Of a stretch of DNA of 64,000 nucleotides, positions 1-64,000 are shown in pieces; positions within the stretch are counted from its first letter, which is position 1; each line of letters opens with the position of its first letter. The DNA is from Williamsia maris (GTDB lineage: Bacteria > Actinomycetota > Actinomycetes > Mycobacteriales > Mycobacteriaceae), in NCBI RefSeq assembly GCF_024171815.1, contig NZ_JAMTCJ010000004.1, forward strand, positions 248,001-312,000. The letters run 5' to 3'. Both the position numbers and the translations under genes were made by a program. Under the pieces are notes generated by a model. It made no database searches, was not told where the DNA came from, and worked only from the letters and a program-made list of their open reading frames with translations.

Positions 1-552
1 AACGCGGGCTACCTTGTCATCGCGCCTGACTTGTATTCGCGGGGCGGACCGCTGCGGTGCGTCACGCGTGTCGTCACCGAGATGAGGCGCGGTTACGGCA
101 GGTCCTATGACGACCTGGCCAGTGCCCGTTCCTACCTTGTCTCCCATCCACAGTGCAGCGGAGCCACAGGAATCATCGGATTCTGCATGGGCGGGGGATT
201 TGCACTCGCCATGGCCAGTAACGGGTTCGACGCCTCCGCTCCATTTTACCCATCTCTACCGCCGAGCGCTTACGGCGACATCTCGGGCGGCGCGTGCCCG
301 GTTGTTGCCAGCTTCGGCCGTCGAGACCCCCTTCTCCGGGGCGCAGGGCCCCGGCTGCGCGACGCGCTGGGCGATAGGGGTGTCGTCCACGACATCAAGA
401 CCTACCCAGACAGCGGACACGCATTCGCAAACCCCCACCCGGCGGCTCCGTTGCTGCGGGTCCTGGGTTTCGGGCACAACCCCACCGACACCGAGGACGC
501 CTGGAACCGCGTCTTCACATTCTTCGACAAACACCTCAACACGCGGGCATGA
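1..552 (+). CDS. Dienelactone hydrolase family protein, 3' part (5' end outside window)
   Basis: The frame is open from base 1 and codes for the last 183 residues of an alpha/beta hydrolase of the dienelactone hydrolase family, which hydrolyses lactones or small esters in the cytoplasm. The nucleophile is the Cys of GFCMGGG, and the catalytic His lies in DSGHAFANP. It is closely similar throughout to the protein encoded at 15654-16304, so the two are paralogues. Its stop overlaps an ATG at 549 (ATGA), which could couple it to the next hydrolase gene. The substrate cannot be read from the sequence. Confidence 0.85.
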   Translation, partial: NAGYLVIAPDLYSRGGPLRCVTRVVTEMRRGYGRSYDDLASARSYLVSHPQCSGATGIIGFCMGGGFALAMASNGFDASAPFYPSLPPSAYGDISGGACPVVASFGRRDPLLRGAGPRLRDALGDRGVVHDIKTYPDSGHAFANPHPAAPLLRVLGFGHNPTDTEDAWNRVFTFFDKHLNTRA

Positions 553-602
553 CCGATCGCCCGTCACGGTTCGAGCACACCCAACGAGAGGTAAACCCGC
601 CC

Positions 603-1667
603 ATGAGCAGCTCCAGCAAGGCACTCACCGGACTCGCCGTTGCCGGGGGCGTCGGCGTCGGCGCGGCCGGGATCGGTGTCGGCACCATTCTCACCGCGCT
701 GGTGCGTTCGGCGCTCACCGCGGCCCCGCCGGTCGACGACGGCCCCGATCATCTGCTCGACCGACCGCGTGCGACACCCGAGCGGATCGCGGTGCGCGCC
801 GCGGACGGCAACCCGATCAACGTGCTCGCCTACGGACCCGCCGACGGGGATCTGATCGTCGCCGCCCACGGATGGACCTGCAACACCCGGCACTGGTGGG
901 CGCAGATCAACGACTTCGCCGACACCTGCCGCGTCGTGGTCTACGACCAGCGTGGCCACGGCGAGACCCCACTCGGCAAGACCAAGCTCAGCACCGACCT
1001 GCTCGGATCCGATCTGCAATCGGTTCTACAGGCGGTGGTCCCGCCGGATCGGCGCGCCATCATCGCCGGCCACAGCATGGGCGGGATGTCGGTACTCGCC
1101 TGGGCCGCCAACCATCCGAGCAGCGTCGACCGGTTCGCCAGGGGCGTCGTGCTCACGTCGACGGCCGCGGTGGAGATCATGCAGAACCTCGCGGTGATCC
1201 CGGAGGGTTTGCCGCGGTTCACCCGTCCGCTGGAGTACGCGGTGGGTCGGATGATCGCGACCACTCCGCTTCCGTTGCCGCACACCACCGTTTCGCCGAA
1301 GATGGCGCAGTACATCGCGTTGAACACCCAGGCCCGACCCGCCCACGTGGAGTTCTGCGACCGCATGATCTCCGAGTGCCCGGCCGTCGCACGGGCACGA
1401 TGGGGTGCCGCGATGCTGGACCTCGACGTGTGGCAGGGCGTCCTCAACCTGACCGTGCCCACCGCCGTGGTCGTCGGAACCGACGACCGACTCACCCCGC
1501 GCAAGCATTCCGACGCCATCGCCGCGACGCTGGAGGAGGCCGGCCACCTCCACGAGTACCTCGTGCTGCCGCACACCGGACACATGAGCAACATCGAGGA
1601 GCACGACGCCTACAACCGGCCGCTCACCGAGATGCTCGAGAAGACCACCCACAGAGCACATATCTGA
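603..1667 (+). CDS. Membrane-anchored alpha/beta hydrolase
   Basis: A 354-residue alpha/beta hydrolase. Residues 1-35 form a Gly/Ala/Val-rich hydrophobic segment, probably a signal anchor. The fold markers follow: HGWTCN for the oxyanion loop, the nucleophile elbow GHSMGG, the acid in VGTDD and the catalytic His in PHTGHMS. The start at 603 sits 12 nt after GAGAGG. An in-frame ATG at 549 overlaps the stop of the upstream dienelactone hydrolase gene, so an 18-residue longer form is possible. It probably acts on an ester or lactone at the inner face of the membrane. The substrate is unknown. Confidence 0.82.
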   Translation: MSSSSKALTGLAVAGGVGVGAAGIGVGTILTALVRSALTAAPPVDDGPDHLLDRPRATPERIAVRAADGNPINVLAYGPADGDLIVAAHGWTCNTRHWWAQINDFADTCRVVVYDQRGHGETPLGKTKLSTDLLGSDLQSVLQAVVPPDRRAIIAGHSMGGMSVLAWAANHPSSVDRFARGVVLTSTAAVEIMQNLAVIPEGLPRFTRPLEYAVGRMIATTPLPLPHTTVSPKMAQYIALNTQARPAHVEFCDRMISECPAVARARWGAAMLDLDVWQGVLNLTVPTAVVVGTDDRLTPRKHSDAIAATLEEAGHLHEYLVLPHTGHMSNIEEHDAYNRPLTEMLEKTTHRAHI

Positions 1668-1720
1668 ACGCCGGCACCCATTCTTAACCCGCTGTTCAAC
1701 GACTAACGATAGGAATACTT

Positions 1721-2674
1721 ATGAACGTGCGCGCGAAATTGTCCGTCTCGCGCAGCCGCGTGGCGATCACTCTCATCGTGGCTGCGACGGCAGTTGGTCT
1801 CATCACTCCGAGTGCAGCATCAGCAGCACCGTCCTGCGAGGGCGTGACCCCGCAGCGAGCCACCACCGTTGCCCGTCTCGGAGGATGGATCGAATCAATC
1901 GTCGTGGACGAGAAGGGCCGTCTGTTCGCGACCGATTTGTACCGCGGACGCGTCTATCGGATTGATCATCCAGGCGCGACTCCCCGGGTGCTTGCCGACT
2001 TTGCCGACGGAGTCATACTTCCTGGCGGAGTCGTCGTCCGCCCCGACGGGAAGCTCCTCGTGGGTACCTATAACTATGGCCCCATCACCGCAAACGCAAG
2101 AGTTCTACTCATCGACCCCGACACCGGTAGCACCAGCGTCTACGCGTCTGGCCTCATCGGCATCGACGGAGTCGCACTCGCGCCTGACGGCACCGTTTAC
2201 ACGTCGACGCTGATCAGCACCGCCATCGGACGGGTGACACCGGCTGGACAAGTCACGCCACATTGGACGGACCGCGTTGTGTCACCGAACGGGATCGCGG
2301 TGTCACCCGACGGGCGATACCTCTACGCAATCCAGACGTGGCCATCCCCATCGCTGTACCGGATTCCCGTCAACGCCCCACATGACGCCGCCCCCTGGAT
2401 TCGTAGTTCTCACCGCGATTTCGCAGCCGCTCCCGATGGGCTGACAGTGGATAGTCAGGGGCGCCCTCTCGTGACGACGCACCTCTCAGGACAGGTCTGG
2501 CGGGTCGACGCCGATCACTTCTGCAGCGTGAGCGTTGGCGCCGACCGACGAGGAACCACTCAGGTCACCTACGGACACGGGACACAGGGCTTCTCGCATG
2601 GAAGACTCTTTCGAACCGGAGTCTACGGTGAAATCGACGAAGTACCATCAGCATTCGATCCCGGTGGACGCTGA
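1721..2674 (+). CDS. Secreted SMP-30/gluconolactonase-like beta-propeller protein
   Basis: A 317-residue protein with a clear signal peptide (basic start, hydrophobic run, cleavage near ASAAPSC). The body has repeated blades of the form D-x-x-G-R/K-L/Y (DEKGRLF, RPDGKLL, APDGTVY, SPDGRYLY, DSQGRPL), typical of SMP-30/NHL six-bladed propellers. Family members hydrolyse sugar lactones or related esters. Its place downstream of two hydrolases fits extracellular lactone or ester turnover. The lactonase role is an inference. Confidence 0.78.
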   Translation: MNVRAKLSVSRSRVAITLIVAATAVGLITPSAASAAPSCEGVTPQRATTVARLGGWIESIVVDEKGRLFATDLYRGRVYRIDHPGATPRVLADFADGVILPGGVVVRPDGKLLVGTYNYGPITANARVLLIDPDTGSTSVYASGLIGIDGVALAPDGTVYTSTLISTAIGRVTPAGQVTPHWTDRVVSPNGIAVSPDGRYLYAIQTWPSPSLYRIPVNAPHDAAPWIRSSHRDFAAAPDGLTVDSQGRPLVTTHLSGQVWRVDADHFCSVSVGADRRGTTQVTYGHGTQGFSHGRLFRTGVYGEIDEVPSAFDPGGR

Positions 2675-2998
2675 CCGTGGCAACATGCCTGACGGACTCA
2701 CGCGCTCACGGAGTCGACACGACTCTCTGACCCCGACGTCGAGTTCGCTCCCTACCTACCCGGGGCCGCAGACATGCGAACAGACGGGTGTGGTGCTGAG
2801 GAGCGCCCACCAGTGTTCCTGCCCGCTAGTTCGCGTTGGCTTCGTCAGTATTTTGCAGAGGTCGGACTGCCCCCGGTTTGGTTGACATCTGATCTGTGAG
2901 GATCTCCCTCACGTGGAAAATAGCGGCATCTCGCAAACCAGTAAGCAGTGCTCGTCCGAGAATGCTGAAATATGTAAAAAGTAGAAATCGAGGCAGGC
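2675..2998. other. Intergenic region, no gene seen
   Basis: This 324-bp gap between the propeller gene and the next hydrolase has no ORF with a convincing start or family pattern. It presumably holds the promoter of the gene at 2999, but no clear -35/-10 pair or strong inverted repeat was found. Confidence 0.5.
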
Positions 2999-3949
2999 AT
3001 GACTATGGACGCGATATTGCGGCACGGGCGTTTACGCGCCGTGAGCGATGAGTACCGCGAGATGATTGAAAATGCACCGCGTCTTAACGAGATCGGTGCG
3101 ACAGGCATGCGGGCCGGGACTGCGCCCCCCACGGGTATCGCTAGCATTGATGGTGATGGAACCGTCGCGGTGCGGGTGGTCGAGACGCAGGGCCCAGGCG
3201 GCCCAATCCCCCTTCGGGTCTACACACCGAAGGACCGAGACGTCCCAAGCGGGATAGTCCTCAGCATTCATGCTGGCGGGTATCTGGGGATAGCCTCGCA
3301 GGCCGACCACGAACGCAACAGGGCGTTAGTGAAAAATGTGGGTTGCGCGGTCGTCGCGCCGGATTATCGGCTCGCACCTGAAGACCCGTTCCCCGCCTCG
3401 ATCGAGGACTGCTGGGAAGCGTTGCAGTGGATTGCCCAGGGCGGCGACGTGGGCTGGGACACCTCACGGATTGCTGTAGGCGGCGCGGGCAGCGCGGGGA
3501 ACTTCGCGGCCGTCGTGGCGCTCATGGCTCGAGACGCTGGGGGCCCGGACCTTCGACTGCAGTACATCGTCGACGCGCCGACCGACACCCGATGCGACAC
3601 CCCATCCCAAGCAGAGTTCGCCGACGGCTACGGACTACGCAGGAGTGACCTCGTATTCGTCCTCGATCAGTACATCGACATCCCAGACCGCAAGTACGAC
3701 TGGCGAGTTTCACCACTTCTGGCGGCGTCAGTACGAGCAGTAGCCCCAGCTCTCGTCATCGTCGGTGAATGGGACATTCTGCGCGACGAGGACGCGCAGT
3801 ACGCGAACCGACTGCAAGACGCGGGTGTCCCCACCGAGCTGCACATCATCGCCCAACAGGGCCATTTCCCAGACCCGACACACCCGTACCGAGCTGACAA
3901 CCTGGTCGACGAGGGCCTGCGCGCCGCCTTCGCAGCATCACACCGATGA
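2999..3949 (+). CDS. Alpha/beta hydrolase, hormone-sensitive lipase-like
   Basis: A 316-residue alpha/beta hydrolase_3 family esterase. The oxyanion motif HAGGYL replaces the usual HGGG. The sequence VAPDYRLAPEDPFPA is diagnostic for the family. The nucleophile region reads GGAGSAGN instead of GDSAGGN, so the elbow is shifted by one residue (A-G-S-A-G). The acid (VGEWD) and the His (QQGHFPDP) are present. The altered elbow may mean an unusual substrate or reduced activity. The start follows a purine-rich GAGGCAGG. Confidence 0.8.
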   Translation: MTMDAILRHGRLRAVSDEYREMIENAPRLNEIGATGMRAGTAPPTGIASIDGDGTVAVRVVETQGPGGPIPLRVYTPKDRDVPSGIVLSIHAGGYLGIASQADHERNRALVKNVGCAVVAPDYRLAPEDPFPASIEDCWEALQWIAQGGDVGWDTSRIAVGGAGSAGNFAAVVALMARDAGGPDLRLQYIVDAPTDTRCDTPSQAEFADGYGLRRSDLVFVLDQYIDIPDRKYDWRVSPLLAASVRAVAPALVIVGEWDILRDEDAQYANRLQDAGVPTELHIIAQQGHFPDPTHPYRADNLVDEGLRAAFAASHR

Positions 3950-4056
3950 CGTCTCCAGGTGGCGGAGAGGATCTGCAAGCCACCCCAGCATCCTGCACAA
4001 CACTGCGACGATGACAGCCCACCCGAACACCTGCACCGACCGGTCCTTCGGCACCC

Positions 4057-4650
4057 ATGGATGCCGAAGCGCAGCGTATCCAAGCAGCCGAGGAACGCAG
4101 GATTGCAGAGGTACGGCACGCACAGCAGCTCCAGAACTCGGAAGCGCTACTTGCCCGCCAACTCGACGCCCAGCGTAGGGCCGAGCAAGTGGCTACGCTG
4201 CCGCCGATTTGGGCCGCAATCGGGCGACTAATTGTTCCGTTTCAGAGCTATGCCGCCTTTCTCGATGACGATCTACTTCGCCTGGTGCGAGCTGTCGACA
4301 GGGAGGCGGCAGCGGCGGAGGTTGAACGAAACCTGCACCCGTGGACGGAGTTACTGTCGGACTTAGAGCTCGTCTTCACGCCAGCCCAGATGGTCATAGG
4401 AGAGCCGCACGTCTTCGATGCGCTTAACGACCTGTACGAAGAGACACGCAACCTCCAAATGCTTTCCAGCAACCTACCTCTCGAAACATTCAGAACGATG
4501 ACGGCGCCTGACACCACGGAGTTGAGAGCGGCGTTCCAGAGCGTCGTCCAGCAGCGTCGCGTCATGACTCGGGTTGTGCGCGACAATCTTACGCAAGTGC
4601 CGCCGCTCGACCGGAAGTTCACGTGGTCCGAAATTGATCCAGACGTCTAG
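4057..4650 (+). CDS. Hypothetical protein with N-terminal coiled coil
   Basis: A 197-residue protein of no recognised family. Residues 1-45 are rich in Glu, Ala, Gln and Arg with heptad-like spacing, which suggests a coiled coil. The rest is predicted helical and acidic, with no membrane segment or catalytic motif. No good ribosome binding site precedes the start, so the true start may lie downstream. The orientation matches the upstream hydrolase gene. Confidence 0.5.
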   Translation: MDAEAQRIQAAEERRIAEVRHAQQLQNSEALLARQLDAQRRAEQVATLPPIWAAIGRLIVPFQSYAAFLDDDLLRLVRAVDREAAAAEVERNLHPWTELLSDLELVFTPAQMVIGEPHVFDALNDLYEETRNLQMLSSNLPLETFRTMTAPDTTELRAAFQSVVQQRRVMTRVVRDNLTQVPPLDRKFTWSEIDPDV

Positions 4651-4988
4651 GCGCAAACCTTCACGGATGTGCTGAGTAAGCGCGGCGACACCGAGAACGC
4701 CACATGACTGCGGTCCGTGAGAGGGCGCCCTTTTCTCAACGTCTCATGTCGATAATTTATATTGTGTCAACTTGAGCCTGAGGCGAGCCATGGCGCGGTG
4801 CCACGGCTGAGGGAGTTCGCTCGAGGTCACGGTGATCTCCGCGAATTGCGCAGTCCAGAACAGGCTCCATTCGTTCAACAAACCTATCCTCTCCATAATT
4901 AGACTTAAAGATCCACCGGCCGTAAGGGCGTTGGTGGGGTAGCGGCGGCCTGCAGTGACGAAATCGTTTGTGGCGCAGACCGATAGCA
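4651..4988. other. Intergenic region, no supported gene
   Basis: This stretch lies between two convergent genes. An 81-codon minus-strand frame (4744-4989) has no ribosome binding site or family pattern. The DNA around 4880-4910 is AT-rich. I see no terminator or repeat. Confidence 0.4.
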
Positions 4989-5933
4989 CTAGGTTATGTC
5001 TGGCGTCGGTGGGTGAGCAGCTGCAGTGAGGGCGTAGAGGGTTTCGGCCACCGGGACGTCAATGTTGTGTTGGCGGGCGGTGTTGATCACGACACCAAAC
5101 AGAAGTTCAGATTCGAGTCGGCGGCCGGCGAGCCGATCGTCGAGCATACTGCTCCCGACCTCGTCGGGGTAGGAGCGGTAGAGCCCCATCACGTTGTCGA
5201 CGTCGACGTCTGTGAGGTGCGCTCCGATTGCGTTGCCGACGCTGCGAGTCTCGGTCAGCAGCCGCGCACAGACGAGTTCGACATCAGGCTCCCGTAATAC
5301 GCTCGCATGGCGCAGCGTGAGGGCGGTGATCGGACTGGCGCCGATATTGACCAACAGCTTGAGCCACGAATCAGTTACAAAGTCATCGGAGGTGGTGACG
5401 TGGACGCCACCAGACATCAACTCGGCGAACGAGCGCCCCGCCGTCGTATTCGGCACTGTGAGACTTGCGCCAAGGCGAAGATGGACCATGGTCGGCGCGG
5501 TACGTTCGGCGGCGGCAAAGACAAGCGACGGCACGATCTGTGCCGAACCCGTGATTTGCTTGACGCGGTCGAGATGATCTACGCCGTTTTGCAAGACCAC
5601 CACGGTCGAATTCGGGCCCAGAAGCGCGTCGAGCCATGGCTTGGTCGATTCAGTGTCATGGGCCTTCACCGTGATAAACACCCAGTCGACCATCACCGCT
5701 GCCGTGGGCGTCGTGATGACCCGAACTGGACACCGTTCGACCGAGCTATCTCCAAGGCCGTCACCCACAACCGTGAACGCGTCGAAGGCGTTGCGTGCAC
5801 AAACCATTGGAGGCTGATGTCCGGCACGCTTCAGCCATAACGCCATGATCCCGGCGATGGCGCCGGCCCCGATGATCGCCACCGACGGGGCCCCAGGCTC
5901 GTCGACACAGTCCGCCAGGCGCTCGCCGTTCAC
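4989..5933 (-). CDS. Ketopantoate reductase family oxidoreductase (ApbA/PanE-like)
   Basis: A 314-residue protein with a Rossmann nucleotide-binding start (AIIGAGAIAG), followed by the family signatures FITVKAHDT and QNGVDH. The C-terminal helical domain contains SWLKLLVNIG, matching the ApbA pattern with its catalytic Lys. The family reduces 2-dehydropantoate or related 2-oxo acids with NADPH. The GTG start overlaps the stop of the upstream MBL gene (GTGA), so the genes at 6769-7167, 5930-6772 and this one form a translationally coupled operon. That context suggests a catabolic reductase rather than pantothenate synthesis. Confidence 0.82.
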   Translation of the reverse strand: MNGERLADCVDEPGAPSVAIIGAGAIAGIMALWLKRAGHQPPMVCARNAFDAFTVVGDGLGDSSVERCPVRVITTPTAAVMVDWVFITVKAHDTESTKPWLDALLGPNSTVVVLQNGVDHLDRVKQITGSAQIVPSLVFAAAERTAPTMVHLRLGASLTVPNTTAGRSFAELMSGGVHVTTSDDFVTDSWLKLLVNIGASPITALTLRHASVLREPDVELVCARLLTETRSVGNAIGAHLTDVDVDNVMGLYRSYPDEVGSSMLDDRLAGRRLESELLFGVVINTARQHNIDVPVAETLYALTAAAHPPTPDIT

Positions 5934-6772
5934 CGCTGTGGTCCGGTCAGGGAGAGGCGGTCGAAGGCGTGGGCATCATGGGCGGCGAAGATGTCGACAT
6001 CCTCGCGATGTGCAAGCTCGCGGAGGCGTTCGATGTTGTGCAATCGCATCTTCTTGTCAGCCTGCAACGCGGAGTCGAAAACTCGCAAACCGTATGGGTA
6101 CCGTACTGGCGTCTCGAGTTGGCCGTGATAGGAGAAGCTGTCCCCGCCGTGTAGCAGCCACCGCCGCCCGTTCGGGGTGTCGACGGCTACCGCAATCCCG
6201 ATGTGGCCAACAGTGTGACCGTAGAGCGGTATCAGCACGATATCGTCGATCCCCTCGATCAGATGCACGCCTTCCAAGCCCATCCACGTGTCACCGAAAC
6301 TGGCGTGGGTAACCCATCGCGGCTGGTGGGCCAGGGACGGTTGATCGAGGTAGCGACGGCGCTCAAACCAGGTGCGCGGGTTCTGCAACGCATCGTATTC
6401 GTTGCTGCTGAGATGCACAGCAGCGGTGGGGAAGTCGGGTAGCCCACCAATGTGGTCGATGTCGAGGTGTGTGAGCACGACATCGCGCACATCGTCGGCG
6501 CTAAAGCCCAGAGCCGTGATCTGTGCCAGTGCCGTCTCCCGCGGATCGAGCACTGGATGGACCCCACGAATGAACGCTCGCTCGACGGTGCTGGTGGGTG
6601 TCTCGATGGTGTGCGTTCCGACGCCGGTATCGACAAGGACAAGCCCGGTCGAGGTTTCGAGCAGCAAACAGTGACACACCGCGCGACCCCGCGACCGCCA
6701 GCTACTTGCACCGTCAACCAGGGGGCCGCCGGGTGGAGTGATTGTCCCGCAGTTCAGATGGTGGATTTTCAT
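5930..6772 (-). CDS. MBL-fold metallo-hydrolase, lactonase-like
   Basis: A 280-residue metallo-beta-lactamase-fold protein. The zinc motif HLDIDHIGG is at about residues 98-106, and further metal ligands occur in LYGHTVGH and HGGDSFSYHG. The length and motif spacing resemble the N-acyl-homoserine-lactone lactonase/AttM branch, so lactone hydrolysis is likely. Its ATG overlaps the RidA stop (ATGA), and its TGA overlaps the ApbA-like GTG, giving a tightly coupled three-gene operon. Confidence 0.82.
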   Translation of the reverse strand: MKIHHLNCGTITPPGGPLVDGASSWRSRGRAVCHCLLLETSTGLVLVDTGVGTHTIETPTSTVERAFIRGVHPVLDPRETALAQITALGFSADDVRDVVLTHLDIDHIGGLPDFPTAAVHLSSNEYDALQNPRTWFERRRYLDQPSLAHQPRWVTHASFGDTWMGLEGVHLIEGIDDIVLIPLYGHTVGHIGIAVAVDTPNGRRWLLHGGDSFSYHGQLETPVRYPYGLRVFDSALQADKKMRLHNIERLRELAHREDVDIFAAHDAHAFDRLSLTGPQR

Positions 6773-7167
6773 GACTGTTCAGTGTTTTGCGAGGTGTCGG
6801 CCAGTGCGTCGATTTCCACAAGTACGTTGGGCGGCAGGGTCACCTGGACGGTTGTGCGCGCGACGGCGCCTTGGGGAAACCACGGCGCCAGTGCCTCGTT
6901 CAATTCGAGGAAGTGTGTCAGATCGCTGAGGTAGACGCGGATCACCACAACGTCGCTGGGGTGAGATCCAGCGGCGGCCAAGATGGCAGCGATGTTCCGC
7001 ATCGTCTGCGTGGTCTGCGTTGACGTATCCGGGCCGAGGGAGAAGTCGATCGGGTCGAATCCGATCTGGCCCGACACTTGTACGAAGCTGCCGAATCGCA
7101 CCGCCTGTGAATAGGGGCCCGCCGGTGGCGGTGCGGTCTGCGTTGAGATCGGTACGTGCATATTCAT
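6769..7167 (-). CDS. RidA/YjgF family protein
   Basis: A 132-residue protein of the Rid family. It shows the typical features PPAGPYSQAV, VSGQIGFDP and VRVYLSD. RidA proteins deaminate reactive enamine/imine intermediates, and other family members act in catabolic clusters. The start at 7167 was chosen because GGAAAGAAG lies just upstream and the N-terminus matches the family. The longer frame from 7317 lacks these features. It is the first gene of the RidA-MBL-ApbA operon. Confidence 0.85.
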   Translation of the reverse strand: MNMHVPISTQTAPPPAGPYSQAVRFGSFVQVSGQIGFDPIDFSLGPDTSTQTTQTMRNIAAILAAAGSHPSDVVVIRVYLSDLTHFLELNEALAPWFPQGAVARTTVQVTLPPNVLVEIDALADTSQNTEQS

Positions 7168-7453
7168 TGCTTCTTTCCGTAGCAGGTGGATTGCGATGAG
7201 GCAGAAATCGATCGCGTGAGCCGCGCGCCACGATGGGTGAACACGCGAAGGGCGTTTCTTGTCCTCCCGAGCGCGCAGTCGGCTTACGTCCGCGACTGGG
7301 GAGGTTGCCGCCGGCACCGTCTGCGTTCTTGATTGACGTTGAGCATCGTCAAGGGACCGCTGGCGACCGGTAGGAGTGTGTGAAGGCGGGTCTGAGTGCT
7401 CAGTCCGCGCCCCAACACTGCGACCGCGGCAACCGGGTGAGGGTGTTGTCGCT

Positions 7454-8464
7454 TCATGCGCGTGAATCGAGTACGCGTTGTGCGTTTCCGCCGAGGATGG
7501 CTGCGGTCTCGGTGTCGGCGAAGCCGGTCCTTGTCAGAGCGGCCGCCAAGTTGACGATGTCGGGCGATCCGGAGTAGCCGTGTGCGTAGTCGGGGACACC
7601 GTTCTTGTCGGTTCCGATGGCCAGATGGCCAGTTCCGACGAGCTCGGCCATATGTGTTGCGTGGCGGGCGAAGTCGTCGAGGTCGGTCATGGCGCGGCCG
7701 TGCATACTGGCTGGCCACAGTCCGATGATCCCGCCGGTGTCGGCAATGGCTTTTATCTCGTCGTCGGAGATGTAGCGCGGAAAATCGCGGATTGAACTGG
7801 CTGCGGTGTGCGAGCTGATGACCGGGGCATCTGTCTGCTGGCATGCGGCGAGGGTGGTGGCGGTGTCAGCGTGGGCCAGATCAATCACGATTCCCAAGTG
7901 GTTGGCTTCGCGAATTACATCGCGCCCGAACGCAGTCAGTCCGTTGCCCTGCGCTTGTTGACGACGGCGACCGCTCAGCGAGGTCCCGATGGACCCGATG
8001 GCGTTATTGGCGTAGTGCACGAGTCCCAGCACTCGCACTCCGTGGTGGGCGAGACGTGCCAGACCGTCTAGGTCTCGATCGAGAAAGTCAGCTCCCTCGA
8101 CTGCGAGCACGATGGTTGGTGAGGGCGACTCCGGTGGTGTGGCCGCGGTTCCACTCGCCGTCGATTCTGTGATCGCGGCGTTGAGTTGGGTCGTCACCGC
8201 CTTCCACGGGGATGAGCCCACTCGCCATGCGGTTCCCAGCGGGTCGCCGATCGCTGCGACTACCGCGAGGTCTACACCGGCGGTGGGAAGGTTGCTCAGC
8301 GGGTCGACCGGCAGACCGGTTAGCTTCTCGGCGGCCCACCGGACGGGCCGGGGCATTATGCCCTGTGGATGCGCATGCAGATCCACAACGTAGGACTGCA
8401 GTACGAGTTGGTGGGCGGCGACGAGCTGCTCAGGTGTAGGCGTCCAGGGCCGGGTACGGCTCAT
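7454..8464 (-). CDS. Membrane dipeptidase-type peptidase (renal dipeptidase family M19)
   Basis: A 336-residue protein of the M19 fold. The metal motif at the start is VDLHAHPQG. It is followed by EGADFL, LAHHGVRVLGLVHYANN, VIDLAHAD, ISSHTAAS and the C-terminal IGTDKNGVPD, matching the binuclear-zinc dipeptidase family in order. It probably cleaves dipeptides or an amide/lactam. The start at 8464 follows a GAGAGA stretch. It shares orientation with the RidA operon, separated by 286 bp without a gene. Confidence 0.83.
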   Translation of the reverse strand: MSRTRPWTPTPEQLVAAHQLVLQSYVVDLHAHPQGIMPRPVRWAAEKLTGLPVDPLSNLPTAGVDLAVVAAIGDPLGTAWRVGSSPWKAVTTQLNAAITESTASGTAATPPESPSPTIVLAVEGADFLDRDLDGLARLAHHGVRVLGLVHYANNAIGSIGTSLSGRRRQQAQGNGLTAFGRDVIREANHLGIVIDLAHADTATTLAACQQTDAPVISSHTAASSIRDFPRYISDDEIKAIADTGGIIGLWPASMHGRAMTDLDDFARHATHMAELVGTGHLAIGTDKNGVPDYAHGYSGSPDIVNLAAALTRTGFADTETAAILGGNAQRVLDSRA

Positions 8465-8575
8465 GTGTTGTCTCGATCTCTCTCGCTGCGGTGATGTCGG
8501 AGGGATGCGCTCGCCGGGCCCCCTTCGCAGACAGGCGCTGTTGTTCCCTCGGCCACCCACGTCAGTCGGGGTCGG

Positions 8576-9214
8576 CTAGTCACTGGATTGCGTCATCAAC
8601 CCGTACACAAGGTCGCGCACCTCAGGGGTTGCCTTCCACGGTGCCCCGCTGTCGAAGGGTGGTTGGGGATCGTATTCGAGGCCAAGCTGGATTGCCTGCG
8701 CGGTGATCGGGTCTGCGAGCGCGCCGACAAGGGCCAGTGCAAGGTCAATGCCCGCGGAGACTCCTGCTGCGGTTGCGATGCGGCCATCCATCACAACCCG
8801 TTGTTCGGTCGGGATTGCGCCGTTGGCGGCCAGCTCGTCGTAGAAGCACCAATGCGTGGTGGCGGGACGATCCTTCAAAATGCCTGCTGCGCCGAGGATC
8901 AGGGCGCCGGTGCATACAGAGGTTGTCCATCGTGCGGTGGCATGGACCGCGTTGACCCAGTCGACGGTAGGACCGTGAGTGTTGGCCTCATCGCGGGCGC
9001 CAGGGCCGCCTGGAATGACAAGCACGTCAGGTGCGGTCACCTCGGCAAACGTGTGTTCGACACCGAGGTTGATAAGTCCGTTGTCATCGGTGACGGTGCC
9101 GGCCGCGTCGGCACAGACGACGACCTCCACACCCGGCATGCTCGATAGAACCTGATACGGACCGATGAAGTCCAGGGCCGTGAATTGGGGAAACATCGCG
9201 AACGCTGCGAGCAT
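8576..9214 (-). CDS. DJ-1/PfpI family protein
   Basis: A 212-residue protein of the DJ-1/PfpI superfamily (GATase1-like fold). The nucleophile Cys is in SVCTGALIL and is preceded by PGGPGARDE. The segment TTHWCFYDELA is typical of the isonitrile hydratase/InhA-like branch. It is close to the protein at 14720-15370, so these are paralogues on opposite strands. The start aligns with that of the paralogue. The function is probably a hydrolase or hydratase of small molecules. Confidence 0.82.
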   Translation of the reverse strand: MLAAFAMFPQFTALDFIGPYQVLSSMPGVEVVVCADAAGTVTDDNGLINLGVEHTFAEVTAPDVLVIPGGPGARDEANTHGPTVDWVNAVHATARWTTSVCTGALILGAAGILKDRPATTHWCFYDELAANGAIPTEQRVVMDGRIATAAGVSAGIDLALALVGALADPITAQAIQLGLEYDPQPPFDSGAPWKATPEVRDLVYGLMTQSSD

Positions 9215-9652
9215 GATGTGGCGGCCTTCGTTGTCGGGACCGACGATTCCGGTCTGGTATGTGAGCGGATTTGGTTCATGAAGCAGCAGTGACTTCTACG
9301 GGCAAACAGGGGGATGGCAGTACTCATGTTTTACTTCTGCCAAATTTAGTTATTGACCGCGACGCACCCGTTGATAGCTCCGCGCTAGCGGCAGGTTCAG
9401 AGCGTGTAGTTGGCGAGTATCTGTGCTGTTCGGACATTGTCTGCTCTGACCACTGCGGCGACGTCCCCCAGGATGGCGGGTCGGCGGTGGGGCGATCAGA
9501 CGGCTCACAGTGCAGTACGGCCTGCCGTCCGTGCGCTCGATAAGCATCTCCGCACACGCCGGCAAAGTCAAGAAGAGTTTCCAGATACCGCTTTGGGTGC
9601 TGTTGCTGTGACATCTCGATACCGGCCATGGGCATCGGCCTACCATTTGGGG
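9215..9652. other. Divergent intergenic region
   Basis: This 438-bp gap separates the minus-strand DJ-1 gene from the plus-strand TetR gene. Overlapping frames exist but have no family pattern. The region should hold both promoters. An AT-rich patch at 9330-9356 is the best candidate, but no clean operator palindrome was found. Confidence 0.4.
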
Positions 9653-10339
9653 GTGGCCCCTTCTGAAACCGAAAACGCGGCTCCCGCGAACTCCAACGCA
9701 GGGCGCGCACAGCGTCGCCATCGCTCAGCTGGGCAAGCTCGTCGCGAGGCTCTTCTGCGAGCCACGATTGATGTGGTCGCGGACAAAGGGGTTGCTGGCG
9801 TGACGCATCGGGCCGTCACTGAGACCGCCAACGTGCCGCTGGCCACTGTTAGCTATTTTTTCGATTCGATCAACGATTTGACCATCGAAGCGATCCGGGC
9901 CTTCACAGCACGGCGTGTCGATGAACTGCAGAAGCTTGTCGAGCAGGCCGCCGACACCTCGGTTGCCGGCGCGAACGTGAACAAGGCAGTTGCCGACAAC
10001 CGGGTGTCCGATCGAGCGCAACTCCTGGCCATGGTCGAGGCGTACCTCTACGCAGCACGCGAGCCGACGATGCGTGATCTCGTAGGCGAAATGCTCGCCG
10101 CATTCGAGGCGCTAGCCGCATCTACCCTGCGTATCGCCGGCGCTCCAGCCCCAGACCCCATAGCCCGTTCATTTGTCGCGCTAGTCGACGGATACTCGTT
10201 GCACTCCATGTCATCTGATCGCCAACAGGTGCCCACTGACAATTTGAATGACGCACTCGGCGCGCTGTTCCTGGGATACCTACTTCAACAGGGGCACGTC
10301 GATCAGGCAGTACAGTTGGCTGCTAACCGCCCACAGTAG
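9653..10339 (+). CDS. TetR/AcrR family transcriptional regulator
   Basis: A 228-residue regulator. The N-terminal helix-turn-helix is recognisable from ALLRATIDVVADKGV, THRAVTETANVP and ATVSYFFDSIND. The remainder is an all-helical ligand domain. The GTG start at 9653 gives a normal TetR length; the open frame extends further upstream without family features. It is divergent from the DJ-1 gene and probably represses it or the gene at 10763. Confidence 0.8.
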   Translation: MAPSETENAAPANSNAGRAQRRHRSAGQARREALLRATIDVVADKGVAGVTHRAVTETANVPLATVSYFFDSINDLTIEAIRAFTARRVDELQKLVEQAADTSVAGANVNKAVADNRVSDRAQLLAMVEAYLYAAREPTMRDLVGEMLAAFEALAASTLRIAGAPAPDPIARSFVALVDGYSLHSMSSDRQQVPTDNLNDALGALFLGYLLQQGHVDQAVQLAANRPQ

Positions 10340-10762
10340 GACGCCGGCCACGAGGCGCGGCGTTCGTATCTCATTTGAGGGCAACACTCGTCGCGAGCAT
10401 TGGCGCTGCCGGTAGCGTCCTGGTCGTGTCTGTTTCGCCGTCGATTGCGCACATCGTCATCTGTTATTGTCATCGCTTTCCGCCTCGACGGGCCCGCGCG
10501 GCGCAGACAGCGCTTGCGAAATCACCTCGCCACCGATTCGCCGCGTTTGCTCGAGCGTACTTACGGCTCATCAAATAGGTGATTGACGATTTACCAGTCG
10601 AAGTCTGTTCCGACCCTTTGGGCCTGGTCATCACCATCGCGCGAGCACCGAAACCGGATCCAGGGTCGCGCAGGCCTGGAAGACGAACAGCGACCCTGCT
10701 AGTCTAGAAGTTCTTCCAGACTTAAAACGTCACTTCAACCTCGACACCAACGGAGTTTTTTC
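10340..10762. other. Intergenic region with an operator near its end
   Basis: This 423-bp gap has no supported gene; short plus-strand frames around 10375-10582 lack family features. Its last part holds the palindrome at 10701-10722 and the ribosome binding site of the next gene. Confidence 0.5.
10701..10722. promoter_or_regulatory. Near-perfect palindrome, likely TetR-type operator
   Basis: The 22-bp dyad runs AGTCTAGAAG then TTCTTCCAGACT; 9 of 11 pairs match. It lies 40 bp before the start of the gene at 10763, in a normal operator position. The TetR proteins at 9653 or 11791 are candidate binders. Confidence 0.6.
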
Positions 10763-11641
10763 ATGAGCGTAAGCAACGTTCAGCACCCGATTCGCGCGCG
10801 ACGGGTCCGTTTCTCTTACCCCTTGACGATGAACCGGCACTACGTGGACGACGATTTGATCATGAGTCATGCGATCTCGATGCTCTCAGCGGTGTTTCCC
10901 GAAGGCGAAGAATTTTTCGTGAAGTCGGTGAGGCACTACAGCGACGACATCGCCGATGAGGCTCTCCGGAGCCAGGTCGCGGGTTTCATCGGACAGGAAA
11001 TCACTCACGGTCGAGAGCATCGTGAGATCAACGCGAGACTGCAAGACATGGGATACCCCACGTGGGCTAGGGAGCGCTTCACGAAACGCTCCCTAGGGCT
11101 GGTCTACCGTGCTGCGCCGCAACGCATGTCGCTTGCCATTACCGCAGCGCTCGAGCACTACACAGCAACGTTTGCTGCGCTACTGCTATCGGAGCCCAAG
11201 GCACGGGAGCTCATTACCTCAGCTGAGGTGCGAAAGCTATTGCTGTGGCATGCGTACGAAGAGGTAGAGCACAAGGCTGTTGCCTTTGACGTATACAGAC
11301 ACATCGGCGGCAGCGAGACACTGCGTATTTGGGCGATGCGCGTAACACACCTCGCATTCCTCGGGTCGCTGTGTGCCGCCACAACTGTTTCAATGCTGTG
11401 CGACCGTGCCGCCTACAACCCCGTCAGACTCGCACGGAGCGTATCGGCACTGCGAGGCAACCCTTGGTTCAGTCGCGATCTGGCCCGCGAGTTGCGTACC
11501 TATCATCGCCGAGGATTTCATCCCGACGAGAACGACACCACACACTTGCTTGAGAGGTGGAGTGCGGAACTGTTCGGTGACAACGGTGTACTCGTCCCGA
11601 GGGTGCCAAGGAACAGAACCGAGCCGGGCGGCCACCCCTAA
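10763..11641 (+). CDS. Metal-dependent hydrolase, PF10118-like
   Basis: A 292-residue protein resembling the actinobacterial PF10118 family. Likely metal ligands are in EITHGREH and EEVEHKAVAFDVY, a helical ExxxH arrangement similar to diiron carboxylate proteins. A hydrophobic stretch (THLAFLGSLCAATT) lies near residue 200. The start has GGAG seven bases upstream. The palindrome 40 bp upstream implies repression by a TetR protein. The exact reaction is unknown for this family. Confidence 0.72.
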   Translation: MSVSNVQHPIRARRVRFSYPLTMNRHYVDDDLIMSHAISMLSAVFPEGEEFFVKSVRHYSDDIADEALRSQVAGFIGQEITHGREHREINARLQDMGYPTWARERFTKRSLGLVYRAAPQRMSLAITAALEHYTATFAALLLSEPKARELITSAEVRKLLLWHAYEEVEHKAVAFDVYRHIGGSETLRIWAMRVTHLAFLGSLCAATTVSMLCDRAAYNPVRLARSVSALRGNPWFSRDLARELRTYHRRGFHPDENDTTHLLERWSAELFGDNGVLVPRVPRNRTEPGGHP

Positions 11642-11790
11642 GGCGGTTGAGTAGAAAAAGTTTGGGTGGCCTGGCCCCCGACGATGCCGATGTTTGCCCG
11701 CAGAGGTGACGTCCGTGGACGGAGGTGACCGTCTGGACGCGGCATCCCTGCGACCACGATGTGCTGCGACGGGCGTCATAGAAATATCGC

Positions 11791-12465
11791 TCACGCGGGC
11801 ATATTGAGTAGTAGCGGCGCAAAGTACTGGTTGGCGAACCAGCGAATCTGTTCAGGAGTGTCCAAGGCGATGGTGGTGTCGCGAGTGAGCACAAACGACA
11901 GCGCGATGCGAGTGTGTAGCTCGGCCGCGGTATGAAAGTGTCGCAACTGCTCGGCCGTGGGCGGGCGGTCACCCAGCAGTTCGCGCTGCCATCCCGGAAT
12001 CGACAGTTGAGCCACCAGCCGAAATAGCGGGCCGGCGTCTCGGGTCAGCGCGGGGACGATGGCTTCGGGCTCGGTGTCTAAGAGCCGCTGAAGCATGGCA
12101 TTGGTGCGGATCCATTCCACGGTGAAGATCACGCTCTGCGCGATGCGCTCGTTGGCCGATGGTTGATCAGGCAGCGCCGCCCTGTCGGCGTAATAGCCGC
12201 GGACCTCGGCTGCCACGACAGCGGCGCCAATGTCGGTTTTTGTGGGGAATTTGCGATAGACGGTGGCCCGTCCGAGTCGCGCTCGCCGGGCGATGTCGTC
12301 CATGGTCGAGCGTTTCCATCCGACCGCTTCAATTTGTTCACGTGCTGCGGTCACGATCCGCCACGCCACCTCGTCGGTGTCATCGAGCGAATTCCACACG
12401 GCGGAACTGTCTGTCAGTAGCTCGTAGACCCAATCGGTACCGCGATCCGCCCTTGCCTCCGCCAT
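11791..12465 (-). CDS. TetR/AcrR family transcriptional regulator
   Basis: A 224-residue regulator with an extra N-terminal stretch of about 30 residues before the helix-turn-helix (IVTAAREQIEAVGWKRS, DDIARRARLGRATVYRKF). It is divergent from the alpha/beta hydrolase gene at 12550 with 84 bp between them, the standard layout for a local repressor of the 12550-14605 operon. Confidence 0.82.
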   Translation of the reverse strand: MAEARADRGTDWVYELLTDSSAVWNSLDDTDEVAWRIVTAAREQIEAVGWKRSTMDDIARRARLGRATVYRKFPTKTDIGAAVVAAEVRGYYADRAALPDQPSANERIAQSVIFTVEWIRTNAMLQRLLDTEPEAIVPALTRDAGPLFRLVAQLSIPGWQRELLGDRPPTAEQLRHFHTAAELHTRIALSFVLTRDTTIALDTPEQIRWFANQYFAPLLLNMPA

Positions 12466-12523
12466 GAGACGATGTTAGCGTGCTGATACGCGGAAGCGAA
12501 AGTCGTCTCACACGTATCGCAGC
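12466..12523. promoter_or_regulatory. Divergent promoter with nested inverted repeats
   Basis: Between the TetR and hydrolase starts are GAGACGA (12466) paired with TCGTCTC (12503), and GATACG (12485) paired with CGTATC (12513). These dyads are plausible operator half-sites for the adjacent TetR protein. Confidence 0.4.
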
Positions 12524-12549
12524 TCGAGGGCTCGCGAGAAGGAGCGCAA

Positions 12550-13473
12550 ATGACCACCTCACAAATCGCTGAGCCGCGCCATCGCGTGGTGACCTCGGGT
12601 CGGATCAGGTTGGCCGTCTACGAGTACGGGGATCCGGCCAACGAGACAATCGTGCTCCTGCACGGATGGCCTGACACTCATGTTCTGTGGACGGAGACGG
12701 CCGCTGTGCTCGCGGAGCGCTTCCACGTTGTGGTCTACGACCAACGAGGCCATGGCCTGTCCACCTCGCCGCCGAGTTGGCGCGATTTCACATTTGAGAA
12801 ACTCGTCGACGATCTCGATGCCGTCGCGGCGGTGGTCAGTCCGAATCGACCAGTTCATCTGCTCGGGCACGATTTCGGTGCCATCTATGCGTGGGAGGCG
12901 GTCTGCGAAATGGGCGCCGACACTCGGTTCGCCTCGTTCACCTGCCTGTCGGGGACGAACCTCGACCATTGGGGAATGTGGGCGGGCAAAACGCTGCGCC
13001 GACCTACCCCTCGCCGCGTGCTGGGCCTTGTGGGGCAAATCTTGAGCTCGTCGTACATCATCATGTTGTTCGTGCCCGGGTTCGGCGAGGCCGTCCTCAC
13101 GCGTCTGGGGCAACCACGCGTTTGGCGGCGTGTGCTGCGGGTCATTTCTGGAGTCCCGGCCCGGCAGGCCCGATTGTCGGCGACTCTGCCCGCGGACATG
13201 CTCGGCGGCGTACGAATCTATCGAGCCAACATCAGAAAGCTCTTCCGACCTCGTAGGAGAACAACGTCGGTCCCGGTCCAAATGATCACCGGCAGATACG
13301 ATGTGGCGATTCGACAGATACCGCTCGAAGACGAGGAACTGTGGACGCAGGAGCTGCAGGTCCACACACTCGCAGCCGGTCACTGGTCGCCGTTCACCCA
13401 CGCAACCGACATTGCGTCACTGACCGCTACGTTCGCTGCCGCTCACCCGGTACGGAGCAACGCCGATGCGTGA
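12550..13473 (+). CDS. Alpha/beta hydrolase with Asp nucleophile (epoxide hydrolase/haloalkane dehalogenase-like)
   Basis: A 307-residue alpha/beta hydrolase. The motif HGWPDTHVLW and the nucleophile elbow GHDFGA place an Asp where esterases have Ser. This marks the epoxide hydrolase or haloalkane dehalogenase branch. The acid is in GRYD and the catalytic His in AAGHWSPF. Its end overlaps the alcohol dehydrogenase start by 8 nt, so the two are co-expressed. Hydrolysis of an epoxide or halide to an alcohol followed by oxidation would fit, but this is inference. Confidence 0.82.
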   Translation: MTTSQIAEPRHRVVTSGRIRLAVYEYGDPANETIVLLHGWPDTHVLWTETAAVLAERFHVVVYDQRGHGLSTSPPSWRDFTFEKLVDDLDAVAAVVSPNRPVHLLGHDFGAIYAWEAVCEMGADTRFASFTCLSGTNLDHWGMWAGKTLRRPTPRRVLGLVGQILSSSYIIMLFVPGFGEAVLTRLGQPRVWRRVLRVISGVPARQARLSATLPADMLGGVRIYRANIRKLFRPRRRTTSVPVQMITGRYDVAIRQIPLEDEELWTQELQVHTLAAGHWSPFTHATDIASLTATFAAAHPVRSNADA

Positions 13474-14605
13474 ACTGAACATGGTGTCGCCGGGTAAGTT
13501 CCAGTGGCTCGACCGGCCACCACCGACCCTGGTTTCCGACACCGACGCAATCGTCCGCCCGTTCATCGTCGGCCGCTGCGACGGCGACCAGATGCCCACG
13601 TCTCGGACACTGCTTCGAGCTCTCCGATTCGCCCAAAAGGCGCGCCTACTCGATCCGATCTTGCGTGAGGGTTTCGGCCCGAAACCGTATACCGAGCCGT
13701 GCGCGATCGGCCACGAATGCGTCGCCGAGGTCACTGCTATCGGGACCGGGGTTACCGAGGCCGCGGTCGGAGACCTCGTTGTGGTGCCATATCCCGTCTC
13801 CTGTGGACAGTGCGACACCTGTCAACGCGGCCTGACCAGCAAATGCACGACCACGCGCACCGACGAATCGGGTCGGCAGCGAACCGTGTCGTGGTACGGA
13901 CACGGTCCAGCGACCGGCCCCTACGGCGGCATGGCCAGTGACCTATTCCGGGTTCCTTACGCCAATCACATGCTCACAGCCGTACCCGACGGACTCGATC
14001 CCATGCGAATCGCCGCTGCATCAGACAACCTGTCCGAAGCCTGGCGCGCCACGGTGCCCCATCTACGCCAGCGACCAGGAGCGCGGGTCCTGGTCGTGGG
14101 AGGCCTGGCACGCGCAGTAGGACTGTACGCAGCCGGTATCGCGGTGACGCATGGCTCGCAGGTCGACTACCTCGACTCTGACCCCGAGCGGCTGCTAATC
14201 GCTAAGTCCCTCGGCGCCAACGCCATCAAACGCCCGCATCTGGTGACCTTCCCCCGCCCCCGCCCCCTCTACGACGTGGTCGTCGACGCATCTAACCTGC
14301 CGGCGGGTATCGTCCACGCAATCCGCGCGACGGCACCAGGCGGCGCCTGTGTGACACCGAGTTACCACTTCGGGCTACGCACCGGATTGCCGATGATGTA
14401 CATGACCCTCAACGACATCAACCTTTACGTCGGTTTAAACCATCCCGCGCACAGCCTGCCGGAAGTACTCGCCTGGGTAAACCGCCACGACTTCCCCGCC
14501 GAGAAAGTGACCACCCACGTGGCCTCATGGGACGACGCGCCATCCGCCTACGCAACCCGCACCACGAAACTCGTCCTCTACCGGCCCCCGCTCAACGCCG
14601 AGTGA
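13466..14605 (+). CDS. Zinc-dependent alcohol dehydrogenase (MDR family)
   Basis: A 379-residue medium-chain dehydrogenase. The catalytic zinc site includes GHEC. The structural zinc cluster is SCGQCDTCQRGLTSKC with four Cys. A nucleotide-binding segment VLVVGGLARAVGLYAAG follows. The start overlaps the hydrolase gene; a second in-frame ATG at 13481 is possible. It is the second gene of the hydrolase-dehydrogenase operon and probably oxidises the alcohol product with NAD(P). Confidence 0.85.
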   Translation: MRELNMVSPGKFQWLDRPPPTLVSDTDAIVRPFIVGRCDGDQMPTSRTLLRALRFAQKARLLDPILREGFGPKPYTEPCAIGHECVAEVTAIGTGVTEAAVGDLVVVPYPVSCGQCDTCQRGLTSKCTTTRTDESGRQRTVSWYGHGPATGPYGGMASDLFRVPYANHMLTAVPDGLDPMRIAAASDNLSEAWRATVPHLRQRPGARVLVVGGLARAVGLYAAGIAVTHGSQVDYLDSDPERLLIAKSLGANAIKRPHLVTFPRPRPLYDVVVDASNLPAGIVHAIRATAPGGACVTPSYHFGLRTGLPMMYMTLNDINLYVGLNHPAHSLPEVLAWVNRHDFPAEKVTTHVASWDDAPSAYATRTTKLVLYRPPLNAE

Positions 14606-14719
14606 CCGGGCCCGATCGCGCCCCGATCGCGCACTCAGTCAATGGCACGACGCGAGATCTCGCGATCACACAGAACGACGTCGCTGTAAACCAGCATCAA
14701 CCCATGGAGGAATGCGAGC

Positions 14720-15370
14720 GTGATCATCGCAATGGGGCTATTTCCCAAATTCACCGCTTTGGACCTCGTGGGCCCGTATCAGGTGTTCGCGTCCATGCCG
14801 GGCGTGCAGGTGGTTCTGTGTGCCGAGAAACCCGGGATGGTCACAGACGACAACGGACTCATAGAAATACAGGTAGACAACGCATTTGACGAGGTCGCCG
14901 AACCTGACATTGTCGTGATTCCTGGCGGGCAGGGTGCTCGCGATGAAGCGCGCGCGCACGGTCCGATCGTCGATTGGGTCGCAGCAACTCACCCGACGAC
15001 GAGGTGGACGAGTTCAGTCTGCACTGGTTCGCTGATCCTCGCTGCCGCCGGACTGCTCAATGGCGTTCACGCCACCACACATTGGTGCTTCTACGACGAA
15101 CTCGCGTCCCACGGTGCGATACCGTCAGATCAACGGGTGGTGATGAACAACCGCGTAGCGACCGCGGCCGGCGTATCGGCCGGCATAGACCTCGCCCTCA
15201 CGCTGGTCGGCGAAGTCGAAAGCCCGACAATGGCCCAGGCAATTCAGCTTGGAATCGAGTACGACCCCCGCCCCCCATTCGATAGCGGCTCGCCGTCAAA
15301 GGCCGATCCCGAACTTCGAGATCTGGTCTTCGCGCTAATGACTCGACCCGGCCAATGGACGCCGGGCTGA
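14720..15370 (+). CDS. DJ-1/PfpI family protein
   Basis: A 216-residue DJ-1/PfpI superfamily protein with the nucleophile Cys in SVCTGSLILAAAG and the segment TTHWCFYDELA. It is the paralogue of the protein at 8576-9214. The GTG start follows GGAGGAATGCGAGC. It sits between an alcohol dehydrogenase gene and a dienelactone hydrolase gene, so a role in small-molecule catabolism is likely. Confidence 0.82.
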   Translation: MIIAMGLFPKFTALDLVGPYQVFASMPGVQVVLCAEKPGMVTDDNGLIEIQVDNAFDEVAEPDIVVIPGGQGARDEARAHGPIVDWVAATHPTTRWTSSVCTGSLILAAAGLLNGVHATTHWCFYDELASHGAIPSDQRVVMNNRVATAAGVSAGIDLALTLVGEVESPTMAQAIQLGIEYDPRPPFDSGSPSKADPELRDLVFALMTRPGQWTPG

Positions 15371-15592
15371 TAGGTCAATGTTCGCTCGATCGTCAGCGGA
15401 TGGCGGCGCGCCGACCGTGCCCACCGTCGGTGACCGGACATCGTCGCAAGCGTTCGGTGCCGACTTCATCCACACCATCACCCCACGAACACGACCTCAG
15501 CAACACCCCCTAGCCACCGCCGGTAGGTGACCACGACGGTTTCTGATTGTCTCGCGATAAATACGGTCGGGAGTTTAAATTATGTGTCAGTA

Positions 15593-15614
15593 AGGGAGAT
15601 TCATGCACAAATAG
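15593..15614 (+). promoter_or_regulatory. Strong ribosome binding site followed by ATG and an early stop
   Basis: AGGGAG at 15593-15598 is ideally spaced from ATG at 15603, which is in frame with the dienelactone hydrolase gene. Codon 4 is TAG (15612-15614). The hydrolase therefore has to start later, at GTG 15654, without a good site. Confidence 0.7.
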
Positions 15615-15653
15615 CACACGCTCACCACTGCCGACGGTCCAATCTCGGCCACC

Positions 15654-16304
15654 GTGGCATCACCGGAGGGGACGGGGCCCTGGCCCGGAATCGTGCTCAT
15701 CCACGATATCGTCTCCGCCCGCGGTGGGGGCATGCCCGACATCATCGACCGCGTAGCGGGCGCCGGTTACGTCGTCATAGCGCCAGACCTGTACTCACGC
15801 GGAGGACCGCTGCGTTGCGTCACCCGCGTAGTCAGCGAGATGCGCCGCGGTAGCGGCAGGTCGTTCGACGACATATCCATTGCCCGAGAACGCCTTCTCA
15901 ACGATCTACCCTGCACAGGAAAGACCGGAATCATCGGCCTCTGCATGGGAGGCGGCTTCGCGCTGGTCATGGCCAGCGACGGGTTCGACGCATCCGCGCC
16001 ATTCTACCCCTCGTTCCCACCCGCCCGGTATGACGACGTGCTCGACGGGGCGTGCCCCATCGTGGCCAGCTTCGGTCGCCGCGACCCCGTACTACCCCGC
16101 GCCGACCGCAAACTGCGCACCGCACTCACCAACCGGGGCATAGAACACCAGATCAAGACCTACTCCAACAGTGGCCATGCCTTCGCAAACCCGCATCCCG
16201 GAGCGTCACTACTGCGGGTTCTCGGATTCGGCCACCACGCCGAGAACAGCGAGGACGCCTGGAGTCGCGTCTTCACATTTTTCGGTACACATCTCACCGG
16301 CTGA
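15654..16304 (+). CDS. Dienelactone hydrolase family protein, possibly 5'-damaged
   Basis: A 216-residue alpha/beta hydrolase with Cys nucleophile (GLCMGGG) and His in NSGHAFANP. It is a near full-length paralogue of the partial gene at 1-552. The reading frame continues upstream through residues typical of the family N-terminus (TLTTADGPISATV) up to a TAG at 15612, three codons after the ATG that has the good ribosome binding site. The copy is either shortened and weakly expressed or a recent pseudogene. A sequencing error is also possible. Confidence 0.75.
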   Translation: MASPEGTGPWPGIVLIHDIVSARGGGMPDIIDRVAGAGYVVIAPDLYSRGGPLRCVTRVVSEMRRGSGRSFDDISIARERLLNDLPCTGKTGIIGLCMGGGFALVMASDGFDASAPFYPSFPPARYDDVLDGACPIVASFGRRDPVLPRADRKLRTALTNRGIEHQIKTYSNSGHAFANPHPGASLLRVLGFGHHAENSEDAWSRVFTFFGTHLTG

Positions 16305-17086
16305 CGAGCTGCGATCGGAGTCGATCGACTCCGACGGCACGGTCAGCCAAACGGCCTCTCACGGTTCTTGACTGAACCGGCTGCTCAGCCAGTTGTTAGT
16401 GGGCCAGTAGCTCGACGATGGCAGGTGTTTAGTACGCATGAAGCATTACAGCCGGGGTAAGCGGCTCGCATTCGAATTCCAGATTCCGAACACGATGTAG
16501 GGCGAACAGACACCCGCAGCGCCGCCCAACGCTCCCACGCCGGATCCCTCACCGCCCGCGACATCGACGCCGAGGTCATCACCGCCCACTGGAACGCGAT
16601 CGCCGACCGCTGGCCCGACGAGTAGCAAGCTGGAAACGATGACTATTGTCCGATCCAGAACATGTTGAGAGTGGATCGAGTTTGGGAGCACGTAACTCTC
16701 AATGTCTTTCTGGACGTGATCGGTGTCGCTGACCCAAGAAGAAGTGAGAGTGCGGGAAGCTGTTCTGAGAAGGCACGAGAACGCCGGACATCGAGCTGGG
16801 TGAAATGCTAGGGCATCTAAACCACTTCGTGTCCGCCCGCGACGTTCGTCAGCGGGGCGGTTGGCATACCCGGCCGTCTGGTGTCTGCATCTTGGCCTGG
16901 CAGCCTCGTCGCCGGTCTCCAACCTGCGACCACTGTCGTCTAAACGCATGAATTTCACGCTGCGTATTTCAACGTGTGCCACCTGAACAGCGCAAACGTG
17001 AGCCAGAGGGCGCCTGCGCCATCACGGTGTCGGAACTCGGGCGTACCGTCTGATTTGTCCGAGAATCAACCTAAGGAGGCGGACAG
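16305..17086. other. Intergenic region with a gene remnant
   Basis: This 782-bp stretch has no intact gene. It contains the coding-like remnant at 16488-16625. The rest has unconvincing frames. The promoter of the DUF2188 gene must lie near its end; CTAAGGAGG just before 17087 is a strong ribosome binding site. Confidence 0.5.
16488..16625 (+). pseudogene. 3' remnant of an unidentified gene
   Basis: A short open frame ending in TAG has coding-like third-position GC and reads like a protein tail (ARDIDAEVITAHWNAIADRW). It has no start codon or ribosome binding site. It could be the end of a deleted gene. The family is not recognised. Confidence 0.35.
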
Positions 17087-17317
17087 ATGGCTGTTGGAGA
17101 CATCGAGACGTATTACGAGGACGGCGTCTGGAAGAACCGGGTTCAGGGCAACCAGCGTGCGTCAGACGCCGGCGGAAGCAAGGCGGATGCGCAGGCGCGC
17201 GGCCGCGAGAAGGCAATCGATCGCGGTGTCGAGCACGTGGTCAAGAAGCGCGATGGGACGATTGGTGAAAAGAACACCTATCCACGGTCGCGTGATCAAC
17301 ACCCACCGAAGGGATGA
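17087..17317 (+). CDS. DUF2188 domain-containing protein
   Basis: A 76-residue protein matching the DUF2188 pattern: an N-terminal strand (ETYYEDGVWKNRVQGNQRA), a helix with alternating Lys/Ala and Glu, and the C-terminal RDGTIGEKNTYPRSRD. The function is unknown; the family is small and often mobile-element associated. The start has a strong AAGGAGG. It is followed closely by two more genes on the same strand, a likely operon. Confidence 0.75.
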   Translation: MAVGDIETYYEDGVWKNRVQGNQRASDAGGSKADAQARGREKAIDRGVEHVVKKRDGTIGEKNTYPRSRDQHPPKG

Positions 17318-17320
17318 CAA

Positions 17321-17515
17321 ATGGCTGAGAACCATGACCCCAAGCCCGACGGAGCACTCACTGGATCAGGCTATTTCGAGAAGGGTTCCGACTCGTTGCC
17401 AGCGCCCCCACCGCCGACCATCGAAGTTGCGCAGCCATTTCAGCAAGGGGAGCCTGAGGGCCCTGCAGTGCCCCAGCAGTCCGCAACTGACTACTGGGGC
17501 GACGTTTCGGACTGA
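17321..17515 (+). CDS. Small Pro-rich hypothetical protein
   Basis: A 64-residue acidic, Pro-rich and probably disordered protein (LPAPPPPTIEVAQP) with no known family. It begins 3 nt after the DUF2188 gene and ends 3 nt before the DUF6338-like gene, so it is likely an operon member. It could be an adaptor or regulator for the membrane protein that follows. Confidence 0.55.
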   Translation: MAENHDPKPDGALTGSGYFEKGSDSLPAPPPPTIEVAQPFQQGEPEGPAVPQQSATDYWGDVSD

Positions 17516-17518
17516 CTG

Positions 17519-18208
17519 GTGATCCCCTCCAGCTGGCTAACGGTGTTCGGCTTCTTTGCGTTCGCCGCTCCAGGAGTAATGTATGACCTGCTTGCGGCTC
17601 AAAAACGCGCTGTTCGGAGGGAATCCACCCTCCGAGAAGTGAGCAGAGTCGTACTTGTCTCGACCAGCTGCACGGCGCTGTCAGCCCTAGTCGTCCTGAT
17701 TGCCGGTCCACCGCTCACAGCGTGGCTTCCGTCATGCGCTGGGATTCCTACCGCTGGGGAGCTAATACTCGCCGACCGAAACTTCCTTGCTGGTCACACC
17801 ATCGGCGTCTCGCTTGGCGGGTTCTTGTTTCTGGCGGTGTCGATCGGAGTCGCCCTCGGCGCCTACTTGTTCAATTTTCGCAAGGTGGGCTCGAAGCTCT
17901 CATACGATTCGCAGTGGACTCTCGCTTTTCGTCGGAGACTCCCTGCAGGCTATGACAGCGCTGTACGAGTGAAGCTAAAGAATGAGACGGTTTGGTTTGG
18001 TGTCGTACGCGACTTCTCGGTTGACCTTGAGCTTGCAGATCGAGAACTTACCTTGCGCCCGCCGTTGGCTTTTCAGAAGCCGGGTGGCGAACCATCATGG
18101 ATTGACCACACAAGGAACGGCTGGGGCCAAGTCGTGATCCACGGGGAGGAGGTCGAGTCCATATTGGTCCGATATCAGCGCACCTCCGACGAAATAATCG
18201 ATCGGTGA
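17519..18208 (+). CDS. DUF6338-like membrane protein
   Basis: A 229-residue protein starting with GTG. There are three hydrophobic segments at about residues 5-22, 45-62 and 88-112, then a soluble C-terminal domain beginning near TLAFRRRLPAGYD. The pattern matches the DUF6338 family of unknown function. It follows the 17321 gene by 3 nt. Confidence 0.65.
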   Translation: MIPSSWLTVFGFFAFAAPGVMYDLLAAQKRAVRRESTLREVSRVVLVSTSCTALSALVVLIAGPPLTAWLPSCAGIPTAGELILADRNFLAGHTIGVSLGGFLFLAVSIGVALGAYLFNFRKVGSKLSYDSQWTLAFRRRLPAGYDSAVRVKLKNETVWFGVVRDFSVDLELADRELTLRPPLAFQKPGGEPSWIDHTRNGWGQVVIHGEEVESILVRYQRTSDEIIDR

Positions 18209-18244
18209 AGACGTGCCCGAGACTTTCTAGCCATTGATCTAGAG

Positions 18245-18740
18245 TTGTCCGCGCTGCGTGATGCCGTGGACAAGCAACTACCCGCTAAGACTGCCGCCAA
18301 CCTTCTCGTTGCGACCTGGAACCTCCGCGCATTCGCCAGTGTCACGCCGAAGTGGAACTCGACGAAAGGTGACTCACCAGAACGGGACTGGCGTTTCGTG
18401 GCTCTCCTGAGATCGTCTGTAGCTTCGATGTGATCGCCGTTCAGGAGGCTCGCCGCGACACCACGACTTTGCGCTTCCTCCTCGATCGACTCGGCGACGA
18501 CTGGAGCTTGACTACGTCGGACGTGACCGAAGGCGACGCCGGCAACGGCGAACGACTGACCCTCAACTACGACTCGACCCGGGTACAGCTTCGAGCCTTG
18601 TCGGTGAAATCGTGCTGCCCGACACGGGAGGCAAACCCGTTGAACAGTTCGCGCGTTCTCCTTATGCGGCTGGGTTCCGCCGCGGCAATGTCGAATTAAT
18701 CCTGACCACGGTGCACATCGCGTGGCGAGACGACGCGGCG
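18245..18740 (+). pseudogene. Decayed endonuclease/exonuclease/phosphatase family gene
   Basis: Successive frames encode parts of one EEP-fold protein: LLVATWNLRAF with DWRFVALL (about 18245-18410), then FDVIAVQEARRDTTTLRFLL up to NYDSTRVQLRAL (18425-18600), then LPDTGGKPVEQFARSPYAAG and ILTTVHIAW (18612-18730). The catalytic markers WNL, QE and the late strand are present, but at least two frameshifts separate them and the C-terminal part is missing. It is therefore a broken nuclease gene. Confidence 0.7.
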
Positions 18741-19057
18741 AGTCCTCCGGCGTCCGTATCCGCAGCGACGCGTTCGTTCGCCGGGCGTCCTGGACTGTCG
18801 ATATCCTGGTCACCCTCGCGGACGGCCACCGGATCGCCATCGAGTACGACGGGTCGTACTGGCACGCAGACAAAGTCGCTTTGGATAGCGCGAAGTCTCT
18901 AGACCTCCTCGCTGAGGGCATCGAGGTTGTTCGATTGCGCGAGGCCCCGCTTCCAACGCTGCCGATCGAAGTTCCCACCTACCACGAGATCGTTATTCAC
19001 AGCGCGTCACCCGACCCCGTCGGCGTCATAGGAAAGGTCCGCGACCTCGCCCGCTGA
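18722..19057 (+). pseudogene. 3' fragment of a DUF559/Vsr-like nuclease-domain protein
   Basis: The frame encodes a PD-(D/E)XK-like tail with RIAIEYDGSYWHADK, DLLAEGIEVVRLRE and a Pro-rich end, as in DUF559/very-short-patch-repair-like domains of actinobacterial proteins. There is no start codon with a ribosome binding site, and the frame begins within the decayed EEP gene. Two broken genes seem to have been joined by a deletion. A short functional protein from ATG/GTG codons inside cannot be excluded. Confidence 0.5.
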
Positions 19058-19511
19058 AGTCCCTCGGGCATGATGCAGGCGACGGGGAATTTTGGTCTGT
19101 GGTGATGAAGTCACCGTGGACCAGTAGTGCTCCTGGGCCGACGATGTCACCGCTTCTGAGTGGTTCGGTTTGAGTTGGGTCGGCGAAGGGGCGACGGATC
19201 GTGCTGTTGTCGTCGTCGTCTCAGTCGTAATGCTCGGCGGCGGGCTTTCGGAGGACTTCCCGTTCATCGATACGGGTGTGGGTGGGTGCTGGGTCCGCCT
19301 GTGTCGGTCGTTGGCCTGGACGGTGGTGTACCTCTGCACTAGCGGGCCATAGGTCTTCCGGAAGGCCGGATATCTGTCGGGGTCGATGCCGACCGACTTG
19401 GTGCGCACGGGCGCAATCATGTCTCTTATGGCGTCACGTGTCCGAGGCGTGAACTGTTCGATCGTGCGGTGGTTCGGTACCCTCTCGGGAAACAGACACT
19501 GGGGAGGACCG
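19058..19511. other. Intergenic region, no gene seen
   Basis: This 454-bp stretch lies upstream of the EspC-like operon. Minus-strand frames exist but lack a start signal or family pattern. GGGGAGG (19501) is the ribosome binding site of the next gene. Confidence 0.45.
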
Positions 19512-19820
19512 ATGGGCAACATGCTGAGGGCTGACCTCGACGCCATCAGAGGTTTGTCAGACAAACAGCATCTGAGCGCTCGCGATGTACGAGCAATCGA
19601 CGTCGGACCAGTGTTTGCTCCCGCGTCCGCCGGACTGATCGGCTCCGACACGGCGGCGCAACTGTCCGCCGCGACCGAGAAGATTACTTCGGCACTGAGC
19701 GAGGTTGCCGGGCGGATCGACACACTGGCGCAGACGAACCGTCAAGCGGCCGACACCATTGGCATTGCTGACGACACCTACGCCCACAACATCAAGGCGA
19801 CGCTCAACTTGGCCCCATGA
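19512..19820 (+). CDS. EspC-like type VII secretion target protein
   Basis: A 102-residue, mostly helical, Cys-free protein resembling PF10824 (ESX-1 EspC-type) proteins. It has two long helices with a central turn (DVGPVFAPASAGLIG) and many Ala/Thr/Ser. The start is set by GGGGAGG. It overlaps the next gene by ATGA. Such proteins are usually exported by ESX systems as partners of the downstream substrate. No ESX core gene is in the window. Confidence 0.65.
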   Translation: MGNMLRADLDAIRGLSDKQHLSARDVRAIDVGPVFAPASAGLIGSDTAAQLSAATEKITSALSEVAGRIDTLAQTNRQAADTIGIADDTYAHNIKATLNLAP

Positions 19821-21493
19821 GTTCACCCTCACTTGCCCAGGTCCGGACCTGGAAAAGGAACAGCGAAACTTTGACCGTCGCCGCGTCTGCCCTCGACGGC
19901 AAAGTCGACGAATTTGACAAGGCAATGAACTCTCTCATCCGAGACGTTGACGCGACGATGGACAGCTGGAAGGGCGACTCCGCGACTGCATCTCAGGCTG
20001 CCGCCGACTCCGAGAAGCAGATCAGCAGCCGTCTTGGGATGGGAATCCTCCAAATCACTGACGCGCTCAACTCCCTGGGGCCGGCGTTCACCCATGCCTG
20101 CGACACCACAGTCCGAGCGGCCGATGAGTTCGGCGCATTGGGGTACGTCGTCGCGGCCAATGGGATGGTTACCCCGCCTGCGGGGGTCACTGGTGGTTTC
20201 CCTTCGGACATCTCGGTCGGGTTGACTGCCGAAGAAGCCGCGCCGGTCGCCGCGAACAATGCCCGCTTTCACCAAGCCGAGCTAGCGCGGTTACTAGCCG
20301 CGGTCGGCCAGGCAGACGCGGCACTCGCGGCCAAGGTGGCAGAGGCCGCGAATGCGCTCGGCCAGTCCGCCGACCGCGCCACAGCGTCTGTGCCGGTCTC
20401 GCCGCAGGTGCAAGCGATCCTCGACGGTAAAGCCGAGTTGCCGACAGATCCGGAGAAGCTGAATGCTTTTTGGAATACGTTGACGGCCAACGAGAAAGCG
20501 GAACTGTGGAACCACGATCGGAATGTCGGCAACATGGACGGCATCCCAGCCGCCGACCGTGATCACTTCAACCGTCGTAACCTGCCTGACCTCCAGGAAA
20601 AGGCGCAAGAACGACTCGACAAGGTTGGTCCCGAGCCGGTGTGGAGGCCGTCGCCGGGCTTCCCCCGCAAGGAGGACTACCCGAAATACATCGAGTGGAA
20701 GAAGGCCCACGATGCTGCGCAACGGCAGGTCGACGGCTTGAAAACCCTTGACGGGCGTCTCAACAACCCGTCCGATCGACCGTTCTACCTGCTTGCAGTA
20801 CGCGACAACGGGCAAGCCGCGGTAGCTGTGAACAACCCCGACATCTCGAAGAACGTCTCCACCTTCGTGCCCGGAACGGGTACCGGCATCAACACTCTCG
20901 ACGGTAACTTGCTCCGGGCTAACGCAATGGCCGGTGCAGCGACAGAGGCAGGCCAGGGCGCCAGCGCATCAGTAATCACTTGGCAGGATTACGACGCCCC
21001 ACAGGACGTCCTTAAGAACGCGTGGCAACCCCACTATGCGGAGAATGCGGCGGGAACGCTCGACCGGTTCCAGGACGGCATCGCCGCGACCCACACCGGA
21101 GACACCCCGGCCCACACGAGCGTGCTGGGACACAGCTACGGGACCACAGTCGTTGGCCAGGCCGCACTAGACGGTCATACGTTGAACACTAATGAAGTGG
21201 TTCTCGTGGCCAGTCCCGGCCTTGGCGAATTCGGGGACGCTTCCGAGCTCAGCTTGACGGGAGTTCCAAACGCCGACAACGGCGAACATGTTTGGGCCAC
21301 GGTCGCGGACAGCGACTCGATCAAATACACCCCCGGCGTCATCCTGGGCGACAAACCGTGGCTACCGCAGTACGGCGGGCAACTCTTCGCCTCCGACCCT
21401 AGTGGCGGGCACTCCGACTACTGGAACGATGACAACGTGGCCCTGGAAAACATGGGCAGAATAATCGCCGGTTTGGACACAGTCGACCGATGA
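19817..21493 (+). CDS. Alpha/beta hydrolase of the DUF1023 family with T7SS-like N-terminal helical domain
   Basis: A 558-residue protein. Residues 1-190 are helical and WxG-like (one SWKGDSAT segment), resembling EsxA-type or LXG-type export domains. The C-terminal 300 residues belong to PF06259, with the nucleophile elbow LGHSYGTT and the late His in GGHSDYWND. It is coupled to the EspC-like gene by ATGA and to a lipoprotein gene by ATGA. It is probably a type VII-secreted hydrolase or toxin. Target and export are inferred. Confidence 0.75.
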   Translation: MSSPSLAQVRTWKRNSETLTVAASALDGKVDEFDKAMNSLIRDVDATMDSWKGDSATASQAAADSEKQISSRLGMGILQITDALNSLGPAFTHACDTTVRAADEFGALGYVVAANGMVTPPAGVTGGFPSDISVGLTAEEAAPVAANNARFHQAELARLLAAVGQADAALAAKVAEAANALGQSADRATASVPVSPQVQAILDGKAELPTDPEKLNAFWNTLTANEKAELWNHDRNVGNMDGIPAADRDHFNRRNLPDLQEKAQERLDKVGPEPVWRPSPGFPRKEDYPKYIEWKKAHDAAQRQVDGLKTLDGRLNNPSDRPFYLLAVRDNGQAAVAVNNPDISKNVSTFVPGTGTGINTLDGNLLRANAMAGAATEAGQGASASVITWQDYDAPQDVLKNAWQPHYAENAAGTLDRFQDGIAATHTGDTPAHTSVLGHSYGTTVVGQAALDGHTLNTNEVVLVASPGLGEFGDASELSLTGVPNADNGEHVWATVADSDSIKYTPGVILGDKPWLPQYGGQLFASDPSGGHSDYWNDDNVALENMGRIIAGLDTVDR

Positions 21494-22029
21494 TGATCCA
21501 GATACGGCGAAGTTTACTGATTTTGGTTCTGGCCGCGGCGGCCCTTGCGGCCTGCAGCAATGGTGACGAAGCGGAGAAGTGTATGACAACGAACGATGCC
21601 GCCCGACAAGGCTTGGTCACCCGCATGCATCAGAGCGCCGACGCGCTGCCGTGGCCAGTCACCTTGGTCAAGCAATATCCAGGCGAGCCCTCAGCAGTCC
21701 TCTCGCCCAGCCCTGTACCGAATAACACAGACGACACCAACCCTGAACAGCCCTACTCATGGAGCTTCCCCATGTGGGTGCTCCTCCCGTCCGGAGTGAC
21801 CGCTGCGCAGGCGACCGATGCGTTCAACCAGGATTGGCGCAAACAGGGATTTGCCGTGACCGAGCGCGCCACCGGCAGCGTGCAAGCCAAGGACAGCGAC
21901 GGATACGTCTACGTCACCAAAACGTCGGTTCAAGGGGGCGTGTCACTGAACCTCGGGTCACCCTGCTTCCCGAAATCGCAACTCGACGAATCGGGATCAT
22001 GGCCGGATCGTATCGAGTCAAACGGCTAG
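21490..22029 (+). CDS. Putative lipoprotein
   Basis: A 179-residue protein with a signal peptide ending in the lipobox LAAAALAAC, so it is predicted to be lipid-anchored outside the membrane. Cys residues at about 37 and 161 could form a disulfide. It is the third gene of the EspC-DUF1023 operon, coupled by ATGA. It may act as an inhibitor or chaperone of the secreted hydrolase, by analogy with toxin/immunity pairs; this is not shown by the sequence. Confidence 0.7.
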   Translation: MMIQIRRSLLILVLAAAALAACSNGDEAEKCMTTNDAARQGLVTRMHQSADALPWPVTLVKQYPGEPSAVLSPSPVPNNTDDTNPEQPYSWSFPMWVLLPSGVTAAQATDAFNQDWRKQGFAVTERATGSVQAKDSDGYVYVTKTSVQGGVSLNLGSPCFPKSQLDESGSWPDRIESNG

Positions 22030-22323
22030 TCACGCCGTCACGTCCTGCCATGGCGACGAGCGCCGCGGCGCTGACAGTGCCTCGCGCCACGATGGGTTCA
22101 CTGGTCGCGGGTCGAGGAGACCGACGTGGCGAGGCTCGTGGAGGTTCCCCCAGGACGTTGCCCGAACGGAGACAAGTGGAACCGCCCTTACATTTGCCTG
22201 GTTAATTGGGACAACTAGCGTGCGGTCTCCTGTCGGGCTACCACTTCCGCAAAATGTGAGGAGACGGTTTGCCCGAGTGTCTGCAATCCGCACCCCCAGC
22301 GGTGGCTTTCGAATTAGTGGTCC

Positions 22324-23190
22324 CTACCGTTCACCCCAACCTGTTGTGGCGGCCCGTGCAGCAATTCGTGCAGCGCGCCGGTCCTCGCTAAATTTGCGCG
22401 CGCGAGGGCCGCGTTTGATCGCGCCGTCGTCTTCGATGGTTATCCAGCCGGCGCAGACTAACCAACGAGCTTGCGCCTCAGCGTCCGAGACGTCTCGGAA
22501 AACGTTCTGCCCGTTGCGTGTTCGTGTCTCAAGGACTAGATCGCGGAGGTGGGGTCGGCGCCCGTGCATTGATCTGAACTTTCCAACGCTGTGAGCAACC
22601 AGTTCGCCAACTTGATTGCGGTTGCGCACGCGGATCGCGCCAGCTGTTGACGCGTAGAACGACGGTCCTGCGCAGGTCGACCGCTCCTGGTTACTTGCAA
22701 CGATCCATCCCCTCGACATCAATGGGCGCATAGCCGTTGACATGGTGAAGCGATCGATGTGGCCACGTTCTGCTGCAAGGTCGTGTAGCTGCTGCTCGTC
22801 GTATGGTGCACGAAACAATTCCATCCATGTTGGTCCGCAGCCATTCTCGCGCCAATGACGATCTGCGCGTCCCGCAATCACTTGACCCAGCTCGTCGAGC
22901 TGTGTGCGTGACATGGTCATCTCCAGGCGCTCTCGAGGTGCCCGCTGCGCACGCCAGGTCGCCATCGCGGCGACGGTGGGGGTCGTCTGAGTTCGCAAGA
23001 TTCGAACGATAATTGTGGCGTCATCGGAGCGCGGTTCAGGCAGTACGAGCGGCTCGCGGGCGAAACCGGCGGAGCTCGGCGCTGCGGCCCTGTGTAGCAG
23101 GCGAAGCGAATCCTCACCGGTGACGCCGACCTGTGTGAGCCATGCTTTGCACGTTGCTTCGGTCGGTTGAGGGGCATCTGAACTACTCAC
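22324..23190 (-). CDS. Hypothetical protein, possible DNA-binding helical domains
   Basis: A 288-residue basic protein of no recognised family. It has two similar stretches built on an amphipathic helix followed by G-W-I (SRGWIVASNQE and CAGWITIEDDG), which resemble winged-helix endings. It is divergent from the XRE-type gene with a palindrome in between. It lies next to the transposition genes and may belong to that element. Confidence 0.6.
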   Translation of the reverse strand: MSSSDAPQPTEATCKAWLTQVGVTGEDSLRLLHRAAAPSSAGFAREPLVLPEPRSDDATIIVRILRTQTTPTVAAMATWRAQRAPRERLEMTMSRTQLDELGQVIAGRADRHWRENGCGPTWMELFRAPYDEQQLHDLAAERGHIDRFTMSTAMRPLMSRGWIVASNQERSTCAGPSFYASTAGAIRVRNRNQVGELVAHSVGKFRSMHGRRPHLRDLVLETRTRNGQNVFRDVSDAEAQARWLVCAGWITIEDDGAIKRGPRARKFSEDRRAARIAARAATTGWGER

Positions 23191-23229
23191 GTTGTTCGCC
23201 GTCCACGAGAACCTCCTTCGGGGACTGTA

Positions 23230-23239
23230 CTACTAGTAG
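23230..23239. promoter_or_regulatory. Perfect 10-bp palindrome in divergent promoter
   Basis: CTACTAGTAG lies between the divergent unknown gene (22324-23190) and the XRE-type gene (23277). It is a candidate operator for the XRE protein. Confidence 0.4.
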
Positions 23240-23276
23240 GGCAGACATTCGTGTATTCCGACGGCTTACTCACTGG

Positions 23277-23534
23277 GTGCCGACACGACCCAGCCAGCGC
23301 GAGCCTGATCGCGAGGCGTCGTGGATACAGAGTCGCGCGCTAGTCGGTGCGCGGATTCGGGCGCTGAGGATCGAGCGGGGGCTCACGCAGGAGGCGCTCG
23401 CGCTGGAGTCGGGGGTTACCCGCAACATTTTGATACAGGTTGAACACGGCAAGCGAGGTTTGCTCTACGAGCGGCTATTCGACTTGGCGGATGCGCTTGA
23501 GGTGTCTGTAAGCGACCTTGTGCGACCAGAGTGA
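23277..23534 (+). CDS. XRE-family helix-turn-helix regulator
   Basis: An 85-residue protein made almost wholly of a Cro/C1-type helix-turn-helix: GARIRALRIERGLTQEALAL, SGVTRNILIQVEHGKRG and a final amphipathic helix ADALEVSVSDLV. GTG at 23277 was chosen since the upstream frame is low-complexity. It is convergent with tniQ and close to it, so it may control the transposition genes or the divergent gene. Confidence 0.68.
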   Translation: MPTRPSQREPDREASWIQSRALVGARIRALRIERGLTQEALALESGVTRNILIQVEHGKRGLLYERLFDLADALEVSVSDLVRPE

Positions 23535-23691
23535 CGGCGGTTCTCGCTGTCGGAGCTCGTCCGCATACATGCGATGACTAGCTAGGCACGAAGAGTTCAA
23601 CTCAGTCGACCTGAGAATGATCGGGCTCATGTGTGCTGGACGTTCGGTCGGTTGCCGCGCTACGGGTCGTCGTCACCGGGCCGGTGAACGG

Positions 23692-24603
23692 TTAGTACGC
23701 CAAACGACAGCGGTGCCGGCGCCCGTCGGCGACTTCAACTTCTGCATGTTCGTTCGTCGTCGCCTGGCGGTCGTTGGCTAGCAGTAGGGCAATGAAAGGG
23801 CTGGTGGCGCCTGATGGTCGCAGCCCTACGACTACATCGAGTTCGAATCGATCAACCGCCGAGCGGAGCGTCTCGCGTCGCTGCATGCCGGTGTGGCCTT
23901 CGGAAGCGCGGTCATACGAGAGAAGTAGCGCAGTGAAAGCGACGGCGTTCGGGTACCACGCAGCGACATCTCGGGGATCGCGCGTTGACGATGCGGCCTG
24001 AATTCTTAGTTGGTTCCGGCGTTGTTGGATTCGTGGGTCGCGGGCGAATATCGGCCAGTCGTGCCAGTGCATGAGGGCTGCGACGGCGTCGTGAAAACGC
24101 TGGTGTGTCGATCCTCGGCCGTATGTCTTGATTAGGTGCTGGTGCCTGACGTTGGCCCGTGACACTTCGCCTACCGGTGCTATCGAGAATTGTTGATCTG
24201 CTGAGCATTTAAGGATTCCTGCGCCGACCCATCGTCGGTGTTGTTGACAGATCACCTGCTCGTGGCTGGCGAAGACTTTAGTGTCGCTGCCAGTGCCTCG
24301 AGTTGCGGCGCAGAGGCGACACGCTGGCCGAATGGGTGCCCGCGCCGATACGGCCAGGTTCAGGTGCGGCCAGCGTTCGCGATCTTCCGAAAAACGGACT
24401 TGTGGCAGCGCGGTCGCGAGGCCGATGTCACTGACTCCGGTCAGCTGATGCAGAGCCAATCGCAGTTCTGTACCGCGTAGCTTGAACAGGCCTCCAGATC
24501 GTGCGAGGTAGTTTCGCTGAGCGAGTCGCGGCAGGTACGAGTCGAGCGTTTCGTTCGACAACGGCGGCAGCGGAATTGGCAGGCGGGCGATAGCGCTGTT
24601 CAC
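23692..24603 (-). CDS. tniQ: TniQ family target-selection protein
   Basis: A 303-residue protein with the TniQ N-terminus RLPIPLPPLSNETLDSYLPR, then a zinc finger with Cys95, Cys98, Cys119 and His122 (ACRLC and VICQQHRRW). TniQ/TnsD proteins link the AAA+ regulator to the target DNA. The C-terminal part is short, as in small TniQ of Tn5053-type elements. Its start overlaps the AAA+ gene stop by ATGA. Last gene of the four-gene transposition operon. Confidence 0.85.
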   Translation of the reverse strand: MNSAIARLPIPLPPLSNETLDSYLPRLAQRNYLARSGGLFKLRGTELRLALHQLTGVSDIGLATALPQVRFSEDRERWPHLNLAVSARAPIRPACRLCAATRGTGSDTKVFASHEQVICQQHRRWVGAGILKCSADQQFSIAPVGEVSRANVRHQHLIKTYGRGSTHQRFHDAVAALMHWHDWPIFARDPRIQQRRNQLRIQAASSTRDPRDVAAWYPNAVAFTALLLSYDRASEGHTGMQRRETLRSAVDRFELDVVVGLRPSGATSPFIALLLANDRQATTNEHAEVEVADGRRHRCRLAY

Positions 24604-25616
24604 GTGGCTCCGGCGTCGTTGTCGCCGTAGAGATCAGCGTTCGCGTCTACCGCGACGTCGTCGAGAAGTTCGCGCGTGATCTTCTCTTCGCCGGTGTCGA
24701 TGGCGTCGACGCCGGCGTCGGCGATGAGGTCGTTCAGCGTCGCGATCGACCCGCCCGTCCGGTGAAAGAGGTACTGGGCGTCGGCGACGAGTGTTCCGGG
24801 CTTGTGGAGGGGGAGTGGTAGGTAGTTTTCAAAGGTTGCAATGAGTTCCCGCCACTCTTGCTCCTTGTCCCCGGTGCGTAGTGAGTAGGGGTGCATCTCG
24901 ATAGGTAGGGTGCGCGCCCTCCACTGGGCTCCGACTGGCCCTGTGAATAGTGGGGCGGTGCGCAGAGAGACTCCTGCGTAGATCATGGTCGCGTCGAGAT
25001 GCTCGGCGAATGTCTTGAGTGTGTCGGCGACCTCGGCGCCCGCGATGCGGTCGGTATTGAGTCTCTGGACATCGTCGATGATCACGAACCGTGTACCGAG
25101 TTCGTGGAGCATTTGGGTGAGATCGAACATTCGTCCGTCGCTGTTTCGGCCACGGAGCTGACGAACACCGACGAATTCGGCAAGCACCGCCCAGAGCTTG
25201 TTGGGTGTCGTCGCCGCAGTAATCGAGACGTAAACGATTGGGAGATAGGAGGGATCGTCGACCCTGTTGTGCTCGATTCGCAGCCGATTTTCCAGGCGTT
25301 TGCCGGCGTGCATGATCGCGGTGGACTTGCCGGTTCGTACAGGTCCGGACACGCTCATGCCGCGTCGCACCACGAAGCAAGGCGCGTTGGCCGCTCGGAG
25401 AAGTCGTCTCGCGGTGTTTTCGATCAGTCGCAGGTCGCGAGTCGGGATTGTCCGCTCCTCGTAGAGATAGGCAATTCGGCGGTCGTTGTAGGTTCGCCGT
25501 TCGTCGTCGCTGAGCGCCTGGATTTCCTTCAGCGTCAACGTGGGGCGTCGCTCGTCGGGTGTGGGGTCGTACGCGCAGTAGGTCCGCCACTGCTCCTTGT
25601 TCGCCGGTGCGGCCAT
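24600..25616 (-). CDS. TniB/TnsC-like AAA+ ATPase
   Basis: A 338-residue ATPase: Walker A GPVRTGKST at 91-99, Walker B RFVIIDDVQ at about 176-184, and a sensor region (MIYAGVSLR). In Tn7/Tn5053-type elements this protein forms ATP-dependent filaments on target DNA and recruits the transposase. It follows the tnsB-like gene by 9 nt and overlaps tniQ. Confidence 0.86.
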   Translation of the reverse strand: MAAPANKEQWRTYCAYDPTPDERRPTLTLKEIQALSDDERRTYNDRRIAYLYEERTIPTRDLRLIENTARRLLRAANAPCFVVRRGMSVSGPVRTGKSTAIMHAGKRLENRLRIEHNRVDDPSYLPIVYVSITAATTPNKLWAVLAEFVGVRQLRGRNSDGRMFDLTQMLHELGTRFVIIDDVQRLNTDRIAGAEVADTLKTFAEHLDATMIYAGVSLRTAPLFTGPVGAQWRARTLPIEMHPYSLRTGDKEQEWRELIATFENYLPLPLHKPGTLVADAQYLFHRTGGSIATLNDLIADAGVDAIDTGEEKITRELLDDVAVDANADLYGDNDAGAT

Positions 25617-25625
25617 CGCACTACC

Positions 25626-27650
25626 TCACCAATCGTCGGTTGTTCGTAGCGCCGAAAGTGGTTGCACAGCAAACAGTTGTTCTACGGCCTCAGGCGGCCT
25701 AGTTGACGGGGCCGCCTGGTCTGTGTCAACGGTCTCGTTGTGGCGCATTTCGTTGCGAGTCTTCTCTCTGTGCGCAGCGGCTACTGCGACTTTCACCGTC
25801 GATTCGCTTCTTCGGACCTCAGTCGCAGGGCCTTCGCGCAGTTGGCCGCAGATCTTCCTCCATGTCTGAAGAACTTGCTGATCAATTTCGTGCTGGCCGT
25901 CGATCAGCTTGAGCAGTGACCCAAGAACGTCGATCCCGAACGGTTCGGGGCTGTGTTGGGCACGGACCCAACGGCATTCGATCCATTGTCCTTCTTCGTC
26001 ATCACGAACCCAGATCGTCATCAAATTTCCCGGGTCGTACCTGATCTCCCACTGTCCACTTCGGGTTGTGTGGCGCGACTTTGTGCGACGTAGGTCGTGG
26101 AACCGCAATTCGTCGCTGTCGTAGATCAGGTGTTGGAAGTTGATTCCGTACCGCTGAACTGTTCGCCATGCGCACGGTTGAAGTGAAATCCACTCATCGT
26201 GGGTCAGTACCTGCGTCGTCGTCGGCATCGATGCGGTGAGTGCGCCGTACATCGCGTTCGGGGATAGCGCCTTCATGGGCATCAGATTGTGCCGTAATCC
26301 AGACGTTGGGCGTTGCTGATATACAGCGACGATCCATTCATCGAGCATTGCCTGTAGCAGCGGGAGCGGCCACACCGCGTCGGTCTCGGGGTGCGCGCCG
26401 CGGTGGACCACAGCGCGGCCTTTGTACCCGACGATCCAGCGAACGAAGTCCTCGCTGATGGTCTTGAATACTCGTTCGACAATCGGTTTGTTGGTCGGAT
26501 CGTATGGGGACGCTATGCGATGGCTGATCTGTCGACTCTCCAGCACCCGGAGAAAGTGATTGGAGACGAAAACTTTCCCGCGGTCAACGAGGACTCCTCT
26601 GACGTCGATAATGGGTCGCGCGGCAACATGTTCGGCTAGCTCGCCTTCCGGGAGCATCTCGTCGGGTAGGTACGAGCGGGCCATTGACATGGCGTCGCTC
26701 CACCCGGGCCGCAGTTCCATAGGGCGCATGGCTCCCGTACACAGTTCGATGGCGTCGACGGTACGGGCGGCTCGTGGCCTTAGGATTGCTGCGCAGATTG
26801 TTCGCGTGGCCACGTCGATAGCCAGTGCGAGATCGACTCGCTCAGTCCGGCCATCTGCTGTAAGTACGAAGGCGTCGAGCGGAGTCGAATCGAGCTGGAC
26901 CTCTTGCCCCGGATAGAGTTGTCGTACTTTGCCGAATGCACGGTCGGGGCTGTTGGCGAGGCTCCGACGAGTGGCTGCTTCCCCAAATGTGTGCTCGCCT
27001 CGATCAAGCGAGTCTATGATCGAGTACATCGTTGATCTGGACGGCGCCACTACGTTACGTGCGGAGAGCGCCGTGCGGGCAAGCTCGATCACCTGCTTTT
27101 TTGACGGTGTTGACTTCGTTGTGAACGATCGCATCACATCCCAGAGGATCGCGTGTACGAGTGGATCCGTTGCCTTCTGACGTGTGTGGCCGGGGAGTCC
27201 ACGCTTGTCGGCACATCCGACGATGCCGTCAGCTGCGAACCCGATGTATCGGCGCCACATGGTGGACATCGAAACTTCAATTCCTCTGTTGTGGAGCTCG
27301 TTTCGCTTCTTCTGCAAGCGCTCTTCAAGGGTGCCGGTTAATGCTGTGGCCGCGATGAGGCCTACTTCGGCCGGTGTCGATCCGTATTTGACCTGGTGCA
27401 TCAGCTCGTACCAAAACTCCGCTTCGCGCTGGCGTGTCTGGGGCATGTGGTCGAGTTGGCGTTGGTCGGGGAAATTATTGCTCCCTGCCGGAGCAATGAA
27501 CGAGTCGTTGGTGAGGAGCTCACTGATCGTCATGGAGAGAGTGGTTGCGTCGGTGAAGCTCTGCAGCTCTACGCGTCCGGCCTCTAGTTCGCTGACTTGC
27601 CAACGGTCGCTTCGCAGTCCGACTTCATCTCCGCATGAGAGGGTGATCAT
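25626..27650 (-). CDS. TnsB/TniA-like DDE transposase
   Basis: A 674-residue rve-type integrase catalytic protein. An N-terminal helix-turn-helix-rich part (to about 240) precedes the RNase-H core with D254 (QLDSTP), D356 (LVDRGKVFVSN) and E392 (NKPIVERVFK); the D-35-E spacing is canonical. A Mu-type C-terminal beta domain follows. It joins transposon 3' ends to target DNA. The ATG at 27650 overlaps the tnsA-like stop (ATGA); the open frame extends further upstream only over tnsA. Confidence 0.88.
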   Translation of the reverse strand: MITLSCGDEVGLRSDRWQVSELEAGRVELQSFTDATTLSMTISELLTNDSFIAPAGSNNFPDQRQLDHMPQTRQREAEFWYELMHQVKYGSTPAEVGLIAATALTGTLEERLQKKRNELHNRGIEVSMSTMWRRYIGFAADGIVGCADKRGLPGHTRQKATDPLVHAILWDVMRSFTTKSTPSKKQVIELARTALSARNVVAPSRSTMYSIIDSLDRGEHTFGEAATRRSLANSPDRAFGKVRQLYPGQEVQLDSTPLDAFVLTADGRTERVDLALAIDVATRTICAAILRPRAARTVDAIELCTGAMRPMELRPGWSDAMSMARSYLPDEMLPEGELAEHVAARPIIDVRGVLVDRGKVFVSNHFLRVLESRQISHRIASPYDPTNKPIVERVFKTISEDFVRWIVGYKGRAVVHRGAHPETDAVWPLPLLQAMLDEWIVAVYQQRPTSGLRHNLMPMKALSPNAMYGALTASMPTTTQVLTHDEWISLQPCAWRTVQRYGINFQHLIYDSDELRFHDLRRTKSRHTTRSGQWEIRYDPGNLMTIWVRDDEEGQWIECRWVRAQHSPEPFGIDVLGSLLKLIDGQHEIDQQVLQTWRKICGQLREGPATEVRRSESTVKVAVAAAHREKTRNEMRHNETVDTDQAAPSTRPPEAVEQLFAVQPLSALRTTDDW

Positions 27651-28474
27651 CGCCAAACCTTGGCGTCGCTCGTGAGAGGTCGTTGCAGATTCGTATGCAG
27701 TTGGCGCCGCCACAGCATGTGGTAGACCGCCGTGGAGATGCTGTGGTGCGAGAGCCCAGTCGCGTCGTGGGCCGCGTCCAGTAGGTCGGCGACTGTGATG
27801 CCACCGGCGGAGGGAGTCGGTACGTGTGACCGGATGATGGTGGCGATCGCCGGTGGGGGAGCAGATCGCGGTCTGCTGTAGCCGGCCAGCAGACTCACAT
27901 TGTGTTGGACGACCGGCTCGACTGCGGTGAACTCGTGATAGCTCCAACCAAGGGCCTCGCAGACCCGCCGCGTTCGTAGGTGCTGCTCGGCTATCTGTTC
28001 CGAGATTAGAGCGGCGGGATGGACGTCGACTAGAACGACCGAACCGTTGTGGGTGCGCGCAAAGAAGTCGGGGGCGTGGCGGGCCGGGGTCAACCCTTTT
28101 GGCCACAGGAGCCAGAAGGGGTTTGAGCTCACACGCTGGACCTGCTGGCTGAAATCAAGAAGCATCAGCGCGATCGACTCGAAGTGCGATTCGAATCTGA
28201 CATGGGAGCCTGTGCCGGAGAACCAGTAGCTTCCTTCATGCGACCGCTTCCCCTTGTAGGCGGGGAACCGACGTATCGGAGGGAAGCTTTCGAACGCTAC
28301 GGCGCCCAGCTCGTCGGGGCGTATAGGACGTCTGACCGACCGTCGCGTATCGGGGTCCACGTACATCAGCTGGTCGTATGGTGCCGAACCGATCGGTAGT
28401 TTCACCGACGTCGGTTTCGTCACGACAACATTCGCGAGTAGGTCAGCACGCGTACGGCGCGTGTCGCGCCGCAT
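27647..28474 (-). CDS. TnsA-like heteromeric transposase endonuclease subunit
   Basis: A 275-residue protein with the TnsA N-terminal nuclease pattern: RFESHFESIALMLLDF (active-site Glu), SNPFWLLWP, RHAPDFFAR (active-site Asp) and VVLVDVHP. In TnsA the last motif is Q/E-x-K; here it reads D-V-H, so the Lys is replaced by His. TnsA cuts the 5' strands and makes transposition cut-and-paste. The start is uncertain: ATG 28474 is the best ATG, TTG at 28540 would add 22 residues. First gene of the operon. Confidence 0.78.
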   Translation of the reverse strand: MRRDTRRTRADLLANVVVTKPTSVKLPIGSAPYDQLMYVDPDTRRSVRRPIRPDELGAVAFESFPPIRRFPAYKGKRSHEGSYWFSGTGSHVRFESHFESIALMLLDFSQQVQRVSSNPFWLLWPKGLTPARHAPDFFARTHNGSVVLVDVHPAALISEQIAEQHLRTRRVCEALGWSYHEFTAVEPVVQHNVSLLAGYSRPRSAPPPAIATIIRSHVPTPSAGGITVADLLDAAHDATGLSHHSISTAVYHMLWRRQLHTNLQRPLTSDAKVWR

Positions 28475-28540
28475 CCGGGTCCGAGGCCTGCCGGTAACGG
28501 TGTCGAAAAGAGAATCTGTGGCACCTGAGGGTGCGCACAA

Positions 28541-28687
28541 CTATGCTTGCGCATAGCGATACCTCCACTTAGTGGGTAGGGGTCATCGTGGCTGGTGTCG
28601 TCGTTGGCGCGACGGCACCAGCTTTCACAGGTCATCACCACCTGCTTGCGCTTCAGGTCGAAACGTTACCGGCAACCACAGGTGGTG
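28541..28687. promoter_or_regulatory. tns operon leader with three inverted repeats
   Basis: Upstream of the tnsA-like gene are CTATGC-ttgc-GCATAG (28541-28556), a strong hairpin GCTGGTGTCGTCG with CGACGGCACCAGC (28592-28623, one T-G mismatch), and CACCACCTG (28636) paired with CAGGTGGTG (28679). No poly-T follows on the operon strand. They may be transposase binding sites at an element end, or operator/leader structures. The gap 28475-28906 has no gene. Confidence 0.5.
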
Positions 28688-28906
28688 TCTAGTGCTGATT
28701 GAATCCCCGAACGTCGCAATAGGTCGCCGATCGCAGCGTCGTCTTGCAATACGGGTCGTCGTCAACCCGGTGGGTACACTCAGAGTCGAAGTTGCACCGA
28801 AAGAATCACGGCATCACTGCGGATTCATTTCGCTCCGCTGCCGACGAGACTCCGACGGTGTGCCTTCCCTGTCAGTTCTGGCGTCAACTGGTTGGGAGGC
28901 ACTGTG

Positions 28907-29215
28907 ATGAGTGCTGTCAATGATCTGATCGAACTTTCTACCATCCCGTCGCAATCGACGGCTCGGTGTATGAACCCCGAGTGCCTCGAAATGTGCACGT
29001 TCGATCCGAACGTGGCCGGTCAGAAGCCGTTATTTTGTAGCGCAAAGTGCAGGGTGGCCTTTGGGGCCAAGCGCCGCAAGCTGGTGAGGCAACTCGAGGC
29101 TCTCGATGAGGTGCAGAGGACCACGTCGATGACGCAGAAGGAAGCGCGAAGGGTCGCCAAGGTTCAGTCCTACTTGCGGTGGTTGCTGGAGCGATACCCG
29201 TCGGATCGGGCGTGA
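28907..29215 (+). CDS. Small zinc-binding protein (FCS/CGNR-like)
   Basis: A 102-residue protein with a Cys-rich motif: CMNPECLEMC followed by FCSAKCRVAFGAKRRKL. The second half resembles the Cys-x-x-x-Cys plus basic helix of CGNR/FCS zinc fingers that bind nucleic acids. A basic helix rich in Lys/Arg follows. ATG at 28907 lies just downstream of GGAGGCACTG. It is divergent from the tns operon and upstream of the ImmA/PIN pair. Confidence 0.6.
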   Translation: MSAVNDLIELSTIPSQSTARCMNPECLEMCTFDPNVAGQKPLFCSAKCRVAFGAKRRKLVRQLEALDEVQRTTSMTQKEARRVAKVQSYLRWLLERYPSDRA

Positions 29216-29480
29216 GCGCAGCGCGTCTCGGCAGCACGATTTTTCTCGACGGGTCGACCGCCGAACCGACACATGTGGGCGGAATAACGAAGCTGAACGC
29301 TTCGGCCCGAATGGCACATGTGGGATTTGAGCGTGCCAGGACCCAGGAGCAGTCACCGCCGGCGAGCACCACGCACTCGATCCCGCCCACGTGAAGGTTC
29401 TCGAGGGCAAGGTCTTCGTCAAGCTGGGGGTCGACGAGGCGATCGCCGAAGAACACGTGAGGCAGGCGCAGACCGCGTGA
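29212..29480 (+). pseudogene. Possible frameshifted small gene before the ImmA-like gene
   Basis: Frame 1 from GTG 29212 (overlapping the previous stop) reads STIFLDGSTAEPTHVGG to about 29330. The frame that continues with coding character (HVKVLEGKVFVKLGVDEAIA) runs to TGA 29478-29480, overlapping the next GTG. One base shift near 29330 would join them into a protein of about 89 residues. It is either a frameshifted gene or two chance frames. Confidence 0.3.
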
Positions 29481-30643
29481 CAATTAGCGTCGTTCTGGAT
29501 GGCGACTCAATACCGATTGACCGGGACGTGTTCGTTGAGCTGTTGGAAAATTCGGTAGCCAGCGACTACGTCGCCTACCAAAACGCGCTGGCGAAGGGGT
29601 CAATCGAGTTCAAAACCCTCGTGAGGTTGGCACGCAAGGGTGAGATCCCATACTCATTGTTCTTCGGTCCTGTCGCTGTCGTGAGAGCTCAAATCAGGGC
29701 CAACACCGGAAAACTGCTGGAAGGGATCAGCAAGGCGACGTTCTCCGTGAACTCGCGTGGAACGGTCGAGTTGCATCGAATAGAGCTCATCGTCAAAGAT
29801 CTGCTTCGCAAGCAGGCGACGCTGAAGAAGTACGACGACACGCTAACTCACAACACGATTGTCGGGATGATCGGGAAGCCTGGGACGACGGTCGAGCAAG
29901 ACGCCCAAGCGCTGATGCGTGCCATCAAGTTGACCCGCAGCGACTTGCAGTCGGCACGGAATAAGGAGGCTGCGCTAAATCTCCTCATCGACCGACTGGA
30001 GTCTAGTCAAATCTTGGTCTCCCGCAGTGTTCGCAATTACATGCCTCAGCAGCTCAAGGCCAATTTCAGCGGCATGGCGATCAAAGACAAGAAGGTGCCG
30101 TATATCTTCCTTGCCAGCGAGCTCGGGCAGGAAGAGCTTTACGGGCGCCAGGTGTTCACCCTCACGCTCTTGACGGTCCTCATCGCGCGAAACATATTTG
30201 CCCCGGTCACCTACCAGACCCAGAGTGGGGGCGCGGCCCCTGGCCGCGAGTACGAGATCGTCGAGCAACTTCTCATGCCCGTCGAAGAGATCATCACGCT
30301 GCCCCTAGGGTCCCTAGACGACATAGTGGCGGCCGCGGACCATTTCAAGGTCACGCCGAGTGCCTTAGCCGTCCGCGCGATGCATCTCAAGCTTGTCGAT
30401 GTCGAGACGTCGAGCGCTTACCTCACTGAGCTCAACCGACGACACGCGAGCAGGCCGAAGTCCCAGGCGCGTAATCCGTTACCAGCCAAGGCGGTAAGAA
30501 AATACGCCGGACGGGAGCTGGTCAGCCGGATGTTCGACGCGCTCGACGCGGGAAGGCTCTCCGAGAGACAGTTTTGCAAATCTGTATGCCTAAACAAGCT
30601 GAAGCCTACGCAGCTCGCTGACTTAAGAGCGGTGGTGGGTTGA
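29477..30643 (+). CDS. ImmA/IrrE-fold protein lacking the HExxH motif
   Basis: A 388-residue protein. The central part follows the ImmA/IrrE pattern: GMAIKDKKVPYIFLASELG, then FTLTLLTVLIA where the family has FTLxHELaH, then EYEIVEQLLMPVEEI and FKVTPSALAVRAMHLKLVD. The zinc ligands His-Glu-His are absent, so it should not be a metalloprotease. GTG 29477 overlaps the previous stop. It overlaps the PIN gene by TTGA. ImmA/IrrE proteins commonly pair with DUF4411 PIN-like proteins, which supports a toxin-antitoxin-type pair. Confidence 0.72.
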   Translation: MTISVVLDGDSIPIDRDVFVELLENSVASDYVAYQNALAKGSIEFKTLVRLARKGEIPYSLFFGPVAVVRAQIRANTGKLLEGISKATFSVNSRGTVELHRIELIVKDLLRKQATLKKYDDTLTHNTIVGMIGKPGTTVEQDAQALMRAIKLTRSDLQSARNKEAALNLLIDRLESSQILVSRSVRNYMPQQLKANFSGMAIKDKKVPYIFLASELGQEELYGRQVFTLTLLTVLIARNIFAPVTYQTQSGGAAPGREYEIVEQLLMPVEEIITLPLGSLDDIVAAADHFKVTPSALAVRAMHLKLVDVETSSAYLTELNRRHASRPKSQARNPLPAKAVRKYAGRELVSRMFDALDAGRLSERQFCKSVCLNKLKPTQLADLRAVVG

Positions 30644-31077
30644 GCGACGACCAGCAGTACCTCATCGACAACAACGTGCTCATTAAGATGTCGACGAGGC
30701 AGCGTGCGAGCGAGTTTTTTGTTTCGAGCTGTCATGTGCCAAGTGAGGTCCTGTACGAAGCACGCGGGTTCCCCGACTACGAGGTGCTGTTGGAGCGTGA
30801 GTACCGAACGACGCCAGGTGTGCTGCGCCAACTCGTTAGCGTGATGGCAACAGTCTCCGTCGGCGATACATCGCTCGTTGATCTCTTCGCCAACCGCGGC
30901 AACGCCGACCCGATCATCGTCGCCTGCGCACTGGACGCGCAGCATCAGAACGAAGGATTGCTATTCGGGCCGAACTGGGTCGTCGTCTCCGACGACGATG
31001 CCGTGAGGACCAAGGCCGATTTATTTGGGATTTCGCTCAAAACCAGCGCAGAACTTAAGGCAATCATCGAAAAATGA
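30640..31077 (+). CDS. PIN-like nuclease, DUF4411 type
   Basis: A 145-residue protein with the PIN acidic residues spread as in DUF4411: YLIDNNVLIK (first Asp), Glu in VPSEVLYEA, ADPIIVACAL (third Asp) and VVSDDDAVR (last Asp). It probably cleaves RNA. The TTG start overlaps the ImmA-like stop by four bases, giving translational coupling. It would be the toxin of the pair, with the upstream protein as partner. It lies between the transposition genes and the recombinase. Confidence 0.75.
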   Translation: MSDDQQYLIDNNVLIKMSTRQRASEFFVSSCHVPSEVLYEARGFPDYEVLLEREYRTTPGVLRQLVSVMATVSVGDTSLVDLFANRGNADPIIVACALDAQHQNEGLLFGPNWVVVSDDDAVRTKADLFGISLKTSAELKAIIEK

Positions 31078-31142
31078 AGACTTGCAACCGTTTTGACAAA
31101 CACCTCCGTGTACCTGCTCTGCATTTCACTAGTGTCGACTGA

Positions 31143-32162
31143 CTAGGGCAGCTGTGCCTGCTCGGCGAATCGATACAAAGGGTTTGTCGCTGCCGCCGAG
31201 CGTGACTCGACACCGGCGGCCGCGACGTAACGCTGTGAAGTGATGATCGACTCGTGACCTAAGAGCTCCATCAGCGTGTACACATTGACATTAGCGTTCG
31301 CCAACTCGGTGGCGAACGTATGTCGGAGGCCGTGCACAAGGGCCCCGGCAACGGGCTGAGCATCGGGGCCAGCAAGCTTGAATGCTCGCGCAATCCGCGA
31401 TTGCAGAGTGCCGCGGCTGATTCGCTCATCGTCACGCCCAACAAACAGCGGCGCGTTCGCCGGCCACCAAGTCAACGGGTCAGTATCCGCATTTCGGCTG
31501 CGTCGCATAGGGTTACGACGTGCGCGTGTTTGGAGATATATCCGCAGCACGTCGAGGTAGCTCGCCTCGATGGGGATATTACGATGCTTGCCGCCTTTGC
31601 CACGGACGGAGATCACGCCTGAGCCGTCTCCATTCGTGCGGATGTCGCCAATGTCAGACGACCTGAGTTCCTCGGCACGTAGTCCCGCTAGTAGTCCGGT
31701 GAGCACGATTACGAGATCGCGCTCAGGCCAATCTGTCGCCCGGTGGACCGTAGGTTGAGTGATCGCGACCAAGAGCGCCTCGATGGCTCTAATGGGCAGA
31801 GCTTTTGGGAGCGTCTTAGGAAGCTTCGGCCGTCCGATGAGCGGCATCGGGTTCGACTCCAGAAGCTCTGAAGTGAACAGGAACGTGCACAGCACATTCC
31901 ACGTCGACCAGCAGCGGCGGATTGAGGTCGCAGCATGCTCACGCGCGAACGCTGAGAACGCGCCACCAACTGATGCCTTCGTGATGTCCTCCACGGACAA
32001 AGCTTCCGAACTTCCCGCGATCAGTACAGCGATAGCCGCGAAATCCTGCCGATAGGCCTTCAGTGAATGGGGGGAGAGCTTGCGCATTTGACGGTCATCC
32101 ATGAACTGCTCGAACCAAACGGGGAAGGCTTGCGACGGCTTGTCTAAGGCGACGTTGGACAT
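31143..32162 (-). CDS. Tyrosine recombinase (XerC/D-like integrase)
   Basis: A 339-residue recombinase. The N-terminal SAM-like DNA-binding domain (FEQFMDDRQMRKLSPHSLKA) is followed by the catalytic domain with Arg162 (GLRAEEL), Lys189 (RGKGGKHRNIP), His277 and Arg280 (HGLRHTFA), His303 (LLGH) and Tyr312 (QRYV). All six residues are present, so it should be active. About 20 extra residues precede PLFVG. It lacks the clear IntI-specific helix. Upstream lie a 22-bp palindrome, a dif-like site and the repeat array, which are its likely substrates. Confidence 0.87.
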   Translation of the reverse strand: MSNVALDKPSQAFPVWFEQFMDDRQMRKLSPHSLKAYRQDFAAIAVLIAGSSEALSVEDITKASVGGAFSAFAREHAATSIRRCWSTWNVLCTFLFTSELLESNPMPLIGRPKLPKTLPKALPIRAIEALLVAITQPTVHRATDWPERDLVIVLTGLLAGLRAEELRSSDIGDIRTNGDGSGVISVRGKGGKHRNIPIEASYLDVLRIYLQTRARRNPMRRSRNADTDPLTWWPANAPLFVGRDDERISRGTLQSRIARAFKLAGPDAQPVAGALVHGLRHTFATELANANVNVYTLMELLGHESIITSQRYVAAAGVESRSAAATNPLYRFAEQAQLP

Positions 32163-32185
32163 GAGTCCACCCTGGCCCAGATTTC

Positions 32186-32207
32186 ATGGATAATCAACAT
32201 TATCCAT
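32186..32207. promoter_or_regulatory. 22-bp palindrome upstream of the recombinase gene
   Basis: ATGGATAAT-caac-ATTATCCAT is a perfect dyad 23 bp upstream of the recombinase start. Its TGGATAA/TTATCCA arms match half-sites in the 67-bp repeats (TTATCCA). It may be a recombinase binding site, autoregulatory operator or recombination site. Confidence 0.6.
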
Positions 32208-32604
32208 AAAAAGGGCACGGGAGACGCTTGGAGCAGCGCAGATGGCGCGAGGGCAGAAACGCCGTGATACGTCACAGTGACGAATCACATGCTCTGAGCG
32301 GGATTGGTGTGACGGCCAGGGGTCGTAAAGCGCGAGCCGCAGGCCTCGTCGTCCGGCGAGATATCCTGCGGCTCACTTCCAAATCCATCGCAATGGATCG
32401 GCCTGCGAGCGACTGTACCCGCGCCGAGCAACTGCGACGACTCGGTCGTATGGTGCCGCCGGGGCGCTGTGGCAGCCAACTCTCATATTTTCGTGGAACC
32501 GTGCGGCCAGTCGGACAACTCTCAGGTCTTCTTGGATTACTGTCATCTTTTTCTGGATCGGACATCGGGATGCCGCCAAAAGGTCTCGGACACAGTGTGT
32601 CTCG
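32208..32604. other. Region between recombinase and dif-like site, no gene seen
   Basis: Frames on both strands here are low-confidence. The stretch is upstream of the recombinase and may be a leader or former attachment region. No ribosome binding site or known family was found. Confidence 0.4.
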
Positions 32605-32642
32605 CGAGCCGATAAGATACATTATGTCAAGCAGACGTTCAC
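32605..32642. other. dif-like/attI-like recombination site
   Basis: GCCGATAA (32608), central GATACA (32616) and TTATGTCAA (32622) reproduce the layout of XerCD dif sites: two inverted arms with a 6-bp centre. The sequence CAGACGTTCAC (32632-32642) that follows matches the right ends of the four 67-bp repeats (for example CAGTAGACGTTAGC in the repeat at 41205). It lies 42 bp after the stop of the first minus-strand gene of the array. Confidence 0.6.
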
Positions 32643-32683
32643 TTTTGCTGCGGGACAGCGTGTTTCACGTAAGTAGCATCGCT

Positions 32684-33793
32684 CTATCCCGACTCGACCA
32701 GCGTCCAGTTCGGCTCGCCGCGAGGGGGCGTCGCGAACACACTCCAGCCGGAATCGCCGCGCAGGGTTGCCGCGAGTGCATCGAGGAGGGCGGCCAGGCT
32801 GTCCCATCTTCGAGTCGAGTCATCGCTGTCGACATCGTCAAACTCGACAACCTGACCGGTCGCCGGCCCCGGCCTGGCGTCGTACACCAGCATCAATCCG
32901 TCACCCGCCGCGATAGGAATAAACGCGGGGATGAACCGGTACACCGGTTCGTTCCCGCGGCCATTGCCGTCCTCGGTGTCCGGTATCCAGTCGTGCGCGG
33001 CGAGCATCGTGGCCCTGGCATCGGCGGATTCATCGAGGCTCAGGAGGTCGAACTCGGGAAACAGGTTCTCGCTGTGGGCGTTTACGGTACGGAACCACGC
33101 CTTGAGATCGCTTGGCCAGGACACACCTGACAGTATCTCCGTCGCCTGGATCTGATCTTCTGTAGCGCCTGTGCTGAGCGTCGACGCAACGAGCGGCGCC
33201 CCGCGATCGCGCAACTGCTCGATCAGGTTTCGCCAACTAGTCGCAGTCGCGCGCGCGGCTTCTGTGCGGTCGCGGACCGGCGGCGGACGCAGCGAAACTT
33301 TCGGGGTGTCCACGAGCTCGTGTAGCCCGCGGGGCCCGTCTGTCGGCCAGATCTGCACCTTGACCGAACCGCCGTCGGGAACACCGTCTACTCCTCGCAC
33401 GCTGACGCGCACGACATGCCATCCGTTGAGAGACCTGTACAGGTCCTCTACTGGCCGGAGCTTATCCATGACGCTCTCATCGTCGTAGGTCTCAAACGGC
33501 AGCAATCGCGTCCCGGGTACGAAATGGGCGCCGATCTCCTCAATGACCTCCCAACCGTCAGGGACGAGCTCCGGCGAATCGCTCAAGTTTCCCCATTCGA
33601 AAGCCACCATGCCGACTGCTTCTTCGAGCACGATCACGACATCACCGGGGATTGAGCCATCCGGTGCGCCCGGAGCGCACGCCAGCAGCTTGCCGTGCTG
33701 ATACTCCTTCGACACACTGTCGCGCCACGCCGGTTCGGCACGCACTCGCACTTCGAAGGGGCTCAACAACTCCAGAAAGACGCTCGCGGTCAC
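32684..33793 (-). CDS. SMI1/KNR4 (SUKH) domain protein
   Basis: A 369-residue protein. The C-terminal 190 residues fit the SMI1/KNR4 superfamily: SGVSWPSDLKAWFRTVNAHS, FDLLSLDESA, PVYRFIPAFIPIAAGDG and a long acidic segment. SUKH proteins are widespread immunity proteins for polymorphic toxins. The N-terminal 180 residues form an unknown domain. The gene points toward the recombinase and ends 42 bp from the dif-like site; it is the first gene of the array. Confidence 0.72.
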   Translation of the reverse strand: MTASVFLELLSPFEVRVRAEPAWRDSVSKEYQHGKLLACAPGAPDGSIPGDVVIVLEEAVGMVAFEWGNLSDSPELVPDGWEVIEEIGAHFVPGTRLLPFETYDDESVMDKLRPVEDLYRSLNGWHVVRVSVRGVDGVPDGGSVKVQIWPTDGPRGLHELVDTPKVSLRPPPVRDRTEAARATATSWRNLIEQLRDRGAPLVASTLSTGATEDQIQATEILSGVSWPSDLKAWFRTVNAHSENLFPEFDLLSLDESADARATMLAAHDWIPDTEDGNGRGNEPVYRFIPAFIPIAAGDGLMLVYDARPGPATGQVVEFDDVDSDDSTRRWDSLAALLDALAATLRGDSGWSVFATPPRGEPNWTLVESG

Positions 33794-33997
33794 GACATCT
33801 CCGTCGAGGTCGCGGCGCGATACGGCCTTTGCCGCGCGAGATGACCCGGTTGTCGCTTCACACCCATTCGAACACCATAGTTAGCAATCCTTCACTCGCA
33901 CAGAGAACGCCTGATCAAAACGTCCACAGCGTGCGAGGTGCTCCATGTGGCGAGGAGATCCCGCTGCGGCGGATGAACTAGCGGGCATACTCGCTTT

Positions 33998-34594
33998 ATG
34001 CGTGATTCGGGAGACTTCGGCGCCAGGGCCTGCGTCTTGGGTCCGTTCTCAGAGCTGTTCGACGCCGTAGCCGCGGTGTCCCGGGAGATCACGTCTGCAG
34101 CACAGACGGCCACCGAACAGAGCTGCGAACGGTTGGTGGCGCACTCGCACTCCATCGTCGATGTCGCTACCGCTGAGGAGGCGCAGTACCTCGCCTCGGT
34201 GATCATGTGCTTCGATACGGACCCAGCCGACACCACTGGAGAACTCGTCGGCACCGTCCTGAACCTCGGCCCATTCGCTACTGTGCGCGCCGCGACTGAC
34301 GCTGCATCGGGAGAGGCCGAGATCGGTTGCTACCTCATGTTTGAACGTGAACAGCTCGCGTTCGCTGGGATGTCGCACAGCATAAGCAGCCAGCTAGATG
34401 TCAGTGGACGCGTCCAGTTCCACGTCACCGCCGCCGTGACCTACCGCAGCGCGGATCCCCCGCTACAACGGCCGACTGAACCCGCAACGCAACAAGCAGC
34501 CGACCACCCGCCGCCGCCGCAGCGCAAACTGAAGTTCCGCCCTGACGGCAACAAAGCCCGCCGAACTGCCCTTTACCGCCACAACAAGCAGTGA
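33998..34594 (+). CDS. Hypothetical protein with disordered C-terminus
   Basis: A 198-residue protein of unknown family. Residues 1-150 form an Ala-rich compact domain; the last 50 are Pro/Gln-rich and then basic (KLKFRPDGNKARR), probably disordered. It is the only plus-strand gene of the first array segment and ends 118 bp before the repeat at 34712. It has a stable start but no clear ribosome binding site. Confidence 0.55.
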   Translation: MRDSGDFGARACVLGPFSELFDAVAAVSREITSAAQTATEQSCERLVAHSHSIVDVATAEEAQYLASVIMCFDTDPADTTGELVGTVLNLGPFATVRAATDAASGEAEIGCYLMFEREQLAFAGMSHSISSQLDVSGRVQFHVTAAVTYRSADPPLQRPTEPATQQAADHPPPPQRKLKFRPDGNKARRTALYRHNKQ

Positions 34595-34711
34595 CCCGAG
34601 CGCTCCCCTCTCCCACGCACGCGGCCAGTGATCCGTGCCTCGTTCGTAGCGAACCCTGGGGATCGGTCAGCCACGACGGAGGCCGCCGGCGCCGTACGCC
34701 CTACCTCGGCT

Positions 34712-34778
34712 GACCTGCGGTGATGCATGTCGAGAATAAGCCCAAAAGTGATAAAGGACTTATCCAGTAAAGTTTCAC
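34712..34778. repeat. 67-bp cassette-type repeat, copy A
   Basis: Begins TGACCTGCGGTGATG, then the hairpin AATAAGCCC-aaaagtgataaa-GGACTTATCC and the right end GTTTCAC. The left arm carries one mismatch (C for T). The following 27 bp (TTGTCGGACAGCGTGTTT) are also conserved in copy B and after the dif-like site. The stop codon of the gene at 34775 lies within the right end. Confidence 0.75.
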
Positions 34779-35305
34779 TTATGTTGTCGGACAGCGTGTT
34801 TGAGAATATGGGCACTGGCTGGAGTGTCTGACAGTGAACCGATGACATGGTGTTGTCCCTTGTCGGTCCAGGTCGCGACTCCGTTGATGAGGCGCGGGCT
34901 CATGAATCCATCGCCCTCGCGGTACGGCCACGCAACACCGGCGTCGGCCACCTCGTTAGCCACTAGTTCAGCGTTCACTGCGGCTACCGTTTCTTCGTCG
35001 TCAACGACGCGTGCAATGGCGCCGCTGACGCCCCACCCGCTCGGTACCCGCCCCTTAGCGGTCACGCGGCTATATAACAGGACACCTCCGCTGGAGGCTT
35101 CGTACTCGGCGACCCAATCGATCCGCTCGATAGAGTTGCCGTACTGACACAAATGAAGGTCTCGGCCTATGCGTCCCAACGCGGAAAGCCACGCGTCAGG
35201 CAAGTCAGACGATTCCACCTCGACACCCCGCTCTTGTGTCCAGGTGGCCGTTAGCACCTGTTCATTGCGTGCTTGGCCGAACGAGTCCCAGCGACCTGCC
35301 ATCAT
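34775..35305 (-). CDS. Hypothetical protein, cassette gene
   Basis: A 176-residue protein of unknown function. It contains a motif repeated in neighbouring genes: GVAWPYREGDGFMSP and GVATWTDKGQHHVIGSL. Its last residues (LKHAVRQHK) and stop codon are encoded inside repeat A and its conserved flank. It overlaps the next gene (35302) by 4 nt. A relic with the same motif lies at 35884-36134. Confidence 0.65.
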   Translation of the reverse strand: MMAGRWDSFGQARNEQVLTATWTQERGVEVESSDLPDAWLSALGRIGRDLHLCQYGNSIERIDWVAEYEASSGGVLLYSRVTAKGRVPSGWGVSGAIARVVDDEETVAAVNAELVANEVADAGVAWPYREGDGFMSPRLINGVATWTDKGQHHVIGSLSDTPASAHILKHAVRQHK

Positions 35306-35814
35306 GGCCCGACGACCATTTCGCCGCCGAGTGAGTGAGCGTGTAGTTCGCCGATCGGCATCACAGGTTCATGCGATTGGTGGTCCACCCACATGGCACG
35401 GCCGTCGACGACGGTCGGATCCATCGGTGGCCGTCCCTCGAGTGCGGGCCACAGCACCCACTCGTGCGCGGCGAAGTCACCCTGCACCAGATCGGCCACC
35501 CAGTAGATCGTCGACGCGTCGCTGCGGCCGGCAACGTCGTCAGCGTTCTCGGTGTAGATGAGAGCTCGCCCATCGGTGTCGCGGATTTCGATCGCCGCGT
35601 GATCATCGTCGGAGATGAAGAGATTCCACACCGAAGTCGTTACGTCCCAGGCGTTAGCGCGTTCCCCGGTCTGCATGAACGGTACGTCACGACGCACTGT
35701 CGCGATCGCGATCGTCCATCGCTGCGGGGGCGCGCCCGGACCAGTGATTGACCCATCAGGCCAGTAGACCCAGTGCGCGGCGTCAGCGAAGTACTCGTTG
35801 ATCGACGGATGCAT
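35302..35814 (-). CDS. Hypothetical protein related to its neighbour
   Basis: A 170-residue protein with a similar layout to the 34775 product: WVYWPDGSITG at the start, WVLWPALEGRPPMDPTVVDG and AMWVDHQSHEP near the end. It probably belongs to the same unknown family through tandem duplication. It starts at 35814 and its stop overlaps the following start (4 nt), so the two are co-translated. No catalytic motif is evident. Confidence 0.6.
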   Translation of the reverse strand: MHPSINEYFADAAHWVYWPDGSITGPGAPPQRWTIAIATVRRDVPFMQTGERANAWDVTTSVWNLFISDDDHAAIEIRDTDGRALIYTENADDVAGRSDASTIYWVADLVQGDFAAHEWVLWPALEGRPPMDPTVVDGRAMWVDHQSHEPVMPIGELHAHSLGGEMVVGP

Positions 35815-35883
35815 GTTGCGACCCTATGGGCACACGACACAGCGCGGAAGCCTGCGACAGCGCACCTGCCTGCCACAAGACGG

Positions 35884-36134
35884 TTAGAAGCGGAAATCCG
35901 CTGGTCGGTGCTGTGGCGGGGAGGCTGCGGGTGCGGTCTCCGACCGTGTGCCAATGCAGTGGTGGCGGCCTGCGTCGGTCCAGGATGCGACGCCGTCGGT
36001 GGAGGTGGGGTCACGAATCCGGTGCCTGCGCGGTACGGCCAGGCGACACCGGAAGCGGCCACCTCTGCGGCGGCGGTGCGGCTGTTCTGCTCTATCCACG
36101 ACGGAGGTCCTGCGCAGATCCTGGAGAAGCGCAC
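35884..36134 (-). pseudogene. Frameshifted relic of the 34775-type gene
   Basis: One frame reads AAAEVAASGVAWPYRAGTGF and, after a shift, another reads DGVASWTDAGRHHCIGTRSE. These match AELVANEVADAGVAWPYREG and NGVATWTDKGQHHVIGSLSD in the intact gene at 34775. The relic is only about 80 codons long. It shows that this family is being duplicated and lost inside the array. Confidence 0.65.
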
Positions 36135-36182
36135 TTAGAAATTGTCTCGCGGGTGGGCCGACGTTTGGGCGACGATAGGTGC

Positions 36183-36509
36183 GTGAAGGGGGATGATGTG
36201 GACGACGATTGGCGGCCGACGGCTGCGGATGGCTCTATCGCGCTGGTAGTTGACGGTGAAGCATTTCGGGTCGCGGTCGCGGCAGACGGTGGTTGCCGCT
36301 ATACCTGGGTTAGCGGCCCCACCCCCGGGTATGGGTTTGAGGCCAGCGCACCGCGGGTCGCGTGGCGATCCAGTAGTGGGCTGCCGCCGGCACCGCTCCC
36401 ACTGCCGTTGCCGACGATCGCGCACCGCCGGAGAGCCATTCGAGACTTCCTTGCCGAAATCGATCCCAAAACGGGTTACCTGTCCAGCGTTGACTCAACG
36501 CCGTCATAG
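36183..36509 (+). CDS. Small hypothetical protein
   Basis: A 108-residue protein starting at GTG 36183. It is acidic at the start and has a Pro-rich middle (GLPPAPLPLPLP). No family is recognised. It lies on the plus strand and is followed after 8 nt by the gene at 36518, a likely two-gene unit. Confidence 0.45.
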   Translation: MKGDDVDDDWRPTAADGSIALVVDGEAFRVAVAADGGCRYTWVSGPTPGYGFEASAPRVAWRSSSGLPPAPLPLPLPTIAHRRRAIRDFLAEIDPKTGYLSSVDSTPS

Positions 36510-36517
36510 AGGTGTGT

Positions 36518-36847
36518 ATGACTGAGCTTTTTCATGTGAGCTCTGTGTTGAACCGAGAGTCGATCAGACGCCACGGTTTGGACTGGCGCCGGATGGGAGC
36601 CGCACCAGGAATCGCGGGCCCCCGTGTACCGCAGTTGGCGGGCTGTTTCCTTGCAATCGGCGAGTTTGAGCGTCGCTGGTTCACCGAGATGAACAACACC
36701 GGCGGCCCAGTCGACGTGTGGCGCGTCGACAACATCGCCACCACGCAACTGGCCACGTCGATGGAGGGGCATCAGTTTTACCCCGGCCCAATCGGGCCCA
36801 CGCACCTCACTCTCGTGGAGATGGATGTGCCGCCAGTGACCAGGTAG
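36518..36847 (+). CDS. Small hypothetical protein with LFHVSS motif
   Basis: A 109-residue protein with LFHVSSVLNRESIRRHGLDW, GCFLAIGEFERRWF and NNTGGPVDVWRVD. The H-x-S-S and 'N...SI...HGL' pattern resembles ADP-ribosyl-binding or KptA-like folds known from small actinobacterial proteins, but the assignment is weak. AGAGGTG precedes the ATG. Confidence 0.6.
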   Translation: MTELFHVSSVLNRESIRRHGLDWRRMGAAPGIAGPRVPQLAGCFLAIGEFERRWFTEMNNTGGPVDVWRVDNIATTQLATSMEGHQFYPGPIGPTHLTLVEMDVPPVTR

Positions 36848-36872
36848 CCGAGGGCGTGTGGGTGGTCGGTTA

Positions 36873-37706
36873 TCACGCGCGGCCGGGAGGTCGGACGGTC
36901 GGCTCGTCGAGGACTAGAGCGATGTACATGTCGTTGGTGATGTCTGCCGAGGGGGTATTGGCTGGTCCGCGGCGATAGACGATGATCCCGGCGGGGCCGA
37001 CGCTGCGCGCGGGGACGGCTTCGCTGACTTGGCGTGTGACGCCGGCGACGAGTCGACCCGCCTCGGTGGGCCGGTTGTGGATCTGAGCGGCGGGGTCGTC
37101 GAGGTCGACGGTGATCCGGTCTCCGCGGCCGGGAACGACGGGCCCGAAATAGGCTGGCGGTGCGGTGATGTGGACTGTTCGCCGGGCGACATCCTGTGCT
37201 GCCCTGTAATCGGTGATCTGTTGAGGTGCGGGTTCGACGAGTATGAGGTCGGTGAGCGTGACCACGGCGCCGCCGGGGTCAAATGGGCCGGCCGCGGTGA
37301 GTAGAGGTTCGGGGAACTTCTGGACCCGCTCGACCTGGTGCAGGGTCTCGCCGCTGGCCGGGTCCTGTGCTGTTCCCAGATAGATCTGGCGGACCCTGGC
37401 GATTGTTGCTGTGGCTTCGACGCCGGGTACACCGTCGGAGTGCCATGACAGCCAGATAACGATGGGCTGGTCGAGGGGGTTGCCGTCAGACGGGTCCCAC
37501 CGCGCGACTCCGCCATCAACTGTGACGAGGTCGCGGTCGCGGTCCCAACCGGTGACGCGCACCGGCGACCGATCAGCGCCGGTGGGGTGGGCATGGAGGG
37601 TGCCTGTGATGGTCTCGCCGACCGCAGGCGGGGTGCGGCAACATTCGTACTCGAACAATGCAATCCGAACCGTCAGCGACGGCAAAGGTGTAATCACCGT
37701 GTTCAC
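36873..37706 (-). CDS. Hypothetical protein, paralogue of 44862-45701
   Basis: A 277-residue protein of unknown function, about 70% identical by eye to the product at 44862-45701. It has shared blocks such as EYECCRTPPAVGETITGTL, GWDRDRDLVTVDG and DDPAAQIHNRP. No membrane segment or active site is seen. About 80 bp upstream of the start is also duplicated (37711 and 45705), so gene and promoter were copied together. Confidence 0.68.
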   Translation of the reverse strand: MNTVITPLPSLTVRIALFEYECCRTPPAVGETITGTLHAHPTGADRSPVRVTGWDRDRDLVTVDGGVARWDPSDGNPLDQPIVIWLSWHSDGVPGVEATATIARVRQIYLGTAQDPASGETLHQVERVQKFPEPLLTAAGPFDPGGAVVTLTDLILVEPAPQQITDYRAAQDVARRTVHITAPPAYFGPVVPGRGDRITVDLDDPAAQIHNRPTEAGRLVAGVTRQVSEAVPARSVGPAGIIVYRRGPANTPSADITNDMYIALVLDEPTVRPPGRA

Positions 37707-37710
37707 CGGG

Positions 37711-37792
37711 AGTTAGACGATCCGCAGCACGACGGCCGCGGGTCCCAGTGCACCTAATGGCGAATCGTACGTGTCACTGCCGGCTGGCGTCC
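37711..37792. repeat. Duplicated upstream segment, copy 1
   Basis: About 80 bp that match 45705-45788 with few changes (for example CCGCAGCACGACGGCCGCGG in both). It sits just upstream of the 36873 gene, as its partner does upstream of the 44862 gene. Confidence 0.7.
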
Positions 37793-37858
37793 ACAGTGAT
37801 CCATCCTCGCGAGTTCGATGCGTTGATGTTGCGCATAGGTCCAGCTCGTAGGTCCTTC

Positions 37859-37926
37859 GACCTGCGGTGATCCGGTGATGGGAATAAGTCCAAAAGCGAT
37901 AAGAGACTTATCCAGTAGAAGTTCAG
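37859..37926. repeat. 68-bp cassette-type repeat, copy B
   Basis: Begins GACCTGCGGTGATCCGGTG, hairpin GGAATAAGTCC-aaaagcgataag-AGACTTATCC, right end GTTCAG. It is followed by TTGTGCGACAGTGGATTT, which is similar to the flank of copy A. Confidence 0.75.
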
Positions 37927-37989
37927 TCATGTTGTGCGACAGTGGATTTGATCGCACTTACGATGCAAAGCAGCCCGAGCTTCTCCCCG

Positions 37990-38721
37990 TCAGGTGATAC
38001 GTAACAGGCCGGGCTCGGATCGCAGGTTGAGGTCTTTCAATAGGCCGATGACCGTGTACTCCCCCTGGGGAAAGGATTCGATGTCGGGTGTCGTGAGGTC
38101 TGCCCGGTAGAGCTCAACGGTTTCGCCGGGGTTCAGGTCTGGTAGGCCTCCGACTCCGCCGGAGTACACGACCCCGGGTGTCATGATTGGTTTGCCGTCT
38201 GCGTCGAGCAGCCAGGCAAGAACGGTCGGTGTGTCCTCGGCGACGTTGCGCCACATTGCGTTGCTGGTGTTGGTCAAGGTGGGCCGAATGTTCGGCCGGG
38301 TCCCGGCGGCGGTCGTCGTCTCCATCAAATCCAATCGCAGCTGGGCGCGTCGATAGCGTTTCGCAGGCACGGCGTGCAGGGGCCATCCATCCGTGGTGCT
38401 GACCATCCACCGGCCCTCCTCGGTGAGCGACGACGAGATGAGGACCCAAGCCCCCGGCTCGTCGAGGGACGGTGCGGCCACGGTCTCGCGCCGGTTGCGG
38501 TCGTTGTCGAGAGACTGGATCATCCGCCAACCGCTTTCGGGCAACACTCGCAGTGCGTCTCCAACGTGAGGCGGGAACTCAAAGTTGCGGTCAGCAGGGA
38601 AAAACGCCCGCAACGATGTGCCAGGATCCGCCAGTACGTCAGCCGGGACCTCGTCAAAGACATGGATTTGAAACGCCTGCGGTTGCACGTCGGAATTGGG
38701 CACGGGTCCAGACTTGCACAC
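37990..38721 (-). CDS. Hypothetical cassette protein
   Basis: A 243-residue protein of unknown function, starting at GTG 38721. Frames extending to 38841 would run through repeat C and are unlikely. It is mostly beta-strand-like in the second half (ELYRADLTTPDIESFPQGEY), possibly an immunoglobulin-like or COG1470-type domain. It is the only gene between repeats B and C, making a 0.9-kb unit, and ends 63 bp from repeat B. Confidence 0.55.
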   Translation of the reverse strand: MCKSGPVPNSDVQPQAFQIHVFDEVPADVLADPGTSLRAFFPADRNFEFPPHVGDALRVLPESGWRMIQSLDNDRNRRETVAAPSLDEPGAWVLISSSLTEEGRWMVSTTDGWPLHAVPAKRYRRAQLRLDLMETTTAAGTRPNIRPTLTNTSNAMWRNVAEDTPTVLAWLLDADGKPIMTPGVVYSGGVGGLPDLNPGETVELYRADLTTPDIESFPQGEYTVIGLLKDLNLRSEPGLLRIT

Positions 38722-38773
38722 CAATCCATCCCGATTACAGCGCTGCTGCAGCCTCTCGCGGTTGCAGATGCCT

Positions 38774-38841
38774 GACCTGCGGTGGTCCGGTCCAGAGAAG
38801 AAGTCCAAAAGTGATAAAGGACTTATCCAGTAGAAGTTCAC
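38774..38841. repeat. 68-bp cassette-type repeat, copy C
   Basis: Begins GACCTGCGGTGGTCCGGT, hairpin AAGTCC-aaaagtgataaa-GGACTTATCC (6-bp stem), right end GTTCAC. Together with copy B it bounds a 0.9-kb unit. Confidence 0.75.
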
Positions 38842-38940
38842 ATGCGTTGCCGCACTTCAATTTTGAGATCCCCGATGGGGTTGGTCATTCGAGCCGACGT
38901 CGAGTGGGCCGTGCTTGTTGTATTGGCGTCGTGCACGATT

Positions 38941-39414
38941 TTATGCCCGCTTGACGACATTTCCGAAGAGGTACGTCTCCTGCGGAAGCACGTTTCGCAC
39001 CTGTATGAACGCACTCGACTTGTCCACCAACTGCACCACGGCCTCAGCCGCGGAGTTTGCACACTCGGCGGCGTCCCGTCCGCGTACCTCGACGGTAATC
39101 TTGCCCTCCGGGAGCGCCCCGGACACCTTAACCTTCATTCGGGATGTCAGACCATCCGTACCGTCGCTGCTGCACAGGCCCGACAGCGCGGCCACCTGAC
39201 CGGAGAGTGAGTCATCGACAGCACCCTCGAGCTGAAACGGTTGGTCTGTTCCCAGGCGGCTGAAGGAGATGCGCGACGGGTCCGTCGGGATCTCGATAGC
39301 AACGATCGCCACCTCGCTAACAGCCACAGCCGGTGCGTCGTCGCCGTCGTCACTACATCCGGTCACAGCGCCGGCGAGGACCGCGAGCACGCCAACTGCA
39401 GAACAACAGCGCAT
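38941..39414 (-). CDS. Putative lipoprotein, cassette gene
   Basis: A 157-residue protein with a lipobox (LAVLAGAVTGC) after a short signal peptide, so lipid-anchored outside the membrane. A pair of Cys residues (LCSSDG and AAECANS) may form a disulfide. The C-terminal part resembles small actinobacterial lipoproteins of unknown role. It ends 100 bp from repeat C. Confidence 0.65.
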   Translation of the reverse strand: MRCCSAVGVLAVLAGAVTGCSDDGDDAPAVAVSEVAIVAIEIPTDPSRISFSRLGTDQPFQLEGAVDDSLSGQVAALSGLCSSDGTDGLTSRMKVKVSGALPEGKITVEVRGRDAAECANSAAEAVVQLVDKSSAFIQVRNVLPQETYLFGNVVKRA

Positions 39415-39635
39415 CCACTCATGCAGCGACCCTATGTCGGATTCGTCTGATCGCCGTGTAGATTCTGCACCCGGTCAAGTTCGGGCCGAGAACCCTACGA
39501 AGGCCGCGGAACAGTGGCGTCTTGCCCGGTCCGCCCGTAGGGTGCGAACAAATCCAGACCGTCTGGGAGGCTGTGGTGGCCCGGTCGGGTGCCAGGTCTA
39601 GCGTGTCAGTATGAACTCATCGCTGCGTCGAAAGA

Positions 39636-41069
39636 ATGCCTCCGTCTGATCAGCCGCGGTGGAGTATGACTCCAGCCGTTTCCGACCTCGTCGAACAGAT
39701 CGAGCAACAGGACGGTGCCCGCAGGCTGTCGCTGTCGGATGTCATCAATACGGTCCGTCTGCGAGGTCGCTCCGTCACCGCCGCCGATACTCAACTCGAG
39801 ATCGCGATCGCCGTCCACGATGTCGATGACGCTGGCTCATTTCCACCCAACTCGCTGCCGCGCGCCGTGGTGATGACGATCTACCCCTTCCCCGCCGGCC
39901 TTACAGGCGCCGAAGCCATTCGCGATGGTGCGAGCACCGCCATCGCCGACGCCGAAGGTGAAGCATGGCTCCGCGTCGTTCTGGGCGATGAACTCGCCGA
40001 CTACGCCTACCAGCTGCACACCAACATCCGGCCCCGAGGCAAACGCGCAGCGCTGCACACACACCAGAAGATTTTCGCGTCCTTCATCGCTCGACGCGAC
40101 CACCATTTGCTCGCGCCCGACAACTTCACCTGGCAGCGCCTCAGCCACACGAGCCAGCAGCTACCCCGCAAACTCGAACCATCCACGCACAACACCGAAT
40201 TGATCGAACTAGTGGCCGCGTCAGGCCCGTTCGCAGATGCGGAACTTGTACGCGATTTACGAACCAACCCCGACGGGACATGGCGAATACAACTGACCGG
40301 GGACGACCTCGACCACCTCACCCCCGTGGCCCGCGAAGCCCTCGAGCAGGCCTACCAACTCTTCCGGATCCGCGGCGCGATCCACACCAGCCTGCAACCT
40401 GAACGCCTCATCGCAACACCACACGAGGTGCAACTGCACTTTCGGTGGAAACGCAACCCCAACACCTTCGCCATTGCCACCCAACTGCCCCAAACGGAAG
40501 CATCGTTCTACTCCCCTGTCTCAAATCCCGCCGCCTGGATGTCCTACCGAGCCAGCGACTGGGACGAAGAACTCAGCACCGGCTGGGTGCGATGGGCACA
40601 ACGCAGCCGCATCAACGGCGTCATCCACCTTGGCCGCCGCCAGGAGCTCACGCGCAGCGGCGGCTACAGCTCCATCGGCAACCTCACCCCGCGAGCAGAC
40701 ACCAACGGAATTGTGTCCATTCCGCACGGCGAGAACCTCGCAATGGACACCACCGTGACCTACCGCGCCAGCAGACTCATTGCCTGGAACCACGAACTAG
40801 ACGTTCGACACAAGCCGTACGCGTTCGCAGCCCACGCCGTGATCGCCTGGACCGACACCCCGGGCGTCGCGTCCCTCGACATCCTCGAAGCACTTCCCAC
40901 CACCCCTGACTACAGCATTCGCCGAGCAGCGTTCCACGCCATCCACGACGCCGCCGACGCCGGCGCCCACCTGATCACCACCACACTCACCACACCTGTC
41001 CTCGACGAACTCGGGTTGGTGACCGAAACAACGGGGCGCCGCGTGCTCGACGTTCTGACCATGCCGTAA
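39636..41069 (+). CDS. Hypothetical protein
   Basis: A 477-residue protein of unknown family on the plus strand. It has no signal peptide or membrane segment. Conspicuous parts are SDVINTVRLRGRS, a Trp-rich middle (GTWRIQL, NFTWQRL) and GYSSIGNLTPRAD. It ends 136 bp before repeat D. No known enzymatic motif is visible. It might be a cargo gene of the array. Confidence 0.6.
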   Translation: MPPSDQPRWSMTPAVSDLVEQIEQQDGARRLSLSDVINTVRLRGRSVTAADTQLEIAIAVHDVDDAGSFPPNSLPRAVVMTIYPFPAGLTGAEAIRDGASTAIADAEGEAWLRVVLGDELADYAYQLHTNIRPRGKRAALHTHQKIFASFIARRDHHLLAPDNFTWQRLSHTSQQLPRKLEPSTHNTELIELVAASGPFADAELVRDLRTNPDGTWRIQLTGDDLDHLTPVAREALEQAYQLFRIRGAIHTSLQPERLIATPHEVQLHFRWKRNPNTFAIATQLPQTEASFYSPVSNPAAWMSYRASDWDEELSTGWVRWAQRSRINGVIHLGRRQELTRSGGYSSIGNLTPRADTNGIVSIPHGENLAMDTTVTYRASRLIAWNHELDVRHKPYAFAAHAVIAWTDTPGVASLDILEALPTTPDYSIRRAAFHAIHDAADAGAHLITTTLTTPVLDELGLVTETTGRRVLDVLTMP

Positions 41070-41204
41070 TTCGCCACCACCCAAATCGCAGCATTGGGCG
41101 GGCCGCGGACCTCACGCGGCGGCGCGGCACGCCACTCGTCTCATGACGGGGTAGTGGCGGCAACGGCAGAACAGACCCGGCGAAAACGCACCCAACAGCT
41201 TCCT

Positions 41205-41272
41205 GACCACCTGCGATGCGCCGTCAAGAATAAGTCCAAAAGTGATAAAGGACTTATCCAGTAGACGTTAGC
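41205..41272. repeat. 68-bp cassette-type repeat, copy D
   Basis: Left part diverged (GACCACCTGCGATGCG), hairpin AATAAGTCC-aaaagtgataaa-GGACTTATCC intact, right end GTTAGC. It is the last copy found; the gene that ends beside it (41317) is the last candidate cassette gene. Confidence 0.72.
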
Positions 41273-41316
41273 TTGCTCGCAATCGCGCTCCACCAGTCCA
41301 GTGGGTGCTCGTGGCC

Positions 41317-41916
41317 TCACGTCTGGGTCGGGAATCCGTGTAGCAGGACCATCACCACTGCTGCGTCTTGCGATTCCTCGGCGGCGGCGACGGAGCGGTA
41401 CCGCTCAACGACCTCGAGCAACTCGACACCCAGGGCGTCGGTCTGAGAAGGGGTCAAGCGTAGAACGTTGTCGGCGCTGAACGTCGCGTCGGTCCAATCA
41501 GGTCCCCAGGATGTAGCGGTGCGGCCGTATTCCATCAAGCGTGACCATTGGTGTTCGAGCATTACGGCTTTCGCCGCCTCCGCCGCGGTGGCTCCGTGGG
41601 GCGAGTCGCTGAAGTCGGTTGGAAACCATGAAATTCCGTGCGCTGCACGCCACCACCGCTGCCGACCGTCCCCGCTCGCGTTGTCGGTCTCCTCGACAAA
41701 CCCACTCGCGGCCAGTTGATTAACGTGGTAGCTGACCGACGCTGGTGATTCCTCGACAATTTCTCCGAGTTGAGTTGCCGTCAGCGAGTCGTGAGCCTTG
41801 AGTGCATGGAGCAAGCGCAGCCGCGTGGGGTGTGACAGAGCTTTGAGCTCGGGCAAGGTCGACACCCGTTTGATGTCATCACGTGTCTTTCGATTCTCGG
41901 TCACGGACGTCACCAT
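41317..41916 (-). CDS. ArsR-type (HTH_20) regulator
   Basis: A 199-residue regulator with a winged helix-turn-helix: TLPELKALSHPTRLRLLHAL, LTATQLGEIVEESPASVSYH and VNQLAASGFVEETD. The C-terminal part is a helical effector-like region. The start at 41916 is the best ATG; longer forms lack domain support. Its 3' end lies 45 bp from repeat D. Candidate operators lie upstream at 42019-42053. Confidence 0.78.
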   Translation of the reverse strand: MVTSVTENRKTRDDIKRVSTLPELKALSHPTRLRLLHALKAHDSLTATQLGEIVEESPASVSYHVNQLAASGFVEETDNASGDGRQRWWRAAHGISWFPTDFSDSPHGATAAEAAKAVMLEHQWSRLMEYGRTATSWGPDWTDATFSADNVLRLTPSQTDALGVELLEVVERYRSVAAAEESQDAAVVMVLLHGFPTQT

Positions 41917-42018
41917 ATATCCGCAACGAATCTTGCGCAATAATTCCTTCGGGAGTCTTTTTGCTCTCAGATCTGATGCACCAAACACGTCCATGGGTGG
42001 TTGCGCCGGCTGATCGAG

Positions 42019-42053
42019 TCATGTCAGGTGAAAGCGCTGTTTTACTGACATGA
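42019..42053. promoter_or_regulatory. 9-bp inverted repeat upstream of the ArsR-type gene
   Basis: TCATGTCAG (42019) pairs with CTGACATGA (42045) across 17 bp. It lies about 100 bp upstream of the regulator start. It may be an operator or a terminator-like hairpin; no T-run follows. Confidence 0.4.
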
Positions 42054-42139
42054 GGCCGAAGCCGCTCCCCTGCAGCGGAACTGGCCGAATACAGGGACTA
42101 CGTCAACGTGAAGGCGAGACCGGTTGCGTAGCAGAAATT

Positions 42140-42246
42140 TCAGAGCAGCAGCGATCGCATCATTACTGCGTTGAGCATGCCGCTTTCGACGAACCGTAGT
42201 AGTGCGTGGTGGCTTTCGTCGATGTCGCGGGTGTGCTCTCGAACCC
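42140..42246 (-). pseudogene. C-terminal relic of a TetR gene
   Basis: The minus strand encodes HTRDIDESHHALLRFVESG and a short tail to a TGA stop. It matches the end of the TetR protein at 48955-49638 (MHTRDIEDRHHALLRFVEGG). The rest of the gene is gone. It is evidence of past duplication or replacement in the region 42-54 kb. Confidence 0.65.
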
Positions 42247-42313
42247 CAAAACCTTTAACGCGTCGTACCGCGCGCGGTTTCGGGTGTCTCGCTTGAGAAG
42301 GGTCGCTGCCGAA

Positions 42314-42538
42314 TCAGAAAGAGCCTCCGCCGAAGTAGAGGTGCACTCGAACGGTGTGCTGTCGCATCCCTGTTCCTAGGTCGAGGCTTCCCGTCAACAG
42401 GACGTCGCCGATCGCGACGGCACCGGCGTCGCCAGCGTGGCGCACTGTTGCCCGCTTGATCTGGTCGCTGAGCGCGGCGCCCTCGAGGTCAGAGGGCAGC
42501 TCGAATCGAAACGTGGCTTCGTTATTTCTTTTGGCCAC
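42314..42538 (-). CDS. Small hypothetical protein
   Basis: A 74-residue protein (ends VRVHLYFGGGSF) with no known family. It overlaps the downstream end of the 42522-43261 gene by 17 nt, so the two are likely co-expressed. Its overall pattern (charged strand-rich) is like small immunity or chaperone proteins, which is only a guess. Confidence 0.5.
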   Translation of the reverse strand: MAKRNNEATFRFELPSDLEGAALSDQIKRATVRHAGDAGAVAIGDVLLTGSLDLGTGMRQHTVRVHLYFGGGSF

Positions 42539-43261
42539 GCGACGGCGTCCTCATTGGGGGCACGGGGTCGATCGTTGTCCTGATCATGGGGTCGAAGTCG
42601 ACAGGGTCCGGCCATTGCATGTGTCCGCTGGCGAATGTTTGAAGCCGATTGCCGGCTGTCCAGATGGTGCCGTCTGCGGTCCGGGCGACTTTGGGCCGGG
42701 TGTCGTGGACGGGGTAGCTAGCGGTGGGTTTCATCGTGGTGGGGTCGAGAAAGGTTACGAGCCAAAACTGCCCGCGTGTTCGGTCGTACGTGGTGGGTTC
42801 GTGAAAAGGCCACCGTTCAACGACACGGTTGTTGCTGGCGCTGGGTGGATGCGTGACGACCCAGATCAGGTCGTCGGCGGACCCGGCCCAGAGCACCGTT
42901 TCTGGAATGGTGACTGGTGGTCCCGCGGACAGATCGGACCGGATGGTCACAGCGACGTCGCCGCCGCAGAACAGGTGCAGGGGGAGCCGGCGAGTATCCA
43001 TCGTGGATCGGTGATGCCGTTGCTTGGGATGGGCGGGAGGACGGGCCCGAGGGTGACGGCCCCTGTGGCGCTCACGCGTACGAGCCGCACACCTCCGGCG
43101 ACGTCCTTCGCGTCTCTGTGGATCGCGGTGATGGTGTCGCCGTCGACCACAGCGCCGTACAACATTCCTGGTGGCACGTCGAGCACGATGGCAGGAGCGT
43201 CAGGGGTACGAATTTCCCACTGCCGGTGGTCGGTTCGAGCGAGGACTGACTCCCGGCCCAT
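42522..43261 (-). pseudogene. Hypothetical gene with frameshift at a G5 run
   Basis: Two overlapping frames form one likely protein of about 245 residues: the first from 43261 ends its coherent part at TDPRWILAGSP, the second resumes at LHLFCGGDVAVTIRSD and runs to 42522. They meet at GGGGG (42980-42984 on the plus strand), a common indel site. Either a real pseudogene or a sequencing slip. The protein looks like a WD/propeller-type fold but no family is certain. Confidence 0.55.
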
Positions 43262-43304
43262 TTCGGCTACGTCACCTGGACAACTGGCGCTGTGTTCACT
43301 GCCG

Positions 43305-43610
43305 GTGCGATTGAGCTACCTCGACGTACAGTTGGTCGTGCCCGCCCGCCGAGTAGTCAACTGGTCCGGCCGCAGATTGTTCTGGGTCGGGATCTTCATA
43401 TTGGCGCTCTCGGTGGTCATGATCGGAACCGTCGGCGAGTTTCAGCACCCCTCCAAAACATTTGGATGCGATCCGGTTGCCTGCACGCCCGGTGAGTCCA
43501 GTTGGCCCACCGGGTCCGGCTTATGGATAGTTATAGGAGTCGCCGCGCTGGGCGTGGTGCTGACTGTCGCAGGCGCCTTGAAGCGGAGACGCGAAGCACG
43601 TCCGAAGTGA
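43305..43610 (+). CDS. Small membrane protein
   Basis: A 101-residue protein with two hydrophobic segments (LFWVGIFILALSVVMIGTV and LWIVIGVAALGVVLTVAGAL) and a Cys-containing loop (FGCDPVACTPGE). It has a GTG start with no strong ribosome binding site. The function is unknown. Confidence 0.5.
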   Translation: MRLSYLDVQLVVPARRVVNWSGRRLFWVGIFILALSVVMIGTVGEFQHPSKTFGCDPVACTPGESSWPTGSGLWIVIGVAALGVVLTVAGALKRRREARPK

Positions 43611-43840
43611 CGTACGGCTGACTGCCCCTGCATAGTTCGTGATTATTCGTGCAACGACGGTTTCAGGGTGTTCGCGACCTGGCGACTCATCCGTTGACCT
43701 TGGCCTTACAGCTCCCCGCCGATCGGTCACCGGCGACACAACGGGTGACCTGACTCAGACCGACGCCTAAGCCTGCTCTGCACTGTCGGCGTCCCGATGC
43801 TGTACTTGCCGCCACGGACATCAACCGCAAAGGTGAACAG

Positions 43841-44056
43841 ATGGCGGTGAGAGAACCGAAAGACACAAGCAGGCCTGGCTTCCTTGCGTACCTGGTCATG
43901 GCCGTCCTCTGGTTGGCGGTCGCGGCGTTGTCGTGGTTCGGGGCTCGAAACGCGATCTACGGCCGACTCGCCGCGATCGCGTTCGTCGTCCTCGCTGCCT
44001 GGTGCATCCTCAAGGCTCTAAGAATCAGAACTGCGACTGCCCAGACAACTCAGTGA
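43841..44056 (+). CDS. Small membrane protein
   Basis: A 71-residue protein with two membrane helices (YLVMAVLWLAVAALSWFGA and LAAIAFVVLAAWCILKAL). AAAGGTG precedes the ATG. No family recognised. Forms a run of small membrane-protein genes with 44109. Confidence 0.5.
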   Translation: MAVREPKDTSRPGFLAYLVMAVLWLAVAALSWFGARNAIYGRLAAIAFVVLAAWCILKALRIRTATAQTTQ

Positions 44057-44108
44057 TTGCCACCATGTCCGGCGGCGGGTCACATCCACGGAGAGCAACC
44101 CGCAAAAC

Positions 44109-44333
44109 GTGAGTGACACCAACGACGGCGGCCGCACCGTCGCCCGCTGGCTCATCCAAAGGCCTTTCAACCTCCGACTCGCCACTACCGGTGTGGCTGT
44201 CTCTCTCGCCCTGGTCGCCTGGCGCGCCTGGCCATCCGTCGCCGCCGGCATCGCACTCATCTACGCCATCATCGCCGGTGGCGCCATCGCCACCGGCAAA
44301 TCCGACCTCTACGAGCCCGGCACCACCGAATAA
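44109..44333 (+). CDS. Small membrane protein
   Basis: A 74-residue protein with two hydrophobic segments (GVAVSLALVAWRAWPSVA and GIALIYAIIAGGAIATG) between polar ends. The GTG start follows the previous gene by 52 bp. Unknown function. Confidence 0.5.
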   Translation: MSDTNDGGRTVARWLIQRPFNLRLATTGVAVSLALVAWRAWPSVAAGIALIYAIIAGGAIATGKSDLYEPGTTE

Positions 44334-44431
44334 ACCTCGGAACCGCCACCGCCCTACCGGATGATCCAATTCAGTGCGCTGCGATCCCCTGGCAATCGAC
44401 GTCTCCGGTGTACGAGTGGCCGTTCCCACCC

Positions 44432-44869
44432 TCAGCGCCATGGCATTCTGCGATTCCACCAGGGTTGAGTCGCGATGGAGCTCACCTCGGTGGTCACCTC
44501 GCGGTACCGCTCGTCGACGCGCTCGACCTCGACGGCGGGTCGGTGCGCCCGACGACCTCCGTTGCTGATGAGTCGCCCTAGTCTGTCGCGGGCGTCGCTG
44601 AGCATCTCGCCGTCGCATGCCACACATCCTGTGGGGCCTTCTCGGAGTCGTAATGGTGTGCACGGCAAGTCCGGGTCGCCCCGAGCGACTCTGCGCTCTG
44701 TTCGTTCGACGTGCGCGCGCCACTCCGCGAGGAGCGCTAGGGCGCCGCCGTCCTGTCGCCGTCGGCGGGGCCGATGCGAATTCACGCCGACAAGCAGGTG
44801 CCCTTTTGTCGTCCATGGCGAATGCCCGCTGCGTGTCAACGCTCGCCTCACCCGGTCCTGCTCAGTCAT
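44432..44869 (-). CDS. Hypothetical protein, overlapping the 44862 gene
   Basis: A 145-residue basic, Arg-rich protein with a CVACDG motif. Its ATG lies within the end of the upstream paralogue gene (8-nt overlap), suggesting co-translation. No family recognised. Coding is supported mainly by this overlap. Confidence 0.45.
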   Translation of the reverse strand: MTEQDRVRRALTRSGHSPWTTKGHLLVGVNSHRPRRRRQDGGALALLAEWRAHVERTERRVARGDPDLPCTPLRLREGPTGCVACDGEMLSDARDRLGRLISNGGRRAHRPAVEVERVDERYREVTTEVSSIATQPWWNRRMPWR

Positions 44870-45701
44870 TCATCCTCCCGCGCACCCGCGAAGATCGGAC
44901 GGTCGACTCGTCGAGGACGAGGACGACGAACATGTGGTTGGTGATGTTTGCCGTCGGGGTGTGGGCTGGTGCACGGCGGAAGACCATCATCCCGTTCGAA
45001 CCGACGGGCACTGCTTCGCTGACTTGGCGTGTGATGCCGGTGACGAGTCCGCCCGCATCGGTGGGCCGGTTGTGGATCTGAGCCGCGGGGTCGTCGAGGT
45101 CGACGGTGATCCGGTTGCCGCGGTCGGGAACGATGGACCCGAAATAGGTTGGCGGTGCGGTGATGTGGATTGTTCGGCGGCTGACTTCCAATGCTGCCAG
45201 ATGGTCGACGACCTGTTCGCGGGTGGGTTCGACGAGTACGAGGTCGGTGAGGGTGAGCACGGCGCCGCCGGGTTGCAACACGCCGGCCGGGGTGAGAAGG
45301 GGTTCGGGGAACTGCTCGACCCGCTCCACCAGGTGGAGGGTCTCGCCGTTGGCCGCATCCTGTTCCGTTCCCAGATAGATCTGGCTGACGCTGGCGATGG
45401 TTGCTGTGGCGTCGACACCGGGTACACCGTCGGAATGCCAGGACAGACAGATGCCAACGGGCTGACCGATTGGGTTGCCGCGAGATGAGTCCCACCGTGC
45501 GACAACACCATCGACGGTGACGAGGTCGCGACCGCGGTCCCAGCCAGTCACGCGCAGCGACGACCGATCGGACGTGGTGGGTTGGGCGGAGAGAGTTCCG
45601 GTGATGGTCTCGCCAACCGCCGGAGGCTGCCGGCAACATCCGTACTCAAACGCATCGACCCGGACGACTAGAGACGGCGGGGTTGTGATCACCATGTTCA
45701 C
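44862..45701 (-). CDS. Hypothetical protein, paralogue of 36873-37706
   Basis: A 279-residue paralogue of the cassette protein at 36873-37706. It keeps EYGCCRQPPAVGETITGTL, GWDRGRDLVTVDG and DDPAAQIHNRP. It lies outside the repeat array but has the same duplicated upstream segment. The function is unknown. Confidence 0.68.
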   Translation of the reverse strand: MNMVITTPPSLVVRVDAFEYGCCRQPPAVGETITGTLSAQPTTSDRSSLRVTGWDRGRDLVTVDGVVARWDSSRGNPIGQPVGICLSWHSDGVPGVDATATIASVSQIYLGTEQDAANGETLHLVERVEQFPEPLLTPAGVLQPGGAVLTLTDLVLVEPTREQVVDHLAALEVSRRTIHITAPPTYFGSIVPDRGNRITVDLDDPAAQIHNRPTDAGGLVTGITRQVSEAVPVGSNGMMVFRRAPAHTPTANITNHMFVVLVLDESTVRSSRVRGRMND

Positions 45702-45704
45702 CGA

Positions 45705-45788
45705 GAGTTAGATGGTCCGCAGCACGACGGCCGCGGGTCTCAGTGCACCTAGAAGCGAACTGTACGTGTCACTTCCGCTTGGCGTCCA
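45705..45788. repeat. Duplicated upstream segment, copy 2
   Basis: Matches 37711-37792 closely (CCGCAGCACGACGGCCGCGG in both). Sits immediately upstream of the 44862 gene. It shows that a segment of at least 0.9 kb was copied between array and flank. Confidence 0.7.
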
Positions 45789-45869
45789 GCGCCGCTCGCA
45801 GATTCGATCGCCATGTCATCCGCATGGACACAACCGTCGACCTCATCCATTGACAGTTCAAGAGCCTAC

Positions 45870-46562
45870 TCAAGCAGAGACTTCAGGTGGACCGCTTGGC
45901 TTCCGACCTGCCAAGAAGGTGCGTCGACGATCGGCGCGGATCGCTGCGATGAACAGAACGATGGTTGCGCCGGCAACGCACAGCCAGCTGAGCCAGAGCA
46001 GACCGCCCATCGAGGTGGTCACGCCCGCACCCCCGAAGACGACCGCACACGCGACAAGCCGGTTGACGTGACGTACTCCCGGTTGTCGGACGACGCTTGC
46101 GACGAGAACGAGCCCGAGGACGGTGAGGGCAAAGCCGACGACGATGTAGACGTGTGGCCGGTCGCTTCGGGTTGTCAGAAAGATCAGGTCGTCCGGGTTG
46201 GCCATCTGGACGAGTGTCACTGCTACGCCCGCCGCAACAGCAGTCCCGAAGACGGTGCAAGCGTTACGAACCGCTCTCCCGCTTCGCAGCCACACAGCCA
46301 CGAACGAGAAGGGCATCACCCACACGGCCAACGCGAGGTGGACCGGCCACAGCTCAGACGGTGCGACCAAGGCCGCAGGCTCGTACACACTTCGGTCCGG
46401 AAGTATCCATGCCCCGATGAGCGTCAGCCAGGCGGCGGGGACGGTCCATGCGACCGCGGCCACCCATGACAGCACTCCGCGTTTGCCGACCATCGCCGCG
46501 ACCGCCGACACTCCGACCCAGATCGCTATGTAGAACACGATCACCGCTTGTTCTGTATCCAT
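45870..46562 (-). CDS. Multi-pass membrane protein
   Basis: A 230-residue protein with about seven hydrophobic segments (for example AVIVFYIAIWVGVSAVAAMV and LSWVAAVAWTVPAAWLTLIG). The start at 46562 is an ATG directly before the first segment; upstream codons lack family features. No transporter signature is seen. Unknown function. Confidence 0.62.
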   Translation of the reverse strand: MDTEQAVIVFYIAIWVGVSAVAAMVGKRGVLSWVAAVAWTVPAAWLTLIGAWILPDRSVYEPAALVAPSELWPVHLALAVWVMPFSFVAVWLRSGRAVRNACTVFGTAVAAGVAVTLVQMANPDDLIFLTTRSDRPHVYIVVGFALTVLGLVLVASVVRQPGVRHVNRLVACAVVFGGAGVTTSMGGLLWLSWLCVAGATIVLFIAAIRADRRRTFLAGRKPSGPPEVSA

Positions 46563-46724
46563 CCGTCCCCACAACAGCTGTCCAGCGCAAAGTCCAGGTC
46601 TGTTGACGATCCTATCCAGCAATGCGAGCCGGCTGGCTTGAGAATAGGAACCGGGTTGCCGCACGTCACGACGGCTTCGTCGCGCACCGTCGATGTCATG
46701 GCTCGCCCCGTCACGTGGGATTGG

Positions 46725-47564
46725 CTAGGCCGGGAAATCCGCTCCGCGAGAGAGAGCTTCGCTCGACCGTATGTCGTCCAGGTTCTGCACCAGCGTGTCG
46801 ACCACGGCTTCGTATCCGCTATTGCCCAGGACCAGTCGGTGGGGTGGCGGGTCTTGGGCCATTGCCGCGATGACCGCGCGGGCGCCGCGGTGTGGATCGC
46901 CGGGTTGCACACCGTTCATGTCGACGAAGGCGGTGCGGACCTGTTCGAGCATGTCGTGGTAGTCGGGAATTGCCTCCGCGACCGGCTCGCCGGCGAATCC
47001 GGCGTAGGCGTTGGTCCGGAACGCTCCCGGTTCGACCGCCAGGACGGAGACGCCGTAATCGGCCACCTCTTGGCGCAGTGCGTCGGTGATGGCTTCTATC
47101 GCGTATTTCGTTGCGCTGTAGTAGCCGAATCCGACTGCCGCCAGCAGCCCGCCCACCGATGACACGTTGACGATCCACCCGTTTCCGCGGGCACGCATAC
47201 CCGGTAGCACTGCGCGAGTAACGGACAGCACGGCGAAGAAGTTCAGTTCGAACATCGCCCGTATCGCGGTTTCGTTCATCCCCTCGATCGATCCGTACCA
47301 GCCGCGGCCGGCGTTGTTGACCAGCACGTCGATACCGCCGTAATGCTCCTCGGCCTCGCGCACCGCGGCCAGGACCTGTGCCGCGTCGGTGACGTCCATG
47401 GCTACGACGAGAACGCGGTCACCGTAGTGCTCGGCCCACGTCGCCAACTCGTGCGGCTGCCGCGAGGTGAGCACCACGCGGTCCCCCGTGTCCAGCGCTG
47501 CCTCGGCGAATGCGACCCCGAAGCCGCCGGGCGTGCCGCCGGTGATGAACCATCGCTTGCTCAT
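46725..47564 (-). CDS. Short-chain dehydrogenase/reductase
   Basis: A 279-residue classical SDR: TGGTPGGFG nucleotide-binding motif at the start, NNAGRGWYGS, and the catalytic YYSATKYAIE (Tyr-x-x-x-Lys) preceded by the Ser in VSSVGG. Probably NADP-linked oxidation or reduction of an alcohol/ketone. It follows an NTF2-like gene by ATGA overlap and is divergent from a MerR gene. Confidence 0.85.
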   Translation of the reverse strand: MSKRWFITGGTPGGFGVAFAEAALDTGDRVVLTSRQPHELATWAEHYGDRVLVVAMDVTDAAQVLAAVREAEEHYGGIDVLVNNAGRGWYGSIEGMNETAIRAMFELNFFAVLSVTRAVLPGMRARGNGWIVNVSSVGGLLAAVGFGYYSATKYAIEAITDALRQEVADYGVSVLAVEPGAFRTNAYAGFAGEPVAEAIPDYHDMLEQVRTAFVDMNGVQPGDPHRGARAVIAAMAQDPPPHRLVLGNSGYEAVVDTLVQNLDDIRSSEALSRGADFPA

Positions 47565-47905
47565 GGTTCGATCACCAACCGGCTGATGAACGCGCCGTCG
47601 AGCGTGAAGCGGTAATGCAGGTCGGCAACCCCGCCGGGGAAGTCGCCTTCCAGGTGCTGCCCGACGTCGACGCTCGGCCCGGTCCCGGTCGCGCCGGTGA
47701 ATTCGGTCGTGTAGGTGTACTCACTCTCGCTGACCGAGTCGGTCAACCAGGCCTCGATCCCGTCACGACCGGTGTGGTCGCGGCCCTCGTCCGTCACCAC
47801 GGCATCCGGTGTGAACACGCTGAGCGCATGAGCACCCTGTTTCGCGTCGATCGCGGTCATGAACTTCTTCACGTTGTCCGGGAGTCGATCCCATTCTGAT
47901 GTCAT
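47561..47905 (-). CDS. SnoaL/NTF2-like protein
   Basis: A 114-residue NTF2-fold protein (SnoaL-like). It has the pattern MTAIDAKQGAHALSVFTPDA and VVTDEGRDHTGRDGIEAWL. Such proteins can be isomerases or hydrolases, or help a partner enzyme. Its ATG has a MerR-type promoter just upstream (47913-47943). It is the first gene of the operon with the SDR gene. Confidence 0.78.
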   Translation of the reverse strand: MTSEWDRLPDNVKKFMTAIDAKQGAHALSVFTPDAVVTDEGRDHTGRDGIEAWLTDSVSESEYTYTTEFTGATGTGPSVDVGQHLEGDFPGGVADLHYRFTLDGAFISRLVIEP

Positions 47906-47912
47906 GGCCTTA

Positions 47913-48020
47913 CGGTCTTGCCTCCCCCAAGGGGAAAGTCAACACTGGGTCGCGAATTGCTTCCAGGCGCGCGACGCCCGGCGCCTGGCTCCAGTTGACC
48001 CTGCCCTAGGGGGAAGCCCC
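47913..48020. promoter_or_regulatory. Two MerR-type promoters between divergent genes
   Basis: On the minus strand, TTGACTTTCCCCTTGGGGGA begins at 47942 and reads leftward: a -35 box with a CCCCTTGGGG dyad in the stretched spacer, typical of MerR control. On the plus strand, TTGACC (47995) followed by CCCTAGGGGG gives a second such promoter for the MerR gene itself. The NTF2/SDR operon and merR-type gene are probably co-regulated. Confidence 0.65.
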
Positions 48021-48066
48021 AAGATGCCCAACAATGATGCTGTCGCCGCAACCACAGGAGGACGTC

Positions 48067-48894
48067 ATGGGTGCACGGGTCTCGATCGGTGACTTCGCGG
48101 TGATGTCCAGCCTGAGCAGAAAAGCGCTTCGGCACTACCACGACATCGGGATTCTCGAACCAGTCCATATCGACGCGCACTCCGGTTATCGCTTCTACGA
48201 CACCAGCCAGGTCGATCACGCACACATCATCCGCCGGTTTCGATTCCTGGGCATGTCCATCCCGGATATCAAGGCGCTGCTGAGCACGGAAGACACCAAG
48301 GCCCGCACCGAGATAATCACAACTCATCTCGAACAGATGGAGGCGCAACTCCAGCACACTCGAGATACGGTCGGAGCACTGCGCGAGCTACTTTCTCCTG
48401 TGCAGGCCCCCGCCGACATCGAGGTGCGCGTTGAACCTGCGCTGGCTGTATGGACCATCGGCACCACTCTCGAGACCTCCGAGATCGACAGCTGGTTCAC
48501 AGTCACGGTCCGTAAACTGAGAGACGCCGTTGCGGCGGCCTCAGGTGATCAAAGCGAGGTCGTGCCTGGCGGCCTATACGACCGAGCGCTGTTCCTCGAA
48601 TCCTCTGGGCGGGCCTCTCTTTTCGTTCCGGCTCCGCAATCGGCGCGCCCCCCGTCAGGCATCCGGGCCCAACTTTTACCTCCGGCCCAATTCGCGGTGC
48701 TCACCCACTCCGGCGGTCACGAGGGCATCGACCGCAGCTACGCGGCGCTGGGAACGTTCACAAATGAGCACCTGATCAGCGACCAAGGACCAATCCGCGA
48801 GCACTACATCGGCGGCACACGCTCAGAGCCGACAACGTTCACCGCCACCGAAATCTGCTGGCCTGTTTTCAGCACCACCCCACCGCAAGAATAA
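48067..48894 (+). CDS. MerR family transcriptional activator with GyrI-like domain
   Basis: A 275-residue regulator: winged helix-turn-helix (FAVMSSLSRKALRHYHDIGI, FYDTSQVDHAHIIRRF), a dimerisation coil (ITTHLEQMEAQLQHT) and a C-terminal GyrI-like ligand domain. The ATG at 48067 has AGGAGG upstream; the frame from 48034 is longer without support. Divergent from the NTF2/SDR operon, which it likely activates. Confidence 0.85.
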   Translation: MGARVSIGDFAVMSSLSRKALRHYHDIGILEPVHIDAHSGYRFYDTSQVDHAHIIRRFRFLGMSIPDIKALLSTEDTKARTEIITTHLEQMEAQLQHTRDTVGALRELLSPVQAPADIEVRVEPALAVWTIGTTLETSEIDSWFTVTVRKLRDAVAAASGDQSEVVPGGLYDRALFLESSGRASLFVPAPQSARPPSGIRAQLLPPAQFAVLTHSGGHEGIDRSYAALGTFTNEHLISDQGPIREHYIGGTRSEPTTFTATEICWPVFSTTPPQE

Positions 48895-48954
48895 TTCTCA
48901 GGCCCTGCCGACCTAGGAACCGAGAACTGAAGGCGCATCTAGCATCACACCGGT

Positions 48955-49638
48955 TTAGTGTGCGCGCTTCGTGACTGCGTGGATGATGCCGCCTTCAACG
49001 AACCGCAGAAGTGCGTGATGGCGATCCTCGATGTCGCGGGTGTGCATCCGGCCTGCGGTGAGGCTGTCGAGTCGCAGGTTGTTGGAGTAGGTGTGCATGG
49101 TGGCGGCGACGAGGTGGAGGTAGGCGTCGTGGATTGCTGCGTCGTCGGCGTCTGGGAACAGGGTGTGTAGTTGGCTGATGAAGTCGGTTGCGATGGCGTT
49201 GAAGTCGTCGACGATCAGCCGTCCGATGGGGTGTCCGGAGTTGGCGAGTTGGGCGACGAGGCGAAAGTAGTTGTCCCAGCCGGTGTCGCCGGATAGCTGT
49301 CGCATCGGTTCGGTGAACGCGTCGATGAGGGCGCGTAGGCGGCGGTCTCGTGTTCCGCGGGCCGGCAGTGTCTCCAGTCGGGCGCGGCGGTCGTTGTTGA
49401 GGGGTTGAATCCTTCGGGCCAGCACTGCCTGGAACAACCCTTCTTTGCCGCCGAATTGGTCGCTGACCGCGGCCAGGCGGGTCCCGGCGCGGTCGGTGAT
49501 GTCGCGCACGCTGACACCGAAATAGCCGCGATCGGCGAACAGTTCCTCAGCGGTGTCGAGCAACCGCGTCTGGCGTTCAACGCGGGTCGCATCTCGCGAA
49601 CTATTAGCTGGCGGATTGGCCGCGGCGAGAGGTGTCAC
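48955..49638 (-). CDS. TetR/AcrR family transcriptional regulator
   Basis: A 227-residue regulator from GTG 49638. HTH: LLDTAEELFADRGYFGVSVR, DITDRAGTRLAAVSDQFGGK. The C-terminal part is a typical helical ligand domain. It faces away from the esterase gene at 50086, and the operator pair at 49863-49920 lies between them. Two relics of this family (42140 and 53671) show past duplications. Confidence 0.82.
   Translation of the reverse strand: MTPLAAANPPANSSRDATRVERQTRLLDTAEELFADRGYFGVSVRDITDRAGTRLAAVSDQFGGKEGLFQAVLARRIQPLNNDRRARLETLPARGTRDRRLRALIDAFTEPMRQLSGDTGWDNYFRLVAQLANSGHPIGRLIVDDFNAIATDFISQLHTLFPDADDAAIHDAYLHLVAATMHTYSNNLRLDSLTAGRMHTRDIEDRHHALLRFVEGGIIHAVTKRAH
49380..49422. repeat. Segment copied as a relic at 53671-53713
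   Basis: GCGCGGCGGTCGTTGTTGAG and the following 20 bp are about 80% identical to 53671-53713, which lies in a different reading frame at the end of the GNAT gene. Confidence 0.55.
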
Positions 49639-49862
49639 GATCCGATTATGTCGTGCTGGATAGTTCCGACTCCGCCGATGGCAGTTTCGAACTTGTCGCC
49701 GGATCCGATCCAGTGTCCGGTCTCCGTGCCGAACACCTCCCTGGCCAGCTGGGTTCGGGGGGTATTGCGTTCCCACTTCCCACCGTGCTGAGCCGCCTGC
49801 ACCTACAGGTCTTCCGCGGTACGTGTCCGTCGCGACCTCATCGTTCGATCCCTACCAACTAT

Positions 49863-49920
49863 CGGAACGACTGTTCCGCTCCGGGCTGCCCTCATGCTAG
49901 CGTCGGAACGATCGTTCCGA
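49863..49920. promoter_or_regulatory. Two operator palindromes for the TetR/esterase pair
   Basis: TCGGAACGATCGTTCCGA at 49903-49920 is a perfect 18-bp palindrome. A weaker copy CGGAAC-GACT-GTTCCG lies at 49863-49878. They are upstream of the esterase gene and between it and the TetR gene, ideal operator positions. Confidence 0.75.
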
Positions 49921-50085
49921 AAGTGTCGGTGAGGGGGTAGCGTGCGCGAGGTTGCTGACAACGTCGACGACGCCGATTGGACAGTGTCGGGGCACGGACT
50001 GCTGTGACGTGGAACGCGTTCCGCAGCAGCCGATCTCGCGCCGCGATGCCACCGTCACCAACACGCTCTGAACCGGGGAAAATCG

Positions 50086-51444
50086 ATGCCTGATGCCACC
50101 TTTCTGCAAAAGCTGTTCGTGACGGCCTGCGCGGTCACCCGCACGACCGATCTCGCCGCCCGGTTGACCGGCGCAGCACCGTTCCTGCCCGCGTTGTTCG
50201 CCCTGCGTTACTCCAACATGGGCGGTCTCGACCGCACCCAGTTCACCGAAGAACTGGCCGGAGCTCGATCGTTTCGCGACAACCGATGGTGCGCGCACTG
50301 GGACCAGATCGCGGCCGGGCACGCCCAGCGAGCGACCACACTGCTGCGCGACCTCGCCGACGGCACGTCGATACCTGTGCCGAACATCAGCGATCCCGCA
50401 ACGGCCACCGACAATGCGGCCCTGGCCGGTCTGGCTGAACTGATCGCCCCCGCAGCAGTCCTGTTCGCCGATCACGGCCCCCAACCGAGCACCGCTGCAA
50501 TAACCGATCTTGTTGTCACGCACGCCGCGTCCGGTGACCGGCTGCGCGTAGAAACCGCATTCCGGGCAATCGACGCCTGGGTCAAGGCCATCACCTACCA
50601 CCAGGTCAGCGCTTTCCCGGGACACAGCGAGCAGCGGATGCAGGCCTACTGGCGTTCACGACAGTTGTTCGACGTCCTCATCGGTGCACTGGTCCCGTCG
50701 CTGGACCTGACTGTGGAGCACGTCGAGATCCCTGTGGCCGGCGGAGAGACGGTGGCCGGGTATCTGGTCCTGCCGACCGGTCCGGGTCCACACCCGGTTG
50801 TGCTGACCACCAACGGACTCGAGGGCACCGCCCAAGAGTTGGCGATACCGCAGCTGCGTTACCGCGGCGCGGGGATGGCGATGTTCGTGATGGAGATGCC
50901 CGGCAGCTACGCCTACACCGGGCCGATGAGCCCAGGATCGGAGGCGATTTATCACGACGTCATCGACCACCTCGTCGCCGACGAACGTCTCGACACCGGG
51001 CGCCTCGGCATGGTCGGGGTGAGCTTCGGCGGGTACTGGACCGCGCGTCTGGCCGCCACCGATGACCGCATCACCTGTGCCATCGCCTGCGGTGCTCCGA
51101 CGCATCGCTCATTTCACGGTGGTGCGCTCGGGACACCACAGGTCATCCTCGGTGCGCTCGCCGACACACTCGGCGCCCGACACCCCCTTGACCTGATGCG
51201 CAAACTGTCGGCCCTGTCGATCGAGGACCGCTACGCCGACATCTCCATGCCGCTGCTGGTCATCAACGGCGACAACGACACCCTGATGGACACCCAGGAC
51301 AGCGTCGAACTCGCCGAGACCGCCCCCCGTGGCACCGTGCTGCTCTACCCCGACGATGACCACTGCGCGATGGGCCACTACCGCGAATGGCTCGACTACT
51401 CCCAGCGCTGGCTTTCCGAACACCTTGTCTCCCCTCTGAACTAG
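50086..51444 (+). CDS. Alpha/beta hydrolase (FrsA-like esterase)
   Basis: A 452-residue protein. The C-terminal 260 residues are an alpha/beta hydrolase: MVGVSFGGYWTA (nucleophile Ser), NGDNDTLMD (acid) and DDDHCAMGH (His). The N-terminal part is helical, as in the FrsA/DUF1100 group. The start matches the ATG after GGGGAAAATCG. Regulation by the TetR protein at 48955 via the palindromes is likely. Confidence 0.8.
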   Translation: MPDATFLQKLFVTACAVTRTTDLAARLTGAAPFLPALFALRYSNMGGLDRTQFTEELAGARSFRDNRWCAHWDQIAAGHAQRATTLLRDLADGTSIPVPNISDPATATDNAALAGLAELIAPAAVLFADHGPQPSTAAITDLVVTHAASGDRLRVETAFRAIDAWVKAITYHQVSAFPGHSEQRMQAYWRSRQLFDVLIGALVPSLDLTVEHVEIPVAGGETVAGYLVLPTGPGPHPVVLTTNGLEGTAQELAIPQLRYRGAGMAMFVMEMPGSYAYTGPMSPGSEAIYHDVIDHLVADERLDTGRLGMVGVSFGGYWTARLAATDDRITCAIACGAPTHRSFHGGALGTPQVILGALADTLGARHPLDLMRKLSALSIEDRYADISMPLLVINGDNDTLMDTQDSVELAETAPRGTVLLYPDDDHCAMGHYREWLDYSQRWLSEHLVSPLN

Positions 51445-51950
51445 GCGAAGCGGCAGCTTGTGACCGCGCCAGTGCGACTGGGTGCGGGCACCCTACTTCT
51501 CGATGGGATGGCCGATCGGAATCACATTGCTGGCATCAATCACTGAGTTACCATCCGGGAGCGTCTCACTCGATGCTGGAGGCCTAGGCGCACGGGCGAC
51601 CACGACATCAACCCTTGCCATCTGGGCGGTTCCAGGCAAAGCCGACCGGCGTGCAGGTCCCACGTAGTCGTACGCCGCGCAATCATCAGTTCAGCGTGTC
51701 CGCTTCTCACCTCCAGACGTCGCGCCGGCCCGCCCGGGGGGGGGGGGGGGGGTAACTGGTCGGTGCCCTCCCGGACAGTCCTGGCTTGACTGGCGACAAC
51801 GGCATCGTGATTCTTTGGTAAGAGAAAGCGGGCCGGACTGACGGTCAGAACAGGGAGCCGATACGCGACGTGAGGTGCAGACTTGGTGCCTCTACCTCAG
51901 CAGGGAGCGCCGTGGGCGATGCCGACTCAGGGGTCCTCAGCTGCGAGGAC
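51445..51950. other. Intergenic region with a 17-G tract
   Basis: This 506-bp gap has no gene supported beyond weak frames. It contains the poly-G tract (51736-51752). An in-frame upstream extension of the next gene reaches 51870 but lacks family features. Confidence 0.5.
51736..51752. repeat. 17-bp poly-G tract
   Basis: A run of 17 G residues follows CCGCCC. Such tracts are prone to length change by slipped-strand pairing and are also frequent assembly errors. It lies 199 bp before the kinase gene start. Confidence 0.85.
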
Positions 51951-52502
51951 ATGCTGCCCGGTGAGATCAACCGTGTAGCTGTCGCCGGTGTATCCGGTGT
52001 CGGGAAGACGACTCTGGCCAGACAAATTGCAGGCGTGCTCGATATCGCACACATCGAGATCGACGGTCTTTTCCACGGGCCACACTGGCAGCCACGACCG
52101 GAATTCCTTTATGACGTGCTGGACCTGGTCGACCGGGACCGATGGGTCACCGAATGGCAGTACTCCGAAGCCCGGCCGTTGATCGCCAACCGCAGCGACC
52201 TCATCGTGTGGCTCGACCTACCCTTTTGGACAACAACATTCCCGCGGGTTCTTCGTCGCACCCTGCGACGGCGTGTCCGCTCGGACGTCCTCTGGAATGG
52301 AAACAAAGAACCACCGCTGCACACCGTGCTGACCGACCCGGACCACATAATTCGCTGCGCGATTTCAACTCGGCACAAATATGACAACGCGGTCCCCGAC
52401 TTGAGAGAGTCGTATCCCGATCTGACGATCGTCCACCTTCGGACCGCGAGGCAGGTACGGAGCTGGCGCGCGGGACCGCTGGCGGCCAGGGCCTGCAAAT
52501 AG
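51951..52502 (+). CDS. P-loop NTPase (adenylate-kinase-like, AAA_17/18 type)
   Basis: A 183-residue protein with Walker A VAGVSGVGKTTLARQI near residue 15, IEIDGLFHGPHW in the substrate area, and IVWLDLPFWTT (Walker B-like). The layout matches small cytidylate/adenylate-kinase-like proteins (FlaR/TopoI-type). Start choice 51951 is tentative; 51912 and 51870 are alternatives. Probably phosphorylates a nucleotide or small molecule. Confidence 0.68.
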   Translation: MLPGEINRVAVAGVSGVGKTTLARQIAGVLDIAHIEIDGLFHGPHWQPRPEFLYDVLDLVDRDRWVTEWQYSEARPLIANRSDLIVWLDLPFWTTTFPRVLRRTLRRRVRSDVLWNGNKEPPLHTVLTDPDHIIRCAISTRHKYDNAVPDLRESYPDLTIVHLRTARQVRSWRAGPLAARACK

Positions 52503-52577
52503 TCTTCTGAACTGGTCGGCGTCCGGCGACCACATCTGTTCAGCGAAACATCGTCCCGGGCCCTTAGCGCTTCAGTC

Positions 52578-52799
52578 GGAAAAGCGCCGCGCGGGCAAGC
52601 AGCTCAGGGATTTCACGCGCGACGACTGGAGCGACATCGCCGGCGAAGGCGGTCTCGGAGTTGCCCAGGGCGGTGTCCGAGGGGCCAGCATCTACTGGCT
52701 CACAAACTTCACCGCTACCCCTGCCGCTGTGGCCAGCTCGATCGTCACCGCGGCCTTCGGCGTCGCGGAGCAGGCAAATAAATTCCGACGCGGTTAGAT
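52578..52799 (+). pseudogene. 5' part of a decayed gene upstream of 52806
   Basis: One frame reads AGKQLRDFTRDDWSD, GLGVAQGGVRGASIYWL and GVAEQANKFRRG before TAG. After a one-base shift the frame of 52806 continues. The original gene was probably about 220 codons longer; it carries both a stop and a frameshift. Confidence 0.6.
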
Positions 52800-52805
52800 C
52801 GACGA

Positions 52806-53225
52806 GTGGCATTTATCGAAAACTCCGAACTCATATGTCCAGAGACCGCAGTCAGCGCCCTATCTTCCTTAGTCGGACAAGCCATCATCCCGGTGCCGGT
52901 CCTCGGTGCCGTGATCGGCAACACCGTCGGCGTCGTCATGTACAAGGCTGTGTCGTCCGCACTCTCAGAGCGAGAGGCGGCGCTGATCGAACGCTACTTT
53001 GCTGAACAACGGATCCTCGACGAGCAATTCGCCGGCGAGTACCAAGACCTCATCGACAAGCTCGATGCAGGCATGTCCGACTACCTTTCGGTCCTCGAAC
53101 GGGCATTTTCCCCTAACGTGGAGATCGCTCTACTGGGATCCATCGAACTCGCACTTGAGCTCGGGGTAGCCGCAGAAGAGGTTCTGGACTCTAGCGAGAA
53201 GGTCCTCGCCTACTTTCTCGACTAG
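52806..53225 (+). CDS. Hypothetical protein, remaining 3' part of a longer gene
   Basis: A 139-residue frame with glycine-rich hydrophobic segment (GQAIIPVPVLGAVIGNTVGV) and an acidic helical end. It continues the decayed frame at 52578. Expression from the internal GTG at 52806 is possible, but it is more likely part of a pseudogene. No known family. Confidence 0.5.
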   Translation: MAFIENSELICPETAVSALSSLVGQAIIPVPVLGAVIGNTVGVVMYKAVSSALSEREAALIERYFAEQRILDEQFAGEYQDLIDKLDAGMSDYLSVLERAFSPNVEIALLGSIELALELGVAAEEVLDSSEKVLAYFLD

Positions 53226-53267
53226 CTGTCGTCGGTTCCCCGAACCTCGTCAGCCCACCCCTGCTGA

Positions 53268-53609
53268 CTACGCAGGATCGACACAGCCAACAACCGCGAC
53301 CAACGCATTGCCAGGCGTCAAGTGTGCAATTGCCGCAACAGCGTTATGAGCCACCACGTGTCGAGATGCCCACTCCGGCAATGGTTTCTCCGGCTGCCAG
53401 TCCGGGTAACACCTCGATATCGGCGCGATCAGCGCCCGATACGACTGGCCGTGGAAACGCTGCTGTAGCTCCCGATCAGCCGCGCGATAGCTATACGGGT
53501 CATTCGCCCGCGCTTTCTGCCACCGGACCTTGTCGGCAAGCGACTCGAAGAGTTTCACACGGGGCTCCGTAGCCCACCGAGACAACGGGTCGGCGTCAAC
53601 GACGGCCAC
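53268..53609 (-). CDS. Hypothetical protein
   Basis: A 113-residue protein of unknown function (ends AVVGCVDPA). It is followed on the same strand by nothing recognisable. It has a plausible GTG/ATG start but a weak ribosome binding site. It could be an orphan or a relic. Confidence 0.4.
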   Translation of the reverse strand: MAVVDADPLSRWATEPRVKLFESLADKVRWQKARANDPYSYRAADRELQQRFHGQSYRALIAPISRCYPDWQPEKPLPEWASRHVVAHNAVAAIAHLTPGNALVAVVGCVDPA

Positions 53610-53624
53610 AGAGTTCGCCGCTAT

Positions 53625-54212
53625 CTACGAACACCCGGGTGCCTCCCGCGCGTTGGAAGGGTCACCATATGAGCGCGGCGCTCGTCGTTGAGGGGTTGAA
53701 TTCGTCGCGCCAGTATCGATCCAATACCGCCGAGCCGCTCCTAGCGGCGTATCTGCTATCGCCTCGAGCTCGCCTCCCTGACCTTCGATCGTGCGCGCAG
53801 ACGCGGTGTTGTCCGCGGCGCACACCAGGAGAATTCGCTCCATACCCAACGCTGCTGCCAGCTTCACGGTGCGGGCCAGTGCCCATGACGCGTAGCCGTG
53901 TCCGCGTTTCGATGGGCGGATCCCGAACCCGACATGCCCCGCCCACATCACGTGATCATTCCACTTGTGCCGAAGGGCTATGCCTCCGATGACAGTCGGG
54001 CCCCGCACGATCCACCGGTAGGTGGTGTCGCGGTCATCGATCAGCCGTGCCACCCATCGATGAAATTCGTCGACGGTCTCTACGGAATCCTCCGCTTCAA
54101 GGCCGAAGCCGTCCTCATGCTGTCCTGCACCCCACTCCCGATGCGACGCCAGCCATTCCCGATACCGCCCCGTATCCGGGTGAACTAGTTCGGGCGAGGC
54201 GATCCTCGTCAT
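53625..54212 (-). CDS. GNAT acetyltransferase
   Basis: A 195-residue GCN5-type acetyltransferase with the acetyl-CoA motif IRPSKRGHGYASWAL (R-x-x-G-x-G/A) and NTASARTIEGQGGELE. The start ATG 54212 gives a standard length. Its C-terminus after TGATN runs into the TetR-like relic at 53671-53713, so the native end may be replaced. Confidence 0.78.
   Translation of the reverse strand: MTRIASPELVHPDTGRYREWLASHREWGAGQHEDGFGLEAEDSVETVDEFHRWVARLIDDRDTTYRWIVRGPTVIGGIALRHKWNDHVMWAGHVGFGIRPSKRGHGYASWALARTVKLAAALGMERILLVCAADNTASARTIEGQGGELEAIADTPLGAARRYWIDTGATNSTPQRRAPRSYGDPSNAREAPGCS
53671..53713 (-). pseudogene. TetR-gene relic at the end of the GNAT gene
   Basis: About 43 bp are 80% identical to 49380-49422 inside the TetR gene at 48955. 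In the TetR frame it would read ARRIQPLNND-like residues; here it is out of frame and forms the GNAT tail. It is probably the junction of a past deletion or insertion. Confidence 0.5.
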
Positions 54213-54579
54213 GAAGCTCTGGAAACGTTTGAGTGCCACGGGGACCGCTTCGTGGGTGCAACACCCAACACGACGACGCTCGGACTCAAACAGGTCTCGA
54301 CGAGCTCGAGGTATCTCGTGATCTGACGCGACGGCGCTTCGTCGCAGCGGGCGACGTCGATCACGGATCGACGCGACATGTCGGGAAATGCTCTCAACGT
54401 GGGAAACATCCTTCCATCGTGACGACAATCCTCACGGATCAGATGGCAACCAACCCAGGGCACACTCAACGATGTCCTAGGAATGCCGAGACCGGAGCAT
54501 CAAAAAGCTGCCGGATTCGGGATTACGCTGACCGCTCGCGACCACTCTGTCTGAAATCGCTCGTCGAACAACACCTTCG
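54213..54579. other. Intergenic region, no supported gene
   Basis: A 367-bp gap upstream of the GNAT gene and downstream of the convergently placed PPOX gene. Weak frames exist. No clear terminator or repeat was recognised. Confidence 0.4.
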
Positions 54580-54996
54580 CTAGTACTGAAGAGGCCGTCC
54601 CCCTGACCAACCGAACCACCGATCGATCTCGATGTGGACCGTGACCAACGGGCTATCCCTGGCCGGGTATTCCTTGCCGAGGAAGTGCCTGGAGAGGCGA
54701 TCGATGTCGGCGAGTCCCTCATCGGGCTTGATGGAAACGACATGTCCCTGAATGGATATGTGCGTACCGAAATCGTCTGCTGCGAGCACGGTCAGTGACA
54801 CATATCCGTTGTTCTGGAGGTGTTTCAGACGGGCGCGGTCAGAATTCATCGCGAGCATGAGAAGCCCGTCGTCCTCGATGAGGTACCAGGTTGCCACGGA
54901 TACGGGCCGGCCCTTCGAGGTGACCGTCGCCATCACGGCCGGGTTGGGCTTTCGCAAAATAGCCAGGGCGGATTCAGGCAACGGTGTCTCAGACAT
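54580..54996 (-). CDS. PPOX-class F420/FMN-dependent protein
   Basis: A 138-residue split-barrel flavin-binding protein of the pyridoxamine-5'-phosphate-oxidase-like family. Pattern: PAVMATVTSKGRPVSVATW, NNGYVSLTVLAADD and a C-terminal DRWFGWSG. Many actinobacterial members use F420. The reaction cannot be specified. Confidence 0.78.
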   Translation of the reverse strand: MSETPLPESALAILRKPNPAVMATVTSKGRPVSVATWYLIEDDGLLMLAMNSDRARLKHLQNNGYVSLTVLAADDFGTHISIQGHVVSIKPDEGLADIDRLSRHFLGKEYPARDSPLVTVHIEIDRWFGWSGGRPLQY

Positions 54997-55117
54997 GAAC
55001 CCATTGTCTCAGAAAGCTGTCTACCCGATCAGGGCCGTCGTTTCGGCTCCGGACCAGAACCGTGGCCGTGTCCCTACGATCGGTTCGATCGGCGAGCTGA
55101 CGATTGACTGCCGCGCA

Positions 55118-55687
55118 TCAGGGATCTTCGGCCGGGGTGGTTCGGATGACCCGAGCGGGTGTGCCCGCCGCGACGACATGATCCGGGATGTCGTGGAGAA
55201 CCACACTGCCCGCACCGACCACCACATTCCGGCCGATCGTGACGCCTGCCCCGACCGTGACTGAGGCGCCCAGCCACGAGTTCTCGCCGATGACGATGGG
55301 CGCTGCGCGTTCCCACCCTTCGCGACGACGGGCATGGTCGTCGACCGGGTGGAGGGCGGTCATGAGTTGGGCGCCCGGCCCGATTCGTACGTGCGCTCCC
55401 ACAGTGATGGGCGCATCGTCCATGAAAAATGCGTTCCCGTTGACAAATGTGTGGTCGCCCAAATGAATGTTGGTGCCGAAAGTGCAGGTGAATCGTGGGA
55501 TGACCACGACATACTCCCCCACCGATCCTGCCAATTCTGACATTGCGTTCGCGCGCGCGGAATCGTCGTCACCCGCGACCGAGTTGAAGACGTCGAGCCG
55601 ACGCCAGCAGACACGGCGACGCTCTCGGAGATCGTCATCGTCGAGGTACCACTCACCGTTGGCCAGCCGCTCTGCCTGTTCTCCCAC
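55118..55687 (-). CDS. Sugar O-acetyltransferase (maltose acetyltransferase/NodL-like)
   Basis: A 189-residue protein: N-terminal Mac domain with MGEQAERLANGEWYLDDDD, then left-handed beta-helix hexapeptides (IGENSWLGASVTVGAGVTIG, VVVGAGSVVLHDIPD) with the catalytic His region TALHPVDDHARR. It acetylates sugar hydroxyls using acetyl-CoA. Full length. Confidence 0.85.
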   Translation of the reverse strand: MGEQAERLANGEWYLDDDDLRERRRVCWRRLDVFNSVAGDDDSARANAMSELAGSVGEYVVVIPRFTCTFGTNIHLGDHTFVNGNAFFMDDAPITVGAHVRIGPGAQLMTALHPVDDHARRREGWERAAPIVIGENSWLGASVTVGAGVTIGRNVVVGAGSVVLHDIPDHVVAAGTPARVIRTTPAEDP

Positions 55688-55709
55688 GTCTCAATAGTGG
55701 CAGGGTCCG

Positions 55710-58085
55710 TCAGCGATGCAACCGTGTCACCACACCGCGATCTCCGTCGACGCGGACACGGTCCCCGGTCACGAGTGACTGCGTGGCGATCAGAGTGTTG
55801 ACAACACAGGGCAATCCGTACTCGCGGGCCACCACGGCACCGTGGGAGACCGAGCTGCCGATATCGGTGACCAGAGCCGCGATCACGGTGAAGTAGGGCG
55901 TCCACCCGACGTCGGTCACCGGTGTCACCAGGATCTCCCCTCGCTGCAGGTCGCCCGCTTCGACAATCGACTTGACTACTCGCACAACGCCTTCCGCAGA
56001 TCCGCGGCTGGCGGGCCGGCCAACGATCTCGCTGCTCGATGAATCGTGTTGCGGTCGGGCGACCAGTGGGACCGGTCGGCCGATGGACACGTCGTCGAAC
56101 TCGAGAGCACTCTGAAACGCCAGTGCCTCCCGTCGCTTGACTGCGCTCGTGATCAGACCGGTGATGTCCTGTGACCCCACAACGCGTTCCAGCTCGGCAC
56201 GGTCGAAGAAGAACACGAGATCCGCGTCAGGCAGTCGGCCCGCCGCAGCCAAGATCTCGCCCAGGTGGCGATAGCCGAGCTTCAGCGAATGCGCCATCCG
56301 CGCCATCTTCGACTTCGTCTCCTCCCGCCCACGCGCGCCACCCTGCGCCAATCGAGCGAGGGATCGGATGACGCGTGAGCGGGATGCCTCGACGTCCTTC
56401 GAGGCCGACGTGCGAGCGGTCGGATCGAGGACCGATCGCACCATCACCTGCATCATCGCGCCCAGCCCATCCGGATCCTCGGCCCACGACGGGTCGCGCA
56501 TGCACAGCTCGCGGTAGCCGCGGTGACCGTGGCTGGTCAGGAATCGTCGGAGCGCCACACCGACGGCATCAGGCGAGGCTCGCAGCTCGTCCACTGCGGC
56601 CCCGGGCTCCCCCGCCAGGAACCTCTCCGCGACAACGTCGTCGGCCGCGATGGTGTGAACCACTGAGTCCAGTTCCTCGAGCATGAGCGCGCTCTCGACG
56701 TCGGCCGCGCCGGCCATCAGTCGGGTTGCCTCGGCTCGACCGTCGTCTTCGCTGCGCCCATCTTTCAGGGCCTGCCGCATCAGGACGCTCTCCAGGATGT
56801 TGGCCGCGACCGCGGCGCGTGACGACGACCGGACATGCGTGAGCGTCACGTCGCAATACTGCTGCACCCCGGACTCCAGCTGCCGCAACACGACTCGCAG
56901 GTCCTCGCTGGTCGGGACCTCGAAGCCGTCGATCTGCGGTCCGAGTCGTCGGATCGCCGGGCCGGCCGACAACGCATAGGTGCTGAGTCGAACCGTGTTG
57001 ATCAGCTTGCTGAGAAACGGCTTCGGCGGCTTGGGTTTCAGTTCGTCGATCACCCGACCGCAGATCGAGATGGAGAACTGCTCCAGCGAATTGCCGAGGA
57101 GCCCGGAGCTCAGACCTGTCCCCTCGGTCATGTTGAGAAACATGTGGCCCTGAAAGTAGCCGACCTGGAGCCACGGCTTCTCATAACTCGGCTGTGCCCG
57201 TGCGACCACCTGCGTCATCTGCATCGCATAGTCGATGGCGAAGCCCGACACCGACGCGGTCAGCGGACAGAATGCTCCCGGCATCATCTCGCCGATGTTG
57301 CAGCGCGTGTACACATGGTCCGCACCGGCCACGGGTGAATCCATCGCGGCCAGATCACAGGGAAGCGTGGTGATCGGTCGGGCTTGCAGCCACCACAGCG
57401 TTCCGCTGCGATCGATCGCCCACTCGAGATCCATGGGCATCCCCCAGTGCTGCGCAGCCCGTAGAGCACCAGCCCGGATGGCGGTGACCTCGTCGGGCGA
57501 GAGGACCGGAGCGGAAGCGACGTCGGCAATCGCCACCTCACCGACGGAGTCGATAACGAGGTGGTCCGACGAGGCCGAGCCGTCGACCAGCGCTTCGCCG
57601 AGCCCGTCGACGGCATCGATCACCATCAGGTCGCGTCGGCCGGTGGTCGGATCTGCGCTGAACACCACCCCGGCGGCGCGTGCGTCCACCATCTGCTGGA
57701 CCACCACGTGCATCGTGGCCGGGGGTAGTTCGCTGTAGGCCGACGACCGACGCGAGTGCACAGAGGCTGCGCACGTCCGGACCGCCGCGGCGAAGTCATT
57801 GACCGAGTCGACACCCAGGACCGTGTCGTATTGTCCGGCGAACGACTGGTCGTCACCGTCCTCCCCGATTGCCGAGGATCGGACGGCAACCGGGGTCGCT
57901 CCGACCGCGGCCATCCGCTCAAACCATTGAGCCACATCGCAGCCCGCGACTTCCGTGGACACGTCGGCGATGACGAACCCCGTGGGCACGGCGAGTCCGA
58001 GGCGTCGAAGTTCGGCCAGACCCGCCGCTTTTCCGCCGTAACGGGCGTCGGTGATGTCGGCGAATTCGACCGTCGCCGGCGTCAC
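55710..58085 (-). CDS. PEP synthase-like phosphotransferase (rifampicin phosphotransferase type)
   Basis: A 791-residue protein: N-terminal ATP-binding domain (YGGKAAGLAELRRLGLAVP, VRSSAIGEDG), a long helical middle, and a C-terminal phospho-His domain with SVSHGAVVAREYGLPCVV. This ATP-substrate-His order is that of PEP synthase-like and rifamycin phosphotransferase (RPH) proteins. GTG 58085 overlaps the LLM stop (GTGA). Likely transfers a beta-phosphate to a small substrate. Confidence 0.8.
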   Translation of the reverse strand: MTPATVEFADITDARYGGKAAGLAELRRLGLAVPTGFVIADVSTEVAGCDVAQWFERMAAVGATPVAVRSSAIGEDGDDQSFAGQYDTVLGVDSVNDFAAAVRTCAASVHSRRSSAYSELPPATMHVVVQQMVDARAAGVVFSADPTTGRRDLMVIDAVDGLGEALVDGSASSDHLVIDSVGEVAIADVASAPVLSPDEVTAIRAGALRAAQHWGMPMDLEWAIDRSGTLWWLQARPITTLPCDLAAMDSPVAGADHVYTRCNIGEMMPGAFCPLTASVSGFAIDYAMQMTQVVARAQPSYEKPWLQVGYFQGHMFLNMTEGTGLSSGLLGNSLEQFSISICGRVIDELKPKPPKPFLSKLINTVRLSTYALSAGPAIRRLGPQIDGFEVPTSEDLRVVLRQLESGVQQYCDVTLTHVRSSSRAAVAANILESVLMRQALKDGRSEDDGRAEATRLMAGAADVESALMLEELDSVVHTIAADDVVAERFLAGEPGAAVDELRASPDAVGVALRRFLTSHGHRGYRELCMRDPSWAEDPDGLGAMMQVMVRSVLDPTARTSASKDVEASRSRVIRSLARLAQGGARGREETKSKMARMAHSLKLGYRHLGEILAAAGRLPDADLVFFFDRAELERVVGSQDITGLITSAVKRREALAFQSALEFDDVSIGRPVPLVARPQHDSSSSEIVGRPASRGSAEGVVRVVKSIVEAGDLQRGEILVTPVTDVGWTPYFTVIAALVTDIGSSVSHGAVVAREYGLPCVVNTLIATQSLVTGDRVRVDGDRGVVTRLHR

Positions 58086-59077
58086 GATGACGCCAGCGAA
58101 TCGACGATCTCTGAGAGTGCGTCGACCTCGATCGGCCCTGTCTGATAGAGACACACCCGCTCCGACACTCCGTCGACACGGTCACGGACGTGCGCGGCCA
58201 CCTCGGCCGGGGTACCGCATGCGGCGATGGTGTGCAGGATGTCGTCGTCGATGAGTGCGGCCATCTCCTGCCAGCGCCCCTGTTTCGACATGGCGTTGAG
58301 CTCGGGCTGCAGATCGCCCCAGCCATGCGCGTCGAGCACCGGTCGATACGCCGGGGTGGACCCGTAGAACGCGAGCAACATGCGCGTCGACGCGTGGTCG
58401 TCGTCACGGCCGGTGCCGACCGAGACGATCACCTCGGGCACCACCTCGAAGTCGCTTTCGCTACGGCCCGCAGTCGTCAGACCCGCGCGCACGGCAGGCA
58501 TCGTCGTCCCGTGCAGGAATCGCTTGGATCCGAAGGGCATCACCAGCAGGCCGTCGGCCACCTCCGCTGTGGCTGCGGTCAGCCGAGGCCCGAGTGCCCC
58601 GAGGTAGATCGGTGGCGGCCCGAACGGGTTCGGCCCGGGAACGAAGGTCGGCGTCATGAGGGTGTGTCGGTAGTACTCGCCGCGAAAGTCCAACCGCTCC
58701 CCTGTGTTCCACGTCGCGAAGATCGCTCGCAGCGCCCCGACCATCTCCTTCATCCGGTCCACCGGCTTGTCGAACTCGGCCCCGTACCGTTTCTCGATCT
58801 GCGCGCGAATCTGCGTCCCGAGGCCCAAAATGAAGCGACCCTCGCTGAGCAACTGCAGATCGTTGGCCTGGTGTGCGAGCTGAATCGGGTTGCGGGGAAA
58901 CGCAATCGCTACGTTCGACATCACGTCGAGTCCCTTCACCGACGACGCCAGCACCAGCGGGGTGAACACGTCGAACGGGCCCTCAAAGGTGAACACCCCC
59001 GATGCACCGGCCTCCTTCAGCGCGTGCGCGCGTTCGACGGCGTCGGTGGGCCCGAACAGAGCGGTCATGACCTTCAT
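58082..59077 (-). CDS. LLM-class F420-dependent oxidoreductase
   Basis: A 331-residue luciferase-like protein of the F420-dependent mycobacterial type: start MKVMTALFGPTDA, LGLGTQIRAQIEKRYG, PPIYLGALGPRL and DGLLVMPFGS. It starts at 59077 in an ATGA overlap with the upstream gene and ends with a GTGA overlap with the phosphotransferase gene. It probably performs F420-coupled reduction or oxidation of a cyclic substrate. Confidence 0.85.
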   Translation of the reverse strand: MKVMTALFGPTDAVERAHALKEAGASGVFTFEGPFDVFTPLVLASSVKGLDVMSNVAIAFPRNPIQLAHQANDLQLLSEGRFILGLGTQIRAQIEKRYGAEFDKPVDRMKEMVGALRAIFATWNTGERLDFRGEYYRHTLMTPTFVPGPNPFGPPPIYLGALGPRLTAATAEVADGLLVMPFGSKRFLHGTTMPAVRAGLTTAGRSESDFEVVPEVIVSVGTGRDDDHASTRMLLAFYGSTPAYRPVLDAHGWGDLQPELNAMSKQGRWQEMAALIDDDILHTIAACGTPAEVAAHVRDRVDGVSERVCLYQTGPIEVDALSEIVDSLASS

Positions 59078-60210
59078 GAACCCGGCGCCCGATCGCCCAC
59101 GTCGGTCCAGTCGAAGAATCCCGACGGGTGGTGCGGGCCGATCACGCCGTGTTCGAACAACCCGGCGCCCTCGTGGACCGTCCCGTCGGCCTCGGTGCAC
59201 ACGGCGTGGGCCACATGGTCGATCAGGCTGAACGGCGCGCGGGCCATGACGTCGGCATCGGTGAGGTCGTAGCTCACCCGTTCGGTGAAGGGACTGCCCT
59301 TCCAGCTGCCGTGCGCCCAGGAGGAATCGCCGCCGTAGCCCGATCCGAAGGCGATGGGTGCGAACAGCTTCGACTCGATGTCGAGATGTGTTCGGTCTCC
59401 TGCCCGGTTCATGAACTCGACATGGGCGCCTCGCGGAATACGCGTTCCGGGGGTGTAGTCGATGGCGACCCGCACCCCGTCGAGCTGTTCGACGCGGCCG
59501 TCCCGCCACCGGCGCGTGCAGTCATAGAGACTGCGGTGACCGTCGGGATCCTCCTGCATGATCAGGAACAGTTGGAAGTCGTCGAAGACCAGCGGAAGGT
59601 ACAGCCACCACATTCCGCGGAACGCCGTATCGGGACGTCCCGCCGGTTCTGCCTCGCCGACCGGCCGGATCCCCCACGACCGGTCGCGGCTGGCCACACT
59701 GGTGTCGTGCGTGACCTCCAACCGGTCCCCGTCGATGTCAATCCAGCCCTCCCAGGACCCGACCTGAGCGAAACGGCTGGCCTGCAACGTGACTCGCCGG
59801 TCGGTGAGCATCTCGTGCGGCTTCTCCAGGGCCGCGGGGAACAGACCTCGCCAGGTGAGGTCGGCGGAGATCCCCTCCGTCGGCTCCAGCGTCAGGTGCA
59901 TCTCCTGTAGAGGCTCGACGACGTCGAGACGGTATCCGGTGACGTTCTGACGCAGCCGGTCGTCGTCGATGGCGTCGCTGAGGTGAACCGCGGTCTGCGT
60001 GTCGCCGCGACGGACGACGAAGTAGGCATCCTTGACGCCCAGGCGCGGGTAGTAACCGATGCCGGTGAGGACCATGAAGCGCCCGGCCCGGTCGAGCACG
60101 TTGAAGTAGGACCGGTCGTAGAAGTTCCGGTCCGAGCCGGCCGGCCACGTCACCGGCACCGGCGCCTGATGGATCGGATACTCGTCGAGCGGGCTCAGGT
60201 TCACGAACAC
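59074..60210 (-). CDS. Hypothetical protein, lipocalin-like/steroid-associated (DUF7064-like)
   Basis: A 378-residue protein starting at GTG 60210. Beta-rich, with PVTWPAGSDRNFYDRSYFNV, GMWWLYLPLVFDDFQLFLIM and SSWAHGSWKGSPF. It is the first gene of a coupled operon with LLM and PEP-synthase-like genes, and divergent from a TetR gene. The resemblance to tocopherol cyclase-like/DUF7064 proteins is approximate. Confidence 0.68.
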   Translation of the reverse strand: MFVNLSPLDEYPIHQAPVPVTWPAGSDRNFYDRSYFNVLDRAGRFMVLTGIGYYPRLGVKDAYFVVRRGDTQTAVHLSDAIDDDRLRQNVTGYRLDVVEPLQEMHLTLEPTEGISADLTWRGLFPAALEKPHEMLTDRRVTLQASRFAQVGSWEGWIDIDGDRLEVTHDTSVASRDRSWGIRPVGEAEPAGRPDTAFRGMWWLYLPLVFDDFQLFLIMQEDPDGHRSLYDCTRRWRDGRVEQLDGVRVAIDYTPGTRIPRGAHVEFMNRAGDRTHLDIESKLFAPIAFGSGYGGDSSWAHGSWKGSPFTERVSYDLTDADVMARAPFSLIDHVAHAVCTEADGTVHEGAGLFEHGVIGPHHPSGFFDWTDVGDRAPGS

Positions 60211-60217
60211 TCCCTCA

Positions 60218-60242
60218 AATACGATGCAGTTCGTATTGCATC
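60218..60242. promoter_or_regulatory. TetR operator in divergent promoter
   Basis: AATACGA (60218) pairs with TCGTATT (60231), and GATGCA (60223) pairs with TGCATC (60237). These overlapping dyads lie 12-35 bp from the TetR start and just upstream of the divergent operon. Confidence 0.6.
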
Positions 60243-60254
60243 TACGATGACGTC

Positions 60255-60872
60255 ATGTCACCAGAAAGCAACACGGATGGCAATAGGTCCGGCCAGTCGG
60301 CGCCGGGTCGGCCCCGCGACAGCAGGATCGACGCCGCGATCGTCGCGGCGACCCGTGAACTGATCCTCGAGACCGGCTATCCCCGGTTGTCGTTGTCGGC
60401 GATCGCCGCGCGCGCCAACACCACCACGGCTGCGATCTACCGGCGGTGGTCGGGCAAGGCGCAGTTGGTCCACGAGGCGGTTTTGTTCGCCGAATCGGTT
60501 CCCGCGATCGATCATCCGGGCGACATGCGCGATGAGATCAGAGCCCTGGTCGAGACGATCAGGGTGATCTTCGACCGACCCGAGGTGCGAATGGCGCTGC
60601 CGGGTCTGATCGCCGACACGGTCGCCGACCCCGAGCTACACGCCATGATGATCGGCCGATTGGCCGGGAACCTGACCGTGTTCGAATCCCGCTTCGGTCA
60701 GGGGCGCCGCGGTGAGGACCAGCTACCCATGCTCGCCGAGGTGGTCGCGGGCACCGCCATCTTCCGCATCCTCATCCGCCGGGATGCCGCCCTCGATGAC
60801 ACCTGGGTCGACGAGATGACCGAGATGATCACGGACAGTTGGCCACCGCGGACGTCGTCTGACGGGAACTGA
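60255..60872 (+). CDS. TetR/AcrR family transcriptional regulator
   Basis: A 205-residue regulator: HTH AATRELILETGYPRLSLSAI, AARANTTTAAIYRRWSGKAQ, followed by a ligand domain with TetR_C-type ending (EMTEMITDSWPP). Divergent from the operon at 55710-60210, which it probably represses. Confidence 0.86.
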   Translation: MSPESNTDGNRSGQSAPGRPRDSRIDAAIVAATRELILETGYPRLSLSAIAARANTTTAAIYRRWSGKAQLVHEAVLFAESVPAIDHPGDMRDEIRALVETIRVIFDRPEVRMALPGLIADTVADPELHAMMIGRLAGNLTVFESRFGQGRRGEDQLPMLAEVVAGTAIFRILIRRDAALDDTWVDEMTEMITDSWPPRTSSDGN

Positions 60873-60886
60873 GCGCGAGCGCCGGA

Positions 60887-61786
60887 TCAGCCACCGACCG
60901 CGGGCACCGCCTGGTCGGTCGAATCACGCTGTACGGCAGCCGGGCTGAGCGCCCAGCGAATTGCCGTCGTGATCGCGATGCCACTCCCCCGCACCGCGGT
61001 TGCCTCGGTGATGGGCAGGTACGGCAAGCGCAGCGGTAGGCGGGTCCATCGCGGCATCATCGAGACGGCGACCGATGACAGCAGGCCGTAGGCCGGGCGC
61101 ACAGGCAGCGGGATGGGTGGGTTCAGCAGGATGAACCGCGCCGTGCGACGGGCGGCGGCGGTGCTCTTGAGCTCGGGTCGGTACAGCGCGAGCAGCTCGT
61201 CGAGCTCCGCGGTCGTCTCGGGGACGTCGACAGCACCGAGACCACGCGCGACGAACGCGGTTTCGCGGACGTAGTCGTTGCGCCCGCCCGCATCGAGCGG
61301 ATGGGCGCCGTACCGGTCGTGTGCGCGCAGGAAGCTGTCGATCTCCGCGACGTGGACCCATCGGATGAGGTGCGGATCCGACGCGGCGTAGGGCCGTCCG
61401 TCGGGCGCGGTGCCGGTGATCCGTTTGTGCACGGCCCGGACGATCCGCATCGCGCGGTCGGCGTCCTCGAGCGTGCCGAACGTCGTCTCGGCGAGGAACG
61501 TGCTCGTTCGCTGCAGGCGCCCCCACGGGTCTCCTCGGTAACCCGAGTGTTGATCGACGGCCGCCATCGCGAGGGGATGCAGTGACTGGAGCAGAAGTGC
61601 TCGCATCCCACCCACGAACATCGACGCGTCACCGTGGACCCGGTGGATTGCGGACTCGGGGCCGTATCGGCGCGGGCCGGTCGACAGGTGGATCCGATCG
61701 CGCCGTGCGGGGCCTTCGTCACCGGCGACACGTTCGAAGATCATCTCGCCGACGCGTTGCTGGACCGAACTGAACGGGTTCATCAC
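60887..61786 (-). CDS. Oxygenase MpaB family protein (DUF2236)
   Basis: A 299-residue MpaB/DUF2236 protein with VHGDASMFVGGMRALLLQSL, the heme/His-rich pattern HPLAMAAVDQHSGY and WVHVAEIDSFLRAHDRYG. Family members include the rubber oxygenase Lcp and mpaB'. Probably a membrane-associated heme oxygenase. Convergent with the TetR gene. Confidence 0.82.
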   Translation of the reverse strand: MMNPFSSVQQRVGEMIFERVAGDEGPARRDRIHLSTGPRRYGPESAIHRVHGDASMFVGGMRALLLQSLHPLAMAAVDQHSGYRGDPWGRLQRTSTFLAETTFGTLEDADRAMRIVRAVHKRITGTAPDGRPYAASDPHLIRWVHVAEIDSFLRAHDRYGAHPLDAGGRNDYVRETAFVARGLGAVDVPETTAELDELLALYRPELKSTAAARRTARFILLNPPIPLPVRPAYGLLSSVAVSMMPRWTRLPLRLPYLPITEATAVRGSGIAITTAIRWALSPAAVQRDSTDQAVPAVGG

Positions 61787-61937
61787 CCCACTGTGCGCCT
61801 TCTGAGAGTCGGTGCTGGTCAGGACCCGAGAAGTGGCCTCGTCGGCGCGGCACGGCTCGGCGGACAGGGAGTGGTCGGGGCGCGGAGTTCTCCCGAAACC
61901 TCTACCTGATCGTAAAGTCCGACATTACGGTGGCAAA

Positions 61938-63131
61938 GTGACCAGACGCTGCGTCCCCCACCGTTCACTGCTCACCACACTCGGCGTGATCAGCGCGCTG
62001 GGTATCGGGATGCTCATCGCCGTCACGCCCGCGCAGGCCGCGCCGCCGTTGTCGGTCAGCACGGTGGCCGCCGGTCTCGACAAACCCTGGGACATCGAGA
62101 TCGCCCCCGACGGCACCATCATCACCGGCGAGCGCAGCGGCCGGTTCGTTGCGATACGCCCGGGTGGAACAGCGCAGACCGTGCGCGCAGATCAATCGAA
62201 ACTCTTCGTCACCAACGAGGCCGGTCTGATGGGGCTCGCGGTCGACCGAGGCTTCACGTCGAACCGCACCCTGTACTCGTGCCAGGCGGAGAAGACCTCC
62301 CCGACGGCGTTCGGCACGGGATCGGCCGGCTCGTTGCCGATCCCCTTCCCCAACTCGGGACAGGTGATCAACGTGGTCGCCTGGCGGGTCGCCGACGACT
62401 GGTCGTCGCTGACCCGGACGCGCACCGTGCTGTCGAACATCCCGGTCAACTCCGGTGGGCGGCACGCCGGGTGTGGTCTGACCGCCGCACCGGACGGCAC
62501 CCTGTGGGTGGGTACCGGCGACAATGCTGTGCGGTCCTATCCGCAGAGCCGAACCTCGTTGGGCGGCAAAGTCCTGCACATCACCACCGGCGGCGCACCC
62601 GCCGGTGGGACGATCCCCGGCACCCCGATCTACTCCCTCGGACACCGCAACGTCCAGGGCGTCACGATCCAGCCCGGGACCGGACGCATCTACTCCATCG
62701 AGCAGGGCACCGACCGCGACGACGAGTTGAATCTCCTGCAGGCGGGCGGCAACTACGGGTACCGCCCTGACCGAGCGCCGCTGATCTACGACGAGTCGGT
62801 GCCGATGACCGACCCTGCGCGCGTACCCGGCGCCATCGGAGCGGTCTGGTCGTCGGGTGCGCCGACCATCGCCACGCCCGCGCTCGAGTTCCTCCCCGCC
62901 AGCGGCTGGGGCGATCTCGGTGGTGCCGCGGTCATCTCGGCGCAGAAGGGCAAGCGACTCGTCTTCGTCACGCTGTCGGAGAACGGGCGCGAGACGGTAC
63001 GAATCACCGACGGCCTGCGCGACACCTACGGCCGGCTGCGAGCCCTCCACGTCGACCGGGACGGATCGCTGCTGGTGAGCACCGACAACGGCGGTGACGA
63101 TCGCATCCTGCGAGTCCGCCCGGCGAGCTGA
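61938..63131 (+). CDS. PQQ-dependent glucose/sorbosone dehydrogenase-like protein
   Basis: A 397-residue protein, GTG start at 61938, signal peptide ending at AQAAPP. The propeller shows DKPWDIEIAPDGTIITGERS, NEAGLMGLAVD, GGRHAGCGLTAAPDGTLWVG and EQGTDRDDELNLLQAGGNYG, the typical GSDH family signature. It probably oxidises sugars in the periplasmic space. Divergent from the MpaB gene. Confidence 0.85.
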   Translation: MTRRCVPHRSLLTTLGVISALGIGMLIAVTPAQAAPPLSVSTVAAGLDKPWDIEIAPDGTIITGERSGRFVAIRPGGTAQTVRADQSKLFVTNEAGLMGLAVDRGFTSNRTLYSCQAEKTSPTAFGTGSAGSLPIPFPNSGQVINVVAWRVADDWSSLTRTRTVLSNIPVNSGGRHAGCGLTAAPDGTLWVGTGDNAVRSYPQSRTSLGGKVLHITTGGAPAGGTIPGTPIYSLGHRNVQGVTIQPGTGRIYSIEQGTDRDDELNLLQAGGNYGYRPDRAPLIYDESVPMTDPARVPGAIGAVWSSGAPTIATPALEFLPASGWGDLGGAAVISAQKGKRLVFVTLSENGRETVRITDGLRDTYGRLRALHVDRDGSLLVSTDNGGDDRILRVRPAS

Positions 63132-63147
63132 ACGGCGATCACCGACC

Positions 63148-64000
63148 TCAGCGCGGAGCCGGTGATCCCGTTGTCGCCCGCGAATCCGGCACCCCGTCGT
63201 AGTCGGACAACTCGATGCCGTTGATCGCGCGTCCGATCAGCTCCATGAACCAGTCGCCGGTGAAGTCGGGCAGGGGCTCGCTGTCCGGGCCGGGGACCTC
63301 GCGGGTCCGGGCGTTCAGCCGTCCCATCTCCTGATTGGCCTCGACATACGAGCGCATCTTCGCCTCGTACCCGGCGAATCCCGTGTCGGGATCCCATCCC
63401 GCAGCGGCCAGTTCACCGGCCAACACATAGGCCCCCACCAGCGCGAGCCCGGTCCCCTGCCCGGACATCGGTGACGAGCTGAACGCCGCGTCCCCCAGCA
63501 ACGCGACCCGGCCCTTCGACCACCGGTCCATCACGACCTGTGCGACCTGATCGAGGTAGAAGTCGGGGGTGTCGTCGAGGTGGGCGATGATGTCCGTGGT
63601 CAGCCACCCCAGCCCGGCCACCCGATCTCGCAGAAGAGCTTTCTGGGCTGCGACGTCGCGGTAGTCGACGTCGTACTCGGCCGAGCCGAAGTAGAACATG
63701 GCCATCGCGCGCTCGGCGTCGTGAATGGGGCGGAGCATCGCCGAGCGGCCGGACTGCTGATCCTGGTATTCGAGAAGGTGGCGGTCGAGGCCGAACTCGT
63801 TGGGCACGCTGTAGAAGGCCAACACCTGCCCGAGGTGCCGGAGGAACTCCTCGTTCGGCCCGAACACCATGGCGCGCAGGGGCGAATGCAGTCCGTCGGC
63901 GCCGATCACCAACTCGAACCGTCGCTGGTCGCCGCTCGCGAAGACGACGTCGACCCCGTCCGCGTCCTGGGTCAGTTCGGCGATCCGGTCGCCGAAGATG
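63148..64000 (-). CDS. FAD-dependent monooxygenase, partial (5' end outside window)
   Basis: The frame is open to the window edge. The visible part, about 283 residues, contains LVIGADGLHSPLR and the flavin motif GRVALLGDAAFSSSPMSGQG (D-A-x-S-P), typical of FAD-dependent aromatic hydroxylases. The N-terminal Rossmann part is missing. Convergent with the sugar dehydrogenase gene. Confidence 0.83.
   Translation of the reverse strand, partial: IFGDRIAELTQDADGVDVVFASGDQRRFELVIGADGLHSPLRAMVFGPNEEFLRHLGQVLAFYSVPNEFGLDRHLLEYQDQQSGRSAMLRPIHDAERAMAMFYFGSAEYDVDYRDVAAQKALLRDRVAGLGWLTTDIIAHLDDTPDFYLDQVAQVVMDRWSKGRVALLGDAAFSSSPMSGQGTGLALVGAYVLAGELAAAGWDPDTGFAGYEAKMRSYVEANQEMGRLNARTREVPGPDSEPLPDFTGDWFMELIGRAINGIELSDYDGVPDSRATTGSPAPR

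Follow-up and report, generated by a model that had tools for sequence, protein, structure and literature searches.

The window analysed here, a stretch of 64,000 nucleotides from Williamsia maris, contains a gene for a Xer-like tyrosine recombinase, a dif site and four consecutive gene-bearing units, each of which ends with a copy of a repeated site. The features are as follows.

31143..32162, minus strand: Xer-like tyrosine recombinase gene (339 amino acids), on the CCGATAA side of dif
32186..32207, no strand: palindrome ATGGATAATCAACATTATCCAT, immediately upstream of the recombinase gene
32270..32282, no strand: palindrome CGTCACAGTGACG
32477..32557, no strand: 21-bp direct repeat in three copies, located between the recombinase gene and dif (repeat family D10)
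32605..32632, plus strand: chromosomal dif, putative platform (attI equivalent), from sequence and rarity
32633..34769, no strand: cassette 1, ending with core A; left border uncertain by ~10 bp
32684-33793, minus strand: SUKH-family gene of cassette 1
33998-34594, plus strand: gene of unknown function of cassette 1
34733..34769, plus strand: cassette site core A, from repeat family and genome search
34770..37917, no strand: cassette 2, ending with core B; five genes, 34775-35305 (minus), 35302-35814 (minus), 36183-36509 (plus), 36593-36847 (plus) and 36873-37658 (minus)
37881..37917, plus strand: cassette site core B, same basis
37918..38832, no strand: cassette 3, ending with core C; gene 37990-38703 (minus)
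38796..38832, plus strand: cassette site core C, same basis
38833..41263, no strand: cassette 4, ending with core D; genes 38941-39390 (minus) and 39666-41069 (plus)
41227..41263, plus strand: cassette site core D, same basis
41264..41994, minus strand: sequence following the array, which follows dif in the congener G003; ArsR-like gene 41317-41994

A preliminary description of this DNA had proposed a complete tyrosine recombinase gene, and a profile search bears this out, with the protein predicted from 31143-32162 matching PF00589 (Phage_integrase) at E 1.6e-22. R162, K189, H277, R280, H303 and Y312, which we take to be the catalytic residues, show no variation in 17/17 aligned sequences, and the window protein possesses the R, K, HxxR, H, Y set of the tyrosine recombinase superfamily. 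The protein aligns to XerD (1a0p) but scores below both equivalog cut-offs, with 141.5 bits against 335.15 for XerC and 128.2 bits against 329.6 for XerD. For the IntI profile TIGR02249 the score was 36.6 bits, where 265 is required, and only residues 247-314 aligned; the preliminary description had noted the lack of an obvious IntI helix. The predicted structure was poor (mean pLDDT 66, residues 269-339 below 50) and for this reason was excluded from the reasoning. Relatives of the recombinase occur patchily, beside dif and on plasmids (60 plasmid records); no relative was found among the viral contig candidates, and the matches to four phage records were weak and spanned 55% of the query. 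The ATGGATAATCAACATTATCCAT palindrome has a GGATAA-N6-TTATCC layout resembling dif, and a similar palindrome lies close to the recombinase in 13 of 20 homologous loci scanned (L005-L024; hand count), making it a possible recombinase-binding or autoregulatory site. By eye, the CGTCACAGTGACG palindrome, a putative regulator site, was also recognized ahead of the genes for homologous recombinases and in the vicinity of the G003 empty dif, and similar direct repeats were noted at homologous loci.

The site at 32605-32632, earlier termed dif-like, is identical at 22 of 28 positions to the Frankia dif quoted in PMC3025954, and no second site in the window genome fits the dif pattern. The CATTATGT form of dif gave a single match in 20 of 21 genomes. 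The dif-dnaA separation was 44.0-54.2% in 11/11 mycobacterial chromosomes compared (11 of 12 genomes, G501 being omitted for its partial contig); this evidence for a dif opposite dnaA comes from mycobacterial chromosomes, the window genome being in 5 contigs. Judged by its sequence, its rarity and its position in relatives, the site is the chromosome's own dif; the earlier call of a real site thus stood, while its designation changes to that of a likely platform for the array.

Repeats A-D, earlier placed at 34712, 37859, 38774 and 41205, form one family at 34702, 37850, 38765 and 41196. A search of the whole genome with repeat A at E 0.001 returned these four places only (E 1.7e-52 to 3.5e-12), so the repeats are not scattered genome-wide. 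When the repeats were built into an HMM, it also hit 32611-32664, overlapping dif, at E 0.004; the six best 28-mer dif matches in the window exclude cores A-D, and the runner-up after dif lies at 4745, outside the array. The common right end (A/C)GTTCAC proved loose, with GTTCAC found after C and after dif but GTTTCAC, GTTCAG and GTTAGC after A, B and D, respectively. Hairpin arms are present in the window repeats, with G-T pairs or mismatches in A-C by eye, and the folding of the 89-nt window copies as single strands is modest (minus strand, z of -1.5 to -2.2; plus strand, z of -0.9 to -2.3). Among 88 mycobacterial sites the hairpin shows no conservation; their mean folding z was -0.37 compared with -0.11 for control DNA, and z fell below -2 in 6/88 sites versus 5/88 controls. 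As these sites fold no better than controls, attC-like folding was rejected as a family trait; the arms noticed earlier hold for the window copies, while the proposal that the repeats are attC-like is not supported as regards folding.

The first called gene after dif and after each of A, B, C and D lies on the minus strand in 5/5 cases. The earlier statement that the genes face the recombinase, opposite to classical integrons, is thus mostly borne out, but 4 of the 10 called genes of the array are on the plus strand. The stop codon of gene 34775-35305 does lie within copy A, as had been noted.

The congener G003 has an empty dif followed by three bases and then by the sequence found in the window from 41264 on. 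BLAST homology between G003 and the window after core D extends over 41264-41951 (96% identity over 688 bp). Core D retains TTATCCAGTA, whereas exchange in the centre of dif would have given TTATGTCAA. The junctions of dif, core D and G003 place the probable exchange position approximately, 3' of the dif right arm and outside its central 6 bp, and they disfavor canonical XerCD exchange in the dif centre; the exchange point is located to ~10 bp only, and the dif-side and core-side spacers differ by 2-3 nt. A border ~45 bp left of dif, seen between L006 and L007 and again in further pairs, initially resembled the crossover and was rejected as such.

A related 37-bp site was found in 138 of 248 Mycobacterium genomes. 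We searched for dif in 11 of 23 site-bearing genomes (all 23 preselected for having sites), and there 47 of 55 sites lay on one side of dif in the same orientation, at most 60 kb away on the TTATGTCA side, with the other 8 located away from dif. Two sites are carried by a plasmid of G266. In a unit-sharing test on 88 of 103 sites (those left out being on the other strand, below 26/37 in core match or too near a locus end), site pairs shared the left unit only in 65 cases, the right unit only in 72 and both in 4. A unit that adjoins dif in one genome stands behind an internal core in another, for example in the pairs G513/G416 (94% over 326 bp) and G316/G527 (86% over 102 bp). Related genomes therefore vary between sites, and this variation together with the exchange of units supports the earlier suggestion of an independent cassette system. 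Core identity was 0.82-0.87 for left-shared, 0.77-0.83 for right-shared and 0.79 for unrelated pairs, a slight signal for mapping the crossover. As a separate observation, the blocks common to L011 and L018 do not correspond to sites.

Among units with two sites less than 6 kb apart, 61 of 175 cassette genes face away from dif. The first genes are mostly directed at the platform, and the sites are situated near the 3' ends of genes. The cargo includes toxin-antitoxin and defence genes, according to a survey of a by-eye selection, 110 from a total of 173 cassette proteins, which left out mostly short frames, a few longer ones and the last 23 proteins, and in which some proteins represent one cassette family in different genomes. 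The mycobacterial site model found no match in the window genome (G000); between genera, then, both the sites and the recombinase have diverged, and dif has not.

At 16 other loci, a recombinase 53-65% identical to that of the window is encoded in the neighborhood of dif, and with the window included the distance from recombinase start to dif is 446-2457 bp in 16 of the 17 loci with both and 12.5 kb in the remaining one. In G498 and G528, remnants of the recombinase occupy that side of dif too, and in the window's genus the sole genome with the recombinase is also the sole genome with an array. In Mycobacterium, by hand tally, the recombinase does not predict sites, which occur in 22 of 39 genomes with it and in 116 of 209 without it (p = 1). 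The linkage to the recombinase proposed earlier consequently holds only in part, and the recombinase is a putative enzyme of the exchange. Arrays are present at dif in G570, G599 and G594 with no recombinase match at E 1e-15, and the recombinase fragment of G604 is not near its dif. No dif was found in the stretch compared for relatives L012, L013 and L015 (60-63% identity), for L016, L017 and L019 (53-57%, with one weak other-strand match in L017) or for the plasmid relatives L055-L057. The constant partner of the arrays is dif.

Collectively these data are probably best explained by a dif-anchored, integron-like cassette array with the Xer-like recombinase as its most likely catalyst. The chromosomal dif would be a reserved insertion platform for units of ~1-3 kb, in many cases a single operon transcribed toward dif, and with the 37-bp core at the far end. 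Site-specific recombination would insert units immediately 3' of the dif right arm and leave dif intact, and core-by-core exchange of the same kind would remove or reshuffle them. The recombinase across dif would presumably bind the arms of the sites and act through a circular intermediate, with the newest unit adjoining dif. Arrays may persist after loss of the recombinase, and the cassettes are presumably expressed and of benefit to the host.

Host XerC/XerD could instead move the units at dif, in the manner of dif modules and IMEX elements, the neighboring recombinase being a mere resident such as a plasmid-derived resolvase. The platform is dif, the sites are as common without the recombinase as with it, and XerCD is presumed to be present in all hosts, with a single candidate, 35% identical, found in G000. 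We nonetheless consider this reading rather unlikely, as exchange appears to fall outside the central 6 bp of dif, with core D keeping TTATCCAGTA and not TTATGTCAA, and as the cores do not mimic dif and, unlike dif, vary from genus to genus. It is less probable still that another recombinase, acting in trans or beside dif, builds the arrays. Other tyrosine recombinases do stand beside dif at six loci (L006, L007, L022, G427, G599, G416), where the recombinase of this module starts 270-298 bp right of dif, and plasmid-borne relatives of the window recombinase could be invoked given their 60 records and the two sites on the G266 plasmid. However, in searches covering 10.7-31 kb right of dif per locus, the module recombinase was unmatched (E 1e-15) in the site-bearing window, G598, G430, G570, G528, G604, G542, G501, G524 and G498.

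Two further readings were rejected. That the repeats are terminators or MITE-like elements, in a terminus that merely tolerates insertions, would agree with the closeness of sites to gene 3' ends; it is made very improbable by the copy number of four in the genome and by the clustering of sites at dif in a common orientation, and exchange of units at the sites and an empty platform bordered at the end of core D also speak against it. A classical integron with diverged IntI and attC sites would account for an integrase gene, a platform, repeated sites, toxin-antitoxin cargo and the weak hairpin of the window copies, but is hardly credible in view of the partial, low-scoring IntI match and the control-like folding of the 88 sites, with a platform that is dif and first genes that mostly face it.

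Integrons carry toxin-antitoxin cargo, as do arrays of the window type. As outlined in PMC8618304, integrons (sedentary chromosomal integrons and CALINs) also share with these arrays a reserved platform, a tyrosine recombinase nearby and a row of small units, every one of them carrying a repeated site in a common orientation, and arrays without an integrase likewise occur. In contrast, the window recombinase is not IntI, its sites do not fold as a family, the platform is dif, and most first genes run toward the platform with the core on their 5' side. The Acinetobacter dif (pdif) modules portrayed in PMC6449649 and PMC12907356 are similar in that Xer-related sites bound exchangeable adaptive-gene modules. 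Their boundaries are dif-like and the modules are attributed to XerCD, whereas in the present system the core does not mimic dif, the array stands on one side of a single chromosomal dif, and exchange appears to occur outside the centre of dif. IMEX (LME-1/XerL) also insert at dif by Xer-type recombination and, according to PMC9765430, carry a dif mimic and use host Xer machinery, whereas the arrays have several serial units, a different core site and an intact dif. The simple tyrosine recombinases of the Xer group, as treated in PMC8138268, resemble the window enzyme in size and in alignment to XerD 1a0p, but that enzyme falls below the XerC/XerD cut-offs and is patchy beside dif and on plasmids. 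Among the matches listed in the open-access literature, a scope outside which most subscription journals and all preprints lie, none described such arrays in Actinobacteria.

On balance we lean toward regarding the system as an actinobacterial equivalent of the integron, with a Xer-derived integrase, a dif platform, a non-folding, double-stranded 37-bp site and toxin-antitoxin/defence arrays at the terminus of many Mycobacterium species and of the relative that carries the window. Integrons are the standard case of bacteria gathering small gene packages in a reserved array. If this reading is true, a second system with another recombinase, another kind of site and dif as platform would mean that the arrangement arose more than once, and chromosome dimer resolution would be linked to gene capture. 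The cassette sites would be natural tools for actinobacterial genetics, and there would be a tangible mechanism by which mycobacteria could reassort anti-phage and toxin-antitoxin genes.

The four repeats claimed in the preliminary description are all present in the window, as are the dif-like site and the recombinase gene at 31143-32162, and the repeats are not scattered through the genome: a search with repeat A against all 4.93 Mb (5 contigs, E 0.001) returned these four alone. An HMM built from the four copies also hit the dif-like site (32611-32664, E 0.004) because the sequence 3' of dif resembles that 3' of the repeats. Genome G316 (locus L058) has three copies of a site with the length of repeats A-D and partly their letters (GGAATAcGgCgg..., end TTAcCAGTA), adjoining genes that resemble MazF by eye. 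R1, a model of the related mycobacterial site, detected the site in 138 of 248 Mycobacterium genomes (E 1e-3), 38 of which (counted by hand) have at least three copies, and, in the family at large, in 40/401 genomes from 8/31 genera (E 1e-4). The largest array encountered is that of G498, with 16 like-oriented sites across 47 kb. R1 matched no site in the window's own genome (E 0.01), and the window and mycobacterial site types have therefore diverged.

The exchange of gene content anticipated for such cassettes is borne out, as unit content differs between related genomes. A comparison of 88 sites by the sequence on either side (blastn at E 1e-8 over at least 120 bp) gave 65 pairs with only the left unit in common, 72 with only the right unit and 4 with both. 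Example pairs show 93-96% identity on one flank and no match on the other, with the switch at or near the core. A unit that lies 3' of dif in one genome can also lie 3' of an internal core in another (G513 and G416, 94% over 326 bp; G316 and G527, 86% over 102 bp). In the congener G003, dif (CCGATAAGATACATTATGTCAA, identical in the window) is followed by three bases and then by GACGTTAGCCTGCTCGCAATCGCG, the sequence found 3' of core D in the window, where BLAST homology to G003 begins at 41264, the first base 3' of core D. The four window units thus lie between dif and a flank that, without them, would border an empty platform. No recombinase remains in 40 kb of G003 (best tblastn E 1.5), and no site of either type (E 0.05) was found around dif in nine loci from seven congeners, the region used for G002 being that around two other dif-like sites instead of dif. 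Paralogous genes with 79-85% DNA identity occur at 36873-37658, inside cassette 2, and at 44862-45695, beyond the array.

By its sequence, its rarity and its position in relatives, the platform is the chromosomal dif. All 21 genomes tested, recombinase-less ones included, carry the motif CCGATAA-N6-TTATGTCA (up to one mismatch); a match containing CATTATGT is found once in each of 20 and not in G002, and nine genomes have two matches or additional ones of other forms. The window dif is identical at 22 of 28 positions to a dif suggested for Frankia alni in a passage of PMC3025954. In 11/11 mycobacterial chromosomes compared, the distance from dnaA to dif is 44.0-54.2% of the circle, and cumulative GC skew in the window peaks between 28 and 40 kb, which agrees with the dif position and is weak by itself. 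A second dif-like 28-mer at 4745-4772, 28 kb left of dif, matches the Frankia sequence from that passage at 21/28 positions, and the two TTTATA-type sites of G002 are similar to it.

Arrays are anchored at dif. Of the 55 sites examined (11 genomes), 47 share the orientation of dif and are found on its TTATGTCA side at a distance of no more than 60 kb, where the expected fraction per site is 0.5-3.4%. The eight others lie off this zone (three in G316, ~290 kb away, three in G599, and one each in G528 and G604). The recombinase is on the opposite side of dif from the sites. In the 17 loci with both a near full-length gene and dif, window included, the distance from its start to dif is 446-2457 bp for 16 loci and 12.5 kb for G513. 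No dif was found within the stretch examined upstream of the relatives in L012, L013 and L015 (60-63% identical), L016, L017 and L019, or the plasmid loci L055-L057; the position beside dif is a trait of one clade. Recombinase remnants persist on the recombinase side of dif in G498 (109 aa, 73% identity, 33 kb away) and G528 (142 aa, 48% identity, under 1.2 kb away), and G604 has a fragment elsewhere.

A different tyrosine-recombinase module begins 270-298 bp right of dif in L006 (4373-7717), L007, L022, G427, G599 and G416. By eye it comprises a 367 aa recombinase-like frame, a helix-turn-helix-like frame and a second long frame, and it seems to be another dif-targeting element. Over 12.7 kb L006 and L007 share 99.5% identity, which ends at a sharp border ~45 bp left of dif (around 7949-8035); around dif it drops to roughly 40-66% per 50-bp block, and then over a 3-kb module it is ~80%. 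This border recurs in other locus pairs.

The window dif reads TTATGTCAA-GCA-GACGTTCAC, the empty dif of G003 TTATGTCAA-CTT-GACGTTAGC, and core D TTATCCAGTA-GACGTTAGC. Had the exchange taken place in the middle six bases of dif, TTATGTCAA would be found at D; its absence there places the exchange point 3' of the dif right arm, within about 10 bp. Core identity points in the same direction, if slightly (0.82-0.87 for pairs sharing the left unit, 0.77-0.83 for those sharing the right, 0.79 for unrelated pairs). If this placement is right, each unit would carry its core at the end distal to dif.

The preliminary description had called the array integron-like and suggested that it could be an independent cassette system. 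With the integron integrase model the recombinase reaches 36.6 bits, against a cut-off of 265; it is nearest to the XerC and XerD models, yet far below them, and its best solved structural relative is XerD 1a0p. Of the hairpins claimed for the sites, those of the window copies hold as weak ones, and the sites of relatives fold with no clear gain over control DNA. The integrase score and the folding of the relatives' sites rule out a classical integron. The nearest published themes are integrons, dif modules of Acinetobacter, IMEX and XerL; among the open-access papers listed, none described cassette arrays at an actinobacterial dif.

We regard the neighbouring recombinase as the best candidate for the enzyme of exchange because it adjoins dif in its clade, because sites and recombinase have both diverged between genera while dif is unchanged, because a TTATCC arm is common to the window cores and a palindrome at the recombinase start, and because exchange falls outside the centre of dif. 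Against this candidate, some relatives are not near dif, another recombinase module is present at dif in six loci, and sites are no commoner in genomes with the recombinase (22/39) than in those without (116/209). Loss of the recombinase after use would explain sites without it, by analogy with the integrase loss that a passage of PMC8618304 proposes for attC-site clusters. We lean towards a dif-anchored, integron-like cassette array with the neighbouring recombinase as its most likely catalyst.

The 67 units whose bounding sites are separated by less than 6 kb have a median length of 1225 bp and most often contain two genes (27/67). Of 63 genes that come first 3' of a site, 46 are minus-strand genes and read toward dif (p 0.0003), and all unit genes divide 114 to 61 toward versus away from dif, compared with 93 to 107 for control genes >6 kb from a site. 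The 110 cassette proteins scanned include PemK/MazF (16), PIN (5), CcdB (4), a few ribbon-helix-helix antitoxin families, hydrolases and transposition genes. Defence models also matched: Lamassu LmuA, LmuB and LmuC (one protein each), DrmD (2) and mads-type. The LmuA match (E 1.2e-142) is the first gene of the G498 array (L154, 9759-11861). In the window, a SUKH-family gene and an ArsR-like gene are the sole recognised ones among nine other region proteins scanned.

Relatives of the recombinase occur in 49/401 genomes of the family (E 1e-50), 39/248 Mycobacterium genomes (E 1e-80) and 60 plasmid records (E 1e-30); within its own genus it is found in the window's genome alone (1/8, E 1e-40). 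A contig scan with the recombinase yielded 20 loci, of which 18 carry the name Mycobacterium or Mycolicibacterium; identity reaches 65% at most. The stretch left of the recombinase (22000-31100) had no match in 7 congeners (E 1e-10); two plus-strand genes at 29477-31077 adjoin the recombinase, and by eye they resemble a metalloprotease-type and PIN-type pair. At L016 29-90 and G577:C58:39-79, a core site sits immediately 5' of a recombinase relative, giving the recombinase itself the look of a cassette gene. On a Mycobacterium gordonae plasmid (G266:C2), sites at 98300 and 116707 in the same orientation flank a relative at 112765, and this plasmid is a possible carrier of units.
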